Shown piece by piece: positions 1 through 64,000 of a DNA stretch of 64,000 nucleotides. Every line of letters begins with the position of its first letter. Position 1 is the stretch's first letter. The position numbers were made by a program, and so were the translations under genes. Below the pieces are notes generated by a model. It was not told the DNA's origin and did not search any database. It was given only the letters and a program-made list of their open reading frames with translations. Origin of the DNA: Stratiformator vulcanicus (GTDB lineage: Bacteria; Planctomycetota; Planctomycetia; Planctomycetales; Planctomycetaceae); contig NZ_CP036268.1 of assembly GCF_007744515.1 (NCBI RefSeq), forward strand, positions 4,583,113 through 4,647,112, in the 5' to 3' direction.

Positions 1-259
1 CGGTCAGGAGACCCTCACGCTCACAGGGCATACGAGTCATGTCAACAGCGTGTGCTTCAGCCCGGACGGCAAGCGGATCGTCAGTGGGGGTGGGGACTGG
101 ACGCTGAAGGTGTGGGATGCCGAGAGCGGTCAGGAGACCCTCACCCTCACAGGGCATACGAGTTCTGTCTACAGCGTATGCTTCAGCCCGGACGGCAAGC
201 GGATCGTCAGTGGGGGTTATGACAGAACGCTGAAAGTTTGGAACGCGCAGAGCGAGTAG
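1..259 (+). CDS. WD40 repeat protein, C-terminal fragment (5' end outside window)
   Basis: The open frame enters from the left edge (codons in frame from base 2) and stops at TAG 257-259. It encodes two 42-residue WD40 blades of the form GH-x-V-CFSPDGKRIVSGG-D-TLKVW, which would close a beta-propeller. The two repeat units (about 2-127 and 128-253) are nearly identical at DNA level as well as protein level, so they duplicated recently or are homogenised. In planctomycetes such repeats often follow a Ser/Thr kinase or caspase-like domain, but that part is not visible. The likely role is a protein-interaction scaffold; the partner is unknown. Confidence 0.85.
   Translation, partial: GQETLTLTGHTSHVNSVCFSPDGKRIVSGGGDWTLKVWDAESGQETLTLTGHTSSVYSVCFSPDGKRIVSGGYDRTLKVWNAQSE
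2..253 (+). repeat. Tandem 126-bp WD40-coding repeat (two units)
   Basis: Two consecutive 126-bp units encode successive WD40 blades and differ at only a handful of positions. Such units allow unequal recombination and change of blade number. The array probably continues left of the window. Confidence 0.8.
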
Positions 260-490
260 AAGCGTCACCCGTTGCGCGGGATATTTTCGGGGTGTGAAGC
301 GTCTCCCACTGCCCCTCCTGTCGAGCCTGAGCCTAGGTCTGGAAACAGGTCTCGGCTATTTCTTTGCGCGCCGCGAATTCGCTAGGCGGAAAAACCCCAC
401 GCGATTTCACCTGAAAAGCGAAAGTAATAGCTCTGATGTGTCGATACTAAGTCTTAGCAAGACCAACCAACGAAGAGTGGGGGAGCCGTA

Positions 491-1033
491 ATGTCAACAA
501 AGATTGATACAAACGACCGCGTACGAGTGCAGGTCCAAGTCGAAGAAACCTACGCGAAAAAGCTTAACGAATTGTCAGAGGTGCTGGATCGAAGCGTTTC
601 GTGGATCGGCGCCGAACTGGTGAAAGACCGCCTTCTAGACCATGACAACTTCGTGGAGTGGATCGCTGGGCAAGTTCTCTCGGCAGTTACGGCGCCGGTA
701 AGAGGCTGGAAGCGGAAGACAGGTGGGTCGAAGGTGACCGTGCAGCTACTGGTTGAGCAACCGACGGCCTTAAGAGTCGAGAGACTGGCTGAACGGTTGA
801 ATCTTTCGACCTCAAAGGTTGCAGCACTTCTGCTGGAGTCAGCAATCCATAGCCAAGGGTGGCTGATTAAATTCGTCAACTCGAACTGGGGCCACCGATT
901 TGTTGAGCCATTCGAGGAATTGATGAAGATATGGTTCGGCGACCACAACAAGCTGGAAAAGAGCAAAGATTTGGAGTGCGCGAAACGCACGCAAACTGAC
1001 ATTGATTTGGAGAGTGAACACAGAGCCGCATAA
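491..1033 (+). CDS. Hypothetical protein with two ribbon-helix-helix-like segments
   Basis: A 180-residue protein starting at ATG 491 after a purine-rich GGGGGAG stretch. It has two similar halves. Each has a basic beta-strand-like stretch (residues about 10-18 VRVQVQVEE and about 78-88 KVTVQLLVEQ) followed by two amphipathic helices, the layout of ribbon-helix-helix DNA-binding units (CopG/Arc type). This is read by eye, not from a profile. It lies just upstream of the Rep-like gene in the mobile element, so a role as copy-number or transfer regulator is an inference. A 57-nt hairpin begins six bases after its stop codon. Confidence 0.6.
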   Translation: MSTKIDTNDRVRVQVQVEETYAKKLNELSEVLDRSVSWIGAELVKDRLLDHDNFVEWIAGQVLSAVTAPVRGWKRKTGGSKVTVQLLVEQPTALRVERLAERLNLSTSKVAALLLESAIHSQGWLIKFVNSNWGHRFVEPFEELMKIWFGDHNKLEKSKDLECAKRTQTDIDLESEHRAA

Positions 1034-1038
1034 GCCGC

Positions 1039-1095
1039 AGCGGGGCCGGTCCGAGGCCGCGAGGGACGCCCCGCGGCCTCGGACCTGGCCCCGCT
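1039..1095. other. Very strong GC-rich hairpin between the RHH-like gene and the Rep-like gene
   Basis: Left arm 1039-1061 (23 nt) and right arm 1072-1095 (24 nt) are reverse complements with a single bulged base and a 10-nt loop. The structure starts six bases after the stop of the upstream gene and ends 65 bases before the Rep ATG. No T-tract follows, so it is not a typical intrinsic terminator. Rolling-circle initiators nick hairpins next to their own gene, so an origin (dso or oriT-like) is possible. A Rho-type terminator or translational control element are alternatives. Confidence 0.6.
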
Positions 1096-1160
1096 GTGAG
1101 CTAAATCGAGCAGCGTTGGTGAAGCAATGTCGTTTCACCAGTTTTCGAAGTCCTCCAAGG

Positions 1161-2423
1161 ATGGAGCATGCAATGCAATTTGATAATCACGGCGAGCCTG
1201 AGCGTCCGTTAGACGTGAAAGGCTCGGCCCGTAGCGGCGACACCGGCGGGGAGCCGGGTTCGCCGCAGCGGGCCGAGCAATCTGAAAGCCTTGAAGGCAT
1301 GGCGTCACCTGTAACACGCCATGCCCCAATTTCAGGTCCGGAGGATTGGGAGTTTCTGGGAGCCAATGTTGATTCCCTTGATCTCGGCGTCTTCGTCGAC
1401 TGGGGCGAAGGTTGGGATCAATTTTCAGCAGAACTGGCCGAAGCGAAAGAAGCCGCCGCTGGAAGAAAGGATGTTCGGTTCCGAACCGACGACTGCCTCA
1501 TGCTCCCGAAGGGCAAGGCTCCTGCCTATCAATGGCATCTTCAATACCGAGAGTTTCATCTCTTCATTGGTAAGTCCGGTCAGCCACGTAATGCGTCCCC
1601 CAACGTGTTTGTCTCAATCAATGCGAGGGCGTTGTGGCAGTTTGGGATGGACTCGATGGTCGACACGATCGCCACGGTAATTCGTGAACTCGGCGGGAAG
1701 GTTCTGCTGGTGAAGCCCAGCCGGGTTGACCTCGCCGCCGACTTCCGTATTTCAGCGGGCCTCAGTGAAGCGTTCCTTCAAGCGTCTCGTGTACCGCAAC
1801 GCGGAAAGAATGAGTCTTACCGCGATGGGAACACATTGGAGACGTTCTACCTCGGCCAACGTGGCGCGCCGAAAATGCTTCGCATCTATGACAAGGCGCT
1901 TGAGGTCGCCAAGAGTGAAAAGACTTGGATGTCCGACATCTGGGACTTGGAAGAATGCCGGGATGTCTGGCGAGTTGAATTTCAAGTCCGCCGTCCGTTC
2001 TTAAAGGAACGCGGTATTAATTCGATCGATGATCTTCGAGAGAATCTCGGCGGGATGTGGCAGTACCTCACAACCGATTTCTTCTCGCTGAGGCTGCGCG
2101 ACAATCCCAATGTCTCCCGCTGTTCCATGCACCCGTTTTGGAGTGACGTGCAGCGAGCCGCAGGAAAGTTTGGTGAGGTCCATAGCTTGGCTCGGATCGA
2201 ACAGGAATCGATTGCTGACGCCAACTGGTACGTCGCACATATCGCAGGCTGCCTGCTCGGGTATGCGGTCAGGCGACGAAAGCCAACGCTCGACGCGGCG
2301 CTTAAGGACGTGGCTCGGGGAGTGATCCGCTACTGGCGGAAGCGAGATTTCGAAGGCGAATATCGCAATCGCTCGATACGCGACGGGTACCGCGGTGACG
2401 ATGACTTCAAGATGGCGGCGTGA
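1161..2423 (+). CDS. Replication initiation factor-like protein of the integrated element
   Basis: The frame is open from a TTG at 1002, but the segment 1002-1160 contains the hairpin. The start is therefore placed at ATG 1161, or ATG 1173, which has GGAG six bases upstream. The body resembles the Rep_trans/replication initiation factor family of rolling-circle plasmids and integrative elements: a VDLAADF stretch, then RIYDKALEV, then WRVEFQVRR, the usual order of conserved blocks. The expected function is nicking of an origin to start replication or transfer of the excised element. It sits between an RHH-like regulator and an excisionase/integrase pair. No relaxase or type IV secretion gene is visible. 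Confidence 0.7.
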   Translation: MEHAMQFDNHGEPERPLDVKGSARSGDTGGEPGSPQRAEQSESLEGMASPVTRHAPISGPEDWEFLGANVDSLDLGVFVDWGEGWDQFSAELAEAKEAAAGRKDVRFRTDDCLMLPKGKAPAYQWHLQYREFHLFIGKSGQPRNASPNVFVSINARALWQFGMDSMVDTIATVIRELGGKVLLVKPSRVDLAADFRISAGLSEAFLQASRVPQRGKNESYRDGNTLETFYLGQRGAPKMLRIYDKALEVAKSEKTWMSDIWDLEECRDVWRVEFQVRRPFLKERGINSIDDLRENLGGMWQYLTTDFFSLRLRDNPNVSRCSMHPFWSDVQRAAGKFGEVHSLARIEQESIADANWYVAHIAGCLLGYAVRRRKPTLDAALKDVARGVIRYWRKRDFEGEYRNRSIRDGYRGDDDFKMAA

Positions 2424-2735
2424 CGCTGCTCTCTTCGAAAGTGATCCGCTGATTCGGTTCGTCAAAAGTCGGAATCTCTATCCGTCGGTCTCTCGGAAAG
2501 TCAATCGTCGTGAATCCTCTTAATAATTCCGAGCGTCTATTGATCGATCCGAAGGAAGCCGCAAAGGTGCTTTGTATGTCGCCGCGGAAACTCTGGAGCC
2601 TCACGACTCCCCGCGGCGACATACCTTGCATCAAAGCGGGGCGACTCGTGCGGTATGATCCCGTCGACCTGCGGGAATGGATCGACCGCACAAAGCTGCA
2701 AGGCGTTTCAGAATCTCCAGAAGGCGGAGCCGATT

Positions 2736-4067
<1,332 letters not shown>

Positions 4068-4262
4068 TCCGGTGGAGATCGGACAGCGCTTCCGGCGGGC
4101 CGGTTCGTGTCACAACTTCCGCAGGCACGATAGAATACGCGCACTCGGCGGTCAATTCTCCGTTGGTTTCGGGGGATCGTCACCGGGCCGATGGTCGCTC
4201 GTTTTCACGCCTGCGTTGGATCGACAGGTTCCGCATTATCAGTTCTGGAAGTCAGCTTCTCA

Positions 4263-6164
4263 ATGACGTCGTTGCTGCAAGAGTATGCCGGGACACTCGA
4301 GCGGTTGGAGCGGGAACTGCACCAGCTCGAACAGAATTGCGGCCTGCTCCAACTCGATCCGATCGTCGGCCGACCGTGGCATGAACTGCTGGTCGAGAAA
4401 CTGATTCCGCAGACGGGGCGCGGCGCGTACCTCGTGGTGGGGATCGTCGGCGGAACGAACATCGGCAAGAGTGTCATTTTCAACCACCTCGCCGGCGAAC
4501 GCGTGAGCGCGACTACCCCGTTGGCATCGGGAACGCGGCACCCGGTTTGTCTTGTTCCACAGGGGTTTGGCGAGTCGCGCGAACTCGCCGAGGTCTTCCC
4601 GAAATTCGATTTGAAGCCGTGGGTTGAAGCGGACGCTGCCCTGCAGGAAGACGATCGAGACCTGCTGTTTTGGCGCGAAAGTGGAGCGATCCCGAGCAAT
4701 CTCGTGCTGCTTGATACGCCCGACGTCGACAGCGATGCCCGCGTCAATTGGGATCGAGCGGCCAAGGTGCGATCGGCTGCGGACGTGCTGCTCGTCGTTC
4801 TGACTCAGCAGAAATACAACGACGCCGCGATTCGTGAATTCTTTGCTCGCGCCGCCCGCGAAGAGAAGGCGATCGTGCTCGTGTTCAATCAATTGCACCT
4901 GCCCGAAGATGCCGATTATTGGACGACCTGGACGAAGACGTTTTGCGAGTCGACCGGCGTGTCGCCCGAATATGTCTACCTCGCGCCGCATGATCGAGCC
5001 GCAGCCGAACAGGGAGAGCTGTCGTTCGTTGAGCATTCCTGGCCGCCCGAAGCTGAGGACGGGAAGCAGATTGCAGAAGGTCGGGCTTGCGATCTGGCCG
5101 AGTCGCTATCGCGTCTTCATTTCGACGAAGTCCGGCTGCGAACTCTGAAGGGGGCGATCCGGCAATTGGCCGATCGCCGTGCCGGAATCCCAGGGTATCT
5201 CGCCGAAATCCAGGAACGCAGCGGACGACTGGCGGCCGTCGAAGAACGCCTTCGCAGCGAGTCGGTCGTGCGGATCTCCGATTGGCCGACGATTCCCGCC
5301 AATACGCTGGTGTCCGAAATCCGCCGCTGGTGGAAGGAGCATCAGACCGGCTGGGTTCGCGGCGTCAGCTCTTTCTACGACGTTGTCGGGACCGGGGTGA
5401 TGTGGCCGGTCAAGCAGTTGCGGGGCGAACGCAAAGGCCGAACCGCGATCGATAGCTATCGCGAGGCGGAATGGTCGGCGGTTGTCCGTGGGGTCACGGA
5501 AATCGTTGACCGGCTGACTTGGATGGCCGATACGGGCGGCGACCTCGTCGGTGAACCGATCCGCGATTTGCTCGCCCGCGTCGATCGCGGCGAGCTGCTG
5601 GAACGACTTCGCGAAGGGCACCTCGGCTGCGATCTGCAAGCCGATTTGCAACTGCTGGTCGAAGTCGAAATGCAGAAATTTGAGAAGGAGGCCCCGATCA
5701 CATTCGCGGTGATTCAAAAGCTACATGTCGCGGGGGCGGGATTGCGGCCGGTGATGAGTGTCGGGCTGTTCCTCGGATTCGGCGGAGCGGATATCGCGGC
5801 TCAAGCGTTGACGAGCGCCGTCGCTCAATCGACGCTACACGTGATGGCCGATCTGGCGGGTGGGACCGCGGCCTCGGTCGCGGGAGAACAGGTGGTCGCC
5901 AAGGGCGCGGGCTACGGTGTCGGGCAATTACAGGCCATGATGCAGCGGTTGCAGGATCGATTCGCCGAGCGGCGACTCGCTTGGTTCGCGGAATTGCTGC
6001 GGCGCGAGTTTCTCGGGGAACTCGCCGATGAACTCGCATCCGCCGCCACTTTGGCCGAGTCCAAGGAGTTCCAAAACGTCAGCGAGCTCACCGAACGGTT
6101 GCCCAAGCAATTCGAAGAAGCCATCGAGGCCATGACCGCGTCCGACAATGTCCACGGACAATAA
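4263..6164 (+). CDS. Large P-loop GTPase, first of a tandem pair
   Basis: A protein of about 633 residues. The frame is open from ATG 4191, but ATG 4263 gives a natural N-terminus; neither start has a strong Shine-Dalgarno. The G domain shows G1 GGTNIGKS (63-70), G3 DTPDVDS (151-157) and an atypical G4 at FNQLH (208-212) instead of NKxD. A long helical region follows, then a Gly/Ala-rich hydrophobic stretch (about 480-560) that could insert in membrane. The layout resembles Era/dynamin-related bacterial GTPases. The second GTPase begins 120 bases downstream on the same strand, so the two probably act together. The function is unknown. Confidence 0.8.
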   Translation: MTSLLQEYAGTLERLERELHQLEQNCGLLQLDPIVGRPWHELLVEKLIPQTGRGAYLVVGIVGGTNIGKSVIFNHLAGERVSATTPLASGTRHPVCLVPQGFGESRELAEVFPKFDLKPWVEADAALQEDDRDLLFWRESGAIPSNLVLLDTPDVDSDARVNWDRAAKVRSAADVLLVVLTQQKYNDAAIREFFARAAREEKAIVLVFNQLHLPEDADYWTTWTKTFCESTGVSPEYVYLAPHDRAAAEQGELSFVEHSWPPEAEDGKQIAEGRACDLAESLSRLHFDEVRLRTLKGAIRQLADRRAGIPGYLAEIQERSGRLAAVEERLRSESVVRISDWPTIPANTLVSEIRRWWKEHQTGWVRGVSSFYDVVGTGVMWPVKQLRGERKGRTAIDSYREAEWSAVVRGVTEIVDRLTWMADTGGDLVGEPIRDLLARVDRGELLERLREGHLGCDLQADLQLLVEVEMQKFEKEAPITFAVIQKLHVAGAGLRPVMSVGLFLGFGGADIAAQALTSAVAQSTLHVMADLAGGTAASVAGEQVVAKGAGYGVGQLQAMMQRLQDRFAERRLAWFAELLRREFLGELADELASAATLAESKEFQNVSELTERLPKQFEEAIEAMTASDNVHGQ

Positions 6165-6181
6165 AATCCAAGACACGCCCA

Positions 6182-6295
6182 ATGAAGTTCCTCTCCGATA
6201 ACGGGCGCGTTGCGATGACCGATTTCGGAGTCACGCAGGCAGACATCAAAACGCAGCTTCGCGAATTCCAAAGGCGGCGGGCGAATGGGTTCTGA
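6182..6295 (+). CDS. Possible 37-residue ORF between the GTPase genes
   Basis: ATG 6182 to TGA 6295 encodes a short basic peptide that overlaps the start of the second GTPase by 11 bases in another frame. No Shine-Dalgarno is visible and nothing identifies a function. It could be a leader peptide coupling translation, or chance. Confidence 0.2.
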   Translation: MKFLSDNGRVAMTDFGVTQADIKTQLREFQRRRANGF

Positions 6296-8171
6296 CGATA
6301 TCGAAGAGATCGAATTTATGGGCCGTGTCGATCGCCTGTTCGATCGCGTGACCACGTGGGCAAATGCCTCAACAACGTGGGAGCCGCTGAGCGAAACTCA
6401 GGCGGTGGTGCGGCGCACGTTGGACCGGGTCGGCCACTTGCGCGATCGCGAAACGGTCCCCCTCATCGTGGCGACCTTCGGCGGGACCGGCACCGGTAAG
6501 AGTTCACTCGTGAACGCATTGGTCGGAGAAACGGTCACGCCGACCGGCCGCGAACGACCGACGACCCGACGTCCGACGTTGTTGATTCATGAGACGGTCG
6601 AAGTCGATGCGCTCGACCTTCCGCTCGAACATGTGGCGGTCGTCCGCAGCGATGATCCGATGCTGCAAAACTACGCCGTGCTCGACTGCCCCGATCCCGA
6701 CTCCGGCGCAGAAGACGATGACGGCGGCAATCTGGAACGACTCCGGCAGATGCTGCCCTACTGCGATGTGTTAATCTACACGACCACGCAGCAGAAATAT
6801 CGTTCGAATCGCGTGCTCGACGAATTGAAGGATGCCGCCGAGGGAGTTCGGCTGATCTACGTGCAAACTCATGCCGGGGTCGATTCTGACATTCGAGACG
6901 ACCTGAAGGCACAACTCTCCGGCGAATACGAGGTGCCGGAGGTGTTCTTCGTCGACTCGCTCGAGTCGCTCGCGCGATCTCGCGCGGACGAACCTCCGAC
7001 CGGTGATTTCGCGCGGCTCATCGATACGCTTTACCAAGAGTTGTCGCAGCGATCGCGGGGTCGCATTCGCCAGGTCAATCAATTCGCCCTGCTGTCGTCC
7101 GCACTCTCACGCGGGTACACAGAGCTAAGTCGAGATCGATCGGCGCTCAACGAACTGGCCGAAGCGTGTCGGCAGCAGCAGGAGCGGATCAGCCGGGTGA
7201 TGACCGACCGACTGAAGAAAGAGTTGACCGACAGCCGGGCCCTGTGGGAGCGACGATTGCTGTCAGCCGTTGCCGATCGATGGGGCGCGAGTCCATTTTC
7301 CGGCGTGCTGCGACTCTTCAGCGGGCTCGGGAACCTGCTCACGTCGATGACGTTGTTTCGCGCCCACAATTCCGCCCAGGTCGCCTTAATCGGAGCGATG
7401 CAGGGAGGACGCTGGCTGAAAGCTCGGCAGAGCGAAAAAACCGCCGAGGAGCAGACGGCCAAGGCGTTCGCGTCGACCGTCGACGAAGACCTGCTGCTGG
7501 AAGCGCGATTCGTGTTGGACCAAGCGGTTCGGAAAGCCAAATTCGATCCGCAGATTCTCGCGGGATCATCGAGCGACGAGCTCCGACAAACCGCGGGGTC
7601 TGTCGAGCAGGACTTCTTCGTGGAAGCCCGCCGACGGGTCGAAGAGTCGATCGATCGCCTCGCCGCGGCGAACTCACGCTGGTTCGTCCGGATGCGATTT
7701 GAGTTTGCCCTCGCCGCCTATCTTGCTTTCGTCGTTTATCGCGTCGGCAAGAATTTCTTCTGGGACAGTTTCTTCGGTCCGTGGGTCGCCGCGTCCGAAC
7801 CGGAGCCGCTGCTGACGGCCGACTTCTATATCTCGGCGGGCGTCTTCCTGCTGCTTTGGGCCTGGTTTCTGGTCACGATGTTCACTCGGCGGCTGCGGCG
7901 AGGATTGAAACGGGAGATCGCCGACCTCGCAACGAACCTGACGGCGCGAAAAATCCCGTCGCACCTGTACCCCAAGGTCTCGTCGGCCATCGACGATGCT
8001 CAGCAGCGGGTTCTCGAACTGCAGACGCTCAGCGACCGCACCAATGCGTTAGCCGCCTCCATCAGTTCAAAGACAACGCTTGGCGGGAAGCGGCCTGCTC
8101 CGCCGACCGGCGCAGAAAAACAGCCGACGACCCAAGGATCGCCGGCTGTGGTTTCCATCGTCGAGGAGTAA
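6285..8171 (+). CDS. Large P-loop GTPase with C-terminal membrane segments, second of the pair
   Basis: 628 residues, ATG 6285 with AAGGCGG seven bases upstream. G1 is GGTGTGKS (66-73) and G3 is DCPDPDS (134-140). No canonical NKxD is seen; YVQTHAG may take its place. Long helices in the middle are followed by two hydrophobic segments (about 470-490 and 512-535) and a basic stretch, suggesting membrane attachment with the G domain in the cytoplasm. The last 30 residues are low-complexity. The architecture resembles dynamin-like or YfjP-type GTPases. The pairing with the upstream GTPase suggests a heteromeric membrane-remodelling or stress function, which is inference. Confidence 0.8.
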   Translation: MGSDDIEEIEFMGRVDRLFDRVTTWANASTTWEPLSETQAVVRRTLDRVGHLRDRETVPLIVATFGGTGTGKSSLVNALVGETVTPTGRERPTTRRPTLLIHETVEVDALDLPLEHVAVVRSDDPMLQNYAVLDCPDPDSGAEDDDGGNLERLRQMLPYCDVLIYTTTQQKYRSNRVLDELKDAAEGVRLIYVQTHAGVDSDIRDDLKAQLSGEYEVPEVFFVDSLESLARSRADEPPTGDFARLIDTLYQELSQRSRGRIRQVNQFALLSSALSRGYTELSRDRSALNELAEACRQQQERISRVMTDRLKKELTDSRALWERRLLSAVADRWGASPFSGVLRLFSGLGNLLTSMTLFRAHNSAQVALIGAMQGGRWLKARQSEKTAEEQTAKAFASTVDEDLLLEARFVLDQAVRKAKFDPQILAGSSSDELRQTAGSVEQDFFVEARRRVEESIDRLAAANSRWFVRMRFEFALAAYLAFVVYRVGKNFFWDSFFGPWVAASEPEPLLTADFYISAGVFLLLWAWFLVTMFTRRLRRGLKREIADLATNLTARKIPSHLYPKVSSAIDDAQQRVLELQTLSDRTNALAASISSKTTLGGKRPAPPTGAEKQPTTQGSPAVVSIVEE

Positions 8172-8215
8172 CGGCGGTCGACCCGCCAGTTCTCTCGAAT
8201 TTAATTACTTTTCGA

Positions 8216-9748
8216 TTACTTATTGAACAAGCTGCTGGCCTGTCCGCTCGATGAGTTCGGACGAAGATCGCGTTCGCGTCTCTCATCCTCATAGAACAGA
8301 CCGGAAACCCGACCGGTTGACGATGGATCGGTTTGATCGCCGCTCGGATCGTTGCGGCTGCCCGATTTGAGCGTCCAGGTTTCCTGCATCCCGGGTGCCC
8401 ACAGTCGTCGCTTCGGCACGTATCCGATGTAATCCTTGAACTGGTTGAGCGACACGACGCGAATACCGTTCAGGCGGGCTTCGTTGAGCATTTCGCGGCG
8501 ATGCGTCATCAACTTCTGGACGACCGGCTGTTCGGAAGGTCGAGCATCGGTCACCGGGTCGGGCGTATGGCCGACCACGAGGAACCGCGTCGTGATATCG
8601 AGTTCCGACTCGCCGACCCGCTCTCCGTCTTCGAGCGTTTCCGAACTGATCTTGGCCCCGGCGGCCCAGAGCAGTTCGTGGAGTCGTTCGCGATCTTCCT
8701 TGGTGTGATTGCCGTCGTTATCCATATCGATCAGTCCGACGAACGCGAATTTCTCGGTTTGGCCGGGTGACCAGACCGGGGTGTAGATCGAATCGCCCGG
8801 CGCCATCGGTCGGGCCAGATCTTCTTTCAGGATGCGTGCCTCCGCCAGGTGCGGCGAGATCAGGCGAACGACCTCGATCGAGCCGATGATATCTTCTCGA
8901 TCCCGGGCAATCTCAACGGCGTCCTTTTTGTAGACGCTGAAATTGATCCGGCGCCGGAGATTATCGGCCTCACCCAGGTCAATCCACACGAGCCGGCTGA
9001 CTTGGTCAACGCGAACGATTTTTCCGTCCGGTTTTGCAAAGCTGAAGTTCTGAATCGCAGCCAGCTTATCTCTTAAGCCGTCGTTAATATCGCGAAGCTT
9101 GACCATGTCTTCGTTCAAATCTCGAAGCTGTGCGGTCAATTGGGCACGCGTCTGGTTCAATTCGAATTGGGCGTCGTTGAGTTGCTTGCGCAGATCTTCG
9201 ATCTGCGAGTCCTTCGTCTTGAGAAGTTCATTCGTTGTTGATTCGACTTTGACCAATTCATCGTTGGCGCGGGCTCGTTCCGAATCGATTGAAGTCCGCC
9301 GGGCGTCGAAATCAGACCGCAGCGAGGCGACACGGGCCGACGCATCGGCAAGGGACGCGCGAGCCTGGCCGAGCTCTTCGATTTTCTTATCGTACTCGGC
9401 CCGCACTTTTTGCAGGGCATCGACAAGCTGCTGCGATGCCGGATCGGTGCCGTAATTCGCAATGGCGTTTTGGGCCTCACGAATGACCGTTCCCTGCGCC
9501 GGGTCGGTCGCCCCGACTTCCGGCAGGTCGGGGTAGCCGATCACAGTTTTCAGCGCGTCGACCTCGGTGATTCGTCCCTTTAATGCGGCCTCGGCGACCT
9601 GCAGCCGGTCGTCGGTCGACTTCACCAAAGCCTGCTGCTCGGCGAGGTCCTTGAAGTTCAGGTAAGCCACGACCCCCAAAATGATGCTCAGCATCACGAA
9701 AAAGATCAGGCTGAAGTGAACCGCGGTAGTTTTTCCGGAGGCGGCCAT
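8216..9748 (-). CDS. Membrane-anchored coiled-coil protein of unknown function
   Basis: 510 residues. An N-terminal hydrophobic helix (about 11-30) acts as an anchor. It is followed by a long heptad-rich coiled coil (about 35-225) with many Asp, Glu, Arg, Lys and Leu. A globular beta-rich domain (about 230-340) contains VRVDQVSRLVWIDLG. An EF-hand-like loop, DMDNDG, sits near residue 330 and could bind calcium. The C-terminal 60 residues are polar and probably disordered. It is transcribed toward the second GTPase. The function is not recognised; an envelope-spanning scaffold is a guess. Confidence 0.75.
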   Translation of the reverse strand: MAASGKTTAVHFSLIFFVMLSIILGVVAYLNFKDLAEQQALVKSTDDRLQVAEAALKGRITEVDALKTVIGYPDLPEVGATDPAQGTVIREAQNAIANYGTDPASQQLVDALQKVRAEYDKKIEELGQARASLADASARVASLRSDFDARRTSIDSERARANDELVKVESTTNELLKTKDSQIEDLRKQLNDAQFELNQTRAQLTAQLRDLNEDMVKLRDINDGLRDKLAAIQNFSFAKPDGKIVRVDQVSRLVWIDLGEADNLRRRINFSVYKKDAVEIARDREDIIGSIEVVRLISPHLAEARILKEDLARPMAPGDSIYTPVWSPGQTEKFAFVGLIDMDNDGNHTKEDRERLHELLWAAGAKISSETLEDGERVGESELDITTRFLVVGHTPDPVTDARPSEQPVVQKLMTHRREMLNEARLNGIRVVSLNQFKDYIGYVPKRRLWAPGMQETWTLKSGSRNDPSGDQTDPSSTGRVSGLFYEDERRERDLRPNSSSGQASSLFNK

Positions 9749-10069
9749 GAAATCCCCGATTGAGCGAGCAAATGAAGCAGATGATGCCTGAAGCAGGCGA
9801 GTGAACAGCGACCAGAATCGGTCCGAAGCGAAGCGGGGCCTCGAATGCGAATCGGCCTCCTGCAGATTACCCCAAGCGTACCGACGGCAGGCGGCGTGTC
9901 AAGAAGTAGTTGCAGCCGCCTCTTTGTTCAACGACATCTTGAGGCCGGTTGCAACAGGGCCGATTGGAATCTGGCATGCCGATTTCTAAGCTGAGGAAGA
10001 CTTTGCGGGTTATGCGGCCCGCCGGAAAGGTCAACATCCTCCCTCCCCGTTTTGAACCGCCGCGCGTCG
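9749..10069. other. Intergenic region between divergent coiled-coil gene and polA
   Basis: 321 bases separating two divergent starts, so it must hold promoters for both genes. I see no convincing -35/-10 pair, repeat or RNA gene. Confidence 0.5.
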
Positions 10070-12772
10070 ATGAAAAAGCTCCTCTACCTGATCGACACTT
10101 TCTCACTCGTCTTTCAGGTGTTTCACGCGATCCCGCGGATGACCGCCCCAAAAGGGGAGCCGACCAACGCGATTTTCGGATTCACCCGCGATCTCCAACA
10201 CATTCTCGGACAAAAAGGCGCCACCCACGTCATTTTGGCAATGGAGAGCGACGGACCCGGCAAACGGGCCGAACTCTACGAAGAGTACAAAGCCAATCGC
10301 ACCGAAATGCCGGAAGATTTGCGGTTGCAGATTCCTCGCATTCTGGAAGTCGGCGAAGCGTTCGGGATTCCGGTCGTCAGTCACGCCGGCTGGGAAGCCG
10401 ATGACGTGATTGCCACGCTGTCAACGCGGGCCGTCGCAGACGGCTTCGAGGTGCGTATCGTCACGTCCGACAAAGACGCCCGGCAATTGCTCGGCCCGCA
10501 GGTCAAGCTCTACAACTGCCGCAAGCAGTCGTTTCTCGGCACGGAGGAACTCGCCGCCGATTGGGGCATCCGGCCCGATCAGGTGACCTGCTTCCAAGGC
10601 CTGACCGGCGACGCCACCGACAACATCCCCGGCGTCCCCAAGATCGGGCCGAAGACCGCCACGAAGCTGCTTGACGATTATCACACCCTCGAAGGTGTCC
10701 TCGAACATGCCGAGGAGGTCTCGCGCAAACAGGCGCGGGAGAACCTGCTCAAATATGCCGACCAGGCGCGCGTCAGTAAGGAACTGGCGACGTTGCAGAC
10801 CGACTTGCCGATCGATTTCGAATGGGAGTCGGCGGCGATCTCTGAACCGGATCACGAGAAGTTGATCGAGCTCTTCACGGAATTCGGTTTCAAAAGGTTC
10901 AGCGAAGAAGCCCGAGCCACGATGCAGGGGAAAACGAACGATCCGACTGCCGCAGCAGAAGATCAAAAGTACGAATGGAACATTATCAGCACACCCGCGG
11001 CGCTGAAGAAATTCGCGACGCAGATCAGCCGGCAGAAACACCTTTGCATCGACCTCGAAACCACCGATCTGAACGCCACGGAAGCGGAGATCGTCGGTTG
11101 GGCCGTTTGCTGGGAAGCGGGGACCGGCTATTACCTGCCGGTGCAATCGCCCGACGGCGAACAGACGCTCGATCCGCAAGCGGTCATCGACCTGTTTCGC
11201 CCGATCCTGGCCGACCCGAAGGTTCAAATATCCAATCAGAATCTGAAATACGATCTGATCGTGCTCCGCAAGCACGACATCGAGGTCGAGACCGACTCGA
11301 TCGGCGTCGATCCGATGGTCGGGGACTATCTCCTCAACGCGGGCGAGCGCAGCCACAGCCTCGACACGCTGGCCCGCCGGCACCTCAATCGTGAGGTCAT
11401 CCCGATCAGCGACCTGATCGGTAAAGGTAAACAGCAAAAGAAGATGTTCGAGGTCGAGGTCGAAAAAGCTGCCGAATACGCGGCTGAGGACGCTGTAGTG
11501 GCGTTCCAACTGGCGTCCGTGATTGGAGACAAGCTCAAGCAGGAAGAGTTGTGGGATCTCTACTGGGATCTGGAGCGACCACTTATTCCGGTGCTGGTCG
11601 AGATGGAGTCAAACGGCGTGCGAGTGAACGTCGAGGAGCTCGGTCGGCAAAGCGCCGCACTCGACTCTCGCATTGCGCAGTTGCAGATCGAGATCTATGA
11701 GCTGGCAGGGCATGAGTTCAACATTGCCAGCCCGAAGCAACTCCAGCAGGTGCTGTTCGAGGAATTGAAGCTGCCGGTCGTGAAACGCACAAAGACCGGG
11801 CCGAGCACCGATGCCGACGTGCTCGACAAACTGGCCTCAAAGCATGAGTTGCCCGCTCGGATCATCGCCCATCGTCAGCTCGCCAAGCTCAAAGGCACGT
11901 ATCTCGACGCGCTGCCTAAGCTGGTGAATCCTCTGACCGGAAACATTCACGCCTCGTTCAATCAGGTCGTCGCGGCGACCGGTCGGCTCTCCAGCAGCGA
12001 TCCCAACCTGCAGAACATTCCCATCCGCACCGAAGAAGGCCGGCTCGTTCGCAAGGCATTTATTCCTTCCCGAGAAGACTGGGTGCTGGTGTGCGCCGAC
12101 TATTCGCAGATCGAGCTGCGCGTCCTCGCACACTTCAGCGGCGATGAGTCGCTTCAGTCGGCTTTTCGCGACGGACGGGATATCCACGCCGCCGTCGCGG
12201 CCGAAATCTATGGCGTGAACGAAGACGACGTGACCCGCGAGATGCGAGGGGTCGCCAAGACGGTCAACTTCGGCGTCATCTACGGCCAAAGTGCTTACGG
12301 GCTATCGGACACGCTCGGCATACCGCAGGAAGAAGCGGCCGCGTTCATTGACCAGTACCTCGCCCGATACTCCGGCGTCGCCGAGTTCATCACCGAGACG
12401 CTGCAGAAGGTTCGCGTGAGCGGTTATGCCGAGACGATCCTCGGCCGGCGGCGCGAGATCAACGGGATCCGTCCCAAAGTTTTCGGTCAAATGAATCTGC
12501 CGGAGCGAACGGCGTTCAACACCGTAATCCAAGGCTCGGCCGCGGACCTCATCAAGCGCGCCATGATCAATCTGTACGAGCGATTGAAGAAGGAGCAGCG
12601 CCCCGACCGCATGTTGCTGCAAATCCACGACGAACTCGTGCTCGAAACGCCATCGGATGAGCGTGAAGCTGCCGGCGCGATCGTTCGTGAGGAAATGGAA
12701 GCAGCGATGGAGCTCGCGGTTCCACTGGTCGTCGACCTCGGATTCGCTCAGAGCTGGTACGACGCGAAGTGA
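10070..12772 (+). CDS. polA: DNA polymerase I
   Basis: About 900 residues from ATG 10070; an in-frame TTG lies 18 bases upstream. The N-terminal 5'-3' exonuclease domain (1-270) has the metal-binding Asp clusters, including GWEADDVIATL and TSDKDARQLL. The 3'-5' exonuclease domain keeps DLETT (about 326) and YAAED (about 468), so proofreading looks intact. The polymerase domain has motif A DYSQIELR (about 676), the KTVNFGVIYG helix of motif B and motif C QIHDELVLE (about 850). It fills gaps in repair and removes Okazaki primers. The length is normal and it starts the polA-coaE-rho block. Confidence 0.97.
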   Translation: MKKLLYLIDTFSLVFQVFHAIPRMTAPKGEPTNAIFGFTRDLQHILGQKGATHVILAMESDGPGKRAELYEEYKANRTEMPEDLRLQIPRILEVGEAFGIPVVSHAGWEADDVIATLSTRAVADGFEVRIVTSDKDARQLLGPQVKLYNCRKQSFLGTEELAADWGIRPDQVTCFQGLTGDATDNIPGVPKIGPKTATKLLDDYHTLEGVLEHAEEVSRKQARENLLKYADQARVSKELATLQTDLPIDFEWESAAISEPDHEKLIELFTEFGFKRFSEEARATMQGKTNDPTAAAEDQKYEWNIISTPAALKKFATQISRQKHLCIDLETTDLNATEAEIVGWAVCWEAGTGYYLPVQSPDGEQTLDPQAVIDLFRPILADPKVQISNQNLKYDLIVLRKHDIEVETDSIGVDPMVGDYLLNAGERSHSLDTLARRHLNREVIPISDLIGKGKQQKKMFEVEVEKAAEYAAEDAVVAFQLASVIGDKLKQEELWDLYWDLERPLIPVLVEMESNGVRVNVEELGRQSAALDSRIAQLQIEIYELAGHEFNIASPKQLQQVLFEELKLPVVKRTKTGPSTDADVLDKLASKHELPARIIAHRQLAKLKGTYLDALPKLVNPLTGNIHASFNQVVAATGRLSSSDPNLQNIPIRTEEGRLVRKAFIPSREDWVLVCADYSQIELRVLAHFSGDESLQSAFRDGRDIHAAVAAEIYGVNEDDVTREMRGVAKTVNFGVIYGQSAYGLSDTLGIPQEEAAAFIDQYLARYSGVAEFITETLQKVRVSGYAETILGRRREINGIRPKVFGQMNLPERTAFNTVIQGSAADLIKRAMINLYERLKKEQRPDRMLLQIHDELVLETPSDEREAAGAIVREEMEAAMELAVPLVVDLGFAQSWYDAK

Positions 12773-13078
12773 CGACTCTGATTGCGGATCAGTTCGACCA
12801 TCCCGCCCGCTAGGCTGAGCCGATCCCGTTCGATGATGGGGCCGACCGGTCGGTGCCCGTCAGAGTTTTCCTGCATCGCCTGAACCGATTCGTGAGAACC
12901 GAACGGCCTCGCTCGGACCCGCCGGGGCAACTTTTTCGTTGACACTTTGGTGCCGAGTGGTCAACGTATGAGAACTCCATCTTGTCCTCAGCAGAATTCA
13001 ACCATCAATTCAACGCCGAAGCGGCGCCCGATCTCGCCGCTCGCCACTCGGCACATTTCTTAGCCACCAGTCGGCGGG
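12773..13078. other. polA-coaE intergenic region
   Basis: 306 bases. A TTGACA at 12939-12944 is the only promoter-like hexamer; the base pairs 17 downstream (CAACGT) are a poor -10. Short reading frames here are shadow frames with no family features. Confidence 0.4.
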
Positions 13079-13759
13079 ATGTTTCCGTCCGGACCTTTGG
13101 ATTCGAACTTCATCATTCAGACAGCGAACACGATCGGTTTCGTCGGCGGAATCGGCTCCGGCAAAAGTGCCGTTGCCCGGGCGTTCGGTGAGCGACATCG
13201 CCTTCCGGTGCTCGATGCCGACAAGTTCGGCCATGACGCCCTCCATTTGGAGAGCGTCAAGTCGTCCTTGCGAAACGTCTTCGGAGACTCCGTTTTTCAA
13301 ACTGTTGACGGAACACAACAAGTGGACCGGTCGGCTTTGGGCCGCGTGGTGTTCAACGAGAGGGAAGAAGCGAAGCGATATCGGAAGCAATTAGAGGCAA
13401 TCGTTCATCCGGTCATCCGCGAACGGATCGGCGATCAAATCGCCGCATTGAGTCGGCAGCCCCATCCGCCGTCGATGATTGTGATTGATGCCGCGGTAAT
13501 GTTGGAGACGGGATGGAGCCGGAATTGTGACCGGATCGTCTTTGTCGACGCGACCGAACAAATTCGAAAGCAGCGGGTCAAAACGAATAGAGACTGGACC
13601 GAAGACGAGTGGCGGCGACGGGAGCAAAACCAGTGGCCGCTGGACCGAAAAAGAGACGCAGCCGATATCGTTATCTCCAACAACGGAGAATTATCGCACG
13701 CCGTTGATGAACTGGAGCGCAAGCTCGAACTGGCTGCATGCGGGCCTGCCGAAATTTGA
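13079..13759 (+). CDS. coaE: Dephospho-CoA kinase
   Basis: 226 residues. The P-loop GGIGSGKS is at 23-30. Asp in LDADKFGH, and the lid and CoA region with HPVIRERI, match CoaE, which phosphorylates the 3'-hydroxyl of dephospho-CoA in the last step of CoA synthesis. The N-terminus is about 15 residues longer than usual and the Shine-Dalgarno is poor, so the true start may differ slightly; no ATG or GTG lies nearer the P-loop. It lies downstream of polA, a frequent pairing in bacteria, and upstream of rho. Confidence 0.93.
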   Translation: MFPSGPLDSNFIIQTANTIGFVGGIGSGKSAVARAFGERHRLPVLDADKFGHDALHLESVKSSLRNVFGDSVFQTVDGTQQVDRSALGRVVFNEREEAKRYRKQLEAIVHPVIRERIGDQIAALSRQPHPPSMIVIDAAVMLETGWSRNCDRIVFVDATEQIRKQRVKTNRDWTEDEWRRREQNQWPLDRKRDAADIVISNNGELSHAVDELERKLELAACGPAEI

Positions 13760-13943
13760 TCTCACCCGAAGCTGACGCGATGTCGGCGAATCCAACTAAC
13801 TCCGACTAACTGCGAATCGACGACTGAAAGAATTCGACTGCCCGTTCCGCGGATTTTCTTCCGTTTCGGCGGGTCGTCCCTTTCCGACAATTCACCCTTC
13901 CCAATCGGCCGTTCTAACCGGCCCCAACCTCTGGCAATTCACA

Positions 13944-15353
13944 ATGAGCCGACCGACACGCCCCGCATCGACCGACACTGCGACCACCTCCGCGAGTGTC
14001 GCCGAGGAACCGACCGTCTCTTTTCCGGAGACCGCCGACCCGTCGATCGCCAACCCCGCCGACGCGCGTTACGAGCAAATCAAGCACGGCGAAATTCACA
14101 TCGCGCAGTTGCAACGCTGTACGATGAAGGAACTGCTCGACTTGGCCCGTGCCGACGGCATCACCGAATACTCCGGTCTGAAGAAGCAGGATCTGATTTT
14201 TAAGATCCTCAAAGAGCGGACCAAGATGAACGGACTGATGTTCGGCGAGGGAACGCTGGAGATCCTGCCGGACGGGTTCGGGTTTTTGCGCAGCCCCGAC
14301 TATCACTACCTGCCCTGCCCTGACGACATTTACGTCTCGCCGAGCCAGATTCGTCGCTTCGGTTTACGCACCGGCGCGACCGTGGCCGGACAGATTCGTC
14401 CGCCCAAAGAAAATGAGCGCTACTTCGCGCTGCTGCGTGTCGAAGCGATCAACAACTCCGATCCCAACTCAATGTCGACACGGGTCCCGTTCGACGACCT
14501 CACGCCGCTGCACCCGAAAGATCGGCTGCGTCTCGCGGCCGATCCGGCGATGATCAGCACGCGGGTCGTCGACATGGTCGCCCCGATCGGGATGGGGCAG
14601 CGGGGCTTGATCGTTTCTCCCCCGCGGGCAGGCAAAACGATTTTGCTGCAGCAACTCGCGCAAGCGACGCTGCAGAATCATCCGGACGCCTACGTCATCG
14701 TGTTGCTGATCGACGAGCGGCCCGAAGAAGTGACCGACATGGAACGCCAGGTCAAAGGCCCCAATTGCGAGGTCATCAGCAGTACGTTCGACGAACCCCC
14801 GAGCCGGCACATTCAGGTCTCCGAAATGGTGATCGAAAAGGCCAAGCGGATGGTCGAAGCGGGCAGCGACGTGATCATTTTCCTCGATTCGATCACGCGA
14901 CTGGCGCGAGCGTGGAACACGGAAGTGCCTCACTCCGGTAAGATCCTCTCCGGTGGTGTCGACGCGAATGCGCTGCAGCATCCGAAGCGATTCTTCGGCG
15001 CCGCCCGCGCCGTCGAGGAAGGGGGCAGCCTGACGATCGTCGCCACCGCACTGGTCGACACCGGCAGCCGGATGGACGAAGTGATCTTTGAAGAGTTCAA
15101 AGGCACCGGCAACACCGAACTGCACCTCGATCGCCGCATGGTAGAAAAACGCGTCTGGCCCGCGATCGACGTCAACAAATCGGGCACCCGCCGCGAAGAA
15201 CTTCTGATGGATGAAGAAGAACTGCAGCGCGTCTGGATCCTTCGCAAAGTGCTCAACGACATGAACCCGGTCGAAGCGATGGAACTGCTGACAAGCCGGA
15301 TGAAGCGGACAAAGACGAACGAAGAGTTTTTGCTGAGCATGAACTTAGGGTAG
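13944..15353 (+). CDS. rho: Transcription termination factor Rho
   Basis: 469 residues. A Thr/Ala/Pro-rich N-terminal extension of about 40 residues precedes the Rho N domain (MKELLDLAR), the RNA-binding OB fold ([14 protein letters not shown]) and the hexameric ATPase domain with Walker A SPPRAGKT (about 223-230), Walker [11 protein letters not shown] (about 309) and the Q and R loops. Rho threads nascent RNA and dissociates RNA polymerase. Few intrinsic terminators are seen in this window, consistent with heavy Rho use. Convincing coding starts at ATG 13944. Confidence 0.97.
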
Positions 15354-15357
15354 AGCG

Positions 15358-15780
15358 ATGAAAACAATTGAAGACACGCAAATTACGGACCCCAGCTTTC
15401 GCTCGGTTGAAGGGATGGATGGCCTGCCGAGCGATGAATTGCGGCATGAGGCCGAGCGTGCGACAAGAATTTTAGCAGATGTTCTTGGCGAAGCTCGGCA
15501 TGATGTGACCGGCCTCAAAGTCGACTTGGCAAAGGATACAGATATTGAGTGGTCGCACAGCCGTCGCGGATTGCGATTTCGCTTGATCTACAAAGAGAAG
15601 TCGGTCGCACTCACCATTCTCAACGCAAAATGTATGGCTGATCGAGAAATTTGGTGGCTCTTCCATGAGCAATGGGGAAAGTACCTCAGACAATGGTCAC
15701 GAGATGCGCTCCACCGTCTGAACGTCGCGTTGCAGGAAATCGATGACGGTCGTCCAGACAACGGTGAGCCGGTGGAATGA
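15358..15780 (+). CDS. Hypothetical protein downstream of rho
   Basis: 140 residues starting four bases after the rho stop, so it is probably co-transcribed with rho. It has no signal peptide or membrane segment. The middle shows an alternating strand pattern ([18 protein letters not shown]) followed by aromatic-rich [13 protein letters not shown]. No family is recognised. Its stop overlaps the start of the next, amber-interrupted frame (ATGA), implying the two were translated together. Confidence 0.65.
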
Positions 15781-16079
15781 CGAACACGGAACTTATACGA
15801 GATGCCCGAGAAGCTATCGCAGCTCAGCAGTCCCGAATCGATCACCTTGTTCAAAGTCGCGACGAATTGCGCGAGGAAATTCGAGACTGTCTTCGCCGTG
15901 CATAGTTACTTGAGCGTGAGACAACTCGGCTCGCCGAGCAGATTAACTCAAGCGAGGAACGGCGCACCCGGATCGTCGGACGCCGTGACGCGCTCCTAGT
16001 GGCGATCATTGCCGCAGGTCCGACGGTCATTGGACAGATCGCCGCCACGTGGGCGAATGTCAGGTTCTTTGAAGGATGA
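15777..16079 (+). pseudogene. Coiled-coil plus membrane-helix protein split by an in-frame TAG
   Basis: ATG 15777 overlaps the stop of the upstream gene (ATGA). The frame is coding-like for 42 codons to TAG 15903-15905, then continues in the same frame for 57 more codons to TGA 16077. Before the TAG it encodes an Arg/Glu/Leu-rich helix (REEIRDCLRRA). After it the same heptad style continues (LLERETTRLAEQI) and ends in a hydrophobic segment (ALLVAIIAAGPTVIGQIAA). Removing the TAG gives a 100-residue helical protein with a C-terminal anchor. It may be a recent nonsense mutation, a sequencing error or readthrough. Confidence 0.6.
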
Positions 16080-16083
16080 TGTA

Positions 16084-16851
16084 ATGCCATCTCCATTTCC
16101 GGGCATGAATCCGTATTTAGAGAACTCGGAATTCTGGCACGATTTCCACGAGAGGTTCGTACCGAAGCTTGCGGAAGCCATCACGGCTGAGGTTCGCCCT
16201 GACTATTTCTGCAAGATCGACGAGCACGTCTACATTCACGAAATGTCCGCGCGAGAACGACTTATTGGCCGGTCAGATGTGTCCGTCAAAAGTGACGAGT
16301 GGAGTTCCCACGGAGATCAGACTGCCTCGACAACCGCACCGGCTCGAGGGCGCGTGAGCGAGTCGATCGATGTTGAACGTATCAATTTTATCGAGGTCCG
16401 GGATCGTTCAAATCGGGAAGTTGTGACGGTCGTGGAGTTGCTAAGCCCGTCGAACAAGTCGGGTGGTGATCGCAATCAATATTTGGCGAAGCGCCGCAGT
16501 TACTTCGAAAGCCGGGTTCATCTTGTCGAAATCGACCTATTGCGCGGCGGCCCGCGATTGCCGATCGATGAAACTCCCGACTGTGACTACTTAATTATGG
16601 TCAGTCGTTCGCCGATGCGACCGGAGGTTGAGCTGTGGCCGATTAACATAGACGAGCCGCTCCCGGTGATTCCAATACCGCTGCGAGACGGTCGTGACGA
16701 AGCAATCATCAACCTGCAAATTCAGTTTGAAGCTGTTTTCGAGGCAGCCGCGTACCAAGATTATATTTACGCCTCCAGCCCCGAACCGCCGCTTTCTGAT
16801 GGGCAAAGACTTTGGGCCGAACAAACGCTTGAGCGCGACACGTTGAAATGA
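16084..16851 (+). CDS. DUF4058 family protein
   Basis: 255 residues. The start at ATG 16084 gives the family hallmark MPSPFPGMNPYLE at the very N-terminus; the longer open frame from 16009 is not used. It also contains VELLSPSNKSGG, then a YLAKRRSY stretch and DLLRGGPRLP, in the order seen in DUF4058, a family common in cyanobacteria and planctomycetes with a nuclease-like fold suspected but no proven activity. It starts four bases after the amber-split frame and overlaps ribH by four bases (ATGA). A second, more divergent member lies at 46113-46829. Confidence 0.85.
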   Translation: MPSPFPGMNPYLENSEFWHDFHERFVPKLAEAITAEVRPDYFCKIDEHVYIHEMSARERLIGRSDVSVKSDEWSSHGDQTASTTAPARGRVSESIDVERINFIEVRDRSNREVVTVVELLSPSNKSGGDRNQYLAKRRSYFESRVHLVEIDLLRGGPRLPIDETPDCDYLIMVSRSPMRPEVELWPINIDEPLPVIPIPLRDGRDEAIINLQIQFEAVFEAAAYQDYIYASSPEPPLSDGQRLWAEQTLERDTLK

Positions 16852-17369
16852 GTGACAACTCGACAAAGAAAGGCATAAAGCCTACCAAAATAAGTCTTTC
16901 CGAGGGCGCCCGATTCGCCGTCGTTGCGGCGCGGTGGAATGCGGAAATCACGGATGCCCTGCACGACGCGGCCGTGGAGACTCTTCAAGGGCAAGGCGTC
17001 CCCGATAACTTCATCGAGACGTATCGCGTTCCCGGAGCTTTCGAATTGCCGGCAGCCGCAGCCGCACTCTCGCGGCAAGATAGGTACGCCAATGGCGCCG
17101 GAGCGGTCATTTGCCTTGGTGCGGTGATCAAAGGCGATACCGAGCACGACCGGTTTATCAATCAGTCGGTCGCCGAAGCGTTGCAGCGAATCGCGGCGGA
17201 GCATCTGACGCCGGTCATGTTCGGCGTTCTGACCTGCAACACGATGGAGCAGGCCCGCGAACGGGCGGGTGGAGTTCACGGCAATAAAGGGGCCGAGGCC
17301 GCCTTGGCCGCGATCGAAATGGTGAGCGTGCTGCGGTCAATATGCTCGCCTTCGCAGCCCGATCAATGA
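16848..17369 (+). CDS. ribH: 6,7-dimethyl-8-ribityllumazine synthase
   Basis: 173 residues. The lumazine synthase core is clear: FAVVAARWN (substrate loop), VPGAFELPAAA, CLGAVIKGDTEHD with the catalytic His after the Gly-Asp, and FGVLTCNTMEQA. It condenses the ribityl-amino-uracil with dihydroxybutanone phosphate in the penultimate step of riboflavin synthesis and usually forms icosahedral shells. Its start overlaps the DUF4058 stop, indicating translational coupling. nusB follows 172 bases downstream, the common ribH-nusB order. Confidence 0.96.
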   Translation: MSDNSTKKGIKPTKISLSEGARFAVVAARWNAEITDALHDAAVETLQGQGVPDNFIETYRVPGAFELPAAAAALSRQDRYANGAGAVICLGAVIKGDTEHDRFINQSVAEALQRIAAEHLTPVMFGVLTCNTMEQARERAGGVHGNKGAEAALAAIEMVSVLRSICSPSQPDQ

Positions 17370-17541
17370 CCAAGCCGAACCTCTTTCCGCAATACAAGTC
17401 GGCGCAACTTCGGCGATTCGCCAAACTCCGCCCCTTGTCCGCACGTAGAATTCGTTAGACTGACATTCGCAGCCACGTCTGAAGCATGACCCTCGGCTGC
17501 CGATTTCTTGCCTCGTGAAGAGCCCGACCGGGCTCGTTGCT

Positions 17542-17961
17542 ATGTCCCGCCGAACGAAAGCCCGCGAAGTCGCGGTGCAAATGCTTTATCAACTCGACCT
17601 CAACTCGGATGTCGCCATGCACGACGTCCGCGGAATGATCGAGGAACAGCTCGACGATGCCGACCTCAGCGCGTTTTCATGGCGCTTGTTCGTGGGCACG
17701 ATGGAGTTCCGCGGGATCATTGACGAAAAACTCGCCGCTGCCGCGAACAACTGGTCAATCGACCGGATGGCTCCGACCGATCGCAACGTGCTTCGCCTGG
17801 GCGTGTTCGAACTGCTCAATACCGACACGCCGCCGCGGGTGGTGATTGACGAAGCCGTCGAAGTCGCCAAACGGTTCGGTTCCGAAAACTCCTCACAGTT
17901 CGTCAACGGCCTGCTCGACCGCTTGATTCCGCCCGAAAAACGGGCGGAACTGGACGGCTGA
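17542..17961 (+). CDS. nusB: Transcription antitermination factor NusB
   Basis: About 139 residues from ATG 17542, giving MSRRTKAREVAVQMLYQ, the normal NusB N-terminus; an upstream in-frame GTG at 17515 would add nine unconserved residues. The helical RNA-binding core ends with VVIDEAVEVAKRFG and FVNGLLDRL, the family signature. With S10 (NusE) it binds boxA in rRNA leaders and prevents Rho termination. It lies downstream of ribH and is convergent with the PilZ gene. Confidence 0.95.
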   Translation: MSRRTKAREVAVQMLYQLDLNSDVAMHDVRGMIEEQLDDADLSAFSWRLFVGTMEFRGIIDEKLAAAANNWSIDRMAPTDRNVLRLGVFELLNTDTPPRVVIDEAVEVAKRFGSENSSQFVNGLLDRLIPPEKRAELDG

Positions 17962-17973
17962 ATTTCGCAGGCC

Positions 17974-18342
17974 CTACTCAGCCTGATCGACGCCCGGCAA
18001 TCCGGGGCGAACGAATTTTCCGCCGCTCAGGAACATGCCGTTCTCGCAGGGCGAGCACCATTCGATCTGCACGTTGTAATCGAATTCGCGCGTTTCGCTC
18101 GCCATTTTCACACGAACCGGGCCCGGTTGGATCGCTCCCCGGTGGATCAGGCCGATGCCCTCGCGGCTGACCTCTCGGGTCATGGCCGAGACCGTGTTGC
18201 CCCGCAACGTCTTCACTTCGGCCGGCACATTTAACTCGAGCCGCTCGACCGCTCGATTATTCTCGCTCTCGCTCTGGTCGAGGCTTTCGAGCACGCGGTG
18301 CAGGTCTTGAACAGAGGGCCGCGCCCAGGGGTCGACCGCCAT
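17974..18342 (-). CDS. PilZ-domain-like protein
   Basis: 122 residues from ATG 18342; the frame is open further upstream, but that part is Arg/Cys-rich and not coding-like. After a charged helical N-terminus (about 1-35) comes RLELNVPAEV, MTREVSREGIGLIHRG and a beta-barrel-like tail, matching the layout of PilZ domains that bind cyclic di-GMP (RxxxR, then D/NxSxxG). Here the second motif reads VSREGIG and the first Arg pair is weak, so ligand binding is uncertain. It is convergent with nusB, 12 bases away. Confidence 0.65.
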   Translation of the reverse strand: MAVDPWARPSVQDLHRVLESLDQSESENNRAVERLELNVPAEVKTLRGNTVSAMTREVSREGIGLIHRGAIQPGPVRVKMASETREFDYNVQIEWCSPCENGMFLSGGKFVRPGLPGVDQAE

Positions 18343-18610
18343 AATGAGACTCCGTTGGGAGAGATTCGGTTGTTTCCGCCGCGGGCGGACTCGACCGAAC
18401 TCTAGAACGGCTGTCTCATGCGGGAGGGCACTTCGGCCGCCAAGGCCGACGAGAGTAACGAAACAGAACGGCATCACCGCCGGAATCCGCACGACCGGCA
18501 GATTCCGACCGTGTTTCTCCCATTGAAGACACCAACGTCGACAGTCGCGGGCCCGGCCAGTGGGCAGGGGCTGCCATTTGGCGAACCCCTGCAATTGGCC
18601 GGAGGATGCC
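18343..18610. other. Intergenic region upstream of the PilZ gene
   Basis: 268 bases between the PilZ start and the end of the lipoprotein gene, both on the minus strand. No repeat, RNA or promoter can be supported by eye. Confidence 0.4.
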
Positions 18611-20263
18611 CTACCGGTTTCGCATCCGGCGAACGACGACAATCACCACGCTGACGCACGCCAAACCGATCGCGTACCAAGCGGTTTTGGTATTGAACGA
18701 TGTTGGGAGATCGTCATCCGTCTTCGTCTCGGGTTCGATGTCGAAGTCGACGTCGTCGAGGTGAATGTCTTCGGAGGCTCCGTCTTCAGGCGCCCGAGCC
18801 GAAGCCATTCGAATGACGCTTGAATCCTCGTCGCCAGATTTCTGGTCGTCTGAAATCGACTCTCCCGCCGACGCTCCGTCCTCGCTGCCAGCGGTTCCGC
18901 GACCAAGAGTCGGGCCGAACAGGCTCGGCCCGGCCAGTGACGGCCCGGTCAGCGACGGTCCGGATGGTCCCGGCCCGGTCGCGAGGGCGTCGCTCGACAT
19001 CGAGCCGGAAGTCGACTCGGCCGGCACAGAGCCCACCGGAGGCAGAGGCAACCCCAAGACCGGCTCATCGTCGGTCGCGATTCCTTCCGCAGGGGCCGAA
19101 ATCATCTGGCTCGGCTCTGCATCGAGCGACGGAAGGCTCAGTTCGGGACTGTCTACCTTTGACGCCCGCATGGCGGCTTTCGAATCGACGGCATTCGAAT
19201 TCCAGTCGATCGTCGAGATATTCGAGCCACGGTTCGCCAGCGAGCGGCTAACAACCGGGAACAGGTCCTCGGCAGAATCGGTCCGCGGGGGCTGCTGGCG
19301 CGTCAGTTCCATTTGCGGATCGATGGCAAATCGCATGGTGCGGACTTCCGCACCAGTATCATTTCCGCGACTTTGAATCTGAATGCGATCCGGCACGTCC
19401 TCGCCGTCCACGATCATCACGTCTTGGGCTGAGTCCGCTCTGCTCGCTGAACGCTCGGGTTGGTTTTCAGGAATTAGTGAGCGATTCGTCGCCCCGAATT
19501 CGAGGTCTCGAGCCGCCTCTTCGAGAGACTCGGCCACCGGCTCCCAGCCGGCGTCGATCTGCCCTTTCGGCATCTCCTGTGAGCGTTCTGACGGAACATA
19601 TTCGGGGGGCGTCGCGGACTCGGCTTCGAACGGCATGACCGATCCGTAAAGCGGCTGACCCGGCGGCGGAAGCGGACGCCTCACGCGGCTCGCCGGTGCT
19701 TCACGACGGTTGGCTTGCTCAAACAGATCGGCGAGCGCGTCAAATTCCTGGGTCGTGCCGGGCTGTTCAACATTGCGTTCGGCGACCTGACGAATATTGG
19801 GCGACGGCGATGGTCCGCGGTTGGCCAATGTTGCTTCTGGCTGTCGGAGGGCGGTCTCCATCTTCGACGTTGCCGATTCCTCCGAAACGGCCCGCTGCCC
19901 GGCCGCGACTTCGGCGACCTTGTCTCTTAATGACGCTTCAACCGCATGTTCGAAAGCGCGGAACTCTTCCCCTTCCTGCGACAGGAAAGGATCCTGCTCG
20001 ACCGACGAGCGTCCCACAGACTTGGACGTGGCGACCTTACCGGAGCGCGACTTCACTTGATTCGGCTCGTCAGCCGCATCTTTGATCGCGGCGCGACCCG
20101 ACTTCCGAGGGGACGTCGCGGCGATTTGAGGCGTCGATGGTCGAACCGCGGGTTGGCGATTCGTCGCCACTCGGCCTCCTTGAGCGCACCCCAGCAGCAA
20201 ACATGTCGCCACCAGGCAAATGCAATTCGCCGCATGAATTCGACTACGTGCCGTTCCGAGCAT
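18611..20263 (-). CDS. Large low-complexity putative lipoprotein with C-terminal membrane helix
   Basis: 550 residues. The N-terminus carries a lipoprotein signal (ICLVATCLLLGCAQGG, Cys about 25). The long middle is rich in Ser, Ala, Glu, Pro and Arg and looks disordered. It includes a run of GPSL/GPTL repeats near residue 440 and acidic stretches near the end. A hydrophobic helix (about 522-542) and basic tail close the protein. Both ends could therefore be membrane-linked. No family is recognised; an envelope linker is a guess. The start at ATG 20263 places the lipobox correctly. Confidence 0.7.
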   Translation of the reverse strand: MLGTARSRIHAANCICLVATCLLLGCAQGGRVATNRQPAVRPSTPQIAATSPRKSGRAAIKDAADEPNQVKSRSGKVATSKSVGRSSVEQDPFLSQEGEEFRAFEHAVEASLRDKVAEVAAGQRAVSEESATSKMETALRQPEATLANRGPSPSPNIRQVAERNVEQPGTTQEFDALADLFEQANRREAPASRVRRPLPPPGQPLYGSVMPFEAESATPPEYVPSERSQEMPKGQIDAGWEPVAESLEEAARDLEFGATNRSLIPENQPERSASRADSAQDVMIVDGEDVPDRIQIQSRGNDTGAEVRTMRFAIDPQMELTRQQPPRTDSAEDLFPVVSRSLANRGSNISTIDWNSNAVDSKAAMRASKVDSPELSLPSLDAEPSQMISAPAEGIATDDEPVLGLPLPPVGSVPAESTSGSMSSDALATGPGPSGPSLTGPSLAGPSLFGPTLGRGTAGSEDGASAGESISDDQKSGDEDSSVIRMASARAPEDGASEDIHLDDVDFDIEPETKTDDDLPTSFNTKTAWYAIGLACVSVVIVVVRRMRNR

Positions 20264-20549
20264 GACTTCGACTCCGAAGCTTTTGTTTAAGCCGGGCGAC
20301 GGACAATTTCCGCGCAGGTCGATCGACCGGCATCACTCGGAGCATCGTCGTAACGGAGCAAACGCGATCAACGCTTCGAACCGAACCTGACCATTCGCGG
20401 TCGGTTCGCTACGGACGGGTTCGGGACGTACCGATTGTTCCAGTCCGTCAAGCTGGGCAAGGTTTGCCGATCATTCGGGTCGTAAGGGCCGCTGGCGAAT
20501 GTAACGCGAATCCCGCGATCGTTTCGGCGAATTCCCCACGGTCGATGCC
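20264..20549. other. Intergenic region between nfo and the lipoprotein gene
   Basis: 286 bases, both neighbours on the minus strand. The small frames it contains look like shadows. No clear terminator or promoter was found. Confidence 0.4.
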
Positions 20550-21416
20550 TTACCTCGCGCGGGGCTTCAGGCGGCGCAGCAATCCGAGGTTGACCGCATC
20601 CCAATCCTTGTCGTCTTTCTCGCGCTGCCCCTTCGGCGTCTCCAGATACATCGGTAGCGAATCAAATCGCGAATCGGTCACGACGTTTCGGAATCCTTCG
20701 CGACCGATCTTACCTTGGCCGATATGCTCGTGGCGATCGACGCGGCTGCCAAGTTCCTTCTTGCTGTCGTTCAGATGAAAGGCCGCAACATTCGACAGAC
20801 CGACGTGATGGTCGAGTTCGGCAATCGTCTGCTCGTAGTCGGTCTCGTCAGCGATCGGATAGCCCGCCGCAAAGATGTGACAGGTGTCGATACAGACGGC
20901 GAGCCGCTTGGGACGGGCCGAACGCTTCAGCAATTCGCCGAGTTGTTCAAAGCGGTGGCCGAGATGACTCCCCTGCCCCGCCGTCGCTTCGAGCCAGATG
21001 GGAACCTCGCTGTCCGCCTTCGCCAACACCCGGTCGAGGCATTGGGTGATCCGATCCAATCCGAACTCTTCGCCCCGGTCTTTGGGACTGCCCGGATGCA
21101 GAACGAGTCCCGCCAAACCGAGTTGCTCGGCCCGCTCTAATTCGACGATCAGACCGTCGATCGATTTATGCCACAACTCATCGTCCGGAGCAGCCGGATT
21201 GAGCAAATAGCTCGTATGGGCACAGGGATAAGACAACCCGGCCCCTTCGACCGCCTCGCGAAATAGAGAGACATCCTCTTCGGTAATCGGCTTGGCTCGC
21301 CATTGATTGTTGTTCTTGGTGAAGATCTGCACGCAGTCCATTTTGAGAGCGGCGGCGGCTTCGGCGGCTTTGTGGTAACCTCCGGCGATCGACAGGTGGG
21401 CACCGAATAGCGGCAT
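20550..21416 (-). CDS. nfo: Deoxyribonuclease IV (apurinic/apyrimidinic endonuclease)
   Basis: 288 residues, the normal length. Endonuclease IV motifs are complete. N-terminal GAHLSIAGG precedes FTKNNNQW, then VLHPGSPKD, WLEATAGQG, VCIDTCHIFAAGYP, AFHLNDSKK and RHEHIGQGKIG. These supply the trinuclear zinc ligands of the TIM barrel. It cleaves 5' to abasic sites in base-excision repair. It is divergently oriented to the small membrane protein at 21466. Confidence 0.97.
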   Translation of the reverse strand: MPLFGAHLSIAGGYHKAAEAAAALKMDCVQIFTKNNNQWRAKPITEEDVSLFREAVEGAGLSYPCAHTSYLLNPAAPDDELWHKSIDGLIVELERAEQLGLAGLVLHPGSPKDRGEEFGLDRITQCLDRVLAKADSEVPIWLEATAGQGSHLGHRFEQLGELLKRSARPKRLAVCIDTCHIFAAGYPIADETDYEQTIAELDHHVGLSNVAAFHLNDSKKELGSRVDRHEHIGQGKIGREGFRNVVTDSRFDSLPMYLETPKGQREKDDKDWDAVNLGLLRRLKPRAR

Positions 21417-21465
21417 TGTTCATTCTCTTGACTTGTTTTCCGTCTCTTCCGGGATCGTCAGCTTG

Positions 21466-21948
21466 ATGCCATCTTACCTGATCGTGCTACTGGCGGCAGT
21501 CGCGGCCGCGATGGGCGTCCTACTCGCGATCGTTGTCACGGCGCATCCCCGGCGAATGCGAAGGCAGCGGGTTGCGCTCAAGCAATTTCGACTGAATCGG
21601 GAGCGGCTCGAAGCGATCTTTCTGAGGGAAGCGAATCGCCGCGGCAAGCCTCGGGGAGTCCGATGGGTCCGCTGCAACTGGGGTGATGAGATTGTCTTTG
21701 CGGAGGAACGCACGTCATCGCTGCTGACGGCCTTCGTTCAGCTTTCCGTCGGCTTTGAAGCGATCGAGGGGGGCGAGATGGAAGACGTCGAAGCGGTCAG
21801 TCTGATTCGCGATACCACCGGCCTGTTTCATTACGAAGGTCGCACCTGGGGCACCGGCGGCAGGGCGTTGTTCAATATGGGACCCGACGAAGCCGTCGAG
21901 CGGCTCGGCGACCAATACGAAAGAATTGAACCGCTCGACGTTGGGTGA
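21466..21948 (+). CDS. Hypothetical protein with N-terminal membrane anchor
   Basis: 160 residues from ATG 21466; an upstream in-frame TTG exists. Residues 3-25 form a hydrophobic helix (YLIVLLAAVAAAMGVLLAIVV) followed by a basic stop-transfer stretch, so the rest is probably cytoplasmic. The soluble part has a basic helix and a mixed alpha/beta region. No family is recognised. It is convergent with the HD hydrolase gene, four bases apart. Confidence 0.65.
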   Translation: MPSYLIVLLAAVAAAMGVLLAIVVTAHPRRMRRQRVALKQFRLNRERLEAIFLREANRRGKPRGVRWVRCNWGDEIVFAEERTSSLLTAFVQLSVGFEAIEGGEMEDVEAVSLIRDTTGLFHYEGRTWGTGGRALFNMGPDEAVERLGDQYERIEPLDVG

Positions 21949-21952
21949 CGCG

Positions 21953-22567
21953 TTAAGCGGCGTCGGCTTCCAATTGATCCAAGACCGCTGTGACCTCGCG
22001 ACACAGTAACGCGATGCGCTCATCGTCAACCCCGCAGGCTTCGACCCGCTTACAATGCGCATCGAGAATTTCAGTGCGGGGGGCATTGAATCGGTCCCAG
22101 AAATCCGCCGACACCTCTTGATCAGCCAGCATCGTGCTGAGATTGTGCAACTGATCGGCCAGTGCGATCGCTTTGCCTTCGACCGAAGCGTCCCGGAGCC
22201 GCTTCAGATGTTCCGCTTTGCGGGTCACCCAAGGGAGGCTCTCTCCCGCAGCGTCGCGTTTCTGCTCCGACAATTCACCGATCAATTCGAGCACGCGCAG
22301 CGGAAATCGCTCCGCGAGGTCGTCCCACGAACGAGGCGTGTCCTCGATCACGTCGTGTAACACCGCCGCGGCGATCGTCTCTTCCTCTTCGAATCCCGCA
22401 CGCGCGAGGATCAACGCGACGGCAGCCGGGTGATAGAAATAAGGGAGTCGGGAGGCCTTGCGGAATTGCCCGTCATGGGCGATCGACGCTTCGCGAAACG
22501 CCATCTCGACCAAGGGAGGCCAAATCGAATCGGACCGCCGGTTGGTTGCCACGCCGATCTGCCTCAC
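21953..22567 (-). CDS. HD-domain phosphohydrolase, small (p)ppGpp hydrolase-like
   Basis: 204 residues. HD-type metal ligands are present: PYFYHP (first His), VLHDVIEDT (His-Asp) and ALADQLHNLS (Asp), in the order seen in RelA/SpoT hydrolase domains and MESH1-like enzymes. No synthetase or regulatory domain is attached, so it would be a stand-alone hydrolase of (p)ppGpp or a similar nucleotide. Its ATG overlaps the stop of the ABC-transporter-like gene by four bases (ATGA), indicating co-translation with it. Confidence 0.85.
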   Translation of the reverse strand: MRQIGVATNRRSDSIWPPLVEMAFREASIAHDGQFRKASRLPYFYHPAAVALILARAGFEEEETIAAAVLHDVIEDTPRSWDDLAERFPLRVLELIGELSEQKRDAAGESLPWVTRKAEHLKRLRDASVEGKAIALADQLHNLSTMLADQEVSADFWDRFNAPRTEILDAHCKRVEACGVDDERIALLCREVTAVLDQLEADAA

Positions 22568-24570
22568 TGAGGTTTTCCGTCGCCGATCACTTGGGAATCG
22601 GTCACGCGAAACTCGTTGTACCGGACGTACTCCCAGTGACGATACAGCGGCGATCGGCGGATCAAATCGACGTGCTTGCCGATGCCCGCCACCCGGCCTT
22701 CGTGCACCAGCGCGACTTCGTCCGCCTTCTTCAGAGACGACAAGCGCTGCGGCAACATAATGACCGTCCGCCCCGGGAAGATCCGCTTGTAGGCATCGTC
22801 GATCAACGACTTGGTGTCCTCATCGAACGGCTCCTCCGGCTCTTCGATAACTAGCACCGCGGGATCACGCAGGATGGCCCGCGCGAGCGAGATTCGAAAT
22901 TGCTGGCCGACATTGAGATCTTCGCCGCCCGCACCGATGACCGTTTCGTACCCTTGCTCCAACTTCTGAATGAAATTGTGGGCTCGGGCAATTTTCGCCG
23001 CTTCGATCACCTGGTGGAGGGAGACCTCCTCACGGCCGGCGGTAATGTTTTCGCGAATCGAATAGCTGAAACACTGCTCACGAACCGACGCGATCACCGT
23101 CTCGGCCCTGAGCGACTCGAGCGTGGCCCACGCGGTGTCTTCGTTGTCGTAGCGAATGCGACCGCTCGTCGGCTCAATAAATCTTGGCAGCAGATCGACG
23201 ATCGCGCGGCCGGCCATCGGCTCGGTGGCGACAATTGCCACGAACTTTCCAGCGAAGACCTGTAGGTCGAGTCGGTCGAGCAGCAGCCCGCGATCGGGCG
23301 ATTTGTAGCTGACCGATTCGAATCGAATCCGATCACTTAACGGCTGCAGAAATTTCGCGCCGACGGCCTGCGCGACGGTCGGCGAACGGTTGAGATAGCG
23401 ATATACCCGATCGGCCGCTTCGGCCGCCGCGATCCGGTCACGGCGAAGTTCGATCAGCATTTCAGCCGGTCTGTACATCGCGCCGAAGATCGCCAGCAGG
23501 AGTAGCGCCGCTGCCAACGTCATGCCCTCGGCCCCGGCGAGTACTTTGATACCGATCAGCAACACCACCAGCGCGAAGCAGATAATCAGGAGCGTCCGGA
23601 ATGTGACGCGTGAGGCACGCTGCCTCTTCCGCAGGGCGGTTGCATCTTTCTGGTAGCGACCCAACTCCTGCTCGAATCGTTGTTCGTCGAATTGCTCCAT
23701 CCCGAAGCCGCGAATCAGTCGCGCTCGGGTGAGACTTTCGCTCAGCAGTCGTATCTCGCGCAGCGCGACAGCATTGGCCGCCCGGGTCGTTTCGGCCATT
23801 CGACGCCGCTCGCGATGAAACAGGAACCAGCAAACCGCCAGCGGCAACAGGCACTGCAGTGTGACCAGCCATTGGACGGAAAACGCCATCGCCGATAACA
23901 GCACCAATTTCGCCGGGTGGCGGCCGATGCGATAGGCGAACAGGGCGACGCCGTCGCGAATGCGATCACAATCCTCGGTGAAGAACTGGACGATATTGTT
24001 CGAATCGCGGCCGGTGAGATCGGCCGTGCCGAGTCGTAAGGCCTGGCGGTGAAGCATCCGACGCAGCCGGGTCACCGTTTCGAGGGCGGCGCGGTCACTC
24101 AATCCGCGGGCGATCGACAGCAGCCCGGCCCGCAACAGTCCGAGAACCACCCCCGCACCAATCAGAATCAGCAACGTGGTCCGGTTCCCCTGAAACGCCG
24201 GGATTGCATGATAGAGCCCGTAAAACACAGGTCCGAACGGGGTCGAGCGTGACCACCAGACGGCGTGAAGCAGGCCGCCGTCTTCGACGACCTCAGTGAG
24301 CATAACCGGAGCAAGCGGCACCGGTCCGTCCGCGGGGGGTTCGGCAGGTCGGCCCGTTCGCAGTTCATAGAACTCTTCCGCGTCGTCGACCTCGACCACC
24401 ACGCGGCCGCGGCTCTCGAGCAGGTCGGCGATCAGGAATCCGTCAACAAGCAATAAACAGAGCGTAATCGACCCAACAAGGGAGCAAAGCACCGACCCCA
24501 GCGCTGCCCCGCGGAACAACGCCCAGCGTGGGAAGACTCGCTGAAATGTCTCGGAAACGTTTTGACTCAC
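22564..24570 (-). CDS. ABC exporter-like protein with degenerate nucleotide-binding domain
   Basis: 668 residues. The N-terminal part has about six hydrophobic helices of the ABC exporter type. The C-terminal part aligns with the ABC ATPase domain, but key motifs are altered. The Walker A position reads ATEPMAGRAIV (about 443) with no GxGKS/T lysine. The signature is LNVGQQ (about 551) instead of LSGGQ. Walker B is VIEEPEEP. The switch His is replaced (LPQRLSS, about 607). The Q-loop Gln and second Glu remain. It probably cannot hydrolyse ATP normally. It is coupled to the downstream HD hydrolase. Confidence 0.85.
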   Translation of the reverse strand: MSQNVSETFQRVFPRWALFRGAALGSVLCSLVGSITLCLLLVDGFLIADLLESRGRVVVEVDDAEEFYELRTGRPAEPPADGPVPLAPVMLTEVVEDGGLLHAVWWSRSTPFGPVFYGLYHAIPAFQGNRTTLLILIGAGVVLGLLRAGLLSIARGLSDRAALETVTRLRRMLHRQALRLGTADLTGRDSNNIVQFFTEDCDRIRDGVALFAYRIGRHPAKLVLLSAMAFSVQWLVTLQCLLPLAVCWFLFHRERRRMAETTRAANAVALREIRLLSESLTRARLIRGFGMEQFDEQRFEQELGRYQKDATALRKRQRASRVTFRTLLIICFALVVLLIGIKVLAGAEGMTLAAALLLLAIFGAMYRPAEMLIELRRDRIAAAEAADRVYRYLNRSPTVAQAVGAKFLQPLSDRIRFESVSYKSPDRGLLLDRLDLQVFAGKFVAIVATEPMAGRAIVDLLPRFIEPTSGRIRYDNEDTAWATLESLRAETVIASVREQCFSYSIRENITAGREEVSLHQVIEAAKIARAHNFIQKLEQGYETVIGAGGEDLNVGQQFRISLARAILRDPAVLVIEEPEEPFDEDTKSLIDDAYKRIFPGRTVIMLPQRLSSLKKADEVALVHEGRVAGIGKHVDLIRRSPLYRHWEYVRYNEFRVTDSQVIGDGKPQ

Positions 24571-24718
24571 CGCGGCGCCCTGCGAAACGAGGTCGGTCGC
24601 TCGAAAAAATTCGGGCGTGCGGCCTCCGAGTGCCTTCGCGGACGCGGCCGAGGTCCGTCAGCGACCGCCTGATACTTAGAGCATATTCGGGACAGCAGCC
24701 GTGTCAAAGACAGCCGCC

Positions 24719-25666
24719 TCAGGCGAGATCGCGATCTTCGAACAAGATGAAGCCGAACAGGATCGCCGCCCCGACGTAGGCGAGGCAATAAACGGCCGAC
24801 CATCCGATGTAATCGGGCGGCACGAGGACATTGCGCGCGATCGCCGCCTCGATCTTGAAGAACTCGAGCACCGGCAACACCGTCGCGATCAACTGCGCCA
24901 CGAACTGCACGACTTCGATCGAGCGATTACTCGTTTCAGCCAGTACCAGCACCGGTGTGAGGTGCCCCACGATGAAGATCGCGAAGCACGCCGTCATGTT
25001 GACGACCATCGGCAGTCGGGTCGCAATCGCGACGCTGATCGCTGTCACGATCGCCGCCTCCATGCAAACCAGCAACACTCCCGGGATGACCTGCACCGCC
25101 TGCGAAATGCACTCGACCCACTCCGGCTTCTCGCCGCCCGACTCCGCTGCGTCGTAAATTGGTTTGAAGGTGACCAGCCCTAAGAAGATCACCGACAGAA
25201 TCACGATCAGCAGGAGCACGGCTTGGAGAATCCCGACGTACTTCCCCAATACGAACTGCAAGCGGTTGATCGGTTTGGAGAGCAGCGTCATCGCGGTCTT
25301 GCCTTCGATTTCGTCCGTCACACTCGTGCTGGCGGTCCAGATCGCCAGCAGCAAGCTCGAAACCAAAATCGTGACCAGCCCGACATCTTTGAGCATCTTG
25401 ACGTCTTCGCCGAACGAGAAGTACGGGATGACCGTACTGACGCCCAATAGCAGCGTCGACAAAATCAGAATCATGAGAAACAGCGGCTGGCGAATCGCTT
25501 CCTTGGTCGTGGCCGCCGCGATCACCCCGGCGCGACTGAACAGTCGAAACGCCAACAGAGCTCCGGCAAAAGCGATGACACCGGCAAAAACTCCGATCCA
25601 GCCCGGCGATAAAATCTGGGCGAGAATCTCGTTCGATTCAGCGCCGAAAAGCAACATGTTGTCCAT
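24719..25666 (-). CDS. ABC-2 type transporter permease
   Basis: About 315 residues from ATG 25666; an in-frame GTG lies 18 bases upstream. Roughly six to seven hydrophobic segments are visible, and the loop [21 protein letters not shown] is typical of NosY-like ABC-2 permeases. The ATPase partner is not adjacent: the neighbour at 22564 is a complete but degenerate exporter-type protein, so the partner may lie elsewhere. The substrate is unknown. Confidence 0.8.
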
Positions 25667-25859
25667 GGGATTCGATCGTATCACGCAGAGAAGACGTCAA
25701 TATGGAGAAATGCAGGCCCCGGCGCAGACCGATCACCTGATCTTGGACACCTGGTAAACGTCAAAAGCGGCGGGAGTGTTGGATCGTAATCGGCGGATCG
25801 GGCGACGAAAAGCGTGGACTGACCCGTCAGCGTCCATTTTGGTGGCGGGGTGACGCCGT

Positions 25860-26156
25860 TCACCGCCGAATCTCGAATTGCTCGAACGACTCGGCGGGCG
25901 TCACATTTCCCTCTTCGACGTTCGTCAGATTGGCGGAAAATCGGTCGCGAATCGACGACAAAAACCGGTCGATCTCCGAACATGAACCCGCGGCGATCAA
26001 CTCAACCGTCCCGTCCGCCTGGTTTCGGACATAGCCGGTCACCGCGAACCGCGAGGCGATCGATTGGGTCGTTGCCCGAAAGCCGACGCCTTGCACGCGT
26101 CCGTGAAAGATCACCCGCTTGGCCCCCGTGTCGCTATTTGCCGGATCACTCGACAT
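25860..26156 (-). CDS. acyP: Acylphosphatase
   Basis: 98 residues from ATG 26156 (MSSDPANS); the open frame extends upstream without coding character. The signature VIFHGRVQGVGFRATT contains the catalytic Arg of acylphosphatases, and YVRNQADGTVEL carries the conserved Asn-Gly stretch. It hydrolyses carboxyl-phosphate bonds such as in acetyl phosphate. It is divergently oriented to the MBL-fold gene. Confidence 0.93.
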   Translation of the reverse strand: MSSDPANSDTGAKRVIFHGRVQGVGFRATTQSIASRFAVTGYVRNQADGTVELIAAGSCSEIDRFLSSIRDRFSANLTNVEEGNVTPAESFEQFEIRR

Positions 26157-26284
26157 GAGAATTCCGCTTTCTTTGCTCGCTAAAGAAGGACTCTCGTCGG
26201 TTTGACTTCGACGCATCGCATCCCGACCCTTGGTCTCCCCGCAAATCGAATTTGCCATTTCCACAGCCCCGAACCCGTCGTTTG

Positions 26285-27127
26285 ATGATTGAAAATCTCC
26301 CGCTTCGCCAGATTAAGCATGGCGAGTTCACGATCGAAGGCTACTCCCGCGCTGCGGTGCAGAGCTATTGGCGTATTCCCGAACTGAAGCTCGCCTTCGA
26401 ACTCGGCGGCAGCCCGTGGGACTTCATGGGCACGCCCACGGCGTTCGTCTCTCACGGGCACCTCGACCACCTGGCGGCAATCCCCGTCTACGTCGCCCGG
26501 CGGCGGATGATGAAAATGGAGCCGCCGGTCATCTATCTGCCGGAAGAGATCGTCGACAACGTCTGGCGAATGCTCAGGGCGTGGCAGAAGCTCGACCGCG
26601 GACGCATGTTGTGCGAACTCGTCGGGGTCAAAGGCGGGGAGGAGATCGAACTCAGTCGCGAGCACGTCGTGACGGTCTTTCCGACCGCGCACACCGTCCC
26701 CAGCGTCGGCTACATCATCTGGGATCGCCGACGGAAGCTGAAGCCGGAGTATCAGTCACTCTCGCAAGACGAAATTCGTGAGCTGGCGACAGCCGGGACC
26801 GACGTTAGTGGTGAAGTCCGGGTCCCTCAAATCTGTTTTACCGGCGACACCGCGCCGAAGGGACTCGATGCCGACCCGGCCGCTTACGAAGCGAAGATAC
26901 TCATCACGGAGATGACTTTTTTCCGACCGGAACATCGCAAGGAAAAAATCCACAAATTCGGCCACATGCATTTGGACGACATTCTGGAGCGCGCCGAGCG
27001 CTTTCAAAATGAGCTCATTGTGCTCGCGCACTTCAGCACCCGCTATCAGGACCACCAGGTGCGTCGCGCTGTCGATCGACGAATGCCCGAGTCGCTTCGC
27101 TCCCGCGTCGAACTCTGGACCGAGTAA
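26285..27127 (+). CDS. MBL-fold hydrolase, ribonuclease Z-like
   Basis: 280 residues from ATG 26285. The metal motif SHGHLDH (HxHxDH) is at 56-62, with a later His in PTAHTVPS (about 138), TGDT (near 188) and LAHFSTRYQ (near 250). The lack of an N-terminal domain and the HFSTRY ending resemble RNase Z-like metallo-hydrolases. A role in tRNA 3' processing is possible, but canonical tRNase Z exosite features were not identified. Confidence 0.8.
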
Positions 27128-27248
27128 CAATCAATCGCGATCAAACAAGCCCGCAGCGCAAGCAAGGGATGAAATCACCCGACCACCCAACGTCGCACCG
27201 ACCCCGACCGATCCGAGATATCCTCGACCAACACCACACGTGACCCCA

Positions 27249-27812
27249 TCACCGATACCACTTCGGGATCGCGAACAGGTCCTCAATCGTCACCGCCAAT
27301 TCGAGATCAATCAGCGGGACGAGCGGGTCGTCTTCGCGATAAATCGCAGGCAGACCTTCACGCGGTGCGATCGTCAGCGCCTGTTCGTGCGGATCGATCA
27401 CCCAGACCGCCCCGACCCCGGCATCATGATATTCGAGAATCCGCTCCGCACAGTGCAGCCGACGTTGCGGATCGGCAGCGATTTCGATCGCCACTTCTGG
27501 CACTCGATCGGCGATCACTTCCCCGACTTCGCCGAAGCGGTCACCCCCTCGAAACGCGACCGCGGCGGGAAAACGAATCGTATCGGGGTCGTGCAGCGTT
27601 TGAATCCCGAGATCAAAGCACGGGGCCGCGTCGATGGATCGATCGGCACGCATCGCAGTTCCGATCGCTTTCGACAGATTTAACACAATCGTGCCGTAAA
27701 TCTCGTCGGGCGGATCGAGCACGACCGGCCTGCCCTCGACCAACTCGGTCCACCGACCGCCGTCTGGCAGTTCGTGTCGCGTGCTTGAGAATTCTTCGGC
27801 CGTAACTTGCAT
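27249..27812 (-). CDS. Uma2-family (DUF820) restriction-endonuclease-like protein
   Basis: About 187 residues from ATG 27812; an upstream TTG is in frame. The family order is visible: HELPDGGRWTELVEG (Glu of the active site), IRFPAAVAF in the position of the PDVAVV motif, VPEVAIEIAADPQRR and YHDAGVGAVWVIDP. The Lys usually found in the helix after the Glu is not clear, so the nuclease core may be degenerate. The family is expanded in cyanobacteria and planctomycetes, and its biological role is unclear. Confidence 0.8.
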   Translation of the reverse strand: MQVTAEEFSSTRHELPDGGRWTELVEGRPVVLDPPDEIYGTIVLNLSKAIGTAMRADRSIDAAPCFDLGIQTLHDPDTIRFPAAVAFRGGDRFGEVGEVIADRVPEVAIEIAADPQRRLHCAERILEYHDAGVGAVWVIDPHEQALTIAPREGLPAIYREDDPLVPLIDLELAVTIEDLFAIPKWYR

Positions 27813-27949
27813 CGATCCGTCAGCTAGAATCCGCAGGAGACCGGAACCGTTTGCCAAGGCGTCTGTGAAGTCTAACGATACAGGCTCAGAAGTGTCTCGC
27901 GACTGTCCCGCCCCCGTTCAAATTCCAACGAAACCGAACGCCTGTTCTC

Positions 27950-29302
27950 ATGTTAGCTCGGACTGCCCTCCTCACTTTTCTCGCGATCGCCCACCTGTTG
28001 GTGCTCGGATGTGCGAAACGCAGCACCGAGACACCGCAGGATCAAACGACACCCGGCGAGCCGCCTGCGATGTCGGCACCGGTGTCAGCCGATTGGCCCA
28101 CACCCTTCGGCCCGCGGCATGACAGCACCTCGGCGGAAACCGGCCTCAAGCATGACTGGCCGGACAGCGGCCCGCCGGTCCTGTGGGAACGCCCCTGCGG
28201 ACTCGGCTACAGCATCCCGGTCGTCTCCGACGGTCGGCTGATTCTGTTCGAACGCGTCGATGATCGCGAAATCCTCACGGCTCTGGATGCCGCGACGGGC
28301 GAGTTGCAGTGGGAACACGCCTACCCGGCGACCTACGTCAAAGAATTCGAAGCCTACAGCGACGGCCCCTACGCGACCCCGGTGATCGACGGCGACGCCC
28401 TCTTCGCCCTCGGAGCGGCGGGAACGTTCCGCTGCCTCGACTTCCAAACTGGAGAACTCCGCTGGCAGCGACAATTGGCCGATGAATATAAGTCGGAACC
28501 GAACGCTTTCGGCATGGGGTCCAGTCCGCTGGTAATCGGCGATCAGGTGATCGTTTGCGTGGGCGGCACCGTCACCGGTCCCAACGGTCACGGAACAGGA
28601 ATCGTCTCGCTCGATCGCACCACGGGCCAAACCCGCTGGACGGCCACCAACTACGGCGACAGCTACGCCACTCCCAAAGTCGCCACGATGCATGGGCGCG
28701 ACTTTCTATTCGTGCTGACCGAAAAGGCCTTCGTGGTGCTCGATCCGGCAAACGGGACAGTGCTTGATGACGTCCCCTATGAAGTGCGCGGGGCACGGGA
28801 ACGAGTCACCGCAGTCTCCCCCGTCTTCGGACCGGACGGCGAAACCGTCATGATCACCGGTGGCCCGGGCCCGGGCACCATCCTGTTTCGCGTGTCGGCT
28901 GAAGGAAAATTAACCGAAGTGTGGAAGGACCACCGCATCCTCGACAGCCAATTTAATAACCTGACGGTGGTCGATTACGTCGTGTTCGGCTTCACGTCGG
29001 GTTGGACACAAAAGATTTTTCGCTGCGTCGACTATAAGACCGGCGAACTGCTGTGGGAGTGGGACTCCGACCTCCGCAACGGCACGTCAATCTACGCCGA
29101 CGGGCATCTCTATCTACTCGGAGAAGCCGGCCGACTCGCCTGCCTGAAGTTTAATAGAGCCGAGCCGCAGGTCGTCTCCATGACGAGCGATCCGCTCTTA
29201 AAATCTCCAACTTATACGGCCCCCGCGTTGTCAAAACATCGTCTTTACCTCCGCAACGAGTCCCGAATCATTTGCTGCGACCTCTCTAATGAAAAAAGAT
29301 AA
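27950..29302 (+). CDS. PQQ-binding-like beta-propeller lipoprotein
   Basis: 450 residues. A lipoprotein signal is followed by the lipobox LVLGC (Cys about 23). The mature part consists of repeated blades ending in motifs like LDAATGELQWEH, LDFQTGELRWQR, LDRTTGQTRWTA and VDYKTGELLWEW, the PQQ-like/BamB-type pattern. No catalytic residues of quinoprotein dehydrogenases are visible, so it is likely a scaffold or binding protein at the membrane. The last codons overlap the start of the next gene by 14 bases. Confidence 0.85.
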   Translation: MLARTALLTFLAIAHLLVLGCAKRSTETPQDQTTPGEPPAMSAPVSADWPTPFGPRHDSTSAETGLKHDWPDSGPPVLWERPCGLGYSIPVVSDGRLILFERVDDREILTALDAATGELQWEHAYPATYVKEFEAYSDGPYATPVIDGDALFALGAAGTFRCLDFQTGELRWQRQLADEYKSEPNAFGMGSSPLVIGDQVIVCVGGTVTGPNGHGTGIVSLDRTTGQTRWTATNYGDSYATPKVATMHGRDFLFVLTEKAFVVLDPANGTVLDDVPYEVRGARERVTAVSPVFGPDGETVMITGGPGPGTILFRVSAEGKLTEVWKDHRILDSQFNNLTVVDYVVFGFTSGWTQKIFRCVDYKTGELLWEWDSDLRNGTSIYADGHLYLLGEAGRLACLKFNRAEPQVVSMTSDPLLKSPTYTAPALSKHRLYLRNESRIICCDLSNEKR

Positions 29303-29564
29303 AGACGAGGCCCCTCGCGGCGAGGTCATCCTTCGGGGCCTCAACCCTGAGGGAGGATTGGTGGTCGAGGTCCGCCTCGACGTATTTAAGTATTACGAAG
29401 AACTTCACGAACTTCTGGACGATGGAATCGAATACCGGTCGTCACGAAACATCACTTTTGTGACCGGGGAAATCTATGATTACGAGGGAAAGAAGGACCA
29501 AGAATTTACAAACTTCTATGGTTCCGACGGAACCTTCATTCGCAACGAAGTTAAGTTCTTTTGA
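29289..29564 (+). CDS. Hypothetical small acidic protein coupled to the PQQ lipoprotein
   Basis: 91 residues. ATG 29289 lies inside the end of the upstream gene, so translation is probably coupled. The protein is hydrophilic and rich in Glu, Asp, Tyr and Phe, with no signal or membrane segment. No family is recognised. Confidence 0.55.
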   Translation: MKKDKDEAPRGEVILRGLNPEGGLVVEVRLDVFKYYEELHELLDDGIEYRSSRNITFVTGEIYDYEGKKDQEFTNFYGSDGTFIRNEVKFF

Positions 29565-29575
29565 AATGTGAAGCC

Positions 29576-29742
29576 GGGTGGCTGGGGACGGGCGCGAATT
29601 GGACTGCGGCTTCATGACGGGAACGCGACCGATGGCGGACCAACCGCCCGCCCACAGCGAATCACGCTCGGGCTGTGAAGGATCGGCGGAGTCCACCCCG
29701 CGCTCGCTGGAGGCGGCTCTACGAGACCGTCCCCAGCCACCC
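29576..29742. mobile_element. 167-bp element with perfect 16-bp terminal inverted repeats
   Basis: GGGTGGCTGGGGACGG at 29576-29591 is matched exactly by its reverse complement at 29727-29742. The intervening 135 bases have no coding frame with family features. Size and structure resemble a miniature inverted-repeat element. No target duplication is evident. A large hairpin RNA element is the alternative. Confidence 0.45.
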
Positions 29743-29748
29743 ACAAAA

Positions 29749-29766
29749 TCTGAAAAGATTTTCAGA
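29749..29766. promoter_or_regulatory. Palindrome TCTGAAAA-GA-TTTTCAGA
   Basis: An 8-bp inverted repeat with a 2-bp centre lies 128 bases before the start of the small secreted protein gene, just outside the inverted-repeat element. It could be an operator or a weak stem-loop. Confidence 0.35.
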
Positions 29767-29893
29767 ATACGCGTAACAACACCGCGCGCTCTTCGCTCCC
29801 TAGAATGTCACAGTGATGTCAGGCCGGATCCCGCGGAGTGCCGGCGTCACCTTCACGATCAACTCGCGGGGCGTTCGAAGAGGAGATGTTGTG

Positions 29894-30214
29894 ATGCGTT
29901 TTTCCACGGGAACCATTCTGGCGGCCCTCGTCCTGCTGACTTGTTCATTCGCGGCCGAACCGGCACTCGCTCAGATCGGCGGCGGGGGCCGGGGACCGAC
30001 GCTCAACGGCCGCAATCGGAACAGCCCGATGGTGCGTTGGTGGTCGAAAAGTTTTTCCCGCAACAGCCGAATCCGGATGGTCGCCGAAGACCGCATCGGC
30101 CCGCGAAACGAGGTCCGGTCCCGCCATCAGTCCTACTACCGCACGCCGACGTACTATCGCTACGGCTCCCGCTACCACAGCCAGCCGCAGATCATCTACC
30201 GTCGGCATCGATAA
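29894..30214 (+). CDS. Small secreted basic protein
   Basis: About 106 residues from ATG 29894, with GAGGAGA upstream; the longer open frame is rejected because this start fits a signal peptide (ILAALVLLTCSFAAEPALAQ). The mature protein is rich in Arg, Ser and Tyr, with a repetitive Tyr/Arg tail. Function is unknown; a surface or nucleic-acid-binding protein is possible. Confidence 0.65.
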   Translation: MRFSTGTILAALVLLTCSFAAEPALAQIGGGGRGPTLNGRNRNSPMVRWWSKSFSRNSRIRMVAEDRIGPRNEVRSRHQSYYRTPTYYRYGSRYHSQPQIIYRRHR

Positions 30215-30240
30215 ACGCGGTCACGATCCTGTCATCTCAT

Positions 30241-30279
30241 GCGAGAAGTCGCCCGGCCAAGAACGGCCGGGCGACTCGC
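30241..30279. terminator. GC-rich hairpin after the small secreted protein gene
   Basis: GTCGCCCGGCC (30248-30258) and GGCCGGGCGAC (30265-30275) form an 11-bp perfect stem with a 6-nt loop; outer GCGA/TCGC extend it. No T-run follows, so it may be a Rho-assisted or bidirectional terminator between convergent genes. Confidence 0.55.
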
Positions 30280-30324
30280 TGCGCAGGCGTTGAAGTGTCA
30301 AGCGATTGAAGCGTGACGGCTCCG

Positions 30325-30876
30325 TCAATCTGCAACATCCGAAACGGCCGGTGGTTCACGGGTCATGACCAGATAGGCCGGGACGAAGGCCAACCACGCT
30401 CCGTATCGCATTGCGTAAAAGCTGAATTGCACGAAATAGAAGCCCGGCGATACGACGTCGAAGTCGAGATCGAGATATGGGTGAGCTGAGACGCCGATCA
30501 GGCCGGCGCACAGCCAAATGGCTGTCGCCACAACGATCGCCACGGCATAGCCAACGAGAATGGACCAGGTGCGAACTTCCCACGAGCATCGCCGACCGAC
30601 GAAGAAAAGATAAATCGCAAAGCCGACGCTGCCAATCAGCATCGATTCCCGAACCGCTGATCGAATGACGATAAAGTTCGTCAAGAACTTCGGACAGCCC
30701 AGAATCTTCCAATAGAAATGGCTGTCGACCTCGAAATTGATCGCGGTCACCATAGCGGTCCAGCAGGCCGCGAGTGTCCAACCGACGGTCCATAAAACAA
30801 GCCATCGCAATAGTTGCAGCAGCCCACCGTCAGAGCTTCGCTGAAACAGAGATGCCGTGTCACGGATCGGCCCCAT
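30325..30876 (-). CDS. Multi-pass membrane protein, unknown
   Basis: 183 residues from ATG 30876, preceded by GGAG nine bases upstream. About four hydrophobic segments are visible (near 22-45, 68-90, 105-130 and 150-172). No family motif was recognised. It is followed by a low-complexity stretch and pabB on the same strand. Confidence 0.65.
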   Translation of the reverse strand: MGPIRDTASLFQRSSDGGLLQLLRWLVLWTVGWTLAACWTAMVTAINFEVDSHFYWKILGCPKFLTNFIVIRSAVRESMLIGSVGFAIYLFFVGRRCSWEVRTWSILVGYAVAIVVATAIWLCAGLIGVSAHPYLDLDFDVVSPGFYFVQFSFYAMRYGAWLAFVPAYLVMTREPPAVSDVAD

Positions 30877-30947
30877 CGTTTTCTCCAATTCAACTGACAG
30901 CGTAAAACCGCGTGAACCCCGTCGCTCACCCGCGATCGCTGATGTAC

Positions 30948-31003
30948 AACCCTCAACTCTCAACCCTTAACCCTCGACTCTCAACCCCCAACTCAAACCA
31001 ACT
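30948..31003. repeat. Low-complexity CTCAACCC-type repeat
   Basis: Short irregular repeats of CAACTCTCAACCC type lie directly beyond the 3' end of pabB and overlap its last codons. Simple-sequence expansion is the simplest reading. Confidence 0.5.
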
Positions 31004-32468
31004 CCAGCGCCGCGAGCATCCCCACTGCTTTGTCGATCGTTTCCTGATATTCGGCCTGCGGGTCGCTGAGCATGGTGATCCCGCCGCCGACGGGGAGTTG
31101 GGCCCAACCGCCGCGGCAGAGGATTGTGCGAATGAGGATGTTCGCCGCGGCCTGCCCGCCGAATCCCTGATAGAAGAGATTGCCGCAGTAGGGTCCGCGC
31201 ACGGTCGGTTCGAGTTCGCCGATGATCTCCATCGCTCGGACCTTCGGCGCCCCGCTGATTGATCCGCCCGGCAGCGTGGCTGCGAGAAGGTCCCATAGCG
31301 TGCGGTCCTTATTAAGCGTGCCGGTCACTTCCGAAACGAGGTGATGAACCGTCGCAAACGATTCGAGTCGGCACAACTTCGGCACCCGCACCGATTCGTC
31401 GGTGCAAACGCGCGACAGGTCGTTGCGCAGTAGGTCGACAATCATCACGTTCTCGGCTCGATCCTTCTCGCTGCATTCGAGATCGATCCTCACGCCGAGA
31501 TCGGCCTCCGGCGTCAATTGCCGACGGCGCGTGCCTTTAATTGGTCGGGTCACGACATCACGGCCATCGAGTTGCACGAACGACTCCGGTGATGCACTCA
31601 GCAACCACCAATCGTCGAAATGGGCAAGTCCCGCGTAGGGTGCCGCGTTGCCGGTCCGCAGCCGCGAATAGAAATTCAGCGGATCGCCCCGAAAGGGCGT
31701 TAGCAACCGCTGCGAGAGATTCGCCTGAAAAATATCTCCGGCGCGGATGTACTCGATCACCCGGCCGACCGCTTCGCGATATTCGGCAGCCGGGTGATCA
31801 CTGAAGACATTCGCGATCTCGGCATGCGGATGAAGTACCGACGGGTCCGGTTCGATTTGACTCGCGGAAGCAGCGGGCAAAGCCGCGAAATTGGATTCGG
31901 CGGAGACTCTCCGCCGAATCCATTCCGCTCTCGCTTCGGCAGACATCGATTGAGGCACCGCCGCCGATGCCCCGAAATCATGGACGATCGACTCCACCGA
32001 GTCGTTCGTGTGGTCCCACACGATCGCCCAGTCGTAAAGGCCGACGGTCATAGCGGGAAAGCCAAATTCATCGATCCGGGCCGGCCTCACGTGCTCGAAG
32101 CAGCCACCCAGTTCGTAGCTAAGCACCCCGGCCAATCCGCCCGAAAACGGCGGCAAGTGCCGTCCGGGTTCGCACATCGCAATCGCCTCAGACAGTTGAT
32201 GAAGCTCGGCGAACGGGTCGGTCCCATATTCGGCGTGCTGCAGATCGAACCGCCGCACCGGATCGGCGGTGAGAAAGGAATATCGTCCAGCCTGCGAAGC
32301 GCCGGGCCTGTCCGCGTCCGCGCTGTCGAAGACCAGTAATCCGTCGCAATCCGCGAAGCAGCCGATCGCAGATTCGATCGTGAGATCTGTCGACAGCAAT
32401 TCGCGAATGGTTGGCAAAGCGGCGGAACCTGCCGCAGTGCGATCGTTCTTCGGGCCGGGCTCACTCAC
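30993..32468 (-). CDS. pabB: Aminodeoxychorismate synthase component I
   Basis: About 491 residues from GTG 32468, which overlaps the stop of the upstream gene; an ATG at 32534 would give a longer start. It shows GDIFQANLSQR, RPIKGTRRR, LRNDLSR, FATVHHLVSEV and GGSISGAPK, the chorismate-binding fold. The Lys in PIKGT distinguishes PabB from anthranilate synthase TrpE, which has PIAGT. With PabA and PabC it makes p-aminobenzoate for folate or methanopterin. It is last in a three-gene unit with a DHPS-like gene and an SDR gene. Confidence 0.92.
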   Translation of the reverse strand: MSEPGPKNDRTAAGSAALPTIRELLSTDLTIESAIGCFADCDGLLVFDSADADRPGASQAGRYSFLTADPVRRFDLQHAEYGTDPFAELHQLSEAIAMCEPGRHLPPFSGGLAGVLSYELGGCFEHVRPARIDEFGFPAMTVGLYDWAIVWDHTNDSVESIVHDFGASAAVPQSMSAEARAEWIRRRVSAESNFAALPAASASQIEPDPSVLHPHAEIANVFSDHPAAEYREAVGRVIEYIRAGDIFQANLSQRLLTPFRGDPLNFYSRLRTGNAAPYAGLAHFDDWWLLSASPESFVQLDGRDVVTRPIKGTRRRQLTPEADLGVRIDLECSEKDRAENVMIVDLLRNDLSRVCTDESVRVPKLCRLESFATVHHLVSEVTGTLNKDRTLWDLLAATLPGGSISGAPKVRAMEIIGELEPTVRGPYCGNLFYQGFGGQAAANILIRTILCRGGWAQLPVGGGITMLSDPQAEYQETIDKAVGMLAALELV

Positions 32469-33876
32469 TGGCGTCCGGCTCCACCATCGGGTTTCGCTCC
32501 CGGTGCCGACGCTCGACAGCGCTGACTTCCGCATTTGTCAGAAGGCCCCACGAGAGTGATTGGTCCTGCCGATATGTCTTACCAAGCGTCATCGCGGTGG
32601 CCGCCTTCGACAGTTCGTAGCCGAGATAAAAGGAGTGCGAGGGCTCGAGCGGGCCGACCTCTCGATGCATGGCGTCGAACACCTCGAACGGATCGTCGCC
32701 CGACCAGTGCCCGTCGCGGTTCATCAAATGAATCCCGTCCTCGGCGACGAATACCCGAAAATTCGCATCGCGGATTGCGTTGGCCACGACACAGAGTTCT
32801 TCATCGCTGATCCGCACTGCCTTCGGATCACGCAGCATCGCCAGTGAAGAATCGACATGCTTCGGCAGCGCTCGCTCCGTTAATGAATGCCGGACCAACC
32901 GACGGGCGACATCGAGCTCTTGTACCGAAGACCGACACCAATTGATGACCTGCGTGGTCAGCACGCTCTTGATGCCCCATTCCTGACAGCACGCGGCGAG
33001 CAGGAAGTTGACCCCCGCCGAATCAACCTCCGTCAATTCGGTGAGGTTGCCAACGCCCATCATCATGCGGGCATTGGGCCAGCGCCGCCGGGTCTCACGA
33101 TATCGGACGAGCGATTCGGCAAACCCGAATCCGATCGGTTCCAGAATCGGATCGAGCCGGTACCTCGTTCCGGCCGCTTCGAGCCGATCGATGACGTCCG
33201 TCATCGTTTCCGGGTATTTCGGATCATCGGGGATGACCACGACTTCGGCGCCGCATCCCGAAAGTGCCGCAACATTGGAGGAGTTGCAGCTCAGAACGAG
33301 TTCCGCCCCGGCATCGATCGCTGCGCTGACCTCCGCAGCGTCGAACGAATCGATCGACACCCGGTGACCGTCCCGCACAAGTCGGTCGACGATCTCGCCC
33401 ATGCGTTCGCTCGGCTCGCCGGGAACGCAACCAACGTCAATGACATCGGCGCCGCGTTCGCGATAGTCGCGAGCGATCCGCATCAGCTCCGCATCGTCGA
33501 GCCGGGGCGCGTGATTGATTTCGGCGATGATCTCAATATCGTAGCGCGACAAATCAGCCTTTCGTGACTTCTTTCCGCTGAGATATTCGGGCAAATCATA
33601 GAGATCGAACGGCCCGCGTTCGAATCGCGTCTCGAACTGTCGCTCCAGATCATCCAATTCTCCGTCGCACCAACCGGGGAGGATGACGCGATCGTAGCGA
33701 TGCTCTAAATGCAGCCGACGCGAGACGAGCTTCGGCGTGATGAACGCCGCGACGTTCACCCCGATGACCTCGACATCAAAATCGAATGTCGATCCTCCTC
33801 CGGCTTGTTGCAGGACGTTCCGCAGCGAGTGCTCCGCCAGATGGCCAGTCACGAAAAGGATGCGTTCGCGAGTCAT
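32461..33876 (-). CDS. Dihydropteroate synthase-like protein (methanopterin-type)
   Basis: 471 residues from ATG 33876, with GAGGAG ten bases upstream. The first 120 residues form an extra N-terminal domain (RILFVTGHLAEHSLR). The following TIM-barrel has the pterin-binding pattern EINHAPR, ADVIDVGCVPG, VSIDSFD, LVLSCNSSN, DPILEP and MMGVGNLTEL. This matches the DHPS-related family (TIGR00284) of archaea, methylotrophs and planctomycetes, associated with tetrahydromethanopterin-linked C1 metabolism. The exact reaction is not settled. It is flanked by pabB and an SDR gene. Confidence 0.85.
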   Translation of the reverse strand: MTRERILFVTGHLAEHSLRNVLQQAGGGSTFDFDVEVIGVNVAAFITPKLVSRRLHLEHRYDRVILPGWCDGELDDLERQFETRFERGPFDLYDLPEYLSGKKSRKADLSRYDIEIIAEINHAPRLDDAELMRIARDYRERGADVIDVGCVPGEPSERMGEIVDRLVRDGHRVSIDSFDAAEVSAAIDAGAELVLSCNSSNVAALSGCGAEVVVIPDDPKYPETMTDVIDRLEAAGTRYRLDPILEPIGFGFAESLVRYRETRRRWPNARMMMGVGNLTELTEVDSAGVNFLLAACCQEWGIKSVLTTQVINWCRSSVQELDVARRLVRHSLTERALPKHVDSSLAMLRDPKAVRISDEELCVVANAIRDANFRVFVAEDGIHLMNRDGHWSGDDPFEVFDAMHREVGPLEPSHSFYLGYELSKAATAMTLGKTYRQDQSLSWGLLTNAEVSAVERRHRERNPMVEPDASE

Positions 33877-33928
33877 CGGTTGACCACTCCTCGTGTTGCC
33901 CCGGTCCGTTGCGACTTGTCGGCAGCGT

Positions 33929-34756
33929 TCATCGCGCCGCGCCGCCATTGACGTTGATGACCTGCCCGGTGATGAAGCTGGCGTCGTCGCTGGCGAGAAA
34001 ACGAATCGCCTTCGCGATGTCTTCCGGCGTGCCCCAACGCCGCAGCGGCGTTTCGTCAATCACCCGCTGCTGCCAGTACTCACTGGCCCCCTCACCCCAA
34101 GCCGTCTGAATCCAGCCCGGTGCCACACAATTGACGCGGACATCCGGCGCCAGTGAAACCGCGAGGGACCGCGTAAACCCCATCACGGCATTCTTGGCCG
34201 TCGCAAACAGTTCGCCGCTGTCCCCCTCCATTCCCACTTCGGCGAGATCCCAACCGATATTGATGATTGAACGAGACGCGGGCGCGCCGTCGCGACGAGC
34301 CGCTTCGGCCATTCGCAGTCCGAATGACTTAGCGACTTCGACCGTCACCGCGATGTCGACCTCGAACAGTCGCCGCAACTTATCACCGTAGGCCAGCTCA
34401 CTTTCGGACCCGGTCAGTAAATCGACACCCGCATTGTTCACCACGACGTGCGGCACGCCAAATCGTTCAAAGGTCGCCCGCTCCAGTTCCGCTCGAACGA
34501 ACGGGTCAGCGAGATCTCCGACGAACGTTTCCACGCGACCGCCGAATTCGCGGCAATCGCTTGCCGATCGTTCCAGCGATTCCCGAGAGGACCGACAGGT
34601 GATCAGCAAGTCGGCTCCGGCTTTCGCAAGCTGAATCGCGATCGCCCGGCCGATGCCGGAGGATGCGCCCGTGACAACGGCACTGCGTCCGGGCAAGGCT
34701 GCAAAAGCAGCCGCGCCCTCGGCGGAATCGGCGGTTGCATCTTCGGGCTCGCTCAT
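33929..34756 (-). CDS. SDR-family protein lacking the catalytic Tyr
   Basis: 275 residues. The Rossmann motif GASSGIGRA is near residue 31, and NNAG and the C-terminal GQVINVNGG are typical of classical SDRs. The active-site YxxxK reads FATAK (Phe184, Lys188), and the upstream Ser is missing (INIGWD). Catalysis by the usual mechanism is therefore unlikely; another chemistry or a binding role must be considered. It is the first gene of the unit with the DHPS-like gene and pabB, so a pterin-related role is inferred from context. Confidence 0.82.
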   Translation of the reverse strand: MSEPEDATADSAEGAAAFAALPGRSAVVTGASSGIGRAIAIQLAKAGADLLITCRSSRESLERSASDCREFGGRVETFVGDLADPFVRAELERATFERFGVPHVVVNNAGVDLLTGSESELAYGDKLRRLFEVDIAVTVEVAKSFGLRMAEAARRDGAPASRSIINIGWDLAEVGMEGDSGELFATAKNAVMGFTRSLAVSLAPDVRVNCVAPGWIQTAWGEGASEYWQQRVIDETPLRRWGTPEDIAKAIRFLASDDASFITGQVINVNGGAAR

Positions 34757-35211
34757 CGGATGTCGCTGATGATCCTATTCGGTCCGTTCCGCACAATCAG
34801 ACGAAAAACTTAAGTGTCGAACGGACAGAGGCAACCCTGCGTAAGTACGACGCAGCGCACCTGACCGCAATCGGGTTATCCTACCGCTCGCGAAAAGGTC
34901 GAGACTTCTTTTTATAATTTGAAGAACTGAGGCAATTCGCGGAAACGCTGCTGAATATTGCGGCAGTACTGCCCGCCCCCATCGCCCCGCCAAATGACTT
35001 AAATAGTTTCAAGACTTCACGTTAAACGCGCCAGCGTCCCCGCCGATACGCCATGTGGACCACCATTTGCATTATTGGGGTACCAGCCGGCTGCAGCAGG
35101 AGGCAGACGGCCGGAAACCAAAATCCCTTCCCCGAAAGGAGGCCGCGAGCGTGACGTAAACCATACGTTATAAATACCTTGCGGAATATCTCAATCAAAC
35201 GAAGAAAGACG

Positions 35212-35240
35212 TTGACCGGTTGAGGCAACCGGTTGATAAT
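35212..35240 (+). promoter_or_regulatory. Sigma70-like promoter with palindromic spacer
   Basis: TTGACC (35212-35217), a 17-nt spacer and GATAAT (35235-35240) point toward the ArsR-type gene 285 bases downstream. The spacer and -35 region contain the inverted repeat ACCGGTT-GAGGC-AACCGGT (35215-35233), placed to block RNA polymerase. The regulator that binds it is unknown; self-control by the ArsR-type product is possible. Confidence 0.55.
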
Positions 35241-35327
35241 CGGACGGTCGAAGCGAACCAAAGCGATCACGTTCTGTCGGTTCTGCATGAGCCAGCGAAA
35301 TTCCGATGATCGAATTCGACTGAACTC

Positions 35328-35336
35328 TGCTATGAT
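35328..35336 (+). promoter_or_regulatory. Extended -10 promoter candidate
   Basis: TGCTATGAT matches an extended -10 (TGN-TATGAT) with no good -35. It lies about 190 bases before the ArsR-type start and could be a second promoter. Confidence 0.3.
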
Positions 35337-35524
35337 CCACGAGCCAGAAGTCTGCTGACAGACTCGACAGATCTTCCTGGCGATGCTGATGAGGCCCGGG
35401 AGGACCGGTGCCTCACTCCCCTAACCCTCTTTCGGAACGACAAGTGAACTGAACGATGCGGGCCCGATGCCGCGAAAGGCCGTTCGCCCGAACTTTGTTC
35501 CAATCACAACCTATAGGACTCAAG

Positions 35525-35935
35525 ATGATGACTGCTGCCACTTTTGATCGAAACGTCGACGAACGAAGCCCGGAAGATATGGCTTCCGCGACGATCGCCG
35601 ACCTGCCGCTTCAGCTCGAAAAAGACCTCGTGCAGGTCTTCAAGCTGCTCAGCGACGAAACGCGACTCCGCGTCCTGATGTATCTGATTCAGGAAACGGA
35701 ACTACACGTAACGGCCCTCTGCGAGCGGCTCGGTCAGAGCCAGCCCGCCGTCAGCCATCACCTCGCGCTGCTTCGCGTGGCCGGGCTGATCGAAGCCCGC
35801 CGCGACGGTAAGCATAACTACTACTCGATCCGCCGGAATCACTTCCACCGGATTATGTCTGAGCTCTTCAGCTACATCCGCAACCCGGAAACAGACGACG
35901 TGCGATTCGACGACTTTGTCCTCGCACAGCGATAA
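35525..35935 (+). CDS. ArsR/SmtB-type winged-helix regulator
   Basis: 136 residues from ATG 35525 or the adjacent ATG 35528, with AGGA upstream. The winged helix is typical: VFKLLSDETRLRVLMYLI, VTALCERLGQSQPAVSHHLALLR (recognition helix) and ARRDGKHNYYSI (wing). No ELCVCDL-type metal motif with Cys is present, so the inducer may not be a metal. The 5' leader is long and has a palindromic promoter. A strong terminator follows. The targets are unknown. Confidence 0.88.
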   Translation: MMTAATFDRNVDERSPEDMASATIADLPLQLEKDLVQVFKLLSDETRLRVLMYLIQETELHVTALCERLGQSQPAVSHHLALLRVAGLIEARRDGKHNYYSIRRNHFHRIMSELFSYIRNPETDDVRFDDFVLAQR

Positions 35936-35972
35936 GTCCTGAGTTGGCCCTCCGGGCCGTGACGAACCCATC

Positions 35973-36009
35973 GAGACCGCCGGCCCTGTGTCGGCGGTCT
36001 CTTTTCATT
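35973..36009 (+). terminator. Intrinsic terminator after the arsR-type gene
   Basis: GAGACCGCCG (35973-35982) and CGGCGGTCTC (35992-36001) form a perfect 10-bp stem with a 9-nt loop, followed by TTTTCATTT. It separates the regulator from carA. Confidence 0.85.
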
Positions 36010-36087
36010 TGTCGGCCGCAACATCACAATGCCGCAGATTTACACCGCTTTCGCACCGCCCTGCTCCGATCGACCCCACCCTGCCGC

Positions 36088-37215
<1,128 letters not shown>

Positions 37216-37318
37216 CAGTCAGCTTTCGGCCGTCAGTTCTCAGCCAATACAACTCACTCCGGTTCTCAAATTTCTGAAAGGATAGCTGAAAGCGGATCGC
37301 TGACAGCTAAGAGCCTCA

Positions 37319-37780
37319 ATGCAACGCACTCTCGTTCTGATTAAGCCCGACGCGATGAAGCGGCGACTCGCCGGTCGCATCCTGACCCGTCTGGAAGACA
37401 AAGGGCTCGCGTTGGTCGGCCTAAAAATAATGCAGGTCACGCCCGATCTGGCAAAGCAGCATTATGCCGAACACGTCGCGAAACCGTTCTACCCCGAGTT
37501 GGAAGAGTTCATCACCTCCGGCCCCGTCGTCGCAATCTGCCTCGAAGGCCCCGAAGCCATCACCGTGACCCGCGGAATGATGGGCAAGACCAACGGCCGC
37601 GAATCGGCCCCCGGCACCATCCGCGGCGACTTCGGCATGAGCCGTCAGCTCAACCTCATCCACGGCAGCGACAGTCCCGAAGCCTCCGACCGCGAAATCC
37701 CGCTCTATTTTTCCGACGAAGAACTCGTCGGCTCGACCGACGGGATGGTGGGGACATTTTTCGCGGGGGATGAGGTGTAG
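37319..37780 (+). CDS. ndk: Nucleoside diphosphate kinase
   Basis: 153 residues. The typical start QRTLVLIKPDA, the AGRIL loop and NLIHGSDS with the phosphorylated His are present, and length is normal. It balances nucleoside triphosphates. The preceding 103 bases contain low-complexity CAGTCAGCTTTCGGCCGTCAG-like sequence, but no promoter was clearly identified. Confidence 0.97.
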   Translation: MQRTLVLIKPDAMKRRLAGRILTRLEDKGLALVGLKIMQVTPDLAKQHYAEHVAKPFYPELEEFITSGPVVAICLEGPEAITVTRGMMGKTNGRESAPGTIRGDFGMSRQLNLIHGSDSPEASDREIPLYFSDEELVGSTDGMVGTFFAGDEV

Positions 37781-37836
37781 GGCCTAACGAGCAATTCCAC
37801 ATAACCCATTAACTGAAACACTGGGATTGAGTGGCC

Positions 37837-38187
37837 ATGAACGAGGTCGCATTCGGTTTCAGCCGAAATCTGCGATCTTTTAAAAAGCTATTTTCGCATG
37901 CCAGAGATTATAATGACCTTCACCTGAGTCCGTTCCAACCGGGCTTCGCGCAAGAACTGAAATATGCGATGCGCGAAGCCGCGACGATCCGATTCGATGT
38001 GAGTGGGATGAGGTGCCTCACCGGAAAACATGGCGTCTTAACTGGTCCAGCCGAACTTAATTGCGAGGGATCGACCAACTGGGAACTGAGGACTATCTTT
38101 GATGATGCAGATTTGAGGGCGAAAACGACGGTTTACGTCGATGGTGTCATCACGACCTTCGAAGATTTGCTGGAAGGTGAAACATGA
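37837..38187 (+). CDS. Hypothetical protein, first of a coupled pair
   Basis: About 116 residues from ATG 37837. There is no signal or membrane segment. The C-terminal half has alternating strands. The gene overlaps the following gene by four bases (ATGA), so they are translated together. Base composition is slightly lower in GC than the neighbours. A toxin/immunity or accessory cassette is a guess from size and coupling only. Confidence 0.6.
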   Translation: MNEVAFGFSRNLRSFKKLFSHARDYNDLHLSPFQPGFAQELKYAMREAATIRFDVSGMRCLTGKHGVLTGPAELNCEGSTNWELRTIFDDADLRAKTTVYVDGVITTFEDLLEGET

Positions 38188-38498
38188 ACGACTTGAAATT
38201 ATTAAAGGCCGCGATCAACCGACCGAACATGTACACGTTGCATGGAAGTTACGCTGAGATCGTCGCGTTCTTGGAAGGCTACTACAGCGGCGCGGCTCTC
38301 GCCATTCCGGACAACCCGTCGAGTCAAGCATGGTCTGAATTCGAGTCGTTTCTTTCAAGAGAGTTGAAGGTGCCGAGTGCCGAGGTCTTTCGTCATATTG
38401 AAGAAAAGCACTCCACCGATGCTATTCAAACGCTTTCTGATTTCGCTGAGAGATTTCTTGCGAGCGACACGGTAGATTTAAGCTATACCGAAGCGTGA
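38184..38498 (+). CDS. Hypothetical protein, second of a coupled pair
   Basis: 104 residues, helical. The N-terminus RPNMYTLHGSYAEIVAFLEGYYSG resembles a pattern often seen in immunity-like proteins (RPxMY then a helix ending in GY), but no family can be named with confidence. It starts inside the stop of the upstream gene. Confidence 0.6.
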   Translation: MNDLKLLKAAINRPNMYTLHGSYAEIVAFLEGYYSGAALAIPDNPSSQAWSEFESFLSRELKVPSAEVFRHIEEKHSTDAIQTLSDFAERFLASDTVDLSYTEA

Positions 38499-38520
38499 GC
38501 AGCATTGTTGTAGGTAAGAC

Positions 38521-38991
38521 ATGTCACCCGATTTCCAGTCGGCGCTCGCGACTATCTTGAAAGAATTAACGCGAGGCGCTGAAACCGAGTTCTGCTGGGT
38601 CTTAAATCCCGAAGACGCCGGTTTGATTCCGCTTCTCCGGTCGCTGGACGCCGCACAAGCTCAGTCTCCGCCAGGCCCCGGCCGGAAGTCTGCCGCCGAA
38701 CATGCCCACCATTTGCGCTACAGCATCTCACTTTTGAATCGATGGGCGAGCGGCGAGGAGAACCCGTTTGCGACCGCCGACTGGGCGAGCAGTTGGTCAA
38801 TCGACAAACTCGACGATCGCGGATGGCAGCAATTTGTCGACGATTTTGAACACGAGTTGCAAAATTGGTCCGGCGCATTGAACGAACCCCGTGAATGGGA
38901 TCAGTTCTCACTCCCCGGAGCACTCGCCAGCGCGGCTCATGTCGCCTATCACTTCGGCGCAATCCGGCAGATCGTCTTGAGTACACAATAG
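38521..38991 (+). CDS. DinB-like four-helix protein
   Basis: 156 residues. Histidines in HAHHLRYSISLLNRW and HVAYHFGAIRQ fall at the positions of the metal-binding His in DinB/YfiT-like helical bundles. It may bind metal or act as a thiol-dependent enzyme; the substrate is unknown. It lies 23 bases after the coupled pair. Confidence 0.75.
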   Translation: MSPDFQSALATILKELTRGAETEFCWVLNPEDAGLIPLLRSLDAAQAQSPPGPGRKSAAEHAHHLRYSISLLNRWASGEENPFATADWASSWSIDKLDDRGWQQFVDDFEHELQNWSGALNEPREWDQFSLPGALASAAHVAYHFGAIRQIVLSTQ

Positions 38992-39560
38992 ATATTATTA
39001 ACCCGTGCACTCAGCGCACCGAGCCCACCGTTCGAAGCGACGGGTACGATAAGTCGCGATTCACACCTCGCAGGAGTCGAACCGGCAGCTTTCCCATTCA
39101 TCGTTCGACCGCTTGTTCTTACTTCATTTTTGAGTCCTCATCTTCGAGTACCGACACAACGTAGTAAAAACCGGACGCGTGTCCGCAGCTTTGCCGCGGC
39201 AACATCCGCCGCATGGGCATGACGGCCAAGCGGCCGCGCCCACCGGCGGGGTGAAAAGAGGCGGTGCACCGTGTTCCTCTATCCTTGGGGACTCGGTTGC
39301 GCGGAACCTTGCAACGATCGAATGCAATCGATTCACTTCTGAATTAGACGAACCAACCTCAGAGTTACCGCAGCCGCGCTCAAGACTGTCACGATAGTGC
39401 GCGACAATAGGCAACTCGCGCGCCGGAGCTGGTCCCGGACGTGTTCAACCAATACCGAGATTCGTCATCGAGCACACCCAGCGGACCTGTAATTTTCAGC
39501 AAGCGTCGTCTATCTTGTACACTTACCATAGCGGCGAACGCCATTCTTTCAGGTATCATA
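38992..39560. other. Intergenic region before the GmrSD-like gene
   Basis: 569 bases. The sequence changes from GC-rich to AT-rich near 39480. On the minus strand around 39075-39090 it contains a T-arm-like GCCGGTTCGACTCC, but no complete tRNA folds, so a degraded tRNA at the island edge is only a possibility. No coding frame is convincing. Confidence 0.4.
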
Positions 39561-41243
39561 ATGAATATCGTACACCTCTTAAATCAAATCAAGTCTGAAG
39601 AGATTGTGCTCCCGGCGATTCAACGAGATTTTGTTTGGCCTATAGCAAAGATTGAAATGCTATTTGATTCAGTGATGCGAGGCTACCCCGTCGGCATAGT
39701 ACTCATGTGGGAAACACACAAAGAAATTCAATTTCGTCGATTTGAACGGGAGTTCCGCAAAGGCAATCGCCCGGCCTTTTATGATAACAATGCCCACCGG
39801 AAACTTCGCGTTGTCCTTGACGGACAGCAAAGACTTCAATCTCTCTACCTAGCGCTTTTCGGCCAGTACGACAACGACTTTCTTTATTTCAATGTCCTAA
39901 GCGGAATAGCATCAGACGATTTTGAAGAGCAAAAATATGAGTTTACTTTTGAATCCCCCCAAAGAGTTAAAGAATGGAATAAGAAGGCAACCGAAACCAT
40001 CGCCGACGAAGACACTGTACCCGAATACTATATCAGTGTCCGCGACCTATTTACCTTGTCTGTCAATGACAAATTGGCAGAAAAACGGAGAATAACGTCC
40101 ACACTTTCACTAGATGATGACGACCAAGTGCGATTGGACACAAATCTCGCGAAGTTTGACGAAGTCCTAACCAAAGACCAGAACATTCTCAAGGCCTCAA
40201 TAATTGACGAGAACAAAACAGCTGACAGCCCGGATCGCCAAACAGAATCAGACGTTCTCGAGATATTTGTACGAATCAACAGACAGGGGACACCACTCAG
40301 CAGATCGGACCTCATTTTCAGCATGCTGAAACTTAACTGGAAAGAATCTGCAACAGCACTGCCTGATTTTATCGAAGACGTCAACACCGGCAATTCCTTC
40401 AACATTGAAATCGATTTTGTCATCCGGTGCCTATATGCGGTATCAGACTTAGGAACTAAATTTAACATTGATCTATTGCGAAAGAAGAGCAACATGGAAA
40501 TGCTCAAAGCGAATTTCCCGACGTGCTGCAATGCCATCAGAGCTGCAATCGACAATGTACAACAGCACTGCTCAATATCTAGTTCGAAATTGCTTGGGGG
40601 CGACGAGAACCTTGTTCCTATTGTATACTACCTCTTTCATGTCCCCAATCACGAATTGCCAAACAATCAAGTTGAGGCGTTCCGAAAGTCTTTGTTTCTC
40701 TTGGGGTTTTCGTCTCCGTTCTCCCGGTACGGTGACAGCCGTCTTGCAAAATTTATTCGAGAAGAATTACAACCTAGCCAGGCAGACGGCGATACAACAT
40801 TTCCATTTCAAGAATTGGTATATTGGGTGGATTACTGGGAGAATTTGAGTGAGTGGGACGAACGTCTGGTTCAGCAAAACCCGAGGTTGGCACTACATCT
40901 TGTGCAGGGGCAAAGCGGAAACAAGAGCCATTATAAACTCAACACCCGCGAAATGGACCACATATTCCCGCGTTCAATCCTGTATGAAAAGCACTTCGAC
41001 CAGGCTGAAATCAATCATTTTGCAAACCAATGGATTCTGCCGAAGGGCAAGAATATCAACAAGAGCAACAAGCACCCCAAGAAATACCTCGCAGAAGTCT
41101 CGGACGCAGAACTCAGCCGAGCTTTAATCGACCGCAATCAGCTTGACTACCGCCAATTCCGATCGTTCATAAGAAATCGGGCATCTCGCATCATGAACGC
41201 TCTGGAGACGAAGACAGGCTTATCTCGTAATGATTTTAAGTGA
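39561..41243 (+). CDS. GmrSD/DUF262 plus HNH protein, putative type IV restriction or defence enzyme
   Basis: 560 residues from ATG 39561. The DUF262 domain has QRDFVW (21-26) and VLDGQQRL (85-92), linked to NTP-dependent nicking in GmrSD. The C-terminal DUF1524/HNH part has MDHIFPRS (about 464) followed by HFANQWILPKGKNINKSNK, the beta-beta-alpha metal nuclease pattern. GmrSD-type proteins cleave modified phage DNA. The gene is clearly richer in A+T than its surroundings, suggesting transfer. No methyltransferase or helicase is adjacent, so it would act alone. Confidence 0.85.
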   Translation: MNIVHLLNQIKSEEIVLPAIQRDFVWPIAKIEMLFDSVMRGYPVGIVLMWETHKEIQFRRFEREFRKGNRPAFYDNNAHRKLRVVLDGQQRLQSLYLALFGQYDNDFLYFNVLSGIASDDFEEQKYEFTFESPQRVKEWNKKATETIADEDTVPEYYISVRDLFTLSVNDKLAEKRRITSTLSLDDDDQVRLDTNLAKFDEVLTKDQNILKASIIDENKTADSPDRQTESDVLEIFVRINRQGTPLSRSDLIFSMLKLNWKESATALPDFIEDVNTGNSFNIEIDFVIRCLYAVSDLGTKFNIDLLRKKSNMEMLKANFPTCCNAIRAAIDNVQQHCSISSSKLLGGDENLVPIVYYLFHVPNHELPNNQVEAFRKSLFLLGFSSPFSRYGDSRLAKFIREELQPSQADGDTTFPFQELVYWVDYWENLSEWDERLVQQNPRLALHLVQGQSGNKSHYKLNTREMDHIFPRSILYEKHFDQAEINHFANQWILPKGKNINKSNKHPKKYLAEVSDAELSRALIDRNQLDYRQFRSFIRNRASRIMNALETKTGLSRNDFK

Positions 41244-41487
41244 TCAATTCAAATTGCCTATTCTTCAAGTCATTGAATTGGCATTTGCAGAATGATGCGG
41301 AAGACGCATTCATTTCATAGGGTGCAATAGCACTCGCGACCACTAAGACTTCATGACCAACACATTGCCCCGGAATCCGCACGGCTCACTTTGGAAGTCT
41401 GGTATAATCATGGTCGCGATCACTTTGCTTCTGTGAGATTGTTTCGAGTTCTAGGAAAATATTTTTCGCCAGTCGCGCCGACGGCAT

Positions 41488-42576
41488 TTATTTCCACACC
41501 GCCGTGTTGATCGCGAAATATTTATTCACATGCGGAGGCTTCTTGCGGCTGGCGTACCACATTCGAAACGAGCCATCATTAAGTCGCATCACTGATTGAC
41601 TGGTCGTGTAGTGTGACTCCCATGGGCGCTCCGGGTCGGGACGCAGCACGGGGTTGTTCGGATGCTTGTGCCAAGTAATTCCGTCGGTGCTGGCGGCGAA
41701 GCCGATGGCCGTACGCGGTCCCGGCTTCGTGCGGCTGCCGTACCACATTAAATAGACCGCGGACGAAGGCTCACCACCCGGCGTCGTCTCGACCTGCATT
41801 ACAAACGGATAATTAATCCGCAGGCGCTCCCACTCCTGATCGACTTTTAAGACCTCGCTCGCGGACGTTGACCAATTCAGGCCGTCATCGCTTTGGGCGT
41901 GCCGCACTGCCCACGGCTCCCGACTCACGTCAACGTACCGCATTCTATACCCGTTATCAGTTTTCAAGACGCTCGGAGCCCGAGCCTCCGAAAGCAGCGG
42001 CTTGGACGGCTTCGACCATCGAATGCCGTCGCTGCTCGACGTTTCATGAATCTCGTAAGGACTCTCCGGATCAGTCAGATCACGGGCGCTGAACCACATC
42101 CGCAATCGACCTTGATCTCGTACGGCAGTACCGTCAGAACTGCGTAGGAGACTCGGCGTGACGACCGATCGCCGGTTGTCAGCGAAGCCGAAGATCGGGC
42201 TTTGCGGATGCCGATTGAAATCTCGGCCGTCCCGACTTGTCGCCAAGCCGAGCCGAAAGACGCGCTCGTTGACATCACCGCGAGAGCCCGAGTAGTAGAG
42301 CAGAAATCGCCCATCTTTCCGGATCACCGACGGCGCAAAGATATGCCGGTCGTCAAAATGACCGGCCTCGCCCAGAGTCAGAACCGCTTTTTCGACGTCG
42401 CGTTTCCAGACCTGAGGGGCAAGCCACGGCTTCACTGCTGCTGGAATCTCTTCGGCACTTTGGGCTTCACAATGACGAATTGGGTCTGCAAGCAGAATCG
42501 CTGCAGCGATCAGACAACGATAATTAAGGTCCGTTACGACGCACGAACGAGTTCGTTCCATATCGAATGATATCAT
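41488..42576 (-). CDS. Secreted glycosidase-like five-bladed propeller protein
   Basis: 362 residues from ATG 42576, or ATG 42561. A signal-peptide-like segment (CLIAAAILLADP) is followed by repeated blades containing LGLATSRDGRDF, HETSSSDGIRW, HAQSDDGLNW and GFAASTDGITWHKHP, the pattern of GH43/GH32-like or DUF glycan-binding propellers. Catalytic carboxylates were not assigned. It lies 30 bases after the next upstream gene on the same strand and may be co-transcribed with it. Confidence 0.75.
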   Translation of the reverse strand: MISFDMERTRSCVVTDLNYRCLIAAAILLADPIRHCEAQSAEEIPAAVKPWLAPQVWKRDVEKAVLTLGEAGHFDDRHIFAPSVIRKDGRFLLYYSGSRGDVNERVFRLGLATSRDGRDFNRHPQSPIFGFADNRRSVVTPSLLRSSDGTAVRDQGRLRMWFSARDLTDPESPYEIHETSSSDGIRWSKPSKPLLSEARAPSVLKTDNGYRMRYVDVSREPWAVRHAQSDDGLNWSTSASEVLKVDQEWERLRINYPFVMQVETTPGGEPSSAVYLMWYGSRTKPGPRTAIGFAASTDGITWHKHPNNPVLRPDPERPWESHYTTSQSVMRLNDGSFRMWYASRKKPPHVNKYFAINTAVWK

Positions 42577-42606
42577 TGGAGTGAAACGCTATCTATTTCT
42601 TCAGGA

Positions 42607-44346
42607 CTATTCGGGCCATTCCGAACCATCTCTTAAACGGATTGTGTATTCTGGCGGAAACATGTCTTCTCCGATGTCCAGATGGGGCAGCTTGTATTCG
42701 GCCCCCAGCTTTAAGTCGGCTTGGTGGCGCTTCAGAAATTGCTGCCATAAGGGCTTAATGCGGCGTGCCTCTTTGCGAAGGTCAATATTACTGCTGCGGC
42801 CGCCTCCTCCGGCATTCGGGAAGAGTGGCTTCAGGGCGTCAAGGGATTCAAACATCATTCCAGGTTCGTCGATTCGGTCGACAAGTATCTCCAGCCGCTC
42901 GTAGCGGTTAAGAACCTCTCGCGCGGCTCCATCGGCCGCTGAGAAATGAAAGCTTTGCCGGGCGGTCCGCAATTGCTTTCGAACGGGGTCGCGAAATTCC
43001 GTCAGTCGATCGCGACTGACAATGTGAAGTGCTTCGATCACGCTGCCCAGATGCGGCGACGCGAACACTTCGATCAAGTCCGGCCGTAGAGCCGCGGGAA
43101 TAGGCTGCGGCAGGTTTTCCAGCATCGTGCGTCGGACATGCAGTATTTCGTGCCGAATCAAAAGGCGGCAAGTCTGTTCCCAGCCTTCCGGCTCGAATTG
43201 CGAATCCTGCCCGAATTTTATTGCGAACAACATCGCCTCACCCGCTGACTTCGGGTCGGCCGGGCATTTCGCACCACGTTCGAAGAGACGACGCGCGGCG
43301 TGCTCCAGGCTGTGGCAGGCACCCGGACGACCGGGATAGTCGCGATACGTATTGCCTTCCTTAACGGTCGATTGGCTTCGTCCGACTTCGAGGTCAAGTG
43401 CCCTTTGCACCTCGATAAGGTGGTCCGGTTCGCCGACTGCTGCAATCATTTTCGCCCCGGCCTCAAGATCATCTGAGTTTTCGCTATTAAGGTAGACGAC
43501 GCCGAGCGCGGCGACATCTGCGGCGAGACTTTTCTGCCAGGAATCGTCGACGAGCCATCGCCCCGTCGGCGGCTTGTTGTCTCGAGACGCGGGTAATCGA
43601 TTCAGAAGGTGCCGGCGAGCTTGAGTGCGAATCACCTTTTCTTGGGAACCCGCCAATTGAATTAATAAACGGGTCGCGTCGGGAGTCGCGATGCTCGCTA
43701 CGCCACTTATCGCCCGCTTGTTCCCCGCCGTGGCTGGTTCTGTCAGTGGACCGAGATATGTGGCGTTCCGAATCACCGAGAAGTCGGGATGTGGCTGCGT
43801 TTCCTTATTGTTTGTTCGATTCGCGTCTGAATCCGACTTAAGCCATCGCTCGACGAGGTGCCGAGCCTGCCCTGCCGAAGGCTGCTTAAGTACGAGTTCA
43901 ATCTTCGCCTCTGGAAACTTCCTCTCAGCCGACTCCTTCCATCCGCAGTCATGCCGGATAGTAATGACATAGCGTCCCGGCTCGTTAAATCTCAGAAATC
44001 GCAGCAGCGGGATGGATTCGACATAAGGATCATCCGGCACGACCGTATGCCAAGTCAAAAAACCGCCACGGCGTATAATTATTCTCAGCGGATCTTGAAC
44101 CTCATTCCCCTGAGCATCGACTGCCGAAACTTTAAAACGTTCTGAGCGCCCGGTGCCGCGATAATCTCCACCGAACCATGCGACGAATGGGTCACCGCCG
44201 GTATTGATCACCCGATAATGAACGAGGATATTCTCGCCCAGAAAGTACTCCTGCCGATCGCTCGCCAATTGAACCTCGGCATGATCGGGCACGGTCGGCC
44301 TCGCAGCTAATTGGAGCAGCAACAGCGGGATCAAGGCAGCGTGCAT
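42607..44346 (-). CDS. Secreted protein with helical-repeat region, unknown
   Basis: 579 residues. It starts with a short signal-like N-terminus (LIPLLLLQLAARP). An immunoglobulin-like beta region follows (about 22-140), then a long helical, HEAT-like section. There is no recognised catalytic motif. The gene seems to form an operon with the downstream propeller gene. Confidence 0.65.
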   Translation of the reverse strand: MHAALIPLLLLQLAARPTVPDHAEVQLASDRQEYFLGENILVHYRVINTGGDPFVAWFGGDYRGTGRSERFKVSAVDAQGNEVQDPLRIIIRRGGFLTWHTVVPDDPYVESIPLLRFLRFNEPGRYVITIRHDCGWKESAERKFPEAKIELVLKQPSAGQARHLVERWLKSDSDANRTNNKETQPHPDFSVIRNATYLGPLTEPATAGNKRAISGVASIATPDATRLLIQLAGSQEKVIRTQARRHLLNRLPASRDNKPPTGRWLVDDSWQKSLAADVAALGVVYLNSENSDDLEAGAKMIAAVGEPDHLIEVQRALDLEVGRSQSTVKEGNTYRDYPGRPGACHSLEHAARRLFERGAKCPADPKSAGEAMLFAIKFGQDSQFEPEGWEQTCRLLIRHEILHVRRTMLENLPQPIPAALRPDLIEVFASPHLGSVIEALHIVSRDRLTEFRDPVRKQLRTARQSFHFSAADGAAREVLNRYERLEILVDRIDEPGMMFESLDALKPLFPNAGGGGRSSNIDLRKEARRIKPLWQQFLKRHQADLKLGAEYKLPHLDIGEDMFPPEYTIRLRDGSEWPE

Positions 44347-44432
44347 TAGAACTTCCGTGGTCGACCGAACACTCTCAATTCAAGCATGTTCCGGTTTACC
44401 GCAAGCACGGGCGGAAAGCTATCTGAAATCAA

Positions 44433-45185
44433 TTAAACGTAATGAGAACTCACCTCATCAATGGAACCTGCAGTCGACATTGAGGCGACGAAACGGCGAT
44501 CCTGCGAAGTGCAAAGGTTTCTGAAGAGCAGCAATTGAATCCATGAGGCCGCAGCCATCAGCGCAAACCTCAACACTTCATTGATACCCTGAACATAGAA
44601 AAAGACTGCAATGCTGAAGCGATCGCTTTCCCGCAGATAACCGGCCGTCACCATCCACCCTATACTGAGAATCTCCGTCAAACTGAATAGCCACCATAGA
44701 TGGACGATTGAAGGAACGGGCGTGTCTCTCCAATTCGACCCCGGTTTCGAATTCGCGATGCGGCCAATTTCTCTCAGAATGCGGTATGGCAGAAAATACT
44801 TGATGACCGGAACGAGAAAGTAGACCACCAGCATCGTCGGCGAGGCGAACAAAGGCCCTTCGCCGAAGGCCTCAGTATTCTTCGCAAGGCGATAAAATAG
44901 CATTAAAGAGGAGATCGCCATCGTGCCGACAACCGGCATGATGAAACAGATCAACAATGCCTCCGTGAGAGTCGACCAGGGCGAACCGTCGTTAGGCAGA
45001 ATCAGTAGATCGACGCCCGGCGCGAACAACTCGATGGCCTGACAGACCAGCAAGAAGATCAACACGATGATCGATCCCGACGTGGAATACTCCACGACTG
45101 TCAGCAGCATCCCGCCGCTACGATAGTCGGCGAGCGCTTCGCTGCATCCGACGTCCGAATTGGTGGGAGCGGCCTCAACCGGCAT
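44433..45185 (-). CDS. DUF4328-like membrane protein
   Basis: 250 residues with about five to six hydrophobic helices. [19 protein letters not shown] resembles the DUF4328 loop before the last helices. It overlaps the end of sucD by 11 bases on the same strand, so it may be co-transcribed with sucD, but a functional link is unlikely to follow from that alone. Confidence 0.6.
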
Positions 45186-46053
45186 TACCCATCGCCCGCT
45201 TCACCGCTGCGCCCATGTCGGCCGGGCTGTCGGCGACTTCGACGCCGGCGTCGCGGAGGGCGGCGATTTTTTCGTCGGCCGTGCCCTGCCCGCCGGAGAT
45301 GATTGCGCCGGCGTGGCCCATGCGTTTGCCGGGAGGGGCCGTCTTGCCGGCGATGAAGGCGGCGCAGGGCTTCGACACATTGGCCTTAATATATTGCGCG
45401 GCTTCGATCTCCGCGGTGCCGCCGATTTCGCCGATCAGCAGGATCGATTCGGTCTTGGGGTCGTTCTCGAACTCTTCGAGCAGGTCGATGAACGACGTGC
45501 CGACGATCGGGTCGCCGCCGATGCCGACGGCCGTCGATTGACCGAGGCCGACATTCCCAAGTTGCCACGCGGCTTCATAAGTCAGCGTGCCACTCTTTGA
45601 GATCAGACCGACCGTGCCTGGCGAATGAATGTAACCCGGCATGATGCCGATCTTGGCGATACCGGGCGTGATCACGCCCGGGCAGTTCGGCCCGACAAGC
45701 TGGCTCGTCGTGTGCGAGACGTAATCGTACGCCTTCACCATATCGAGCACCGGAATGCCTTCGGTGATCGCCACGATCAGATCGATCCCGGCATCGGCCG
45801 CTTCCATAATCGCATCGGCCGCAAACGGAGGCGGGACGAAGATCAGGCTGCAGTTGGCTCCGGTCTCATCGCAGGCTTCGTCCACGGTGTCGAAGACTTT
45901 GAAGCCGTCGACCTCCGTGCCGCCCTTGCCCGGCGTCACGCCGCCAACAAGCGGCGTACCGTATTCCCGGCACTGCTGGCTGTGAAACAGCCCGTGCTTA
46001 CCGGTGATGCCCTGAGTAATGACTTTGGTATTTTCGTCAACGAGGATGGCCAT
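45175..46053 (-). CDS. sucD: Succinyl-CoA synthetase alpha subunit
   Basis: 292 residues. The CoA-binding Rossmann domain starts [25 protein letters not shown], then [12 protein letters not shown], and GHAGAII with the phosphorylated His, are all present. With SucC it converts succinyl-CoA to succinate with NTP formation in the TCA cycle. In most bacteria sucC is immediately upstream. Here a DUF4058 gene, a sucC remnant and two more genes separate the pair. Confidence 0.97.
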
Positions 46054-46112
46054 GGCGTGCTATCGTCTACAGTGTTAGTCGGAAAGCAATGTTGGTCAGG
46101 AAGTAGTGGTCG

Positions 46113-46829
46113 TCAGGAAGCGGCAGGTTGGTCGAACCGGATACGGAGTTCCCGGCAGGTCTCTCGGTAGGTGGCGTCGAGGTCGACCGGCATCGTGGGG
46201 CCGACCCGCAACGGCAGAGGCATCGTCGGCAACGGCTCGCCGATCCGCAAGCAACTTTCCCAAACCTGAACCGCGTGCTCTTCACCCCTCTCAATGGGCT
46301 GATACGAGCAAGCGTAGAGCTGGTCGCACTGTGCCGTCGAAGAGGGATCAAGCCGTTCGGCAAGTTCGCGGTGCAGACTGTGCTTCGACTCGGTCACCAC
46401 ATCGACCACCATCAAGCCCGCACCGTTGGACAGCAGCGCCTCACATTTCGATAGAAACGCGGTTCGCCCGGCTTTCGACCTCTTATTGCTGGGGCTGACG
46501 AGTTCGATCGCACCGACAATCTGCGGATTGTAGCCGATGGCTTCGATCCAGATTTCGACCGAATCGGTCAGCACTGGTGCGGGCAGCGTGAGCGTCGGCT
46601 GCGGCGCCGTGTAAGCGCTCGACACTTCCTCTCGAAATTCCGGCCCCTCCTCTGCGTCCTCCTGCACGCCGACATCAACTTCGATGCCGTACCGCAGGTG
46701 CGGACTGGCGATCCAACCGTCCGGCAGTTCATCATTCAAGGCGAAGGCAATTTTGACGGCCCAAGCCGAGTGGAAGCTATTCCACTGCATACGCCCGGCG
46801 ACGGGGCCGCTGAAATGATCGAGTAGCAT
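46113..46829 (-). CDS. DUF4058-family protein, divergent
   Basis: 238 residues, 59 bases upstream of sucD on the same strand. It contains AIELVSPSNKRSKAGR, then LPTMPLPLRVG and a terminal RIRFD, in DUF4058 order, but lacks the MPSPFPGM start of the copy at 16084. Its neighbour upstream is a sucC remnant, so this gene may have entered the sucCD operon. Confidence 0.72.
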   Translation of the reverse strand: MLLDHFSGPVAGRMQWNSFHSAWAVKIAFALNDELPDGWIASPHLRYGIEVDVGVQEDAEEGPEFREEVSSAYTAPQPTLTLPAPVLTDSVEIWIEAIGYNPQIVGAIELVSPSNKRSKAGRTAFLSKCEALLSNGAGLMVVDVVTESKHSLHRELAERLDPSSTAQCDQLYACSYQPIERGEEHAVQVWESCLRIGEPLPTMPLPLRVGPTMPVDLDATYRETCRELRIRFDQPAAS

Positions 46830-46863
46830 GGCGTCCTCCTGAAACAGGTCTGGCCTGTCATTC

Positions 46864-46918
46864 TACCCCAACGCCGCCACCACCATCTTCGCCGCGTCGG
46901 TCAGCGTGGTCCAATCTG
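46864..46918 (-). pseudogene. 3' remnant of a sucC copy
   Basis: On the minus strand this reads LTDAAKMVVAALG followed by a stop, nearly identical to the [13 protein letters not shown] end of intact sucC at 47946. It is not attached to any open frame. Together with the 5' remnant at 51347-51480, it suggests an older sucC split or replaced by inserted DNA. Confidence 0.75.
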
Positions 46919-46928
46919 TAGACATCAT

Positions 46929-47450
46929 TCACTGACTTTGGAATTCGAGTTCCCATTGGCCGTTCTCCGCTTTTTCGCGAAGGAAAGCGAGTGCCCCTTG
47001 AGCGTCGCCCTCGTCGGCGCAAAAAACGTCGCTCCCGAACGGCAAGACAGGCAACGATTCTTTAAGCTCGGCAAGGGCTTTTTCGGTCCTCATGTCATAA
47101 ATTCCTTTTGCGGTCGCATGGACGCGGTATGGCATCAATCCCATACGAATTGCTTCCGAAGGCGTCCAAGAACCGAGATGGACGATATCGGCGAGCTCGG
47201 CGACGTCATCCACGGAGCCTTCGAACGACTCCGACGTAATCTTTGCTCGAACCGCATCATCAATATCTTCCCACTCCGACCAAATAACGTCGATTGAGTG
47301 CCCACCTTCCGGGTCGATCCGTTCCAGGATGATTGGCTCACCGCCCTGACTCGGCTTCTTCAATTCGTCCAACAGCCTTTCCCGCAAGCGTTCGCTGTAT
47401 TTCAACTGCTCGGCAGATTCGTCGACCATCTGGATGACTTTTCTGGCCAT
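46929..47450 (-). CDS. Hypothetical acidic protein between the sucC copies
   Basis: 173 residues, soluble, rich in Glu and Asp. The N-terminal helix carries many charged residues. The region IDPEGGHSIDVIWSEWEDIDD suggests a small alpha/beta domain. No family is recognised. It lies inside the interval between the sucC remnants. Confidence 0.55.
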   Translation of the reverse strand: MARKVIQMVDESAEQLKYSERLRERLLDELKKPSQGGEPIILERIDPEGGHSIDVIWSEWEDIDDAVRAKITSESFEGSVDDVAELADIVHLGSWTPSEAIRMGLMPYRVHATAKGIYDMRTEKALAELKESLPVLPFGSDVFCADEGDAQGALAFLREKAENGQWELEFQSQ

Positions 47451-47478
47451 ATCAACTCTCCACCTGGTTCAAACAGTT

Positions 47479-47949
47479 TCAAAGGATTGCATGATTTTCG
47501 TTGAACCAAGCCGCAGCGAGCCGTGCGTTATGGATCTCGAACGTCTTGACATAAATCCGTTTGTATCGCATTTCGACAACGCGTAAGCCCTGAAGCCTGG
47601 CCGAATGATTTGTAAGAGCCGCCCTGTCATGGGGCAATAAGGGTGCGTTTTGCCGCTTCCGCTCTGAACTTAATTCCGCAGCCAATTGGCCGATATCGTG
47701 AAGATTATTCACTCCAAGACGTTTACGGAGGTCCTTTGGTTTGCTGAATCGAGTGGTGGCCGGGACGCTCTTGACACGCAAAATCGCCACTTTCAGCCAC
47801 ATTTCCACCGCGTAGCCGTACATCATGATCGCGCCAGCCCGGCGGTTATCTGCGGCAAGAATCTCGCCATCAAGAAATCGAGCCCGGGCAGCGAATTCAA
47901 ACGCCGCGCTCGTATCATAATTCTTTGACCGCGCGGCGAGGGGGTTCAT
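47479..47949 (-). CDS. Hypothetical HEPN-like helical protein
   Basis: 156 residues. [15 protein letters not shown] resembles the helix found in HEPN-type proteins that pair with nucleotidyltransferases, but no Rx4-6H motif was identified. It overlaps the sucC stop by four bases, so its translation may be coupled to sucC. It lies inside the interval between the sucC remnants. Confidence 0.55.
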
Positions 47950-49154
47950 TCTTGCGGGCTCGACTGCGAGTCCCCCAACGCCGCCACCACTTTCTTCGCC
48001 GCATCCGTCAAATCCGTCGCCGATGTGATCGCCTTGCCGCTGTCGGCGAGCATTTTGCGGGCTTCTTCGACCTTATTGCCTTCGAGCCGGACCACGAGTG
48101 GGACGCTGAAGCCGATCTTGTCGTAAGCTTCGAGCAGCGCCGTCGCGATCGTATCGCAGCGCATAATGCCGCCGAAGATATTCACCAGCACCGCCTTCAC
48201 GTTGTCGTCGGAAAGGATGATCGAGAACGCTTCGGTCACCTGTTCGACGTTCGCGCCGCCGCCGACGTCGAGGAAGTTGGCCGGCTCGCCGCCGTGCAGC
48301 TTGATGAGGTCCATCGTGCTCATCGCCAGCCCCGCCCCGTTGACGAGGCAGCCGATGTTGCCTTCGAGCTTCACATAGCTCAGCCCGGCGTCGGCGGCGC
48401 GGACCTCCGAGTCTTCCTCTTCGCTCAGGTCACGGAGCTCGGTCACGTTCTTGTGACGGAACAGGGCGTTGTCGTCGAACGTGACTTTGGCATCGAGCGG
48501 CACCAGTTGGCCGTCGCCGGTCACCACGAGCGGGTTGACCTCGGCCATGCTGCAGTCGCTGTCGAGGAAGAACCGCACGAACTGCGGCAGGAACTTCTGA
48601 GCCGCCCGAATCGCCGGGCCTTCCAGCCCGAGCTGAAACGCCAGATTCGTCGCTTGAAAGGTGTGCAGTCCGTATCCCGCGTCGACCTTCTCCTGCAGGA
48701 TCTTCTCCGGCGTCTTCGCCGCGACTTCTTCGATGTCCATCCCCCCTTCGGAGGACATGATGATCACCGGCGACTTCGTCTCCCGGTCGACCAGCACCGC
48801 GAGGTAGAGCTCCCGCGCGATATCGAGGCCCTGCTCGACCAGCAAGGTGTTGACCTGCTTGCCTTCCTCGCCGGTCTGAATCGTGACGAGCGTGTTACCC
48901 AGCATCCGCTCGGCGTTCGCTTTCGCCTCATCGGCACTCTTCACCAACGTGACGCCGGGCTGCTCGGGTTCCTCCTTAAATCGGCCCTTACCGCGCCCCC
49001 CCGCGTGGATTTGCGATTTGACGACGGCGAGCGGTCCGCCCAAATCGTCAAACGCTTGCGCGGCTTCGTCGGCCGACTTGGCGACGACGTGACGGGGAAC
49101 GCTGACTCCGGCCTCGGCGAGAAGCCGCTTGGCCTGAAATTCGTGGATTTTCAT
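47946..49154 (-). CDS. sucC: Succinyl-CoA synthetase beta subunit
   Basis: 402 residues from ATG 49154 ([16 protein letters not shown]), with an ATP-grasp fold in [21 protein letters not shown] and VNIFGGIM. This is the nucleotide-binding partner of SucD. Its start and its 55 upstream bases are duplicated at 51480-51535. It is separated from sucD by three genes, which is unusual. Confidence 0.96.
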
Positions 49155-49362
49155 TGCTGGCAGGTCGCTAGTTGGGCGGTTCGATCGAGTGCAGGTCGGA
49201 TGGTACCGCCCCGCTCTGGCCGATTCCACCGGGAACGCTGTCAGACCGAAGCGGGAGGATCACCGACGGACGGAACTCTTTCGGACCGGTCGCACGATTA
49301 CGGAAAAGTATTCGTGGGCCGCACTCGATCAGCACGGCGGCGTCAATCGGTCACTTACAGCG

Positions 49363-50955
49363 CTACTTCGGAAATTCGACGAACTCATTGCCGTCCGGCG
49401 AGATGGTCCAACGAACGAGCGTTAGCACATTTGACTGCGGGCCCGCGTAAGGCCCGTCGGTGTCGGTCAGAAACTTCCACCGAACGTATTCGATTTCTAA
49501 GGATTCAAGGGGCGGTTCCCCCTCCGTCGTGGCTCGGGCGTTGTACTTTGCGATAAATCGCTGAAAGAGATTCGCGAGATCTTCCCGGTACGCCGGGTCT
49601 TCGAAAGCCCGGAAGAGCACCACTCGATGTCGGGACCCGCGCAAAATCGGAAATTCGATGCCCGGATGCACACGTACCGTTTGTCCGTCCCGTGTCGTCG
49701 CGTTTAAACGGAAATACCAAGCATTCCATGCCCTGTCGATTTTGGAATACATCTTCCAGGAGGTCATCGGGTAATGTTCGATTCCGTAGACATTTCCGAT
49801 GAAAAAGTAGACGACGACCAACGCGAATGCGATCCTAAGAACTAAAGCTCTTTCATTGTTCGGCCCGCCGCTTCTGGCAGTCTCGTTCCTCATCGATTCA
49901 TTTTCGCCGACGCGATCTCGATCGGTATTGAGAGACATCGCTTTTCGATCTTGATCGGCTCGGTCAACCGGCGAGTCGCCGTCGTCTTCGGAACGAACGG
50001 GCCCTCGGCCGATTCCTCGCCGTAACGCCGCCATGCTGATAAAGAACAGCGGCACGAACAACAGGTCTTGAAAAACCAGTCTTTGGGCGATCCAGATGCC
50101 GACATGCAGTCCCAGGGCCGCCGTCGGCAGAATCCAGCGAGCAATTCGAGAGTAAAGTACGAGTGGGAAAAACAGTTCGACGAGCAGGCCGCCAAGCCCG
50201 ATGAAGCCGAACAGGGCAGCGGGTGCTCCAAAAATTAGCGATTCGATCCCCCAATCGAATACCATAAAGTCATCCAGTTGATCACTGAAAATGATGAACT
50301 GCATGTTGCTCGGCCACCACCAGAAAAGTCCTGTGTTCCGGATTTTGCTGATTGCGGCCCCGAGATACATCATTGCAAACGGCGTCCAAATCAGCATGCG
50401 AGCCGCGCCGTATTCACTTGTCTGCAAAAAAGGGTTCAGCCGGTCACCGTGACTTAATCGGCGCATTAATGCGTCGACTGACCAGACACGCGAGCACGGA
50501 GTCAAAATGAGTAGCGGGAGCAGTGCGAGGACAGAAAAGAATTCGTGGTAACAGAAGTTATATTCTCTCCCGATTCCCATAAAGACGAAGTAACTTAAGT
50601 ACGCGCAGGCCAAGCTCCAACGTGTCAAAAAGCCGATCGCGCCCAAGATCAGGAATAGCCCGGTCGTCCAACGTATTCCGAAGAGTATCGTCGGGTCTCG
50701 GAATGCTTCGGCCAGACCGAAGGAATGCTTCATCTCGGTGAAAAGGCCGAGCGGCTTAATTAAGCCGGCGGGCATGTCCGCCGCCGCCTCCGGTTTCGTC
50801 CAAAAGAACGCCAGCAATCCGATGCTGCAAACCGTGATCCTTAAGAAGGCGAGATCGGCCGCGCAACCCGGCACGCGCCAACCACGTCGCCATTGCCATT
50901 CTCGCAGACCGATTAGAATCAACGGCCCCAAAACGACCAGCAAGAAGTCTGCCAT
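49363..50955 (-). CDS. HTTM-domain membrane protein
   Basis: 530 residues with about eight to ten hydrophobic segments. The pattern of N-terminal helices, FCYHEFFSVLALLPLLILT and LGAAISKIRNTG resembles the HTTM (vitamin K-dependent gamma-carboxylase-like) domain. An approximately 60-residue polar linker near 330 precedes a last helix and a soluble tail. The expected substrate is unknown. It lies inside the sucC remnant interval. Confidence 0.75.
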   Translation of the reverse strand: MADFLLVVLGPLILIGLREWQWRRGWRVPGCAADLAFLRITVCSIGLLAFFWTKPEAAADMPAGLIKPLGLFTEMKHSFGLAEAFRDPTILFGIRWTTGLFLILGAIGFLTRWSLACAYLSYFVFMGIGREYNFCYHEFFSVLALLPLLILTPCSRVWSVDALMRRLSHGDRLNPFLQTSEYGAARMLIWTPFAMMYLGAAISKIRNTGLFWWWPSNMQFIIFSDQLDDFMVFDWGIESLIFGAPAALFGFIGLGGLLVELFFPLVLYSRIARWILPTAALGLHVGIWIAQRLVFQDLLFVPLFFISMAALRRGIGRGPVRSEDDGDSPVDRADQDRKAMSLNTDRDRVGENESMRNETARSGGPNNERALVLRIAFALVVVYFFIGNVYGIEHYPMTSWKMYSKIDRAWNAWYFRLNATTRDGQTVRVHPGIEFPILRGSRHRVVLFRAFEDPAYREDLANLFQRFIAKYNARATTEGEPPLESLEIEYVRWKFLTDTDGPYAGPQSNVLTLVRWTISPDGNEFVEFPK

Positions 50956-51079
50956 TGATTCGAGCCCGTCTCGGTGCTGTCAACGCCCGCAAAGTGCCGT
51001 GTTGTCAGCTGTGGAATGTGTCTGGAGTGATTCTTAAAGGTGGTTTACGAAACCGGATGTGAGGAGGGCGAGACACGGC

Positions 51080-51132
51080 GTTGCCCAACGTTGCCCAAAT
51101 TGTTCGTCAGGTTGTTCGTCTTGTTCGTCAGG
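51080..51132. repeat. Short tandem repeats GTTGCCCAAC and TTGTTCGTC
   Basis: GTTGCCCAA is repeated twice at 51080-51098, followed by three TTGTTCGTC units at 51100, 51112 and 51121, with AGG after the first and third. No coding role is supported. Confidence 0.6.
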
Positions 51133-51346
51133 CGTTTTTTTGTTGATCAGCTTAGCAATTCAGAGCATCGAAACGAGGAGACGCTCTGTGAAAATCTCGT
51201 GAAACCCCCGTCGGCGGCGAGCCGGGGCTGCGTTCGGCAATAATGGGAAACCAAATTGAAATTCGCAGTCGGGTCTTTCCCTTCAATTGTTCTGTGTCAT
51301 TCTTCAGGTGAGCGTACCGTCGAATCGTCGAGCAAACGCGGGAGCG

Positions 51347-51480
51347 AGACGGCGAGCGGTCCGCTCAGTTGGTCGAAGGCCTGAGCGGCCTCGTCCGGGC
51401 TCTTCGCAACGACATGACGGGGAACGCTCACCCCCGGCCTCGGCGAGAAGCCGCTTGGCCTGAAATTCGTGAATTTTCAT
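51347..51480 (-). pseudogene. 5' remnant of a sucC copy
   Basis: On the minus strand the start [16 protein letters not shown] equals intact sucC. One extra base then shifts the frame, but the corrected frame continues [20 protein letters not shown], clearly sucC-derived. The homology extends through the preceding 55 bases (51481-51535), which differ from the sucC upstream region by one base. No complete sucC can be made here. Confidence 0.85.
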
Positions 51481-51772
51481 TGTTGGCAGGTCGCTAGTTG
51501 GGCGGTTCGATCGAGTGCAGGTCGGATGGTACCGCCCGACGCCGGGCGATTCCACCGGGCACGGCGTGAGGCTGCCACGCAAGGTGAGTGGCCGTCGAAC
51601 TGTCGCGTCATGCGCCGCACTGACTCGCGGGCGAGCAGCAGCCGATCGGACGTCGAAGCGGGAGAGCGACCTTCATTCGAAAACAGCGTCGCGGGCCGAT
51701 CTCTACCGGCTTGGCTCGGCGATTGCACATCGGGCGATCGATCAGACCGCGAAAGCCAACAAAGGATACTCC

Positions 51773-52648
51773 ATGGCCGCAGACCCCCGAGAACTGTACC
51801 CCAAGCCTCCGTTCAAGCAGATCGAGGGTCAGGATACCCCCGGCGTCGAACGGAAAATGGAGCCGGAGCCGATCCACGGCGAATCGAGTTACGTCGGCCA
51901 CGGCCGCTTGGAGGGAATGGCGGCTCTGATTACCGGGGCGGACAGTGGAATCGGCCGGGCCGTCGCGATCGCATTCGCACGGGAGGGAGCCGATATCGTC
52001 TGCTCCTATCTCTCCGAGGACAAAGACGCTGAAAAGACAGCCGCTGCGGTGCGAGAGGCCGGTCGCAAATGCCTCACCATTGCGGGCGACATCAAGGATC
52101 AGGCCCACTGTCAGAAATTGGTCGACCGCACGCTCGAGGAATTCGACAAGCTCGACGTGCTCGTCAACAATGCCGCGACGCAGGTCACGCACGAGGACAT
52201 CGGAGACTTCACAGCGGAGGAGTGGGAAGACACGTTCCGCACGAACATTCACGCGATGTTCTACCTCTGCAAAGCCGCGCTGCCGAGGATGAATCCGGGT
52301 GGTTCGATCATCAACACGACATCGATTCAAAGCTATGACCCCAGCGCGATCCTGCTGCCCTACGCCCCGACCAAGGCGGCAATCACCAACTTCACGAAGG
52401 CCCTCTGCCCGCAGGCGATGCGGCGCGGCGTCCGCGTCAATGGCGTTGCCCCCGGCCCCGTTTGGACCCCGCTGATCCCCGCGACGATGCCCAAAGACAA
52501 GGTCGAGAATTTCGGTGCCAATACTGTATTCGAGCGACCCGCGCAGCCGGTCGAACTGGCTCCGCTCTATGTCTTTCTCGCCTCCGCCGAAGCGAGCTAC
52601 GTCACTGGCGAAATCTACGGCGCGACGGGCGGTCGATCACCCGTCTAA
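51773..52648 (+). CDS. SDR-family oxidoreductase, YghA/YdaD-like
   Basis: 291 residues from ATG 51773. The N-terminal extension PGVERKMEPEPIHG before the Rossmann fold is typical of the YghA/YdaD stress-linked SDR subfamily. GADSGIGRA, NNAATQ, TTSIQSY and YAPTK (the catalytic Tyr and Lys) are intact, as is the terminal GEIYGATGG. An NAD(P)-dependent alcohol/carbonyl substrate is expected. It is a normal SDR, in contrast to the degenerate one at 33929. Confidence 0.87.
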   Translation: MAADPRELYPKPPFKQIEGQDTPGVERKMEPEPIHGESSYVGHGRLEGMAALITGADSGIGRAVAIAFAREGADIVCSYLSEDKDAEKTAAAVREAGRKCLTIAGDIKDQAHCQKLVDRTLEEFDKLDVLVNNAATQVTHEDIGDFTAEEWEDTFRTNIHAMFYLCKAALPRMNPGGSIINTTSIQSYDPSAILLPYAPTKAAITNFTKALCPQAMRRGVRVNGVAPGPVWTPLIPATMPKDKVENFGANTVFERPAQPVELAPLYVFLASAEASYVTGEIYGATGGRSPV

Positions 52649-52682
52649 CAGAAGGACAGAACACTTCGTCACGGCGGAATTT

Positions 52683-53066
52683 TTAGCGAGGGGTCTTTGG
52701 GAGAGCGGTCAACTTCAACCGGCCGTTCGACCCGCCCGTGTAGGTCGCCTCCAGCGCGGACCCTTTAATCGTCCCCGTCAGCCGATAGGTCTTTCGGCTT
52801 CCCCGAGCCGTCCCGGTGAAGCTGCGCACCCCGGCCTCCGTCGTGAAGTTCAGCGTGGCCGGATATCGTTTCCCGCCTTTGGCCCGGTCGCGAAATTCGC
52901 CCGTCCACGTGTCGCCGTCCCGTGACTTCACTTCGAAGACGGCAACGCCCTTGCCGAATCCGGAATCGACCCAACTGCCCTCAAACCGATCTTGGGCGAC
53001 GGCTGGCGTCGTGAGTAGTGCGAGGCAGATTGCGAGGCACGAGACAGTCAGCCGAGTGATATCCAT
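52683..53066 (-). CDS. Small secreted beta-rich protein
   Basis: 127 residues from ATG 53066 with AGGAA upstream. A signal peptide (SCLAICLALLTTPAVAQ) is followed by a region with many Gly, Thr, Arg and Lys, and alternating strands such as GSWVDSGFGKGVAVFEV. No family is recognised. Confidence 0.65.
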   Translation of the reverse strand: MDITRLTVSCLAICLALLTTPAVAQDRFEGSWVDSGFGKGVAVFEVKSRDGDTWTGEFRDRAKGGKRYPATLNFTTEAGVRSFTGTARGSRKTYRLTGTIKGSALEATYTGGSNGRLKLTALPKTPR

Positions 53067-53222
53067 GGGAATTTCCTGTGATGACAAGTCAGAGAGATCA
53101 TATGCGGCTCCGAACCACCAGAACAGTCAGGAATCGGGGCATGGATCAATCGTCGAGCGTTTGACTACCGCTCAAAATCTTCTTGTTGTAACTTACGTTG
53201 AAACTGCGTTCACGGAGGTGCA

Positions 53223-54554
53223 ATGGACTCGCGAACAATCACGATCACGTCTTCCACCATCGCCCACGGAAGACTTAATATCCGACCATGCGGCAAGACT
53301 TTCTTTCCCGCCGATTCATTTGGGAAACCTTCGCGTAGTGCTGGAGTCGGGACTTCCATTCGTATACGTGCGACCGGACTCCCGGACATTATTGAAACCG
53401 ATATTCCGACAGACGGCGCTGGCCGCCCTCGCTGGTTTTTCCGCGCTCGACGATGGGTCAAGGATTTTGCGTCCATAAATCGCCTTGGTGCAGGAGCGAA
53501 GGCGAATCTCATTCGAGTAGCGGAACGTGATTACTGCCTTACGCCAGATTCTCGCCCGATTCGTTTTGTCGACTTGTTTGCCGGAATCGGAGGCATGCGC
53601 CTCGGATTTGAGGCTGTCGGAGCAGAGTGCGTATTTTCGTCCGAATGGGATAAGCATAGCCAGAAGACTTACCAAGCAAATTTTGAGGATCTGCCTGCCG
53701 GCGATATTCGGACGATTGTCGCGGAATCCATTCCCGACCATGAAATTCTGACCGCAGGCTTTCCGTGTCAACCTTTTTCCATCGCCGGGGTGAGCAAGAA
53801 AAACGCGCTCGGTCAGGCACACGGGTTTGAGTGCCGAACCCAAGGCACACTTTTTTTCGATGTTGCGAGAATTATCTCGGCGAAGAAACCAGCCGCATTC
53901 GTGCTTGAGAACGTCAAAAATCTGCAAAGTCACGATAAAGGACGCACATTTAAAGTCATCCTTGAGACACTAACTGAGGATTTGGGATATTATATCCACC
54001 ACCGCGTAATTGATGCGAAGAATGTCCTTCCGCAACATCGCGAGAGGCTTATTATTGTCGGGACCCGCAAGCCCCTCGACTTCCATTTCCCAACCGTTGA
54101 CGAACTCTCTCAATATCGACAAGCCGAGGTGCTCGGCGACATATTGGACGCTGATGTTCCCGACAAATATACGTTAACAGACCATTTGTGGGCGTATTTG
54201 CAGAACTATGCTGCGAAGCATCGGGCCAAGGGAAATGGCTTCGGATTTGGGCTATGTCGGCCAAGCGATGTGACTCGGACGCTGAGCGCCCGCTACTATA
54301 AGGACGGCAGCGAAATTCTAGTCAATCAGCCGAAACGCAATCCGAGGCGCCTCACACCTCGCGAATGTGCGCGGCTGATGGGTTTCCCTGACAGTTTTAC
54401 GATTCCAGTAAGCGACACCCAAGCCTACCGGCAGTTTGGAAATTCAATCGCCGTCCCTATTGTGAAAAGTATCGCCGATAGGTTGACCCTTGCATTAAGG
54501 ACAGGCGAAACCTCAGATACTATTACGCGTCCCGCAAGCTTTCAATTTTCGTAG
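53223..54554 (+). CDS. DNA (cytosine-5) methyltransferase with extra N-terminal domain
   Basis: 443 residues. GGAGGTG four bases before ATG 53223 fixes the start. The N-terminal 105 residues form an unusual extra domain containing WFFRARRWVKDF; it resembles the B3-like fold of restriction-enzyme specificity domains, but this is by eye. The catalytic part is complete: FVDLFAGIGG (115-124), FPCQPF with Cys182, VLENVKN, QHRERLIIVG and RQFGNSIAVP. It likely methylates the site cut by the adjacent EcoRII-like nuclease. The pairing with Vsr suggests a CCWGG-type target. Confidence 0.93.
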   Translation: MDSRTITITSSTIAHGRLNIRPCGKTFFPADSFGKPSRSAGVGTSIRIRATGLPDIIETDIPTDGAGRPRWFFRARRWVKDFASINRLGAGAKANLIRVAERDYCLTPDSRPIRFVDLFAGIGGMRLGFEAVGAECVFSSEWDKHSQKTYQANFEDLPAGDIRTIVAESIPDHEILTAGFPCQPFSIAGVSKKNALGQAHGFECRTQGTLFFDVARIISAKKPAAFVLENVKNLQSHDKGRTFKVILETLTEDLGYYIHHRVIDAKNVLPQHRERLIIVGTRKPLDFHFPTVDELSQYRQAEVLGDILDADVPDKYTLTDHLWAYLQNYAAKHRAKGNGFGFGLCRPSDVTRTLSARYYKDGSEILVNQPKRNPRRLTPRECARLMGFPDSFTIPVSDTQAYRQFGNSIAVPIVKSIADRLTLALRTGETSDTITRPASFQFS

Positions 54555-54571
54555 AATGAAGTTCGCGAAGA

Positions 54572-55342
54572 ATGGCAAATCCCATAAACGATCTTGCGGA
54601 CGCCCAGTTGCTGGACCTTCTCAGGAATGAAATGAGGCGTAACCTGCCGAGCGGGATCGAATTCGCGAAGATGGCGGTCGAGCATGAACTCGGACAGCAC
54701 TCAGACGATCCGGACTGGATCAAAGCAAATTTCAGCAACTTAGTCGAAAAAATACAGACTACCGCCTATCGCCATTATCTCGAATTTGAAAAGCCCGCTG
54801 CATTGGCGGCCATGAAATCGGCTCTTCCAGCCGAATGCGAAAACAGGTTCATCGCCGTATTGGAAGAGCATTTCTTTACCATCGATAGATTCTTCTTAGG
54901 ACTGACACAGGGGCGTCGACCACGTGCGGGCGGTGCGTTCGAGCAACTTATCTCAATCTTATTTTCAAAACTGGACTACCCATACACTTCACAACCGATA
55001 ATCAATGGCCAGCCTGACTTTTTAATCCCGAGTGAAACACATTATCGAAATAATCCGGTGGATTGCATCGTATTTACTGTGAAGAGAACGCTACGGGAGC
55101 GTTGGCGACAGATAGTCACTGAAGGCATGCGCGGATATCAATTCTTTCTCGCCACGATCGACGAGAAAATCGCCGCGCGAGATTTGGACGCTATTCGCGA
55201 TCACCGTATTCATCTCGTGCTCCCCGAACGGATTAGATCGGAACGGTATGGTGATCGCCCCAATGCAATCTCATTCGAAACCTTTTTTCGAGACCATCTT
55301 GATCCGGCAATGGATCGGTGGCGAAACAATTCTGTGATCTGA
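54572..55342 (+). CDS. EcoRII-C-like restriction endonuclease
   Basis: 256 residues. The EcoRII catalytic-domain order is clear: RAGGAFE (with Glu124), QPDFLIPS (Asp149), a short gap and VKRTLRERWRQ (Lys171), a PD-(D/E)xK nuclease. The first 110 residues are helical and differ from EcoRII-N, so the enzyme may not need the second-site allosteric domain. It lies 17 bases after the methyltransferase. A CCWGG or CCNGG site is inferred from the family; the recognition sequence has not been determined here. Confidence 0.85.
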   Translation: MANPINDLADAQLLDLLRNEMRRNLPSGIEFAKMAVEHELGQHSDDPDWIKANFSNLVEKIQTTAYRHYLEFEKPAALAAMKSALPAECENRFIAVLEEHFFTIDRFFLGLTQGRRPRAGGAFEQLISILFSKLDYPYTSQPIINGQPDFLIPSETHYRNNPVDCIVFTVKRTLRERWRQIVTEGMRGYQFFLATIDEKIAARDLDAIRDHRIHLVLPERIRSERYGDRPNAISFETFFRDHLDPAMDRWRNNSVI

Positions 55343-55353
55343 AATTTACTCGG

Positions 55354-55764
55354 ATGGATGTGCTGACAATTGAACAAAGACGGCGGAACATGCGTGCCGT
55401 CAAATCTCGCGACACCCGGCCGGAACTCAGAATCAGAAGAACGCTTCATCAACTAGGATTCCGCTACCGCGTTAATAAAAAAGGCCTCCCAGGCTCGCCG
55501 GACATGGTGTTTCCCGGTCGTCGCAAAGTGATCTTCGTCCACGGCTGCTTCTGGCACCGGCATGATTGCCCGCGGGGCCATGCCACCCCGGCAACGCGGC
55601 CTGAATTTTGGGCTGAAAAGTTCGCCAGGAATATCGCGCGAGACAAAAGAAATATTCGCGAATTACGCAAGCTCGGTTGGAGTGTAATGACGATCTGGGA
55701 GTGTCAGACACTCAGTGCAAACCTTCCGACGACAATCAAACGTACAATTCGTTTTCTTGGGTGA
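55354..55764 (+). CDS. vsr: Very short patch repair endonuclease
   Basis: 136 residues from ATG 55354. SPDMVF (Asp50) and FVHGCFWHRHDC (61-72) give the metal and zinc sites of Vsr, and TIWECQ lies near the end. It nicks 5' to T:G mismatches made by deamination of 5-methylcytosine and thereby protects sites methylated by Dcm-type enzymes. It overlaps the last codons of the nuclease gene in the longer open frame; the chosen start avoids this. It converges with purA. Confidence 0.94.
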   Translation: MDVLTIEQRRRNMRAVKSRDTRPELRIRRTLHQLGFRYRVNKKGLPGSPDMVFPGRRKVIFVHGCFWHRHDCPRGHATPATRPEFWAEKFARNIARDKRNIRELRKLGWSVMTIWECQTLSANLPTTIKRTIRFLG

Positions 55765-55772
55765 GTTCCAGC

Positions 55773-57056
55773 CTACTCAACAACAATCGTCTGCTCGCGA
55801 TCCGGGCCGACAGACACCCATTTCACCGGGCGGCCGCACAGTTCCGCCACGGTGTCGATGTAGCTGCGGGCGTTGGCGGGGAGGTCGTTTATGATCCGGG
55901 CGGCGGTGGTGTCTTCCGACCAGCCGGGGAGTGTGCGGTAGATCGGTTTGGCGATCGCGAGGTCGTCAGCATGGCTGGGGAAATCGGTGGTGCGTTCGCC
56001 GTTGATTTCATAGGCCTCGCAGATCTTTAATTTCTCGAAGCCGTCGAGGACATCGAGCAGGGCCAGCGCGATATTATCAACGCCGCTCAAGCGCGCGCTG
56101 TAACCGGTGGCGACGGCGTCGAACCAGCCGCAACGGCGGGGACGGCCCGTGACGGTGCCGTATTCGCGACCGCGTTCGCGGATGCGATTGCCGGTGTCAT
56201 CGTTTAATTCCGTCACGCAGGGACCGCCGCCGACGCGGGTGGTATAGGCCTTAGCGACGCCGATCATCTCCGTGATATAACGCTCCGGCACGCCGCTGCC
56301 GGGATGCACGCCGCAGCCGGAGCTATTCGAGCTTGTCACGTAGGGGAAGGTGCCGTGGTCGATGTCGAGTAACGACCCCTGTGCCCCCTCGAACAGAATC
56401 TTTTGCTCGTCGGCAACTGCGCGATGCAGGAAGGCCGTCGTATCGGTGATATAGGATTCCAATTTCGCAATGTGACCGCGATACTCTTCGAATATTTCAT
56501 CGACGTCGAACTGCGGCGCTTCGGGATCGAGGGCCCTGAGCAGTAGATTCTTAACCGGCACAATTTCAGCAAGCCGGGCTTTAAACTTATCGGGCCGCAG
56601 GATTTCCCCCAGCCGAATCGCATGCGCTCGGCCCGCTTTGTCGCGGTAGCAGGTGCCGATGCCGCGCATCGTGGTCCCGATCGCCGAGTCGCCGCGATTC
56701 TTCTCGAGGATCGCCTCTTCGGCCATGTGATACGGGAAGATGACGTGGGCGCGGTCGCTGATTCGCAAGTTGACGTCCTGCGGCCCACCCGCGGCCTTCA
56801 TCGACTCGAGTTCGGCGAGCAAAGCCTTGGGATTAATCACGACGCCCGTCGCGATCACGGAGTCGACGTCCGGATTGAGAATCCCCGCCGGCAAGAGCGA
56901 GAGCTTGAACGTCTTGCCGTCACAAACGACCGTGTGTCCCGCATTGTTCCCGCCGAGGTATCGCACCACGATCTCGTGGCGCGAGGTGAGCAGGTCGACG
57001 AATTTTCCTTTGGCTTCATCGCCCCATTGCAGGCCGATGACCGATGTCCCAGGCAC
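55773..57056 (-). CDS. purA: Adenylosuccinate synthetase
   Basis: About 427 residues. GTG 57056 is chosen because GAGG lies nine bases upstream, giving [18 protein letters not shown]; the longer frame is not coding-like. The P-loop has GDEAKGK in place of the common [15 protein letters not shown], then [11 protein letters not shown] and [22 protein letters not shown] are typical. It makes adenylosuccinate from IMP, aspartate and GTP. It converges with vsr. Confidence 0.95.
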
Positions 57057-57333
57057 AGTCCACACCCTCAGTAGATTTTCAACGATCGAGCAGACGCCGC
57101 GGGGCGTCAGAGAACAGCGGCCCCGGCATCGTGCCGATGGCCACGCGAAACGAAATATTGGCTCCCCCCGGCCAGAGTACGATGCGACCGATATCGGCGG
57201 CCCGATCGACTCGCGCAGGCGGAACCCGCTGATTGTAACGCCCCGTGCCGGGGACAGGAAACCGGGGACCGATCCCGCTGAACACGTGCGGCCCCCGCGC
57301 GGCCCCGACCGATCCTGCGGTTCGTAATTTCGA

Positions 57334-60300
57334 TCACCGCGGATCGTTCGGTCCGGAACCTTCTTCGGCTCCTGTTTCAGAGTTTCCGGTGGCGGAATTC
57401 TCTGCGGATTTCGATCCCTCGCCCGGTTCGGATTCCTCCGCCGGTTCTTTGTCAAAACGACTGAAGCGGAGGTTGCCGTTGTAGGTTTGCAGTTCGACGA
57501 ATTCTCGCTGCAGGTCGATCCGAACGGCACTGGGGTTGAAGTGTGATCGCCCGGGCATGCTGGCCTCACCGACGGTATCGCCGGTGTGCCGATCGACGGC
57601 CGTGATGTCGGCCGTCCAGTAGCTGGTCCCGAACTTCTGCCGCAGAGATCGATCAATGAAGATAAAGACCGGGGTGCGGTCGACGTCGCTGAGCGGAAGG
57701 GTCCCCTTCACCCGCTTCGACCAGCGCTGCCCGCTGCCATCCAAGGCGAGGCCGGTCATTTGTCCGTCGACAAAGAATGTCGGGACGCCGCCGGAGTAGT
57801 AGGTGTATTGATTGCCGCGATTGACGATCAGAAAGAGGCTTTCAGTCGTTGAGAAACATAGGGCTGATCGCACATTCCCCTGAAACAAGCTCGCGGGAAC
57901 ATCGCCGAGGTTGGAGACGCTGCGCTCATGGAAATCGACCAGCGCGACCGAGTTGTCTCGATCGACCAGCACCATACGCCCGTCGGCGAGCAGACCGACA
58001 CGCACGGCTGAGGCGAGCGGCACGTCCGGGACCCAGCCCGACTGACCCGCAACAGGGTCAAACAGGAACAGCCGGGGCGTGGCCACGTCGATCGGAAAAA
58101 TGCCGAAGGCACTTCCCGTTCGGCCCCGGTGGGCGACCACGAGATAGGGTCCGACGGTCGCGACGGAGGCGTTGACCAACCGCGTGATCTGATCCAAGGC
58201 GAGCGGACGCCCGTTGATCGCGTCGAACGCCTTCCATTCGGAACCGCCCTCCAGCAGGAAGACGGCACGAGTGGTCGCCGTCACGGTGCTTCCGGACGAC
58301 AGACCGTCCCGCGCCCATAGCAACCGGCCGGAAAGTGCGTCGAAGACCTCAAGCGTTCGCAGCGATTGCACGCAAACGATTCGCTCATTCGCCACGGGCA
58401 TGATCCCGGCCATCTTCGCTTCGCGGATCAACCCTTTAGAATTGGCGAAGTTGCTGAAGGGGAGCAACGTCATCGTCTGCCGTCGGCCTGGTGATCGCAG
58501 CCGACTGGAATTGCGACGATCAGACGGCCCACGTGCCCACAGCATTCGAGCTTCACGCACTGCGATGCAATGTACGAAGTCGTTGTAAAGCAGATAGATC
58601 CGGTTTCCGACGGCCTTCGCGCGCGGCGTGTAAGAGCGCTCTCCGCTTCGCAGGGAGTAACTCTGCACGACCCGGCTACCGTTCGGCCCGAGCACGATCA
58701 GCCGGTTGTTCGAGGTATCAACCTGAAAGGAATGCCGCTGGAAGAAATCAGCCGTCGCCCCTTCAATCGCGAGCGAAACATATCCCGTCGAGCGCGTGTA
58801 GCCCTCGACTTTGATCGCGACTTCGTAGTCTTCCCAGCCCGCTGGTACTTCGGCGATTTGAGCTGCCGATGCCTGTGCGTCCGCGAGTTCTTGCCGGAAC
58901 CGTTCGACTCTGTCGGCAAGCTCTTTAGAGAACCGGGCGTCGCCCGCTTGGCTAACAGCGTCATCACCGGGGGATTTGCGATCGGCCGCCCCTCGCGCAG
59001 CATCCTGAATGTGATCGAGCTGAGCGAACGCTTCTTCATGCCGGCCTGCTTCGGCGAGCCGCTTCGCGACTCGAAGTCTTAACTCTTGACCTGACGGCCG
59101 GAACGCGAACAGATCAGCCAGTTCGAGCCGATAGCCGTCGTTACCCTCGGCGTCTTCTGCATTTCGTATTTCGCGTTCGATTATTGAATCGATCTTTCGC
59201 TGCTCGTTTAAGGACGCGGCGAAGTAGGCCCCTCGAATTTGACCGGCAAGCCAATTGCCGAGACGCACCCGGTAGCGATCAGGTCGAGGGAGCATCGCGT
59301 CGAGGTCGGAGTTTCGGGCGACCGCCAGGCAAGCGTTGACCGCCGCAGACGGGTTGCCGGAGGCCACCGCAATTTCGATTTCAAAAATATCGACGGCCCG
59401 TAATTCGGCGTCGCTTTCCGAAATGGATCGCAGCCGAGGCAGCAGGTCGGCACGTTCGACGGGGTTGGTCGAAATTAATGCCTTCAAAGCCGCGATGCGT
59501 GCAAACCGTATTTCGTTGCGGAGGACCGGACCGGGCGCAGCGGCGTCGATCTCGCCGAGCAACCCCAGCGCGGACTCGAACTTCTGGTCCAGCATTAAGA
59601 GCTGAGCCTGTCGAAACTTCGCTTCGGCCTGTTCATCGTCCGCAACCATCGCACGGCGAATCTCTTCGTCGAGCAGACCGGGGTTCTCGAACGCGGTCAT
59701 CCCCTGCGATGAAAGCGAATAGAGCCGGTCTTTATAGCTGACGAGTGAACCGAGCTTCAGACCGCCCGACAGGGCTTTGCGGCGGGCCAGCACCTTGCCC
59801 GTCATCGGGTCGATTACCCAAAGCCGACCGGCGTCAAGCGGGAGCAACAATTGATCCCCGGCCAGAAAGGCACCCCCGGCTGTCCGGTCGTTCGAATTCG
59901 ATAGTGAGACCCGCCACTCGGTCGTGCCGTCGGCGGCGTCGATCGCCACGACGAGGTTGCTCGACGTGAGGAACACGAGGCCCTCGGCTGTGCCGCAAAA
60001 CGCAAGGGCGCTGCCGCGCGGCTTCTTCCAGCGAACCGTTCCGTCGAACAGATCGAGACAAATCAGGCTGTCCTCTTCGGGCACGGCAATGATCACGTTC
60101 GAGCCGTTGATGACCGGCGGCGAGGACAACCATCGCTGACCAATCGTCTTATCCGCCGTGACCGTCACCTGTCGGCGAAACCGACTCCGATTACGAGTGT
60201 CTGCTTCTTTCACGGCTCCGGCCCATAGCAGCCGACGCCCCACCCGATTGACGGCCGCGACCCAACCCAAGGTCGTCGGGCAAACGATGACGCCCTCTTT

Positions 60301-61965
60301 GACGGCGACCGGGGCGGCCCAGCGTGCCCGGGCCGGATCCTGCTCGATACCGGTTTCGGAATAGGCCAACAGAGTCGACCAAAGGCGGGTACCGGAGATC
60401 GGGTCGAGCGCATAAAGCCGAATCTCCCGATCTTTTTCGCCGACCACCAGCAGTTCTCCGTCGTCCGGTAAACAAGGACCGAAGAAATGACATCCCGCGA
60501 GATCACCGTCGAACACGTCTCCGACCGCCGTTCCCCCGGCCCGCCAGAGCACGCGGCCGGTGCGCAAATCGTAGGCCGCAAGCTGATTCAGTGAATTGTT
60601 GAGCGTCGTCCGTCGCGAGCTTCGGGCGCCTCGGCGGCGAAGGTCGGCCTGCCGGTCGTCGACCGTGCCCGACTTTTCAATCGTGAATACGCGGGCTCCG
60701 TCGCTCGACAGTGCGCCCAACGCATCATCGCGATAAAGAAACGAGGTGGCCGGATACTGATTGATATCGAGGTTCTCGACCCAGGCGTCAAATTGAGATC
60801 GACGGTTCTGGAAGAGAGAAGGATTATCTTCGGCCTCGGTCGAATCTCCCGCCGCCAAGACCGCTTCCAATGAGTTCGCCGGCGAGCTTTCCCAGATTAA
60901 ACGCCCCGTTTCGGCCGAGACGACTGAGAGGCCGCGGAGCGTTCGGAACACGATGTTCCCCCGGACCGCGATCGGGCGGCAAACCGGCACCAGCGCGGTC
61001 GTCTGCCGGACATCTCCTTCGAGCAGTTCAATCCGCTCCGCCACCGAGCGGTCGAAGGTAAGCGGGTGATCCCAGCGCGCCAGCAAGAGCGGATCGCACT
61101 TTGGGGCTCGAGCATTTCGAACCGGGACGCCACCGTCATATCGCCAGTCGGCAAGAGGCAGACGCGAACCCGCGTTGTGCTTGGTGCGAAACTGTCGGCC
61201 GAGTTCGGCAACCCGACCCAATTCACGTTGCCAATCTTCGTTTGCCGTCTCAATGATCTCCTGCGCGGACGTGTCTTCGCCAGAGGCCGTCGCCGCGAAC
61301 ACGGCCTTGGAGAGAGCCGATATTGACCCGGCCGATCCCCGGCGGCGCTGACGTTCAAGCAGTCGGGCGGCAAGCGCGAACCGGCCGTGATCAATATGCC
61401 GGGCGATCAGAAGCGTCAGGGCAGACGCGCCCGCCGGCGTGTAGGCATAACGCTCTGAAATTTGAGTCAGCAATTCGCTTCGCCCTTGTGCAACCGCATC
61501 GCGCAGCATCGCCGCGGCAACGCCTTCATCCCGCAAGCGATATTCGCGGCGGATTTCCGCCGGGAGACTCGAAAACAACTCGGCAGCCTCGGTCGCGACG
61601 GGCGAGATTTCCCCCGACCGCAGGCGGACGACTCTGCCACCGGCTCGCTCCAGGACCTGAGAGATGAGGCGGGCCGCCCGCTCCCAGTCTTCGTCCTGAA
61701 TGAGTATGTAAGCTTGTTTCAACCAATTGGCCGAAGCCGAATCATGCGGCGCTCGGCCGTCGAGCGGGTCGCTGCTGATCACATCGTATGGCGTCGGCTC
61801 GCTGCGAGTTCGCTCCGGCTTCTCGGGTACTGGTTCTTTGGAGTCGGGCGGAAGGAGCGTTTCGAAGAATTGCTGAAGCGGATTGAAGGGCTCATCGGCG
61901 ATGGCATCGGAGCTGGCCAGAACGAGCGACATCAGCACCAACGCAGGAACGGCCAAAACGTTCAC
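57334..61965 (-). CDS. Very large PQQ-like beta-propeller protein, secreted
   Basis: About 1,543 residues from GTG 61965, which puts a signal peptide ([22 protein letters not shown]) at the N-terminus. The frame remains open to ATG 62190, but that part is Arg/Cys/His-rich and not coding-like, so the start is uncertain. Repeated PQQ-like blades are visible, such as [55 protein letters not shown], and later [15 protein letters not shown] helical TPR-like region lies near 880-1100, between two propeller parts. No enzyme motif is seen. It may be a periplasmic or outer-surface scaffold. Confidence 0.8.
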
Positions 61966-62644
61966 GCGAATGAGCGCAAAAGCACGTCGCTCTGAATGAG
62001 CCAACTCACGCGGAGCCGAACAGGCGGTTGTAAGAGCGGGCTCGGCCGTTGGCCCACGCCGAAAACAGGCGATGGAGATCGGCTCTTCCGGCAGCGGCTT
62101 GTGATCCGCTAAACAAGATCGATGGCCGTTGCGTTCCACGTACGGGACAGTCCCCATTCGTTCATCCTGTTGAAGTTCTTGTGCGGTCACGGGCGGGGCC
62201 GAACCTACTTCACAATAGCGGTGGTGCCGCCTTCCGGATACGGGTGTCCTGCGCGAAACATGCCGTTGCCAGCCGTTGAAGCATCAATTTCTGATAAAAT
62301 ACCGGAAAAGGCCTCTCGCTCATGCCTCACATTTGAGGCCGAAGAGCCGTTCGTCGGAAAGTGAATCGCGTTTTCAGGAGTAGTTTTGGGCATCGCTCCG
62401 CCTCGAAGGCGATCCAGCGTTGAAAACCGCGGCGGGTCGGGTTACACATATCGGCTTCTCCCCGGCGAGAGAGGCCGATCGGGTTATGCCCCGACTTTCA
62501 TCGATGCCGGCGGGGGAAACTCCTTCAGCCGCACGCCGGAACAAGGTGACTGAGGTCTCAGCCCGGTGATGATCGCCGGCTGCCTCGACCTTGCACTGTC
62601 TGAGTGCTCCGCGAAATTCGGGGACTCCGAGAAAGACGTTTGAT
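61966..62644. other. Intergenic region upstream of rplY and of the large propeller gene
   Basis: 679 bases between divergent genes. TGATAAAAT at 62292-62300 is an extended -10 candidate directed toward rplY, with no good -35. The adjoining part of the minus-strand open frame is discussed with the propeller gene. No RNA gene was recognised. Confidence 0.4.
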
Positions 62645-63310
62645 ATGTCCGATGCAGAACACTTAAGCGCCGAACCGCGCTCGAAAACCGGATCGATCGC
62701 CGCTCGACGGCTGCGCCAAAATGCCCAAATCCCCGGCAATGTGTACGGCCACGGCGAAGGCTCGGTCGCGATTGCCGCTCCGCGTGATCGAATCGATCAC
62801 CTCGTCCATGGCGGACACCATATCGTTCAACTGGAGTTGGAAGGCGAGACCCAGCAGACACTTCTACGCGAAGTGCAATGGGACGCCTTCGGTCAGGAAG
62901 TGCTGCACTTCGACCTGCAGCGGGTCTCGTCCGAAGAAAAGATTCAACTCGAAGTCCCTGTGGTCACCACCGGCGAGGCCCCTGGGGTCGTCAACGGCGG
63001 ACTGCTCGATGTTCCGTTGCACTCACTCGAAATCGAATGCCCCGCCGGACAGGTGCCCGACCAAATTACGGTGAATATCAATCAATTGAAGATTGGCGAC
63101 GGGATCCAGGTTCGCGACCTGAATTTGCCTGAGGGCGTCTCGACAACCGCCAATCCGGACGATACGGTCGTGCACGTGCTGTCGCCGAAGGAAATGGCGT
63201 CGGCCGAGGACATCGAAGACGTTGTCGACATGGCGGTCGAGCCGGAGTTAATTCGGAAGGACGAAGGAGACGAAGAGGCCGCTGCCAAGGCGGACGATTC
63301 GAACGACTAG
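62645..63310 (+). CDS. rplY: 50S ribosomal protein L25 / general stress protein Ctc
   Basis: 221 residues from ATG 62645, with GAGAAAG upstream. The L25 N-terminal domain (SIAARRLRQNAQIPGNVYG) is followed by the Ctc/TL5 C-terminal beta domain (VPVVTTGEAPGVVNGGLL, IQVRDLNLPEGV) and an acidic tail. It binds 5S rRNA. The longer open frame from 62591 is not needed. pth follows 50 bases downstream, the common rplY-pth order. Confidence 0.95.
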   Translation: MSDAEHLSAEPRSKTGSIAARRLRQNAQIPGNVYGHGEGSVAIAAPRDRIDHLVHGGHHIVQLELEGETQQTLLREVQWDAFGQEVLHFDLQRVSSEEKIQLEVPVVTTGEAPGVVNGGLLDVPLHSLEIECPAGQVPDQITVNINQLKIGDGIQVRDLNLPEGVSTTANPDDTVVHVLSPKEMASAEDIEDVVDMAVEPELIRKDEGDEEAAAKADDSND

Positions 63311-63360
63311 CCGCGAGAATCGAAATCGGGAGCGATGGAATACCGACGTGAGCCTTTGTC

Positions 63361-64000
63361 GTGAAACTCATTGTCGGACTCGGTAACCCCGGACGGGAAT
63401 ACGCAGGAACGCGGCACAATGCCGGGTTTGAAGTCATTGAAGAGTTGGTGCGACGCGGCGGATCGCCCGCACCGAAGATCAAATTTGAAGGGCAGTATTG
63501 GGAAGCAGTCTTCGGTTCGGTTTCGCTCAAGCTATTGGAACCGTCGACATTCATGAATCGCAGCGGTCGCAGCGTTGGGGCGGCCGTGCAGTTCTTGAAG
63601 CTTCCACTCGAAGACTTGCTCGTCATTTGTGATGACATGAATTTGGAGCCGGGACGTTTGCGACTGCGAGGACGCGGTTCGGCAGGCGGCTCGAACGGAA
63701 TGAAGGACATCATCGCGAGGTTGGGGACCGACGAGTTTCCGCGACTTCGCGTCGGGATCGGTCGGCCCGCCGGGCGGATGTCGGCTGTCGACCATGTCCT
63801 CGGCAGGTTTCGCGAGGACGAACGAAGCGAATTGGACATTGCCGTCCGCGAAGCCGCGGACGGTGTTGAAATGTGGGCCCGCGAGGGCTTGGTCACGGCG
63901 ATGAATCACGTCAACACGCGTGTCGACGCCGAGGCAAAATCGAACACGGAATCAAAGAAAACCGATCGAACAAAAGTCGAGACCGAGCGGCCTGCCGACG
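63361..64000 (+). CDS. pth: Peptidyl-tRNA hydrolase (3' end outside window)
   Basis: GTG 63361 opens a frame that runs off the right edge without a stop. It encodes VKLIVGLGNPGREYAGTRHNAGF, with the Asn and catalytic His of Pth, then FMNRSG, ICDDMNLEPGRLRLR and GSNGMKDI. It cleaves peptidyl-tRNA released by stalled ribosomes. After about residue 185 the sequence becomes a Lys/Glu/Thr-rich tail, so the protein is longer than usual (about 190). The end is not seen. Confidence 0.95.
   Translation, partial: MKLIVGLGNPGREYAGTRHNAGFEVIEELVRRGGSPAPKIKFEGQYWEAVFGSVSLKLLEPSTFMNRSGRSVGAAVQFLKLPLEDLLVICDDMNLEPGRLRLRGRGSAGGSNGMKDIIARLGTDEFPRLRVGIGRPAGRMSAVDHVLGRFREDERSELDIAVREAADGVEMWAREGLVTAMNHVNTRVDAEAKSNTESKKTDRTKVETERPAD

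Follow-up and report, generated by a model that had tools for sequence, protein, structure and literature searches.

Why should a complete sucC lie between the two ends of another sucC? The question is raised by Stratiformator vulcanicus Pan189, a marine bacterium of the Planctomycetaceae that grows slowly; its genome (CP036268) forms a single contig of 5,228,745 bp and is reported as closed (PMC10509075). We analysed a stretch of 64,000 nt of this genome, hereafter called the window, in which the first-pass annotation had placed the end of a sucC at 46864-46918 and the start of one at 51347-51535 around an intact sucC. Both pieces are confirmed by our blastn and protein matches; the head is present and, with its leader, its homology reaches further than announced, to about 51570. 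The features of the inner locus, listed in the order in which they are read, are the following.

51481..51570, minus strand: leader of the head fragment, about 90 nt (sequence match)
51348..51480, minus strand: head of a second sucC, covering codons 1-44 and carrying an extra base behind codon 15 (blastn, alignment)
50956..51347, minus strand: spacer between the head fragment and the HTTM gene, GC 52.8%, single copy in the genome
49363..50955, minus strand: HTTM-type membrane protein, 530 aa, GC 54.4% (name from a distant homologue with PF05090)
49155..49244, minus strand: leader of the intact sucC, homologous to the head-fragment leader (sequence match)
49108..49211, minus strand: near-identity tract over the leader and first 15 codons, 104 nt with 2 mismatches (partner 51433-51537)
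47946..49154, minus strand: intact sucC, 402 aa (above the cut-offs of two succinate--CoA ligase beta models)
47479..47949, minus strand: hypB, 156 aa, GC 53.1% (weak PDC-M28A match)
46929..47450, minus strand: hypA, 173 aa, GC 54.0%, which follows hypB in a two-gene module (sequence)
46863..46919, minus strand: tail fragment of a second sucC, 15 residues and then a stop (DNA and protein match; core 46863-46903)

Read on the minus strand from the purA end, the order is purA, a restriction-modification set, a short-chain dehydrogenase gene (on the opposite strand), the sucC head fragment, the low-GC spacer, the HTTM-type gene, the intact sucC, hypB, hypA, the sucC tail fragment, a DUF4058 gene and sucD. 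From the head fragment to the tail fragment all these elements share a single strand, the head being the start-codon end and the tail the stop-codon end, that is, the two ends of one gene in the correct order and orientation. The nested sucC-in-sucC structure is thereby confirmed, together with the three non-sucC genes that had been announced between the fragments, two hypotheticals and an HTTM gene whose name is indirect.

The fragment matches are not due to chance. When the sucC region is compared by blastn with the 16-kb locus around it, the head is recovered over 190 nt at 88% identity (E=6e-66), and over 133 nt at 84% (E=4e-36) when the coding sequence alone is used. The whole of 51348-51570 matches 49023-49244 as 137 nt at 92% and 87 nt at 78%, the register being shifted by one base. 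The extra base after codon 15 breaks the reading frame of the fragment. The tail matches 47973-48010 from 46866 to 46903 (38 nt, 89%, E=6e-9 in the 16-kb locus), runs into its own TAG at 46863-46865 and remains traceable to about 46919. Compared as protein with the end of SucC it scores 59, and the next-best score in the 64-kb window is 32 once the stretches overlapping sucC or the tail itself are set aside. No sucC similarity was found past codon 44 of the head fragment; on the other side it ends just past hypA, and inspection by eye recognised no target-site duplication at the joins. In a consensus scan of 46000-52000, no sigma-70-type promoter was found, and five terminator-like sites were counted versus 7.5 in shuffles. 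Since the structure is made of near-repeats, an assembly or sequencing artefact could be suspected; we consider it scarcely credible, because the genome is reported closed and the repeats are short (<230 nt) and differ at many positions.

The two copies differ very unevenly along their length. Over codons 16-44 the head fragment is 78.2% identical to the intact gene, the mismatches falling at codon positions 1, 2 and 3 in the numbers 5, 1 and 13 (13 of the 29 third positions). Twelve of the changed codons are synonymous and three non-synonymous, from which it follows that the parent of the fragment remained functional during most of the period after the split. Among 68 sucC sequences, in which some genomes appear twice, the best relative reaches 71.3% with the intact gene and 69.0% with the fragment over the same codons. 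By this comparison, the remnant and the intact gene evidently diverged long ago, as working genes, inside the host lineage. The near-identity tract is of another nature: it comprises the last 57 nt of the leader and the first 47 coding nt, with two differing positions, an unevenness that none of 20000 shuffles reached (30 mismatches in 220 aligned columns). In a dead copy there is no reason to expect the leader and first codons to be better preserved than the remainder, and the natural reading of the tract would therefore be one of recombination or gene conversion.

Which of the two sucC genes is the newcomer? Only one full-length copy was found in the genome, the intact gene, which scores 494.2 bits with TIGR01016 (cut-off 375.55) and 540.2 with NF001913 (cut-off 370). 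It ends in an eight-residue extension, DSQSSPQE, which the relatives compared do not carry, and its stop overlaps the start of hypB by 4 nt (ATGA). Its GC content is 62.9%, that of sucD 62.8%, and in both the sucC and the sucD trees (50 rows) the host is the sister of genome G020, with support of 99/96 and 99/93, respectively. A distant foreign origin of the intact sucC is ruled out by this strongly supported common sister; the correlation between sucC and sucD identities to the relatives (r=0.62 over 58 loci, with some genomes counted twice) also counts against a foreign sucC. Because it resembles sucD in both sister group and GC, the intact sucC may be the native gene. It had been proposed that an older sucC was split or replaced by a segment carrying a new one. 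The nested order fits a split; the age order is not supported, and either copy may be the newcomer, since the intact sucC and sucD both group with G020 and the topology is identical whether the outer frame or the inner segment was incoming.

The genes that accompany the intact sucC inside the nest are of a different composition, HTTM, hypA and hypB having a GC content of 53-54% versus 61-63% in sucC, sucD and DUF4058. The protein encoded at 49363-50955 gave no Pfam match up to E=5, nor did its closer homologues (L133-L135) match HTTM; a more distant homologue (E=4e-9 to the window protein) carries PF05090 HTTM at 8.6e-22, and the name is an indirect one, taken from this homologue. Outside the host, none of the listed homologues of this protein shares a contig with sucC at a distance of less than 90 kb, a check limited by draft contigs and by four genomes without a sucC place (G013, G070, G093 and G100). 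The spacer 50956-51347 was considered as a repeat or insertion sequence, which its single occurrence in the genome rules out. As for hypB, it was found in 2 of 170 family genomes and 2 of 392 phylum genomes, the host being counted in both. In G153, hypB followed by hypA occurs on a contig other than that of sucC (31% identity, E=6e-16, and 28%, E=3e-7, respectively, in single comparisons), and this recurrence makes the pair a genuine two-gene module. HypB weakly matches the candidate-defence model PDC-M28A (E=2.4e-6) and found nothing in the PDB at E<=0.001; folded singly, HypB and HypA gave poor models (mean pLDDT 52 and 40). Our guess, from their company and size, is that they form a defence or toxin-antitoxin-type module. 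Neither gene matched 72,556 plasmid records at E<=0.001, and among the genomes searched no donor or congeneric genome with the arrangement HTTM - sucC - hypB - hypA was found. The host is the sole member of its genus among the genomes listed; its nearest relative by 16S is given as Calycomorphotria hydatis (PMC10509075).

The position of the pair suggests one alternative, in which the tail would be the gene end displaced by a site-specific integrative element inserted at the 3' end of sucC, the head being unrelated. The last 18 sense nt of the tail are indeed identical to the intact sucC, a better agreement than the 78% of the head, so that two 3' ends share 18 identical nt beside the stop or junction with hypB-hypA between them. 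We nevertheless hold this to be very improbable: neither hypA nor hypB matched an integrase, the codons of the tail that precede the identical stretch are divergent and would be superfluous in a copy of an attachment site, and the head is left unexplained.

The nest itself is set in a frame of housekeeping genes, the members of which are listed below.

55779..57050, minus strand: purA, conserved flank upstream of sucC in G020 (synteny)
46113..46829, minus strand: DUF4058 protein, of whose ten best family matches eight adjoin sucC or sucD
45175..46053, minus strand: sucD, succinate--CoA ligase alpha subunit (model match)
37319..37780, plus strand: ndk, a flank also conserved in G020 and G007, downstream of sucD (synteny)

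In G020 the order carA - ndk - sucD - sucC - purA is compact, with 109 nt between sucC and sucD. The host keeps the end genes of this frame, ndk and purA, and every gap between them is occupied. Between ndk and sucD lie a GmrSD/HEC-05-type gene and others, between sucD and sucC the genes DUF4058, hypA and hypB, and between sucC and purA the HTTM gene, the dehydrogenase and a restriction gene of EcoRII-C type accompanied by a cytosine methylase and Vsr. The stop of the tail fragment lies 33 nt before DUF4058, and a complete sucC stands 19-39 nt before DUF4058 in G045, G153 and G014. This distance varies in the family (101 nt in G090, and other genes between in G023, G024, G108 and G132). G020 has no DUF4058 between sucC and sucD, for which reason the sucC - DUF4058 arrangement cannot be shown to be ancestral here. 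The separation of sucC from sucD had been ascribed to the splitting event; by itself that event does not account for it, as DUF4058 also stands between them, as it does in several relatives.

How often is this junction occupied elsewhere? Both genes could be placed in 140 of the 170 family genomes searched. They lie within 400 bp of each other in 117 of these, are separated by 489-1895 bp in 14, the host having the widest gap, and are far apart or on different contigs in nine. Three of the nine have both genes on one contig (G004 and G043, in single-contig genomes, and G044); the six with different contigs are draft genomes, and some of these cases are uncertain. The junction is thus filled or broken in 23 of the 140 placed genomes, host included; these counts cover the sucC-sucD junction alone, and no hotspot is claimed. 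In 12 of the 13 other filled gaps (G130 being left out), the cargo comprises a nucleotidyltransferase paired with HepT (G108) or with an unassigned partner (G094), a PIN-domain gene and its small partner (G023), an IS110 transposase encoded on the opposite strand (G001), DUF559 (G077), a 23S-rRNA-intervening-sequence protein (G089), DUF4058 (G012, G014, G023, G024, G108, G132 and G153) and open reading frames with no family above the cut-off (G012, G024, G091 and G132). None of the literature matches listed described a sucC-sucD insertion. The remodelling had been called unusual: it is not so as regards a filled or broken junction, and it is so as regards the paired head and tail remnants beside an intact sucC, which were seen in the host alone when compared with 60 other family loci.

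These 60 loci (49 genomes), which include all 13 other filled-gap genomes, contain no second same-strand piece of sucC at E<=1e-4, and the comparison with relatives called for at the outset thus finds the two fragments absent from them. At E<=0.01, the same-strand DNA search of the 61 family loci detected, beyond the host, L121 (22 nt, E=4e-4) and L174 (24 nt, E=0.003) alone. A protein-level search for a sucC tail downstream of sucC gave a best score of 40 (L181) versus 59 in the host; it covered 35 other loci, 32 of them valid, L122 and L167 being read past the stop and L174 ending after sucC. A version of the search with flanks and both strands, over 99 loci of which many belong to other phyla, gave matches at E<=0.01 in 27 loci besides the host. 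The strongest, in L032 (E=1e-16 inverted and 1.6e-8 direct), is a repeat in the flank downstream of sucC; L122 showed an inverted match of 38 nt (E=3e-6).

These results bear on the main rival, according to which two independent events built the locus: the upstream arrival of HTTM, anchored in the head of sucC and duplicating it, and the downstream arrival of hypB-hypA, likewise through recombination anchored in sucC, pushing the old tail back; the intact sucC would then be the native gene or a hybrid that escapes notice. Since 13 other genomes of the 140 also have cargo between sucC and sucD, of varied kinds, a downstream insertion is plausible by itself; the intact gene has sucD-like GC and phylogeny, and an old 3' end shifted back by homology-facilitated illegitimate recombination has been proposed for the gene arrays of Vibrio cholerae (PMC5361080). 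Each event must, however, leave a fragment of the same gene, and none of the 13 other filled-gap genomes has a second same-strand sucC piece in its locus at E<=1e-4. We regard this sequence of two events as unlikely.

The number of sucC copies in the relatives speaks to another rival, an old tandem duplication or amplification of sucC in the lineage, of which the outer copies would mostly have been lost, HTTM and hypB-hypA entering later. All 21 single-contig genomes with a sucC match at E<=1e-10, host included, have one such match; a lasting second sucC is therefore not the rule in relatives, which supports displacement and goes against duplication. Two matches were obtained in 8 of 159 positive genomes. 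In G002, G011, G056 and G093 they are consistent with a single gene interrupted by contig ends or N; G085 and G142 carry a remote second sucC that shares 56 and 50% identity with the query; G090 and G092 have two differing sucC sequences (92 and 82% identity), located where contigs of draft bins end. G092 is one of the six genomes with sucC and sucD on different contigs, and its second sequence, truncated by the end of a contig, lies about 0.9 kb before sucD. None of the genomes with a second sucC shows a nested structure. Such sequences give some support to coexisting copies and leave our weighting of the readings unchanged. The duplication would account for the doubling of both leader and gene head, for the remnant and the intact gene being sisters versus all sampled relatives, and for the two drafts with differing sequences. 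It would also need three copies, or a nested one, to produce the order head, intact gene, tail, and a long coexistence to accumulate the third-position differences; in each of the two drafts, moreover, the second sequence may reflect a strain mixture. For us it is distinctly improbable.

The explanation we favour, with about an even chance of being correct, is that one sucC-bearing segment was joined inside another sucC of the same lineage, an in situ displacement, probably through homology-facilitated illegitimate recombination. The succession of head, cargo, whole gene, cargo and tail is most easily understood as that of one opened sucC, hence the reading as a single split. Two related and distinct sucC loci of one lineage would have met in a single chromosome, the first in the frame purA ... 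sucC - DUF4058 - sucD, the second as HTTM - sucC - hypB - hypA with cargo on both sides. The joining of the cargo-flanked segment into the other sucC would have cost the latter roughly codons 45 to 380 and left its head and its tail with the stop codon. The homology between the two genes most likely would have positioned the incoming DNA, whereas its ends would have been joined illegitimately, on one side after codon 44 and on the other between hypA and the tail. A short exchange at that time, or a later gene conversion, would have made the leader and first 15 codons nearly identical, and one working sucC would have been kept, with the head as a dead gene start and the tail as a dead gene end. 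In this sequence of steps, the locus itself displays the nesting, the long separation of the copies as working genes, the near-identity tract, the cargo of low GC and the syntenic frame; we infer the single event, the recombination route and the congeneric partner. Against this explanation weigh the failure to find a donor or congeneric genome with the second arrangement, the joins without a recognised target-site duplication, the shortness of the tail match and its 18 identical nt, the variable surroundings of DUF4058 in relatives and the second sucC sequences that some of them have.

Displacement of this kind has parallels. Homology-facilitated illegitimate recombination has been proposed for the Vibrio cholerae gene arrays (PMC5361080), and PMC3240628 describes this route for naturally competent species and conjugation. 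As in those arrays, a segment would be anchored by shared sequence, here the homologous leader and codons 1-44 with the 104-nt tract, and the resident 3' end would be left downstream of the new gene, a remnant here represented by head and tail. In S. vulcanicus, by contrast, the old gene has kept its two ends, it belongs to housekeeping metabolism, its old and new versions do the same job, and the mechanism is an inferred one.

A second parallel is the in situ (xenologous) displacement of the mosaic operons, in which an operon gene is reportedly swapped for a homologue while its position in the operon is kept. The present locus resembles it in this exchange at a kept position; it differs by the survival of the two old ends and by a partner that would be of the same lineage. 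The phylogenetic position of the intact sucC is not foreign, and a congeneric partner is possible; a partner of the same lineage would explain why no foreign phylogenetic signal is visible. Accessory-gene islands are rich in defence and toxin-antitoxin genes, and the EcoRII-C-type gene with its cytosine methylase and Vsr and the GmrSD/HEC-05-type gene that fill the other frame gaps recall them; unlike such islands, the locus has no integrase recognised among the genes searched here.

In conclusion, we consider that the event recorded at this locus is of a known kind, well preserved and affecting an unusual gene. The displacement of an essential single-copy gene is generally expected to be traceless; here both ends of the displaced gene and the exchange tract survive, so that the steps of the displacement can be read. 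Could ndk-sucD-sucC-purA be a standing landing zone in the Planctomycetaceae, where essential genes would serve as shared homology for small defence or toxin-antitoxin modules, the cargo travelling with pieces or a whole copy of sucC? We think this rather unlikely; if it were so, the locus of S. vulcanicus would preserve an intermediate stage, with the carrier sucC and both ends of the resident one still to be seen. A pair of TCA-cycle genes, usually adjacent in the family, tolerates and repeatedly receives accessory genes, and the sucC-sucD gap offers a test case for the entry of small modules into core operons.

The DUF4058 subgroup represented in the window at 46113-46829 is a recurrent neighbour of sucC or sucD with a scattered distribution within the family, its homologues occupying such a position in eight relatives (genomes G108, G132, G014, G023, G024, G153, G090 and G045). 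In the compared locus of G020, the sister of the window genome in the sucC and sucD trees, DUF4058 is absent from the position beside sucC/sucD. Toxin-antitoxin-type genes are found immediately 3' of sucC, ahead of DUF4058 or sucD, in three relatives:

G108 (locus L165), directly 3' of sucC: nucleotidyltransferase-HepT pair
G094 (locus L168), directly 3' of sucC: nucleotidyltransferase
G023 (locus L115), directly 3' of sucC: PIN-domain gene

In the window itself, ndk is separated from DUF4328-sucD by about 6.5 kb (37831-44346), a stretch for which no counterpart was seen in the comparison with G020, and a restriction-modification set is flanked by the short-chain dehydrogenase gene on one side and purA on the other. 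The genes concerned are the following:

38521-38991: DinB-superfamily gene, within the ndk to DUF4328-sucD stretch
39441-41243: GmrSD/HEC-05-type candidate defence gene, within the same stretch
53223-55764: restriction-modification set, comprising a cytosine methylase, an EcoRII-C-type restriction gene and a Vsr endonuclease

Two differing sucC sequences are present at contig ends in each of two draft genomes, G092 (locus L203, 6430-6804, versus locus L204, 5615-6796; 82% identical) and G090 (loci L190 and L196; 92% identical), and these pairs reflect either a strain mixture or real second copies. Small contigs of G085 (locus L195) and G142 (locus L198) carry a distant second sucC, with 56% and 50% identity, respectively, to the query. 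In locus L032 (2349-2459), a short repeat lies 3' of sucC and occurs again within that locus, in direct as well as inverted orientation.

In the single-contig genomes G004 and G043, sucC and sucD are separated by 2.6 Mb and 1.4 Mb, respectively; these distances indicate that the sucC-sucD adjacency has been wholly lost in two or more genera within the family.
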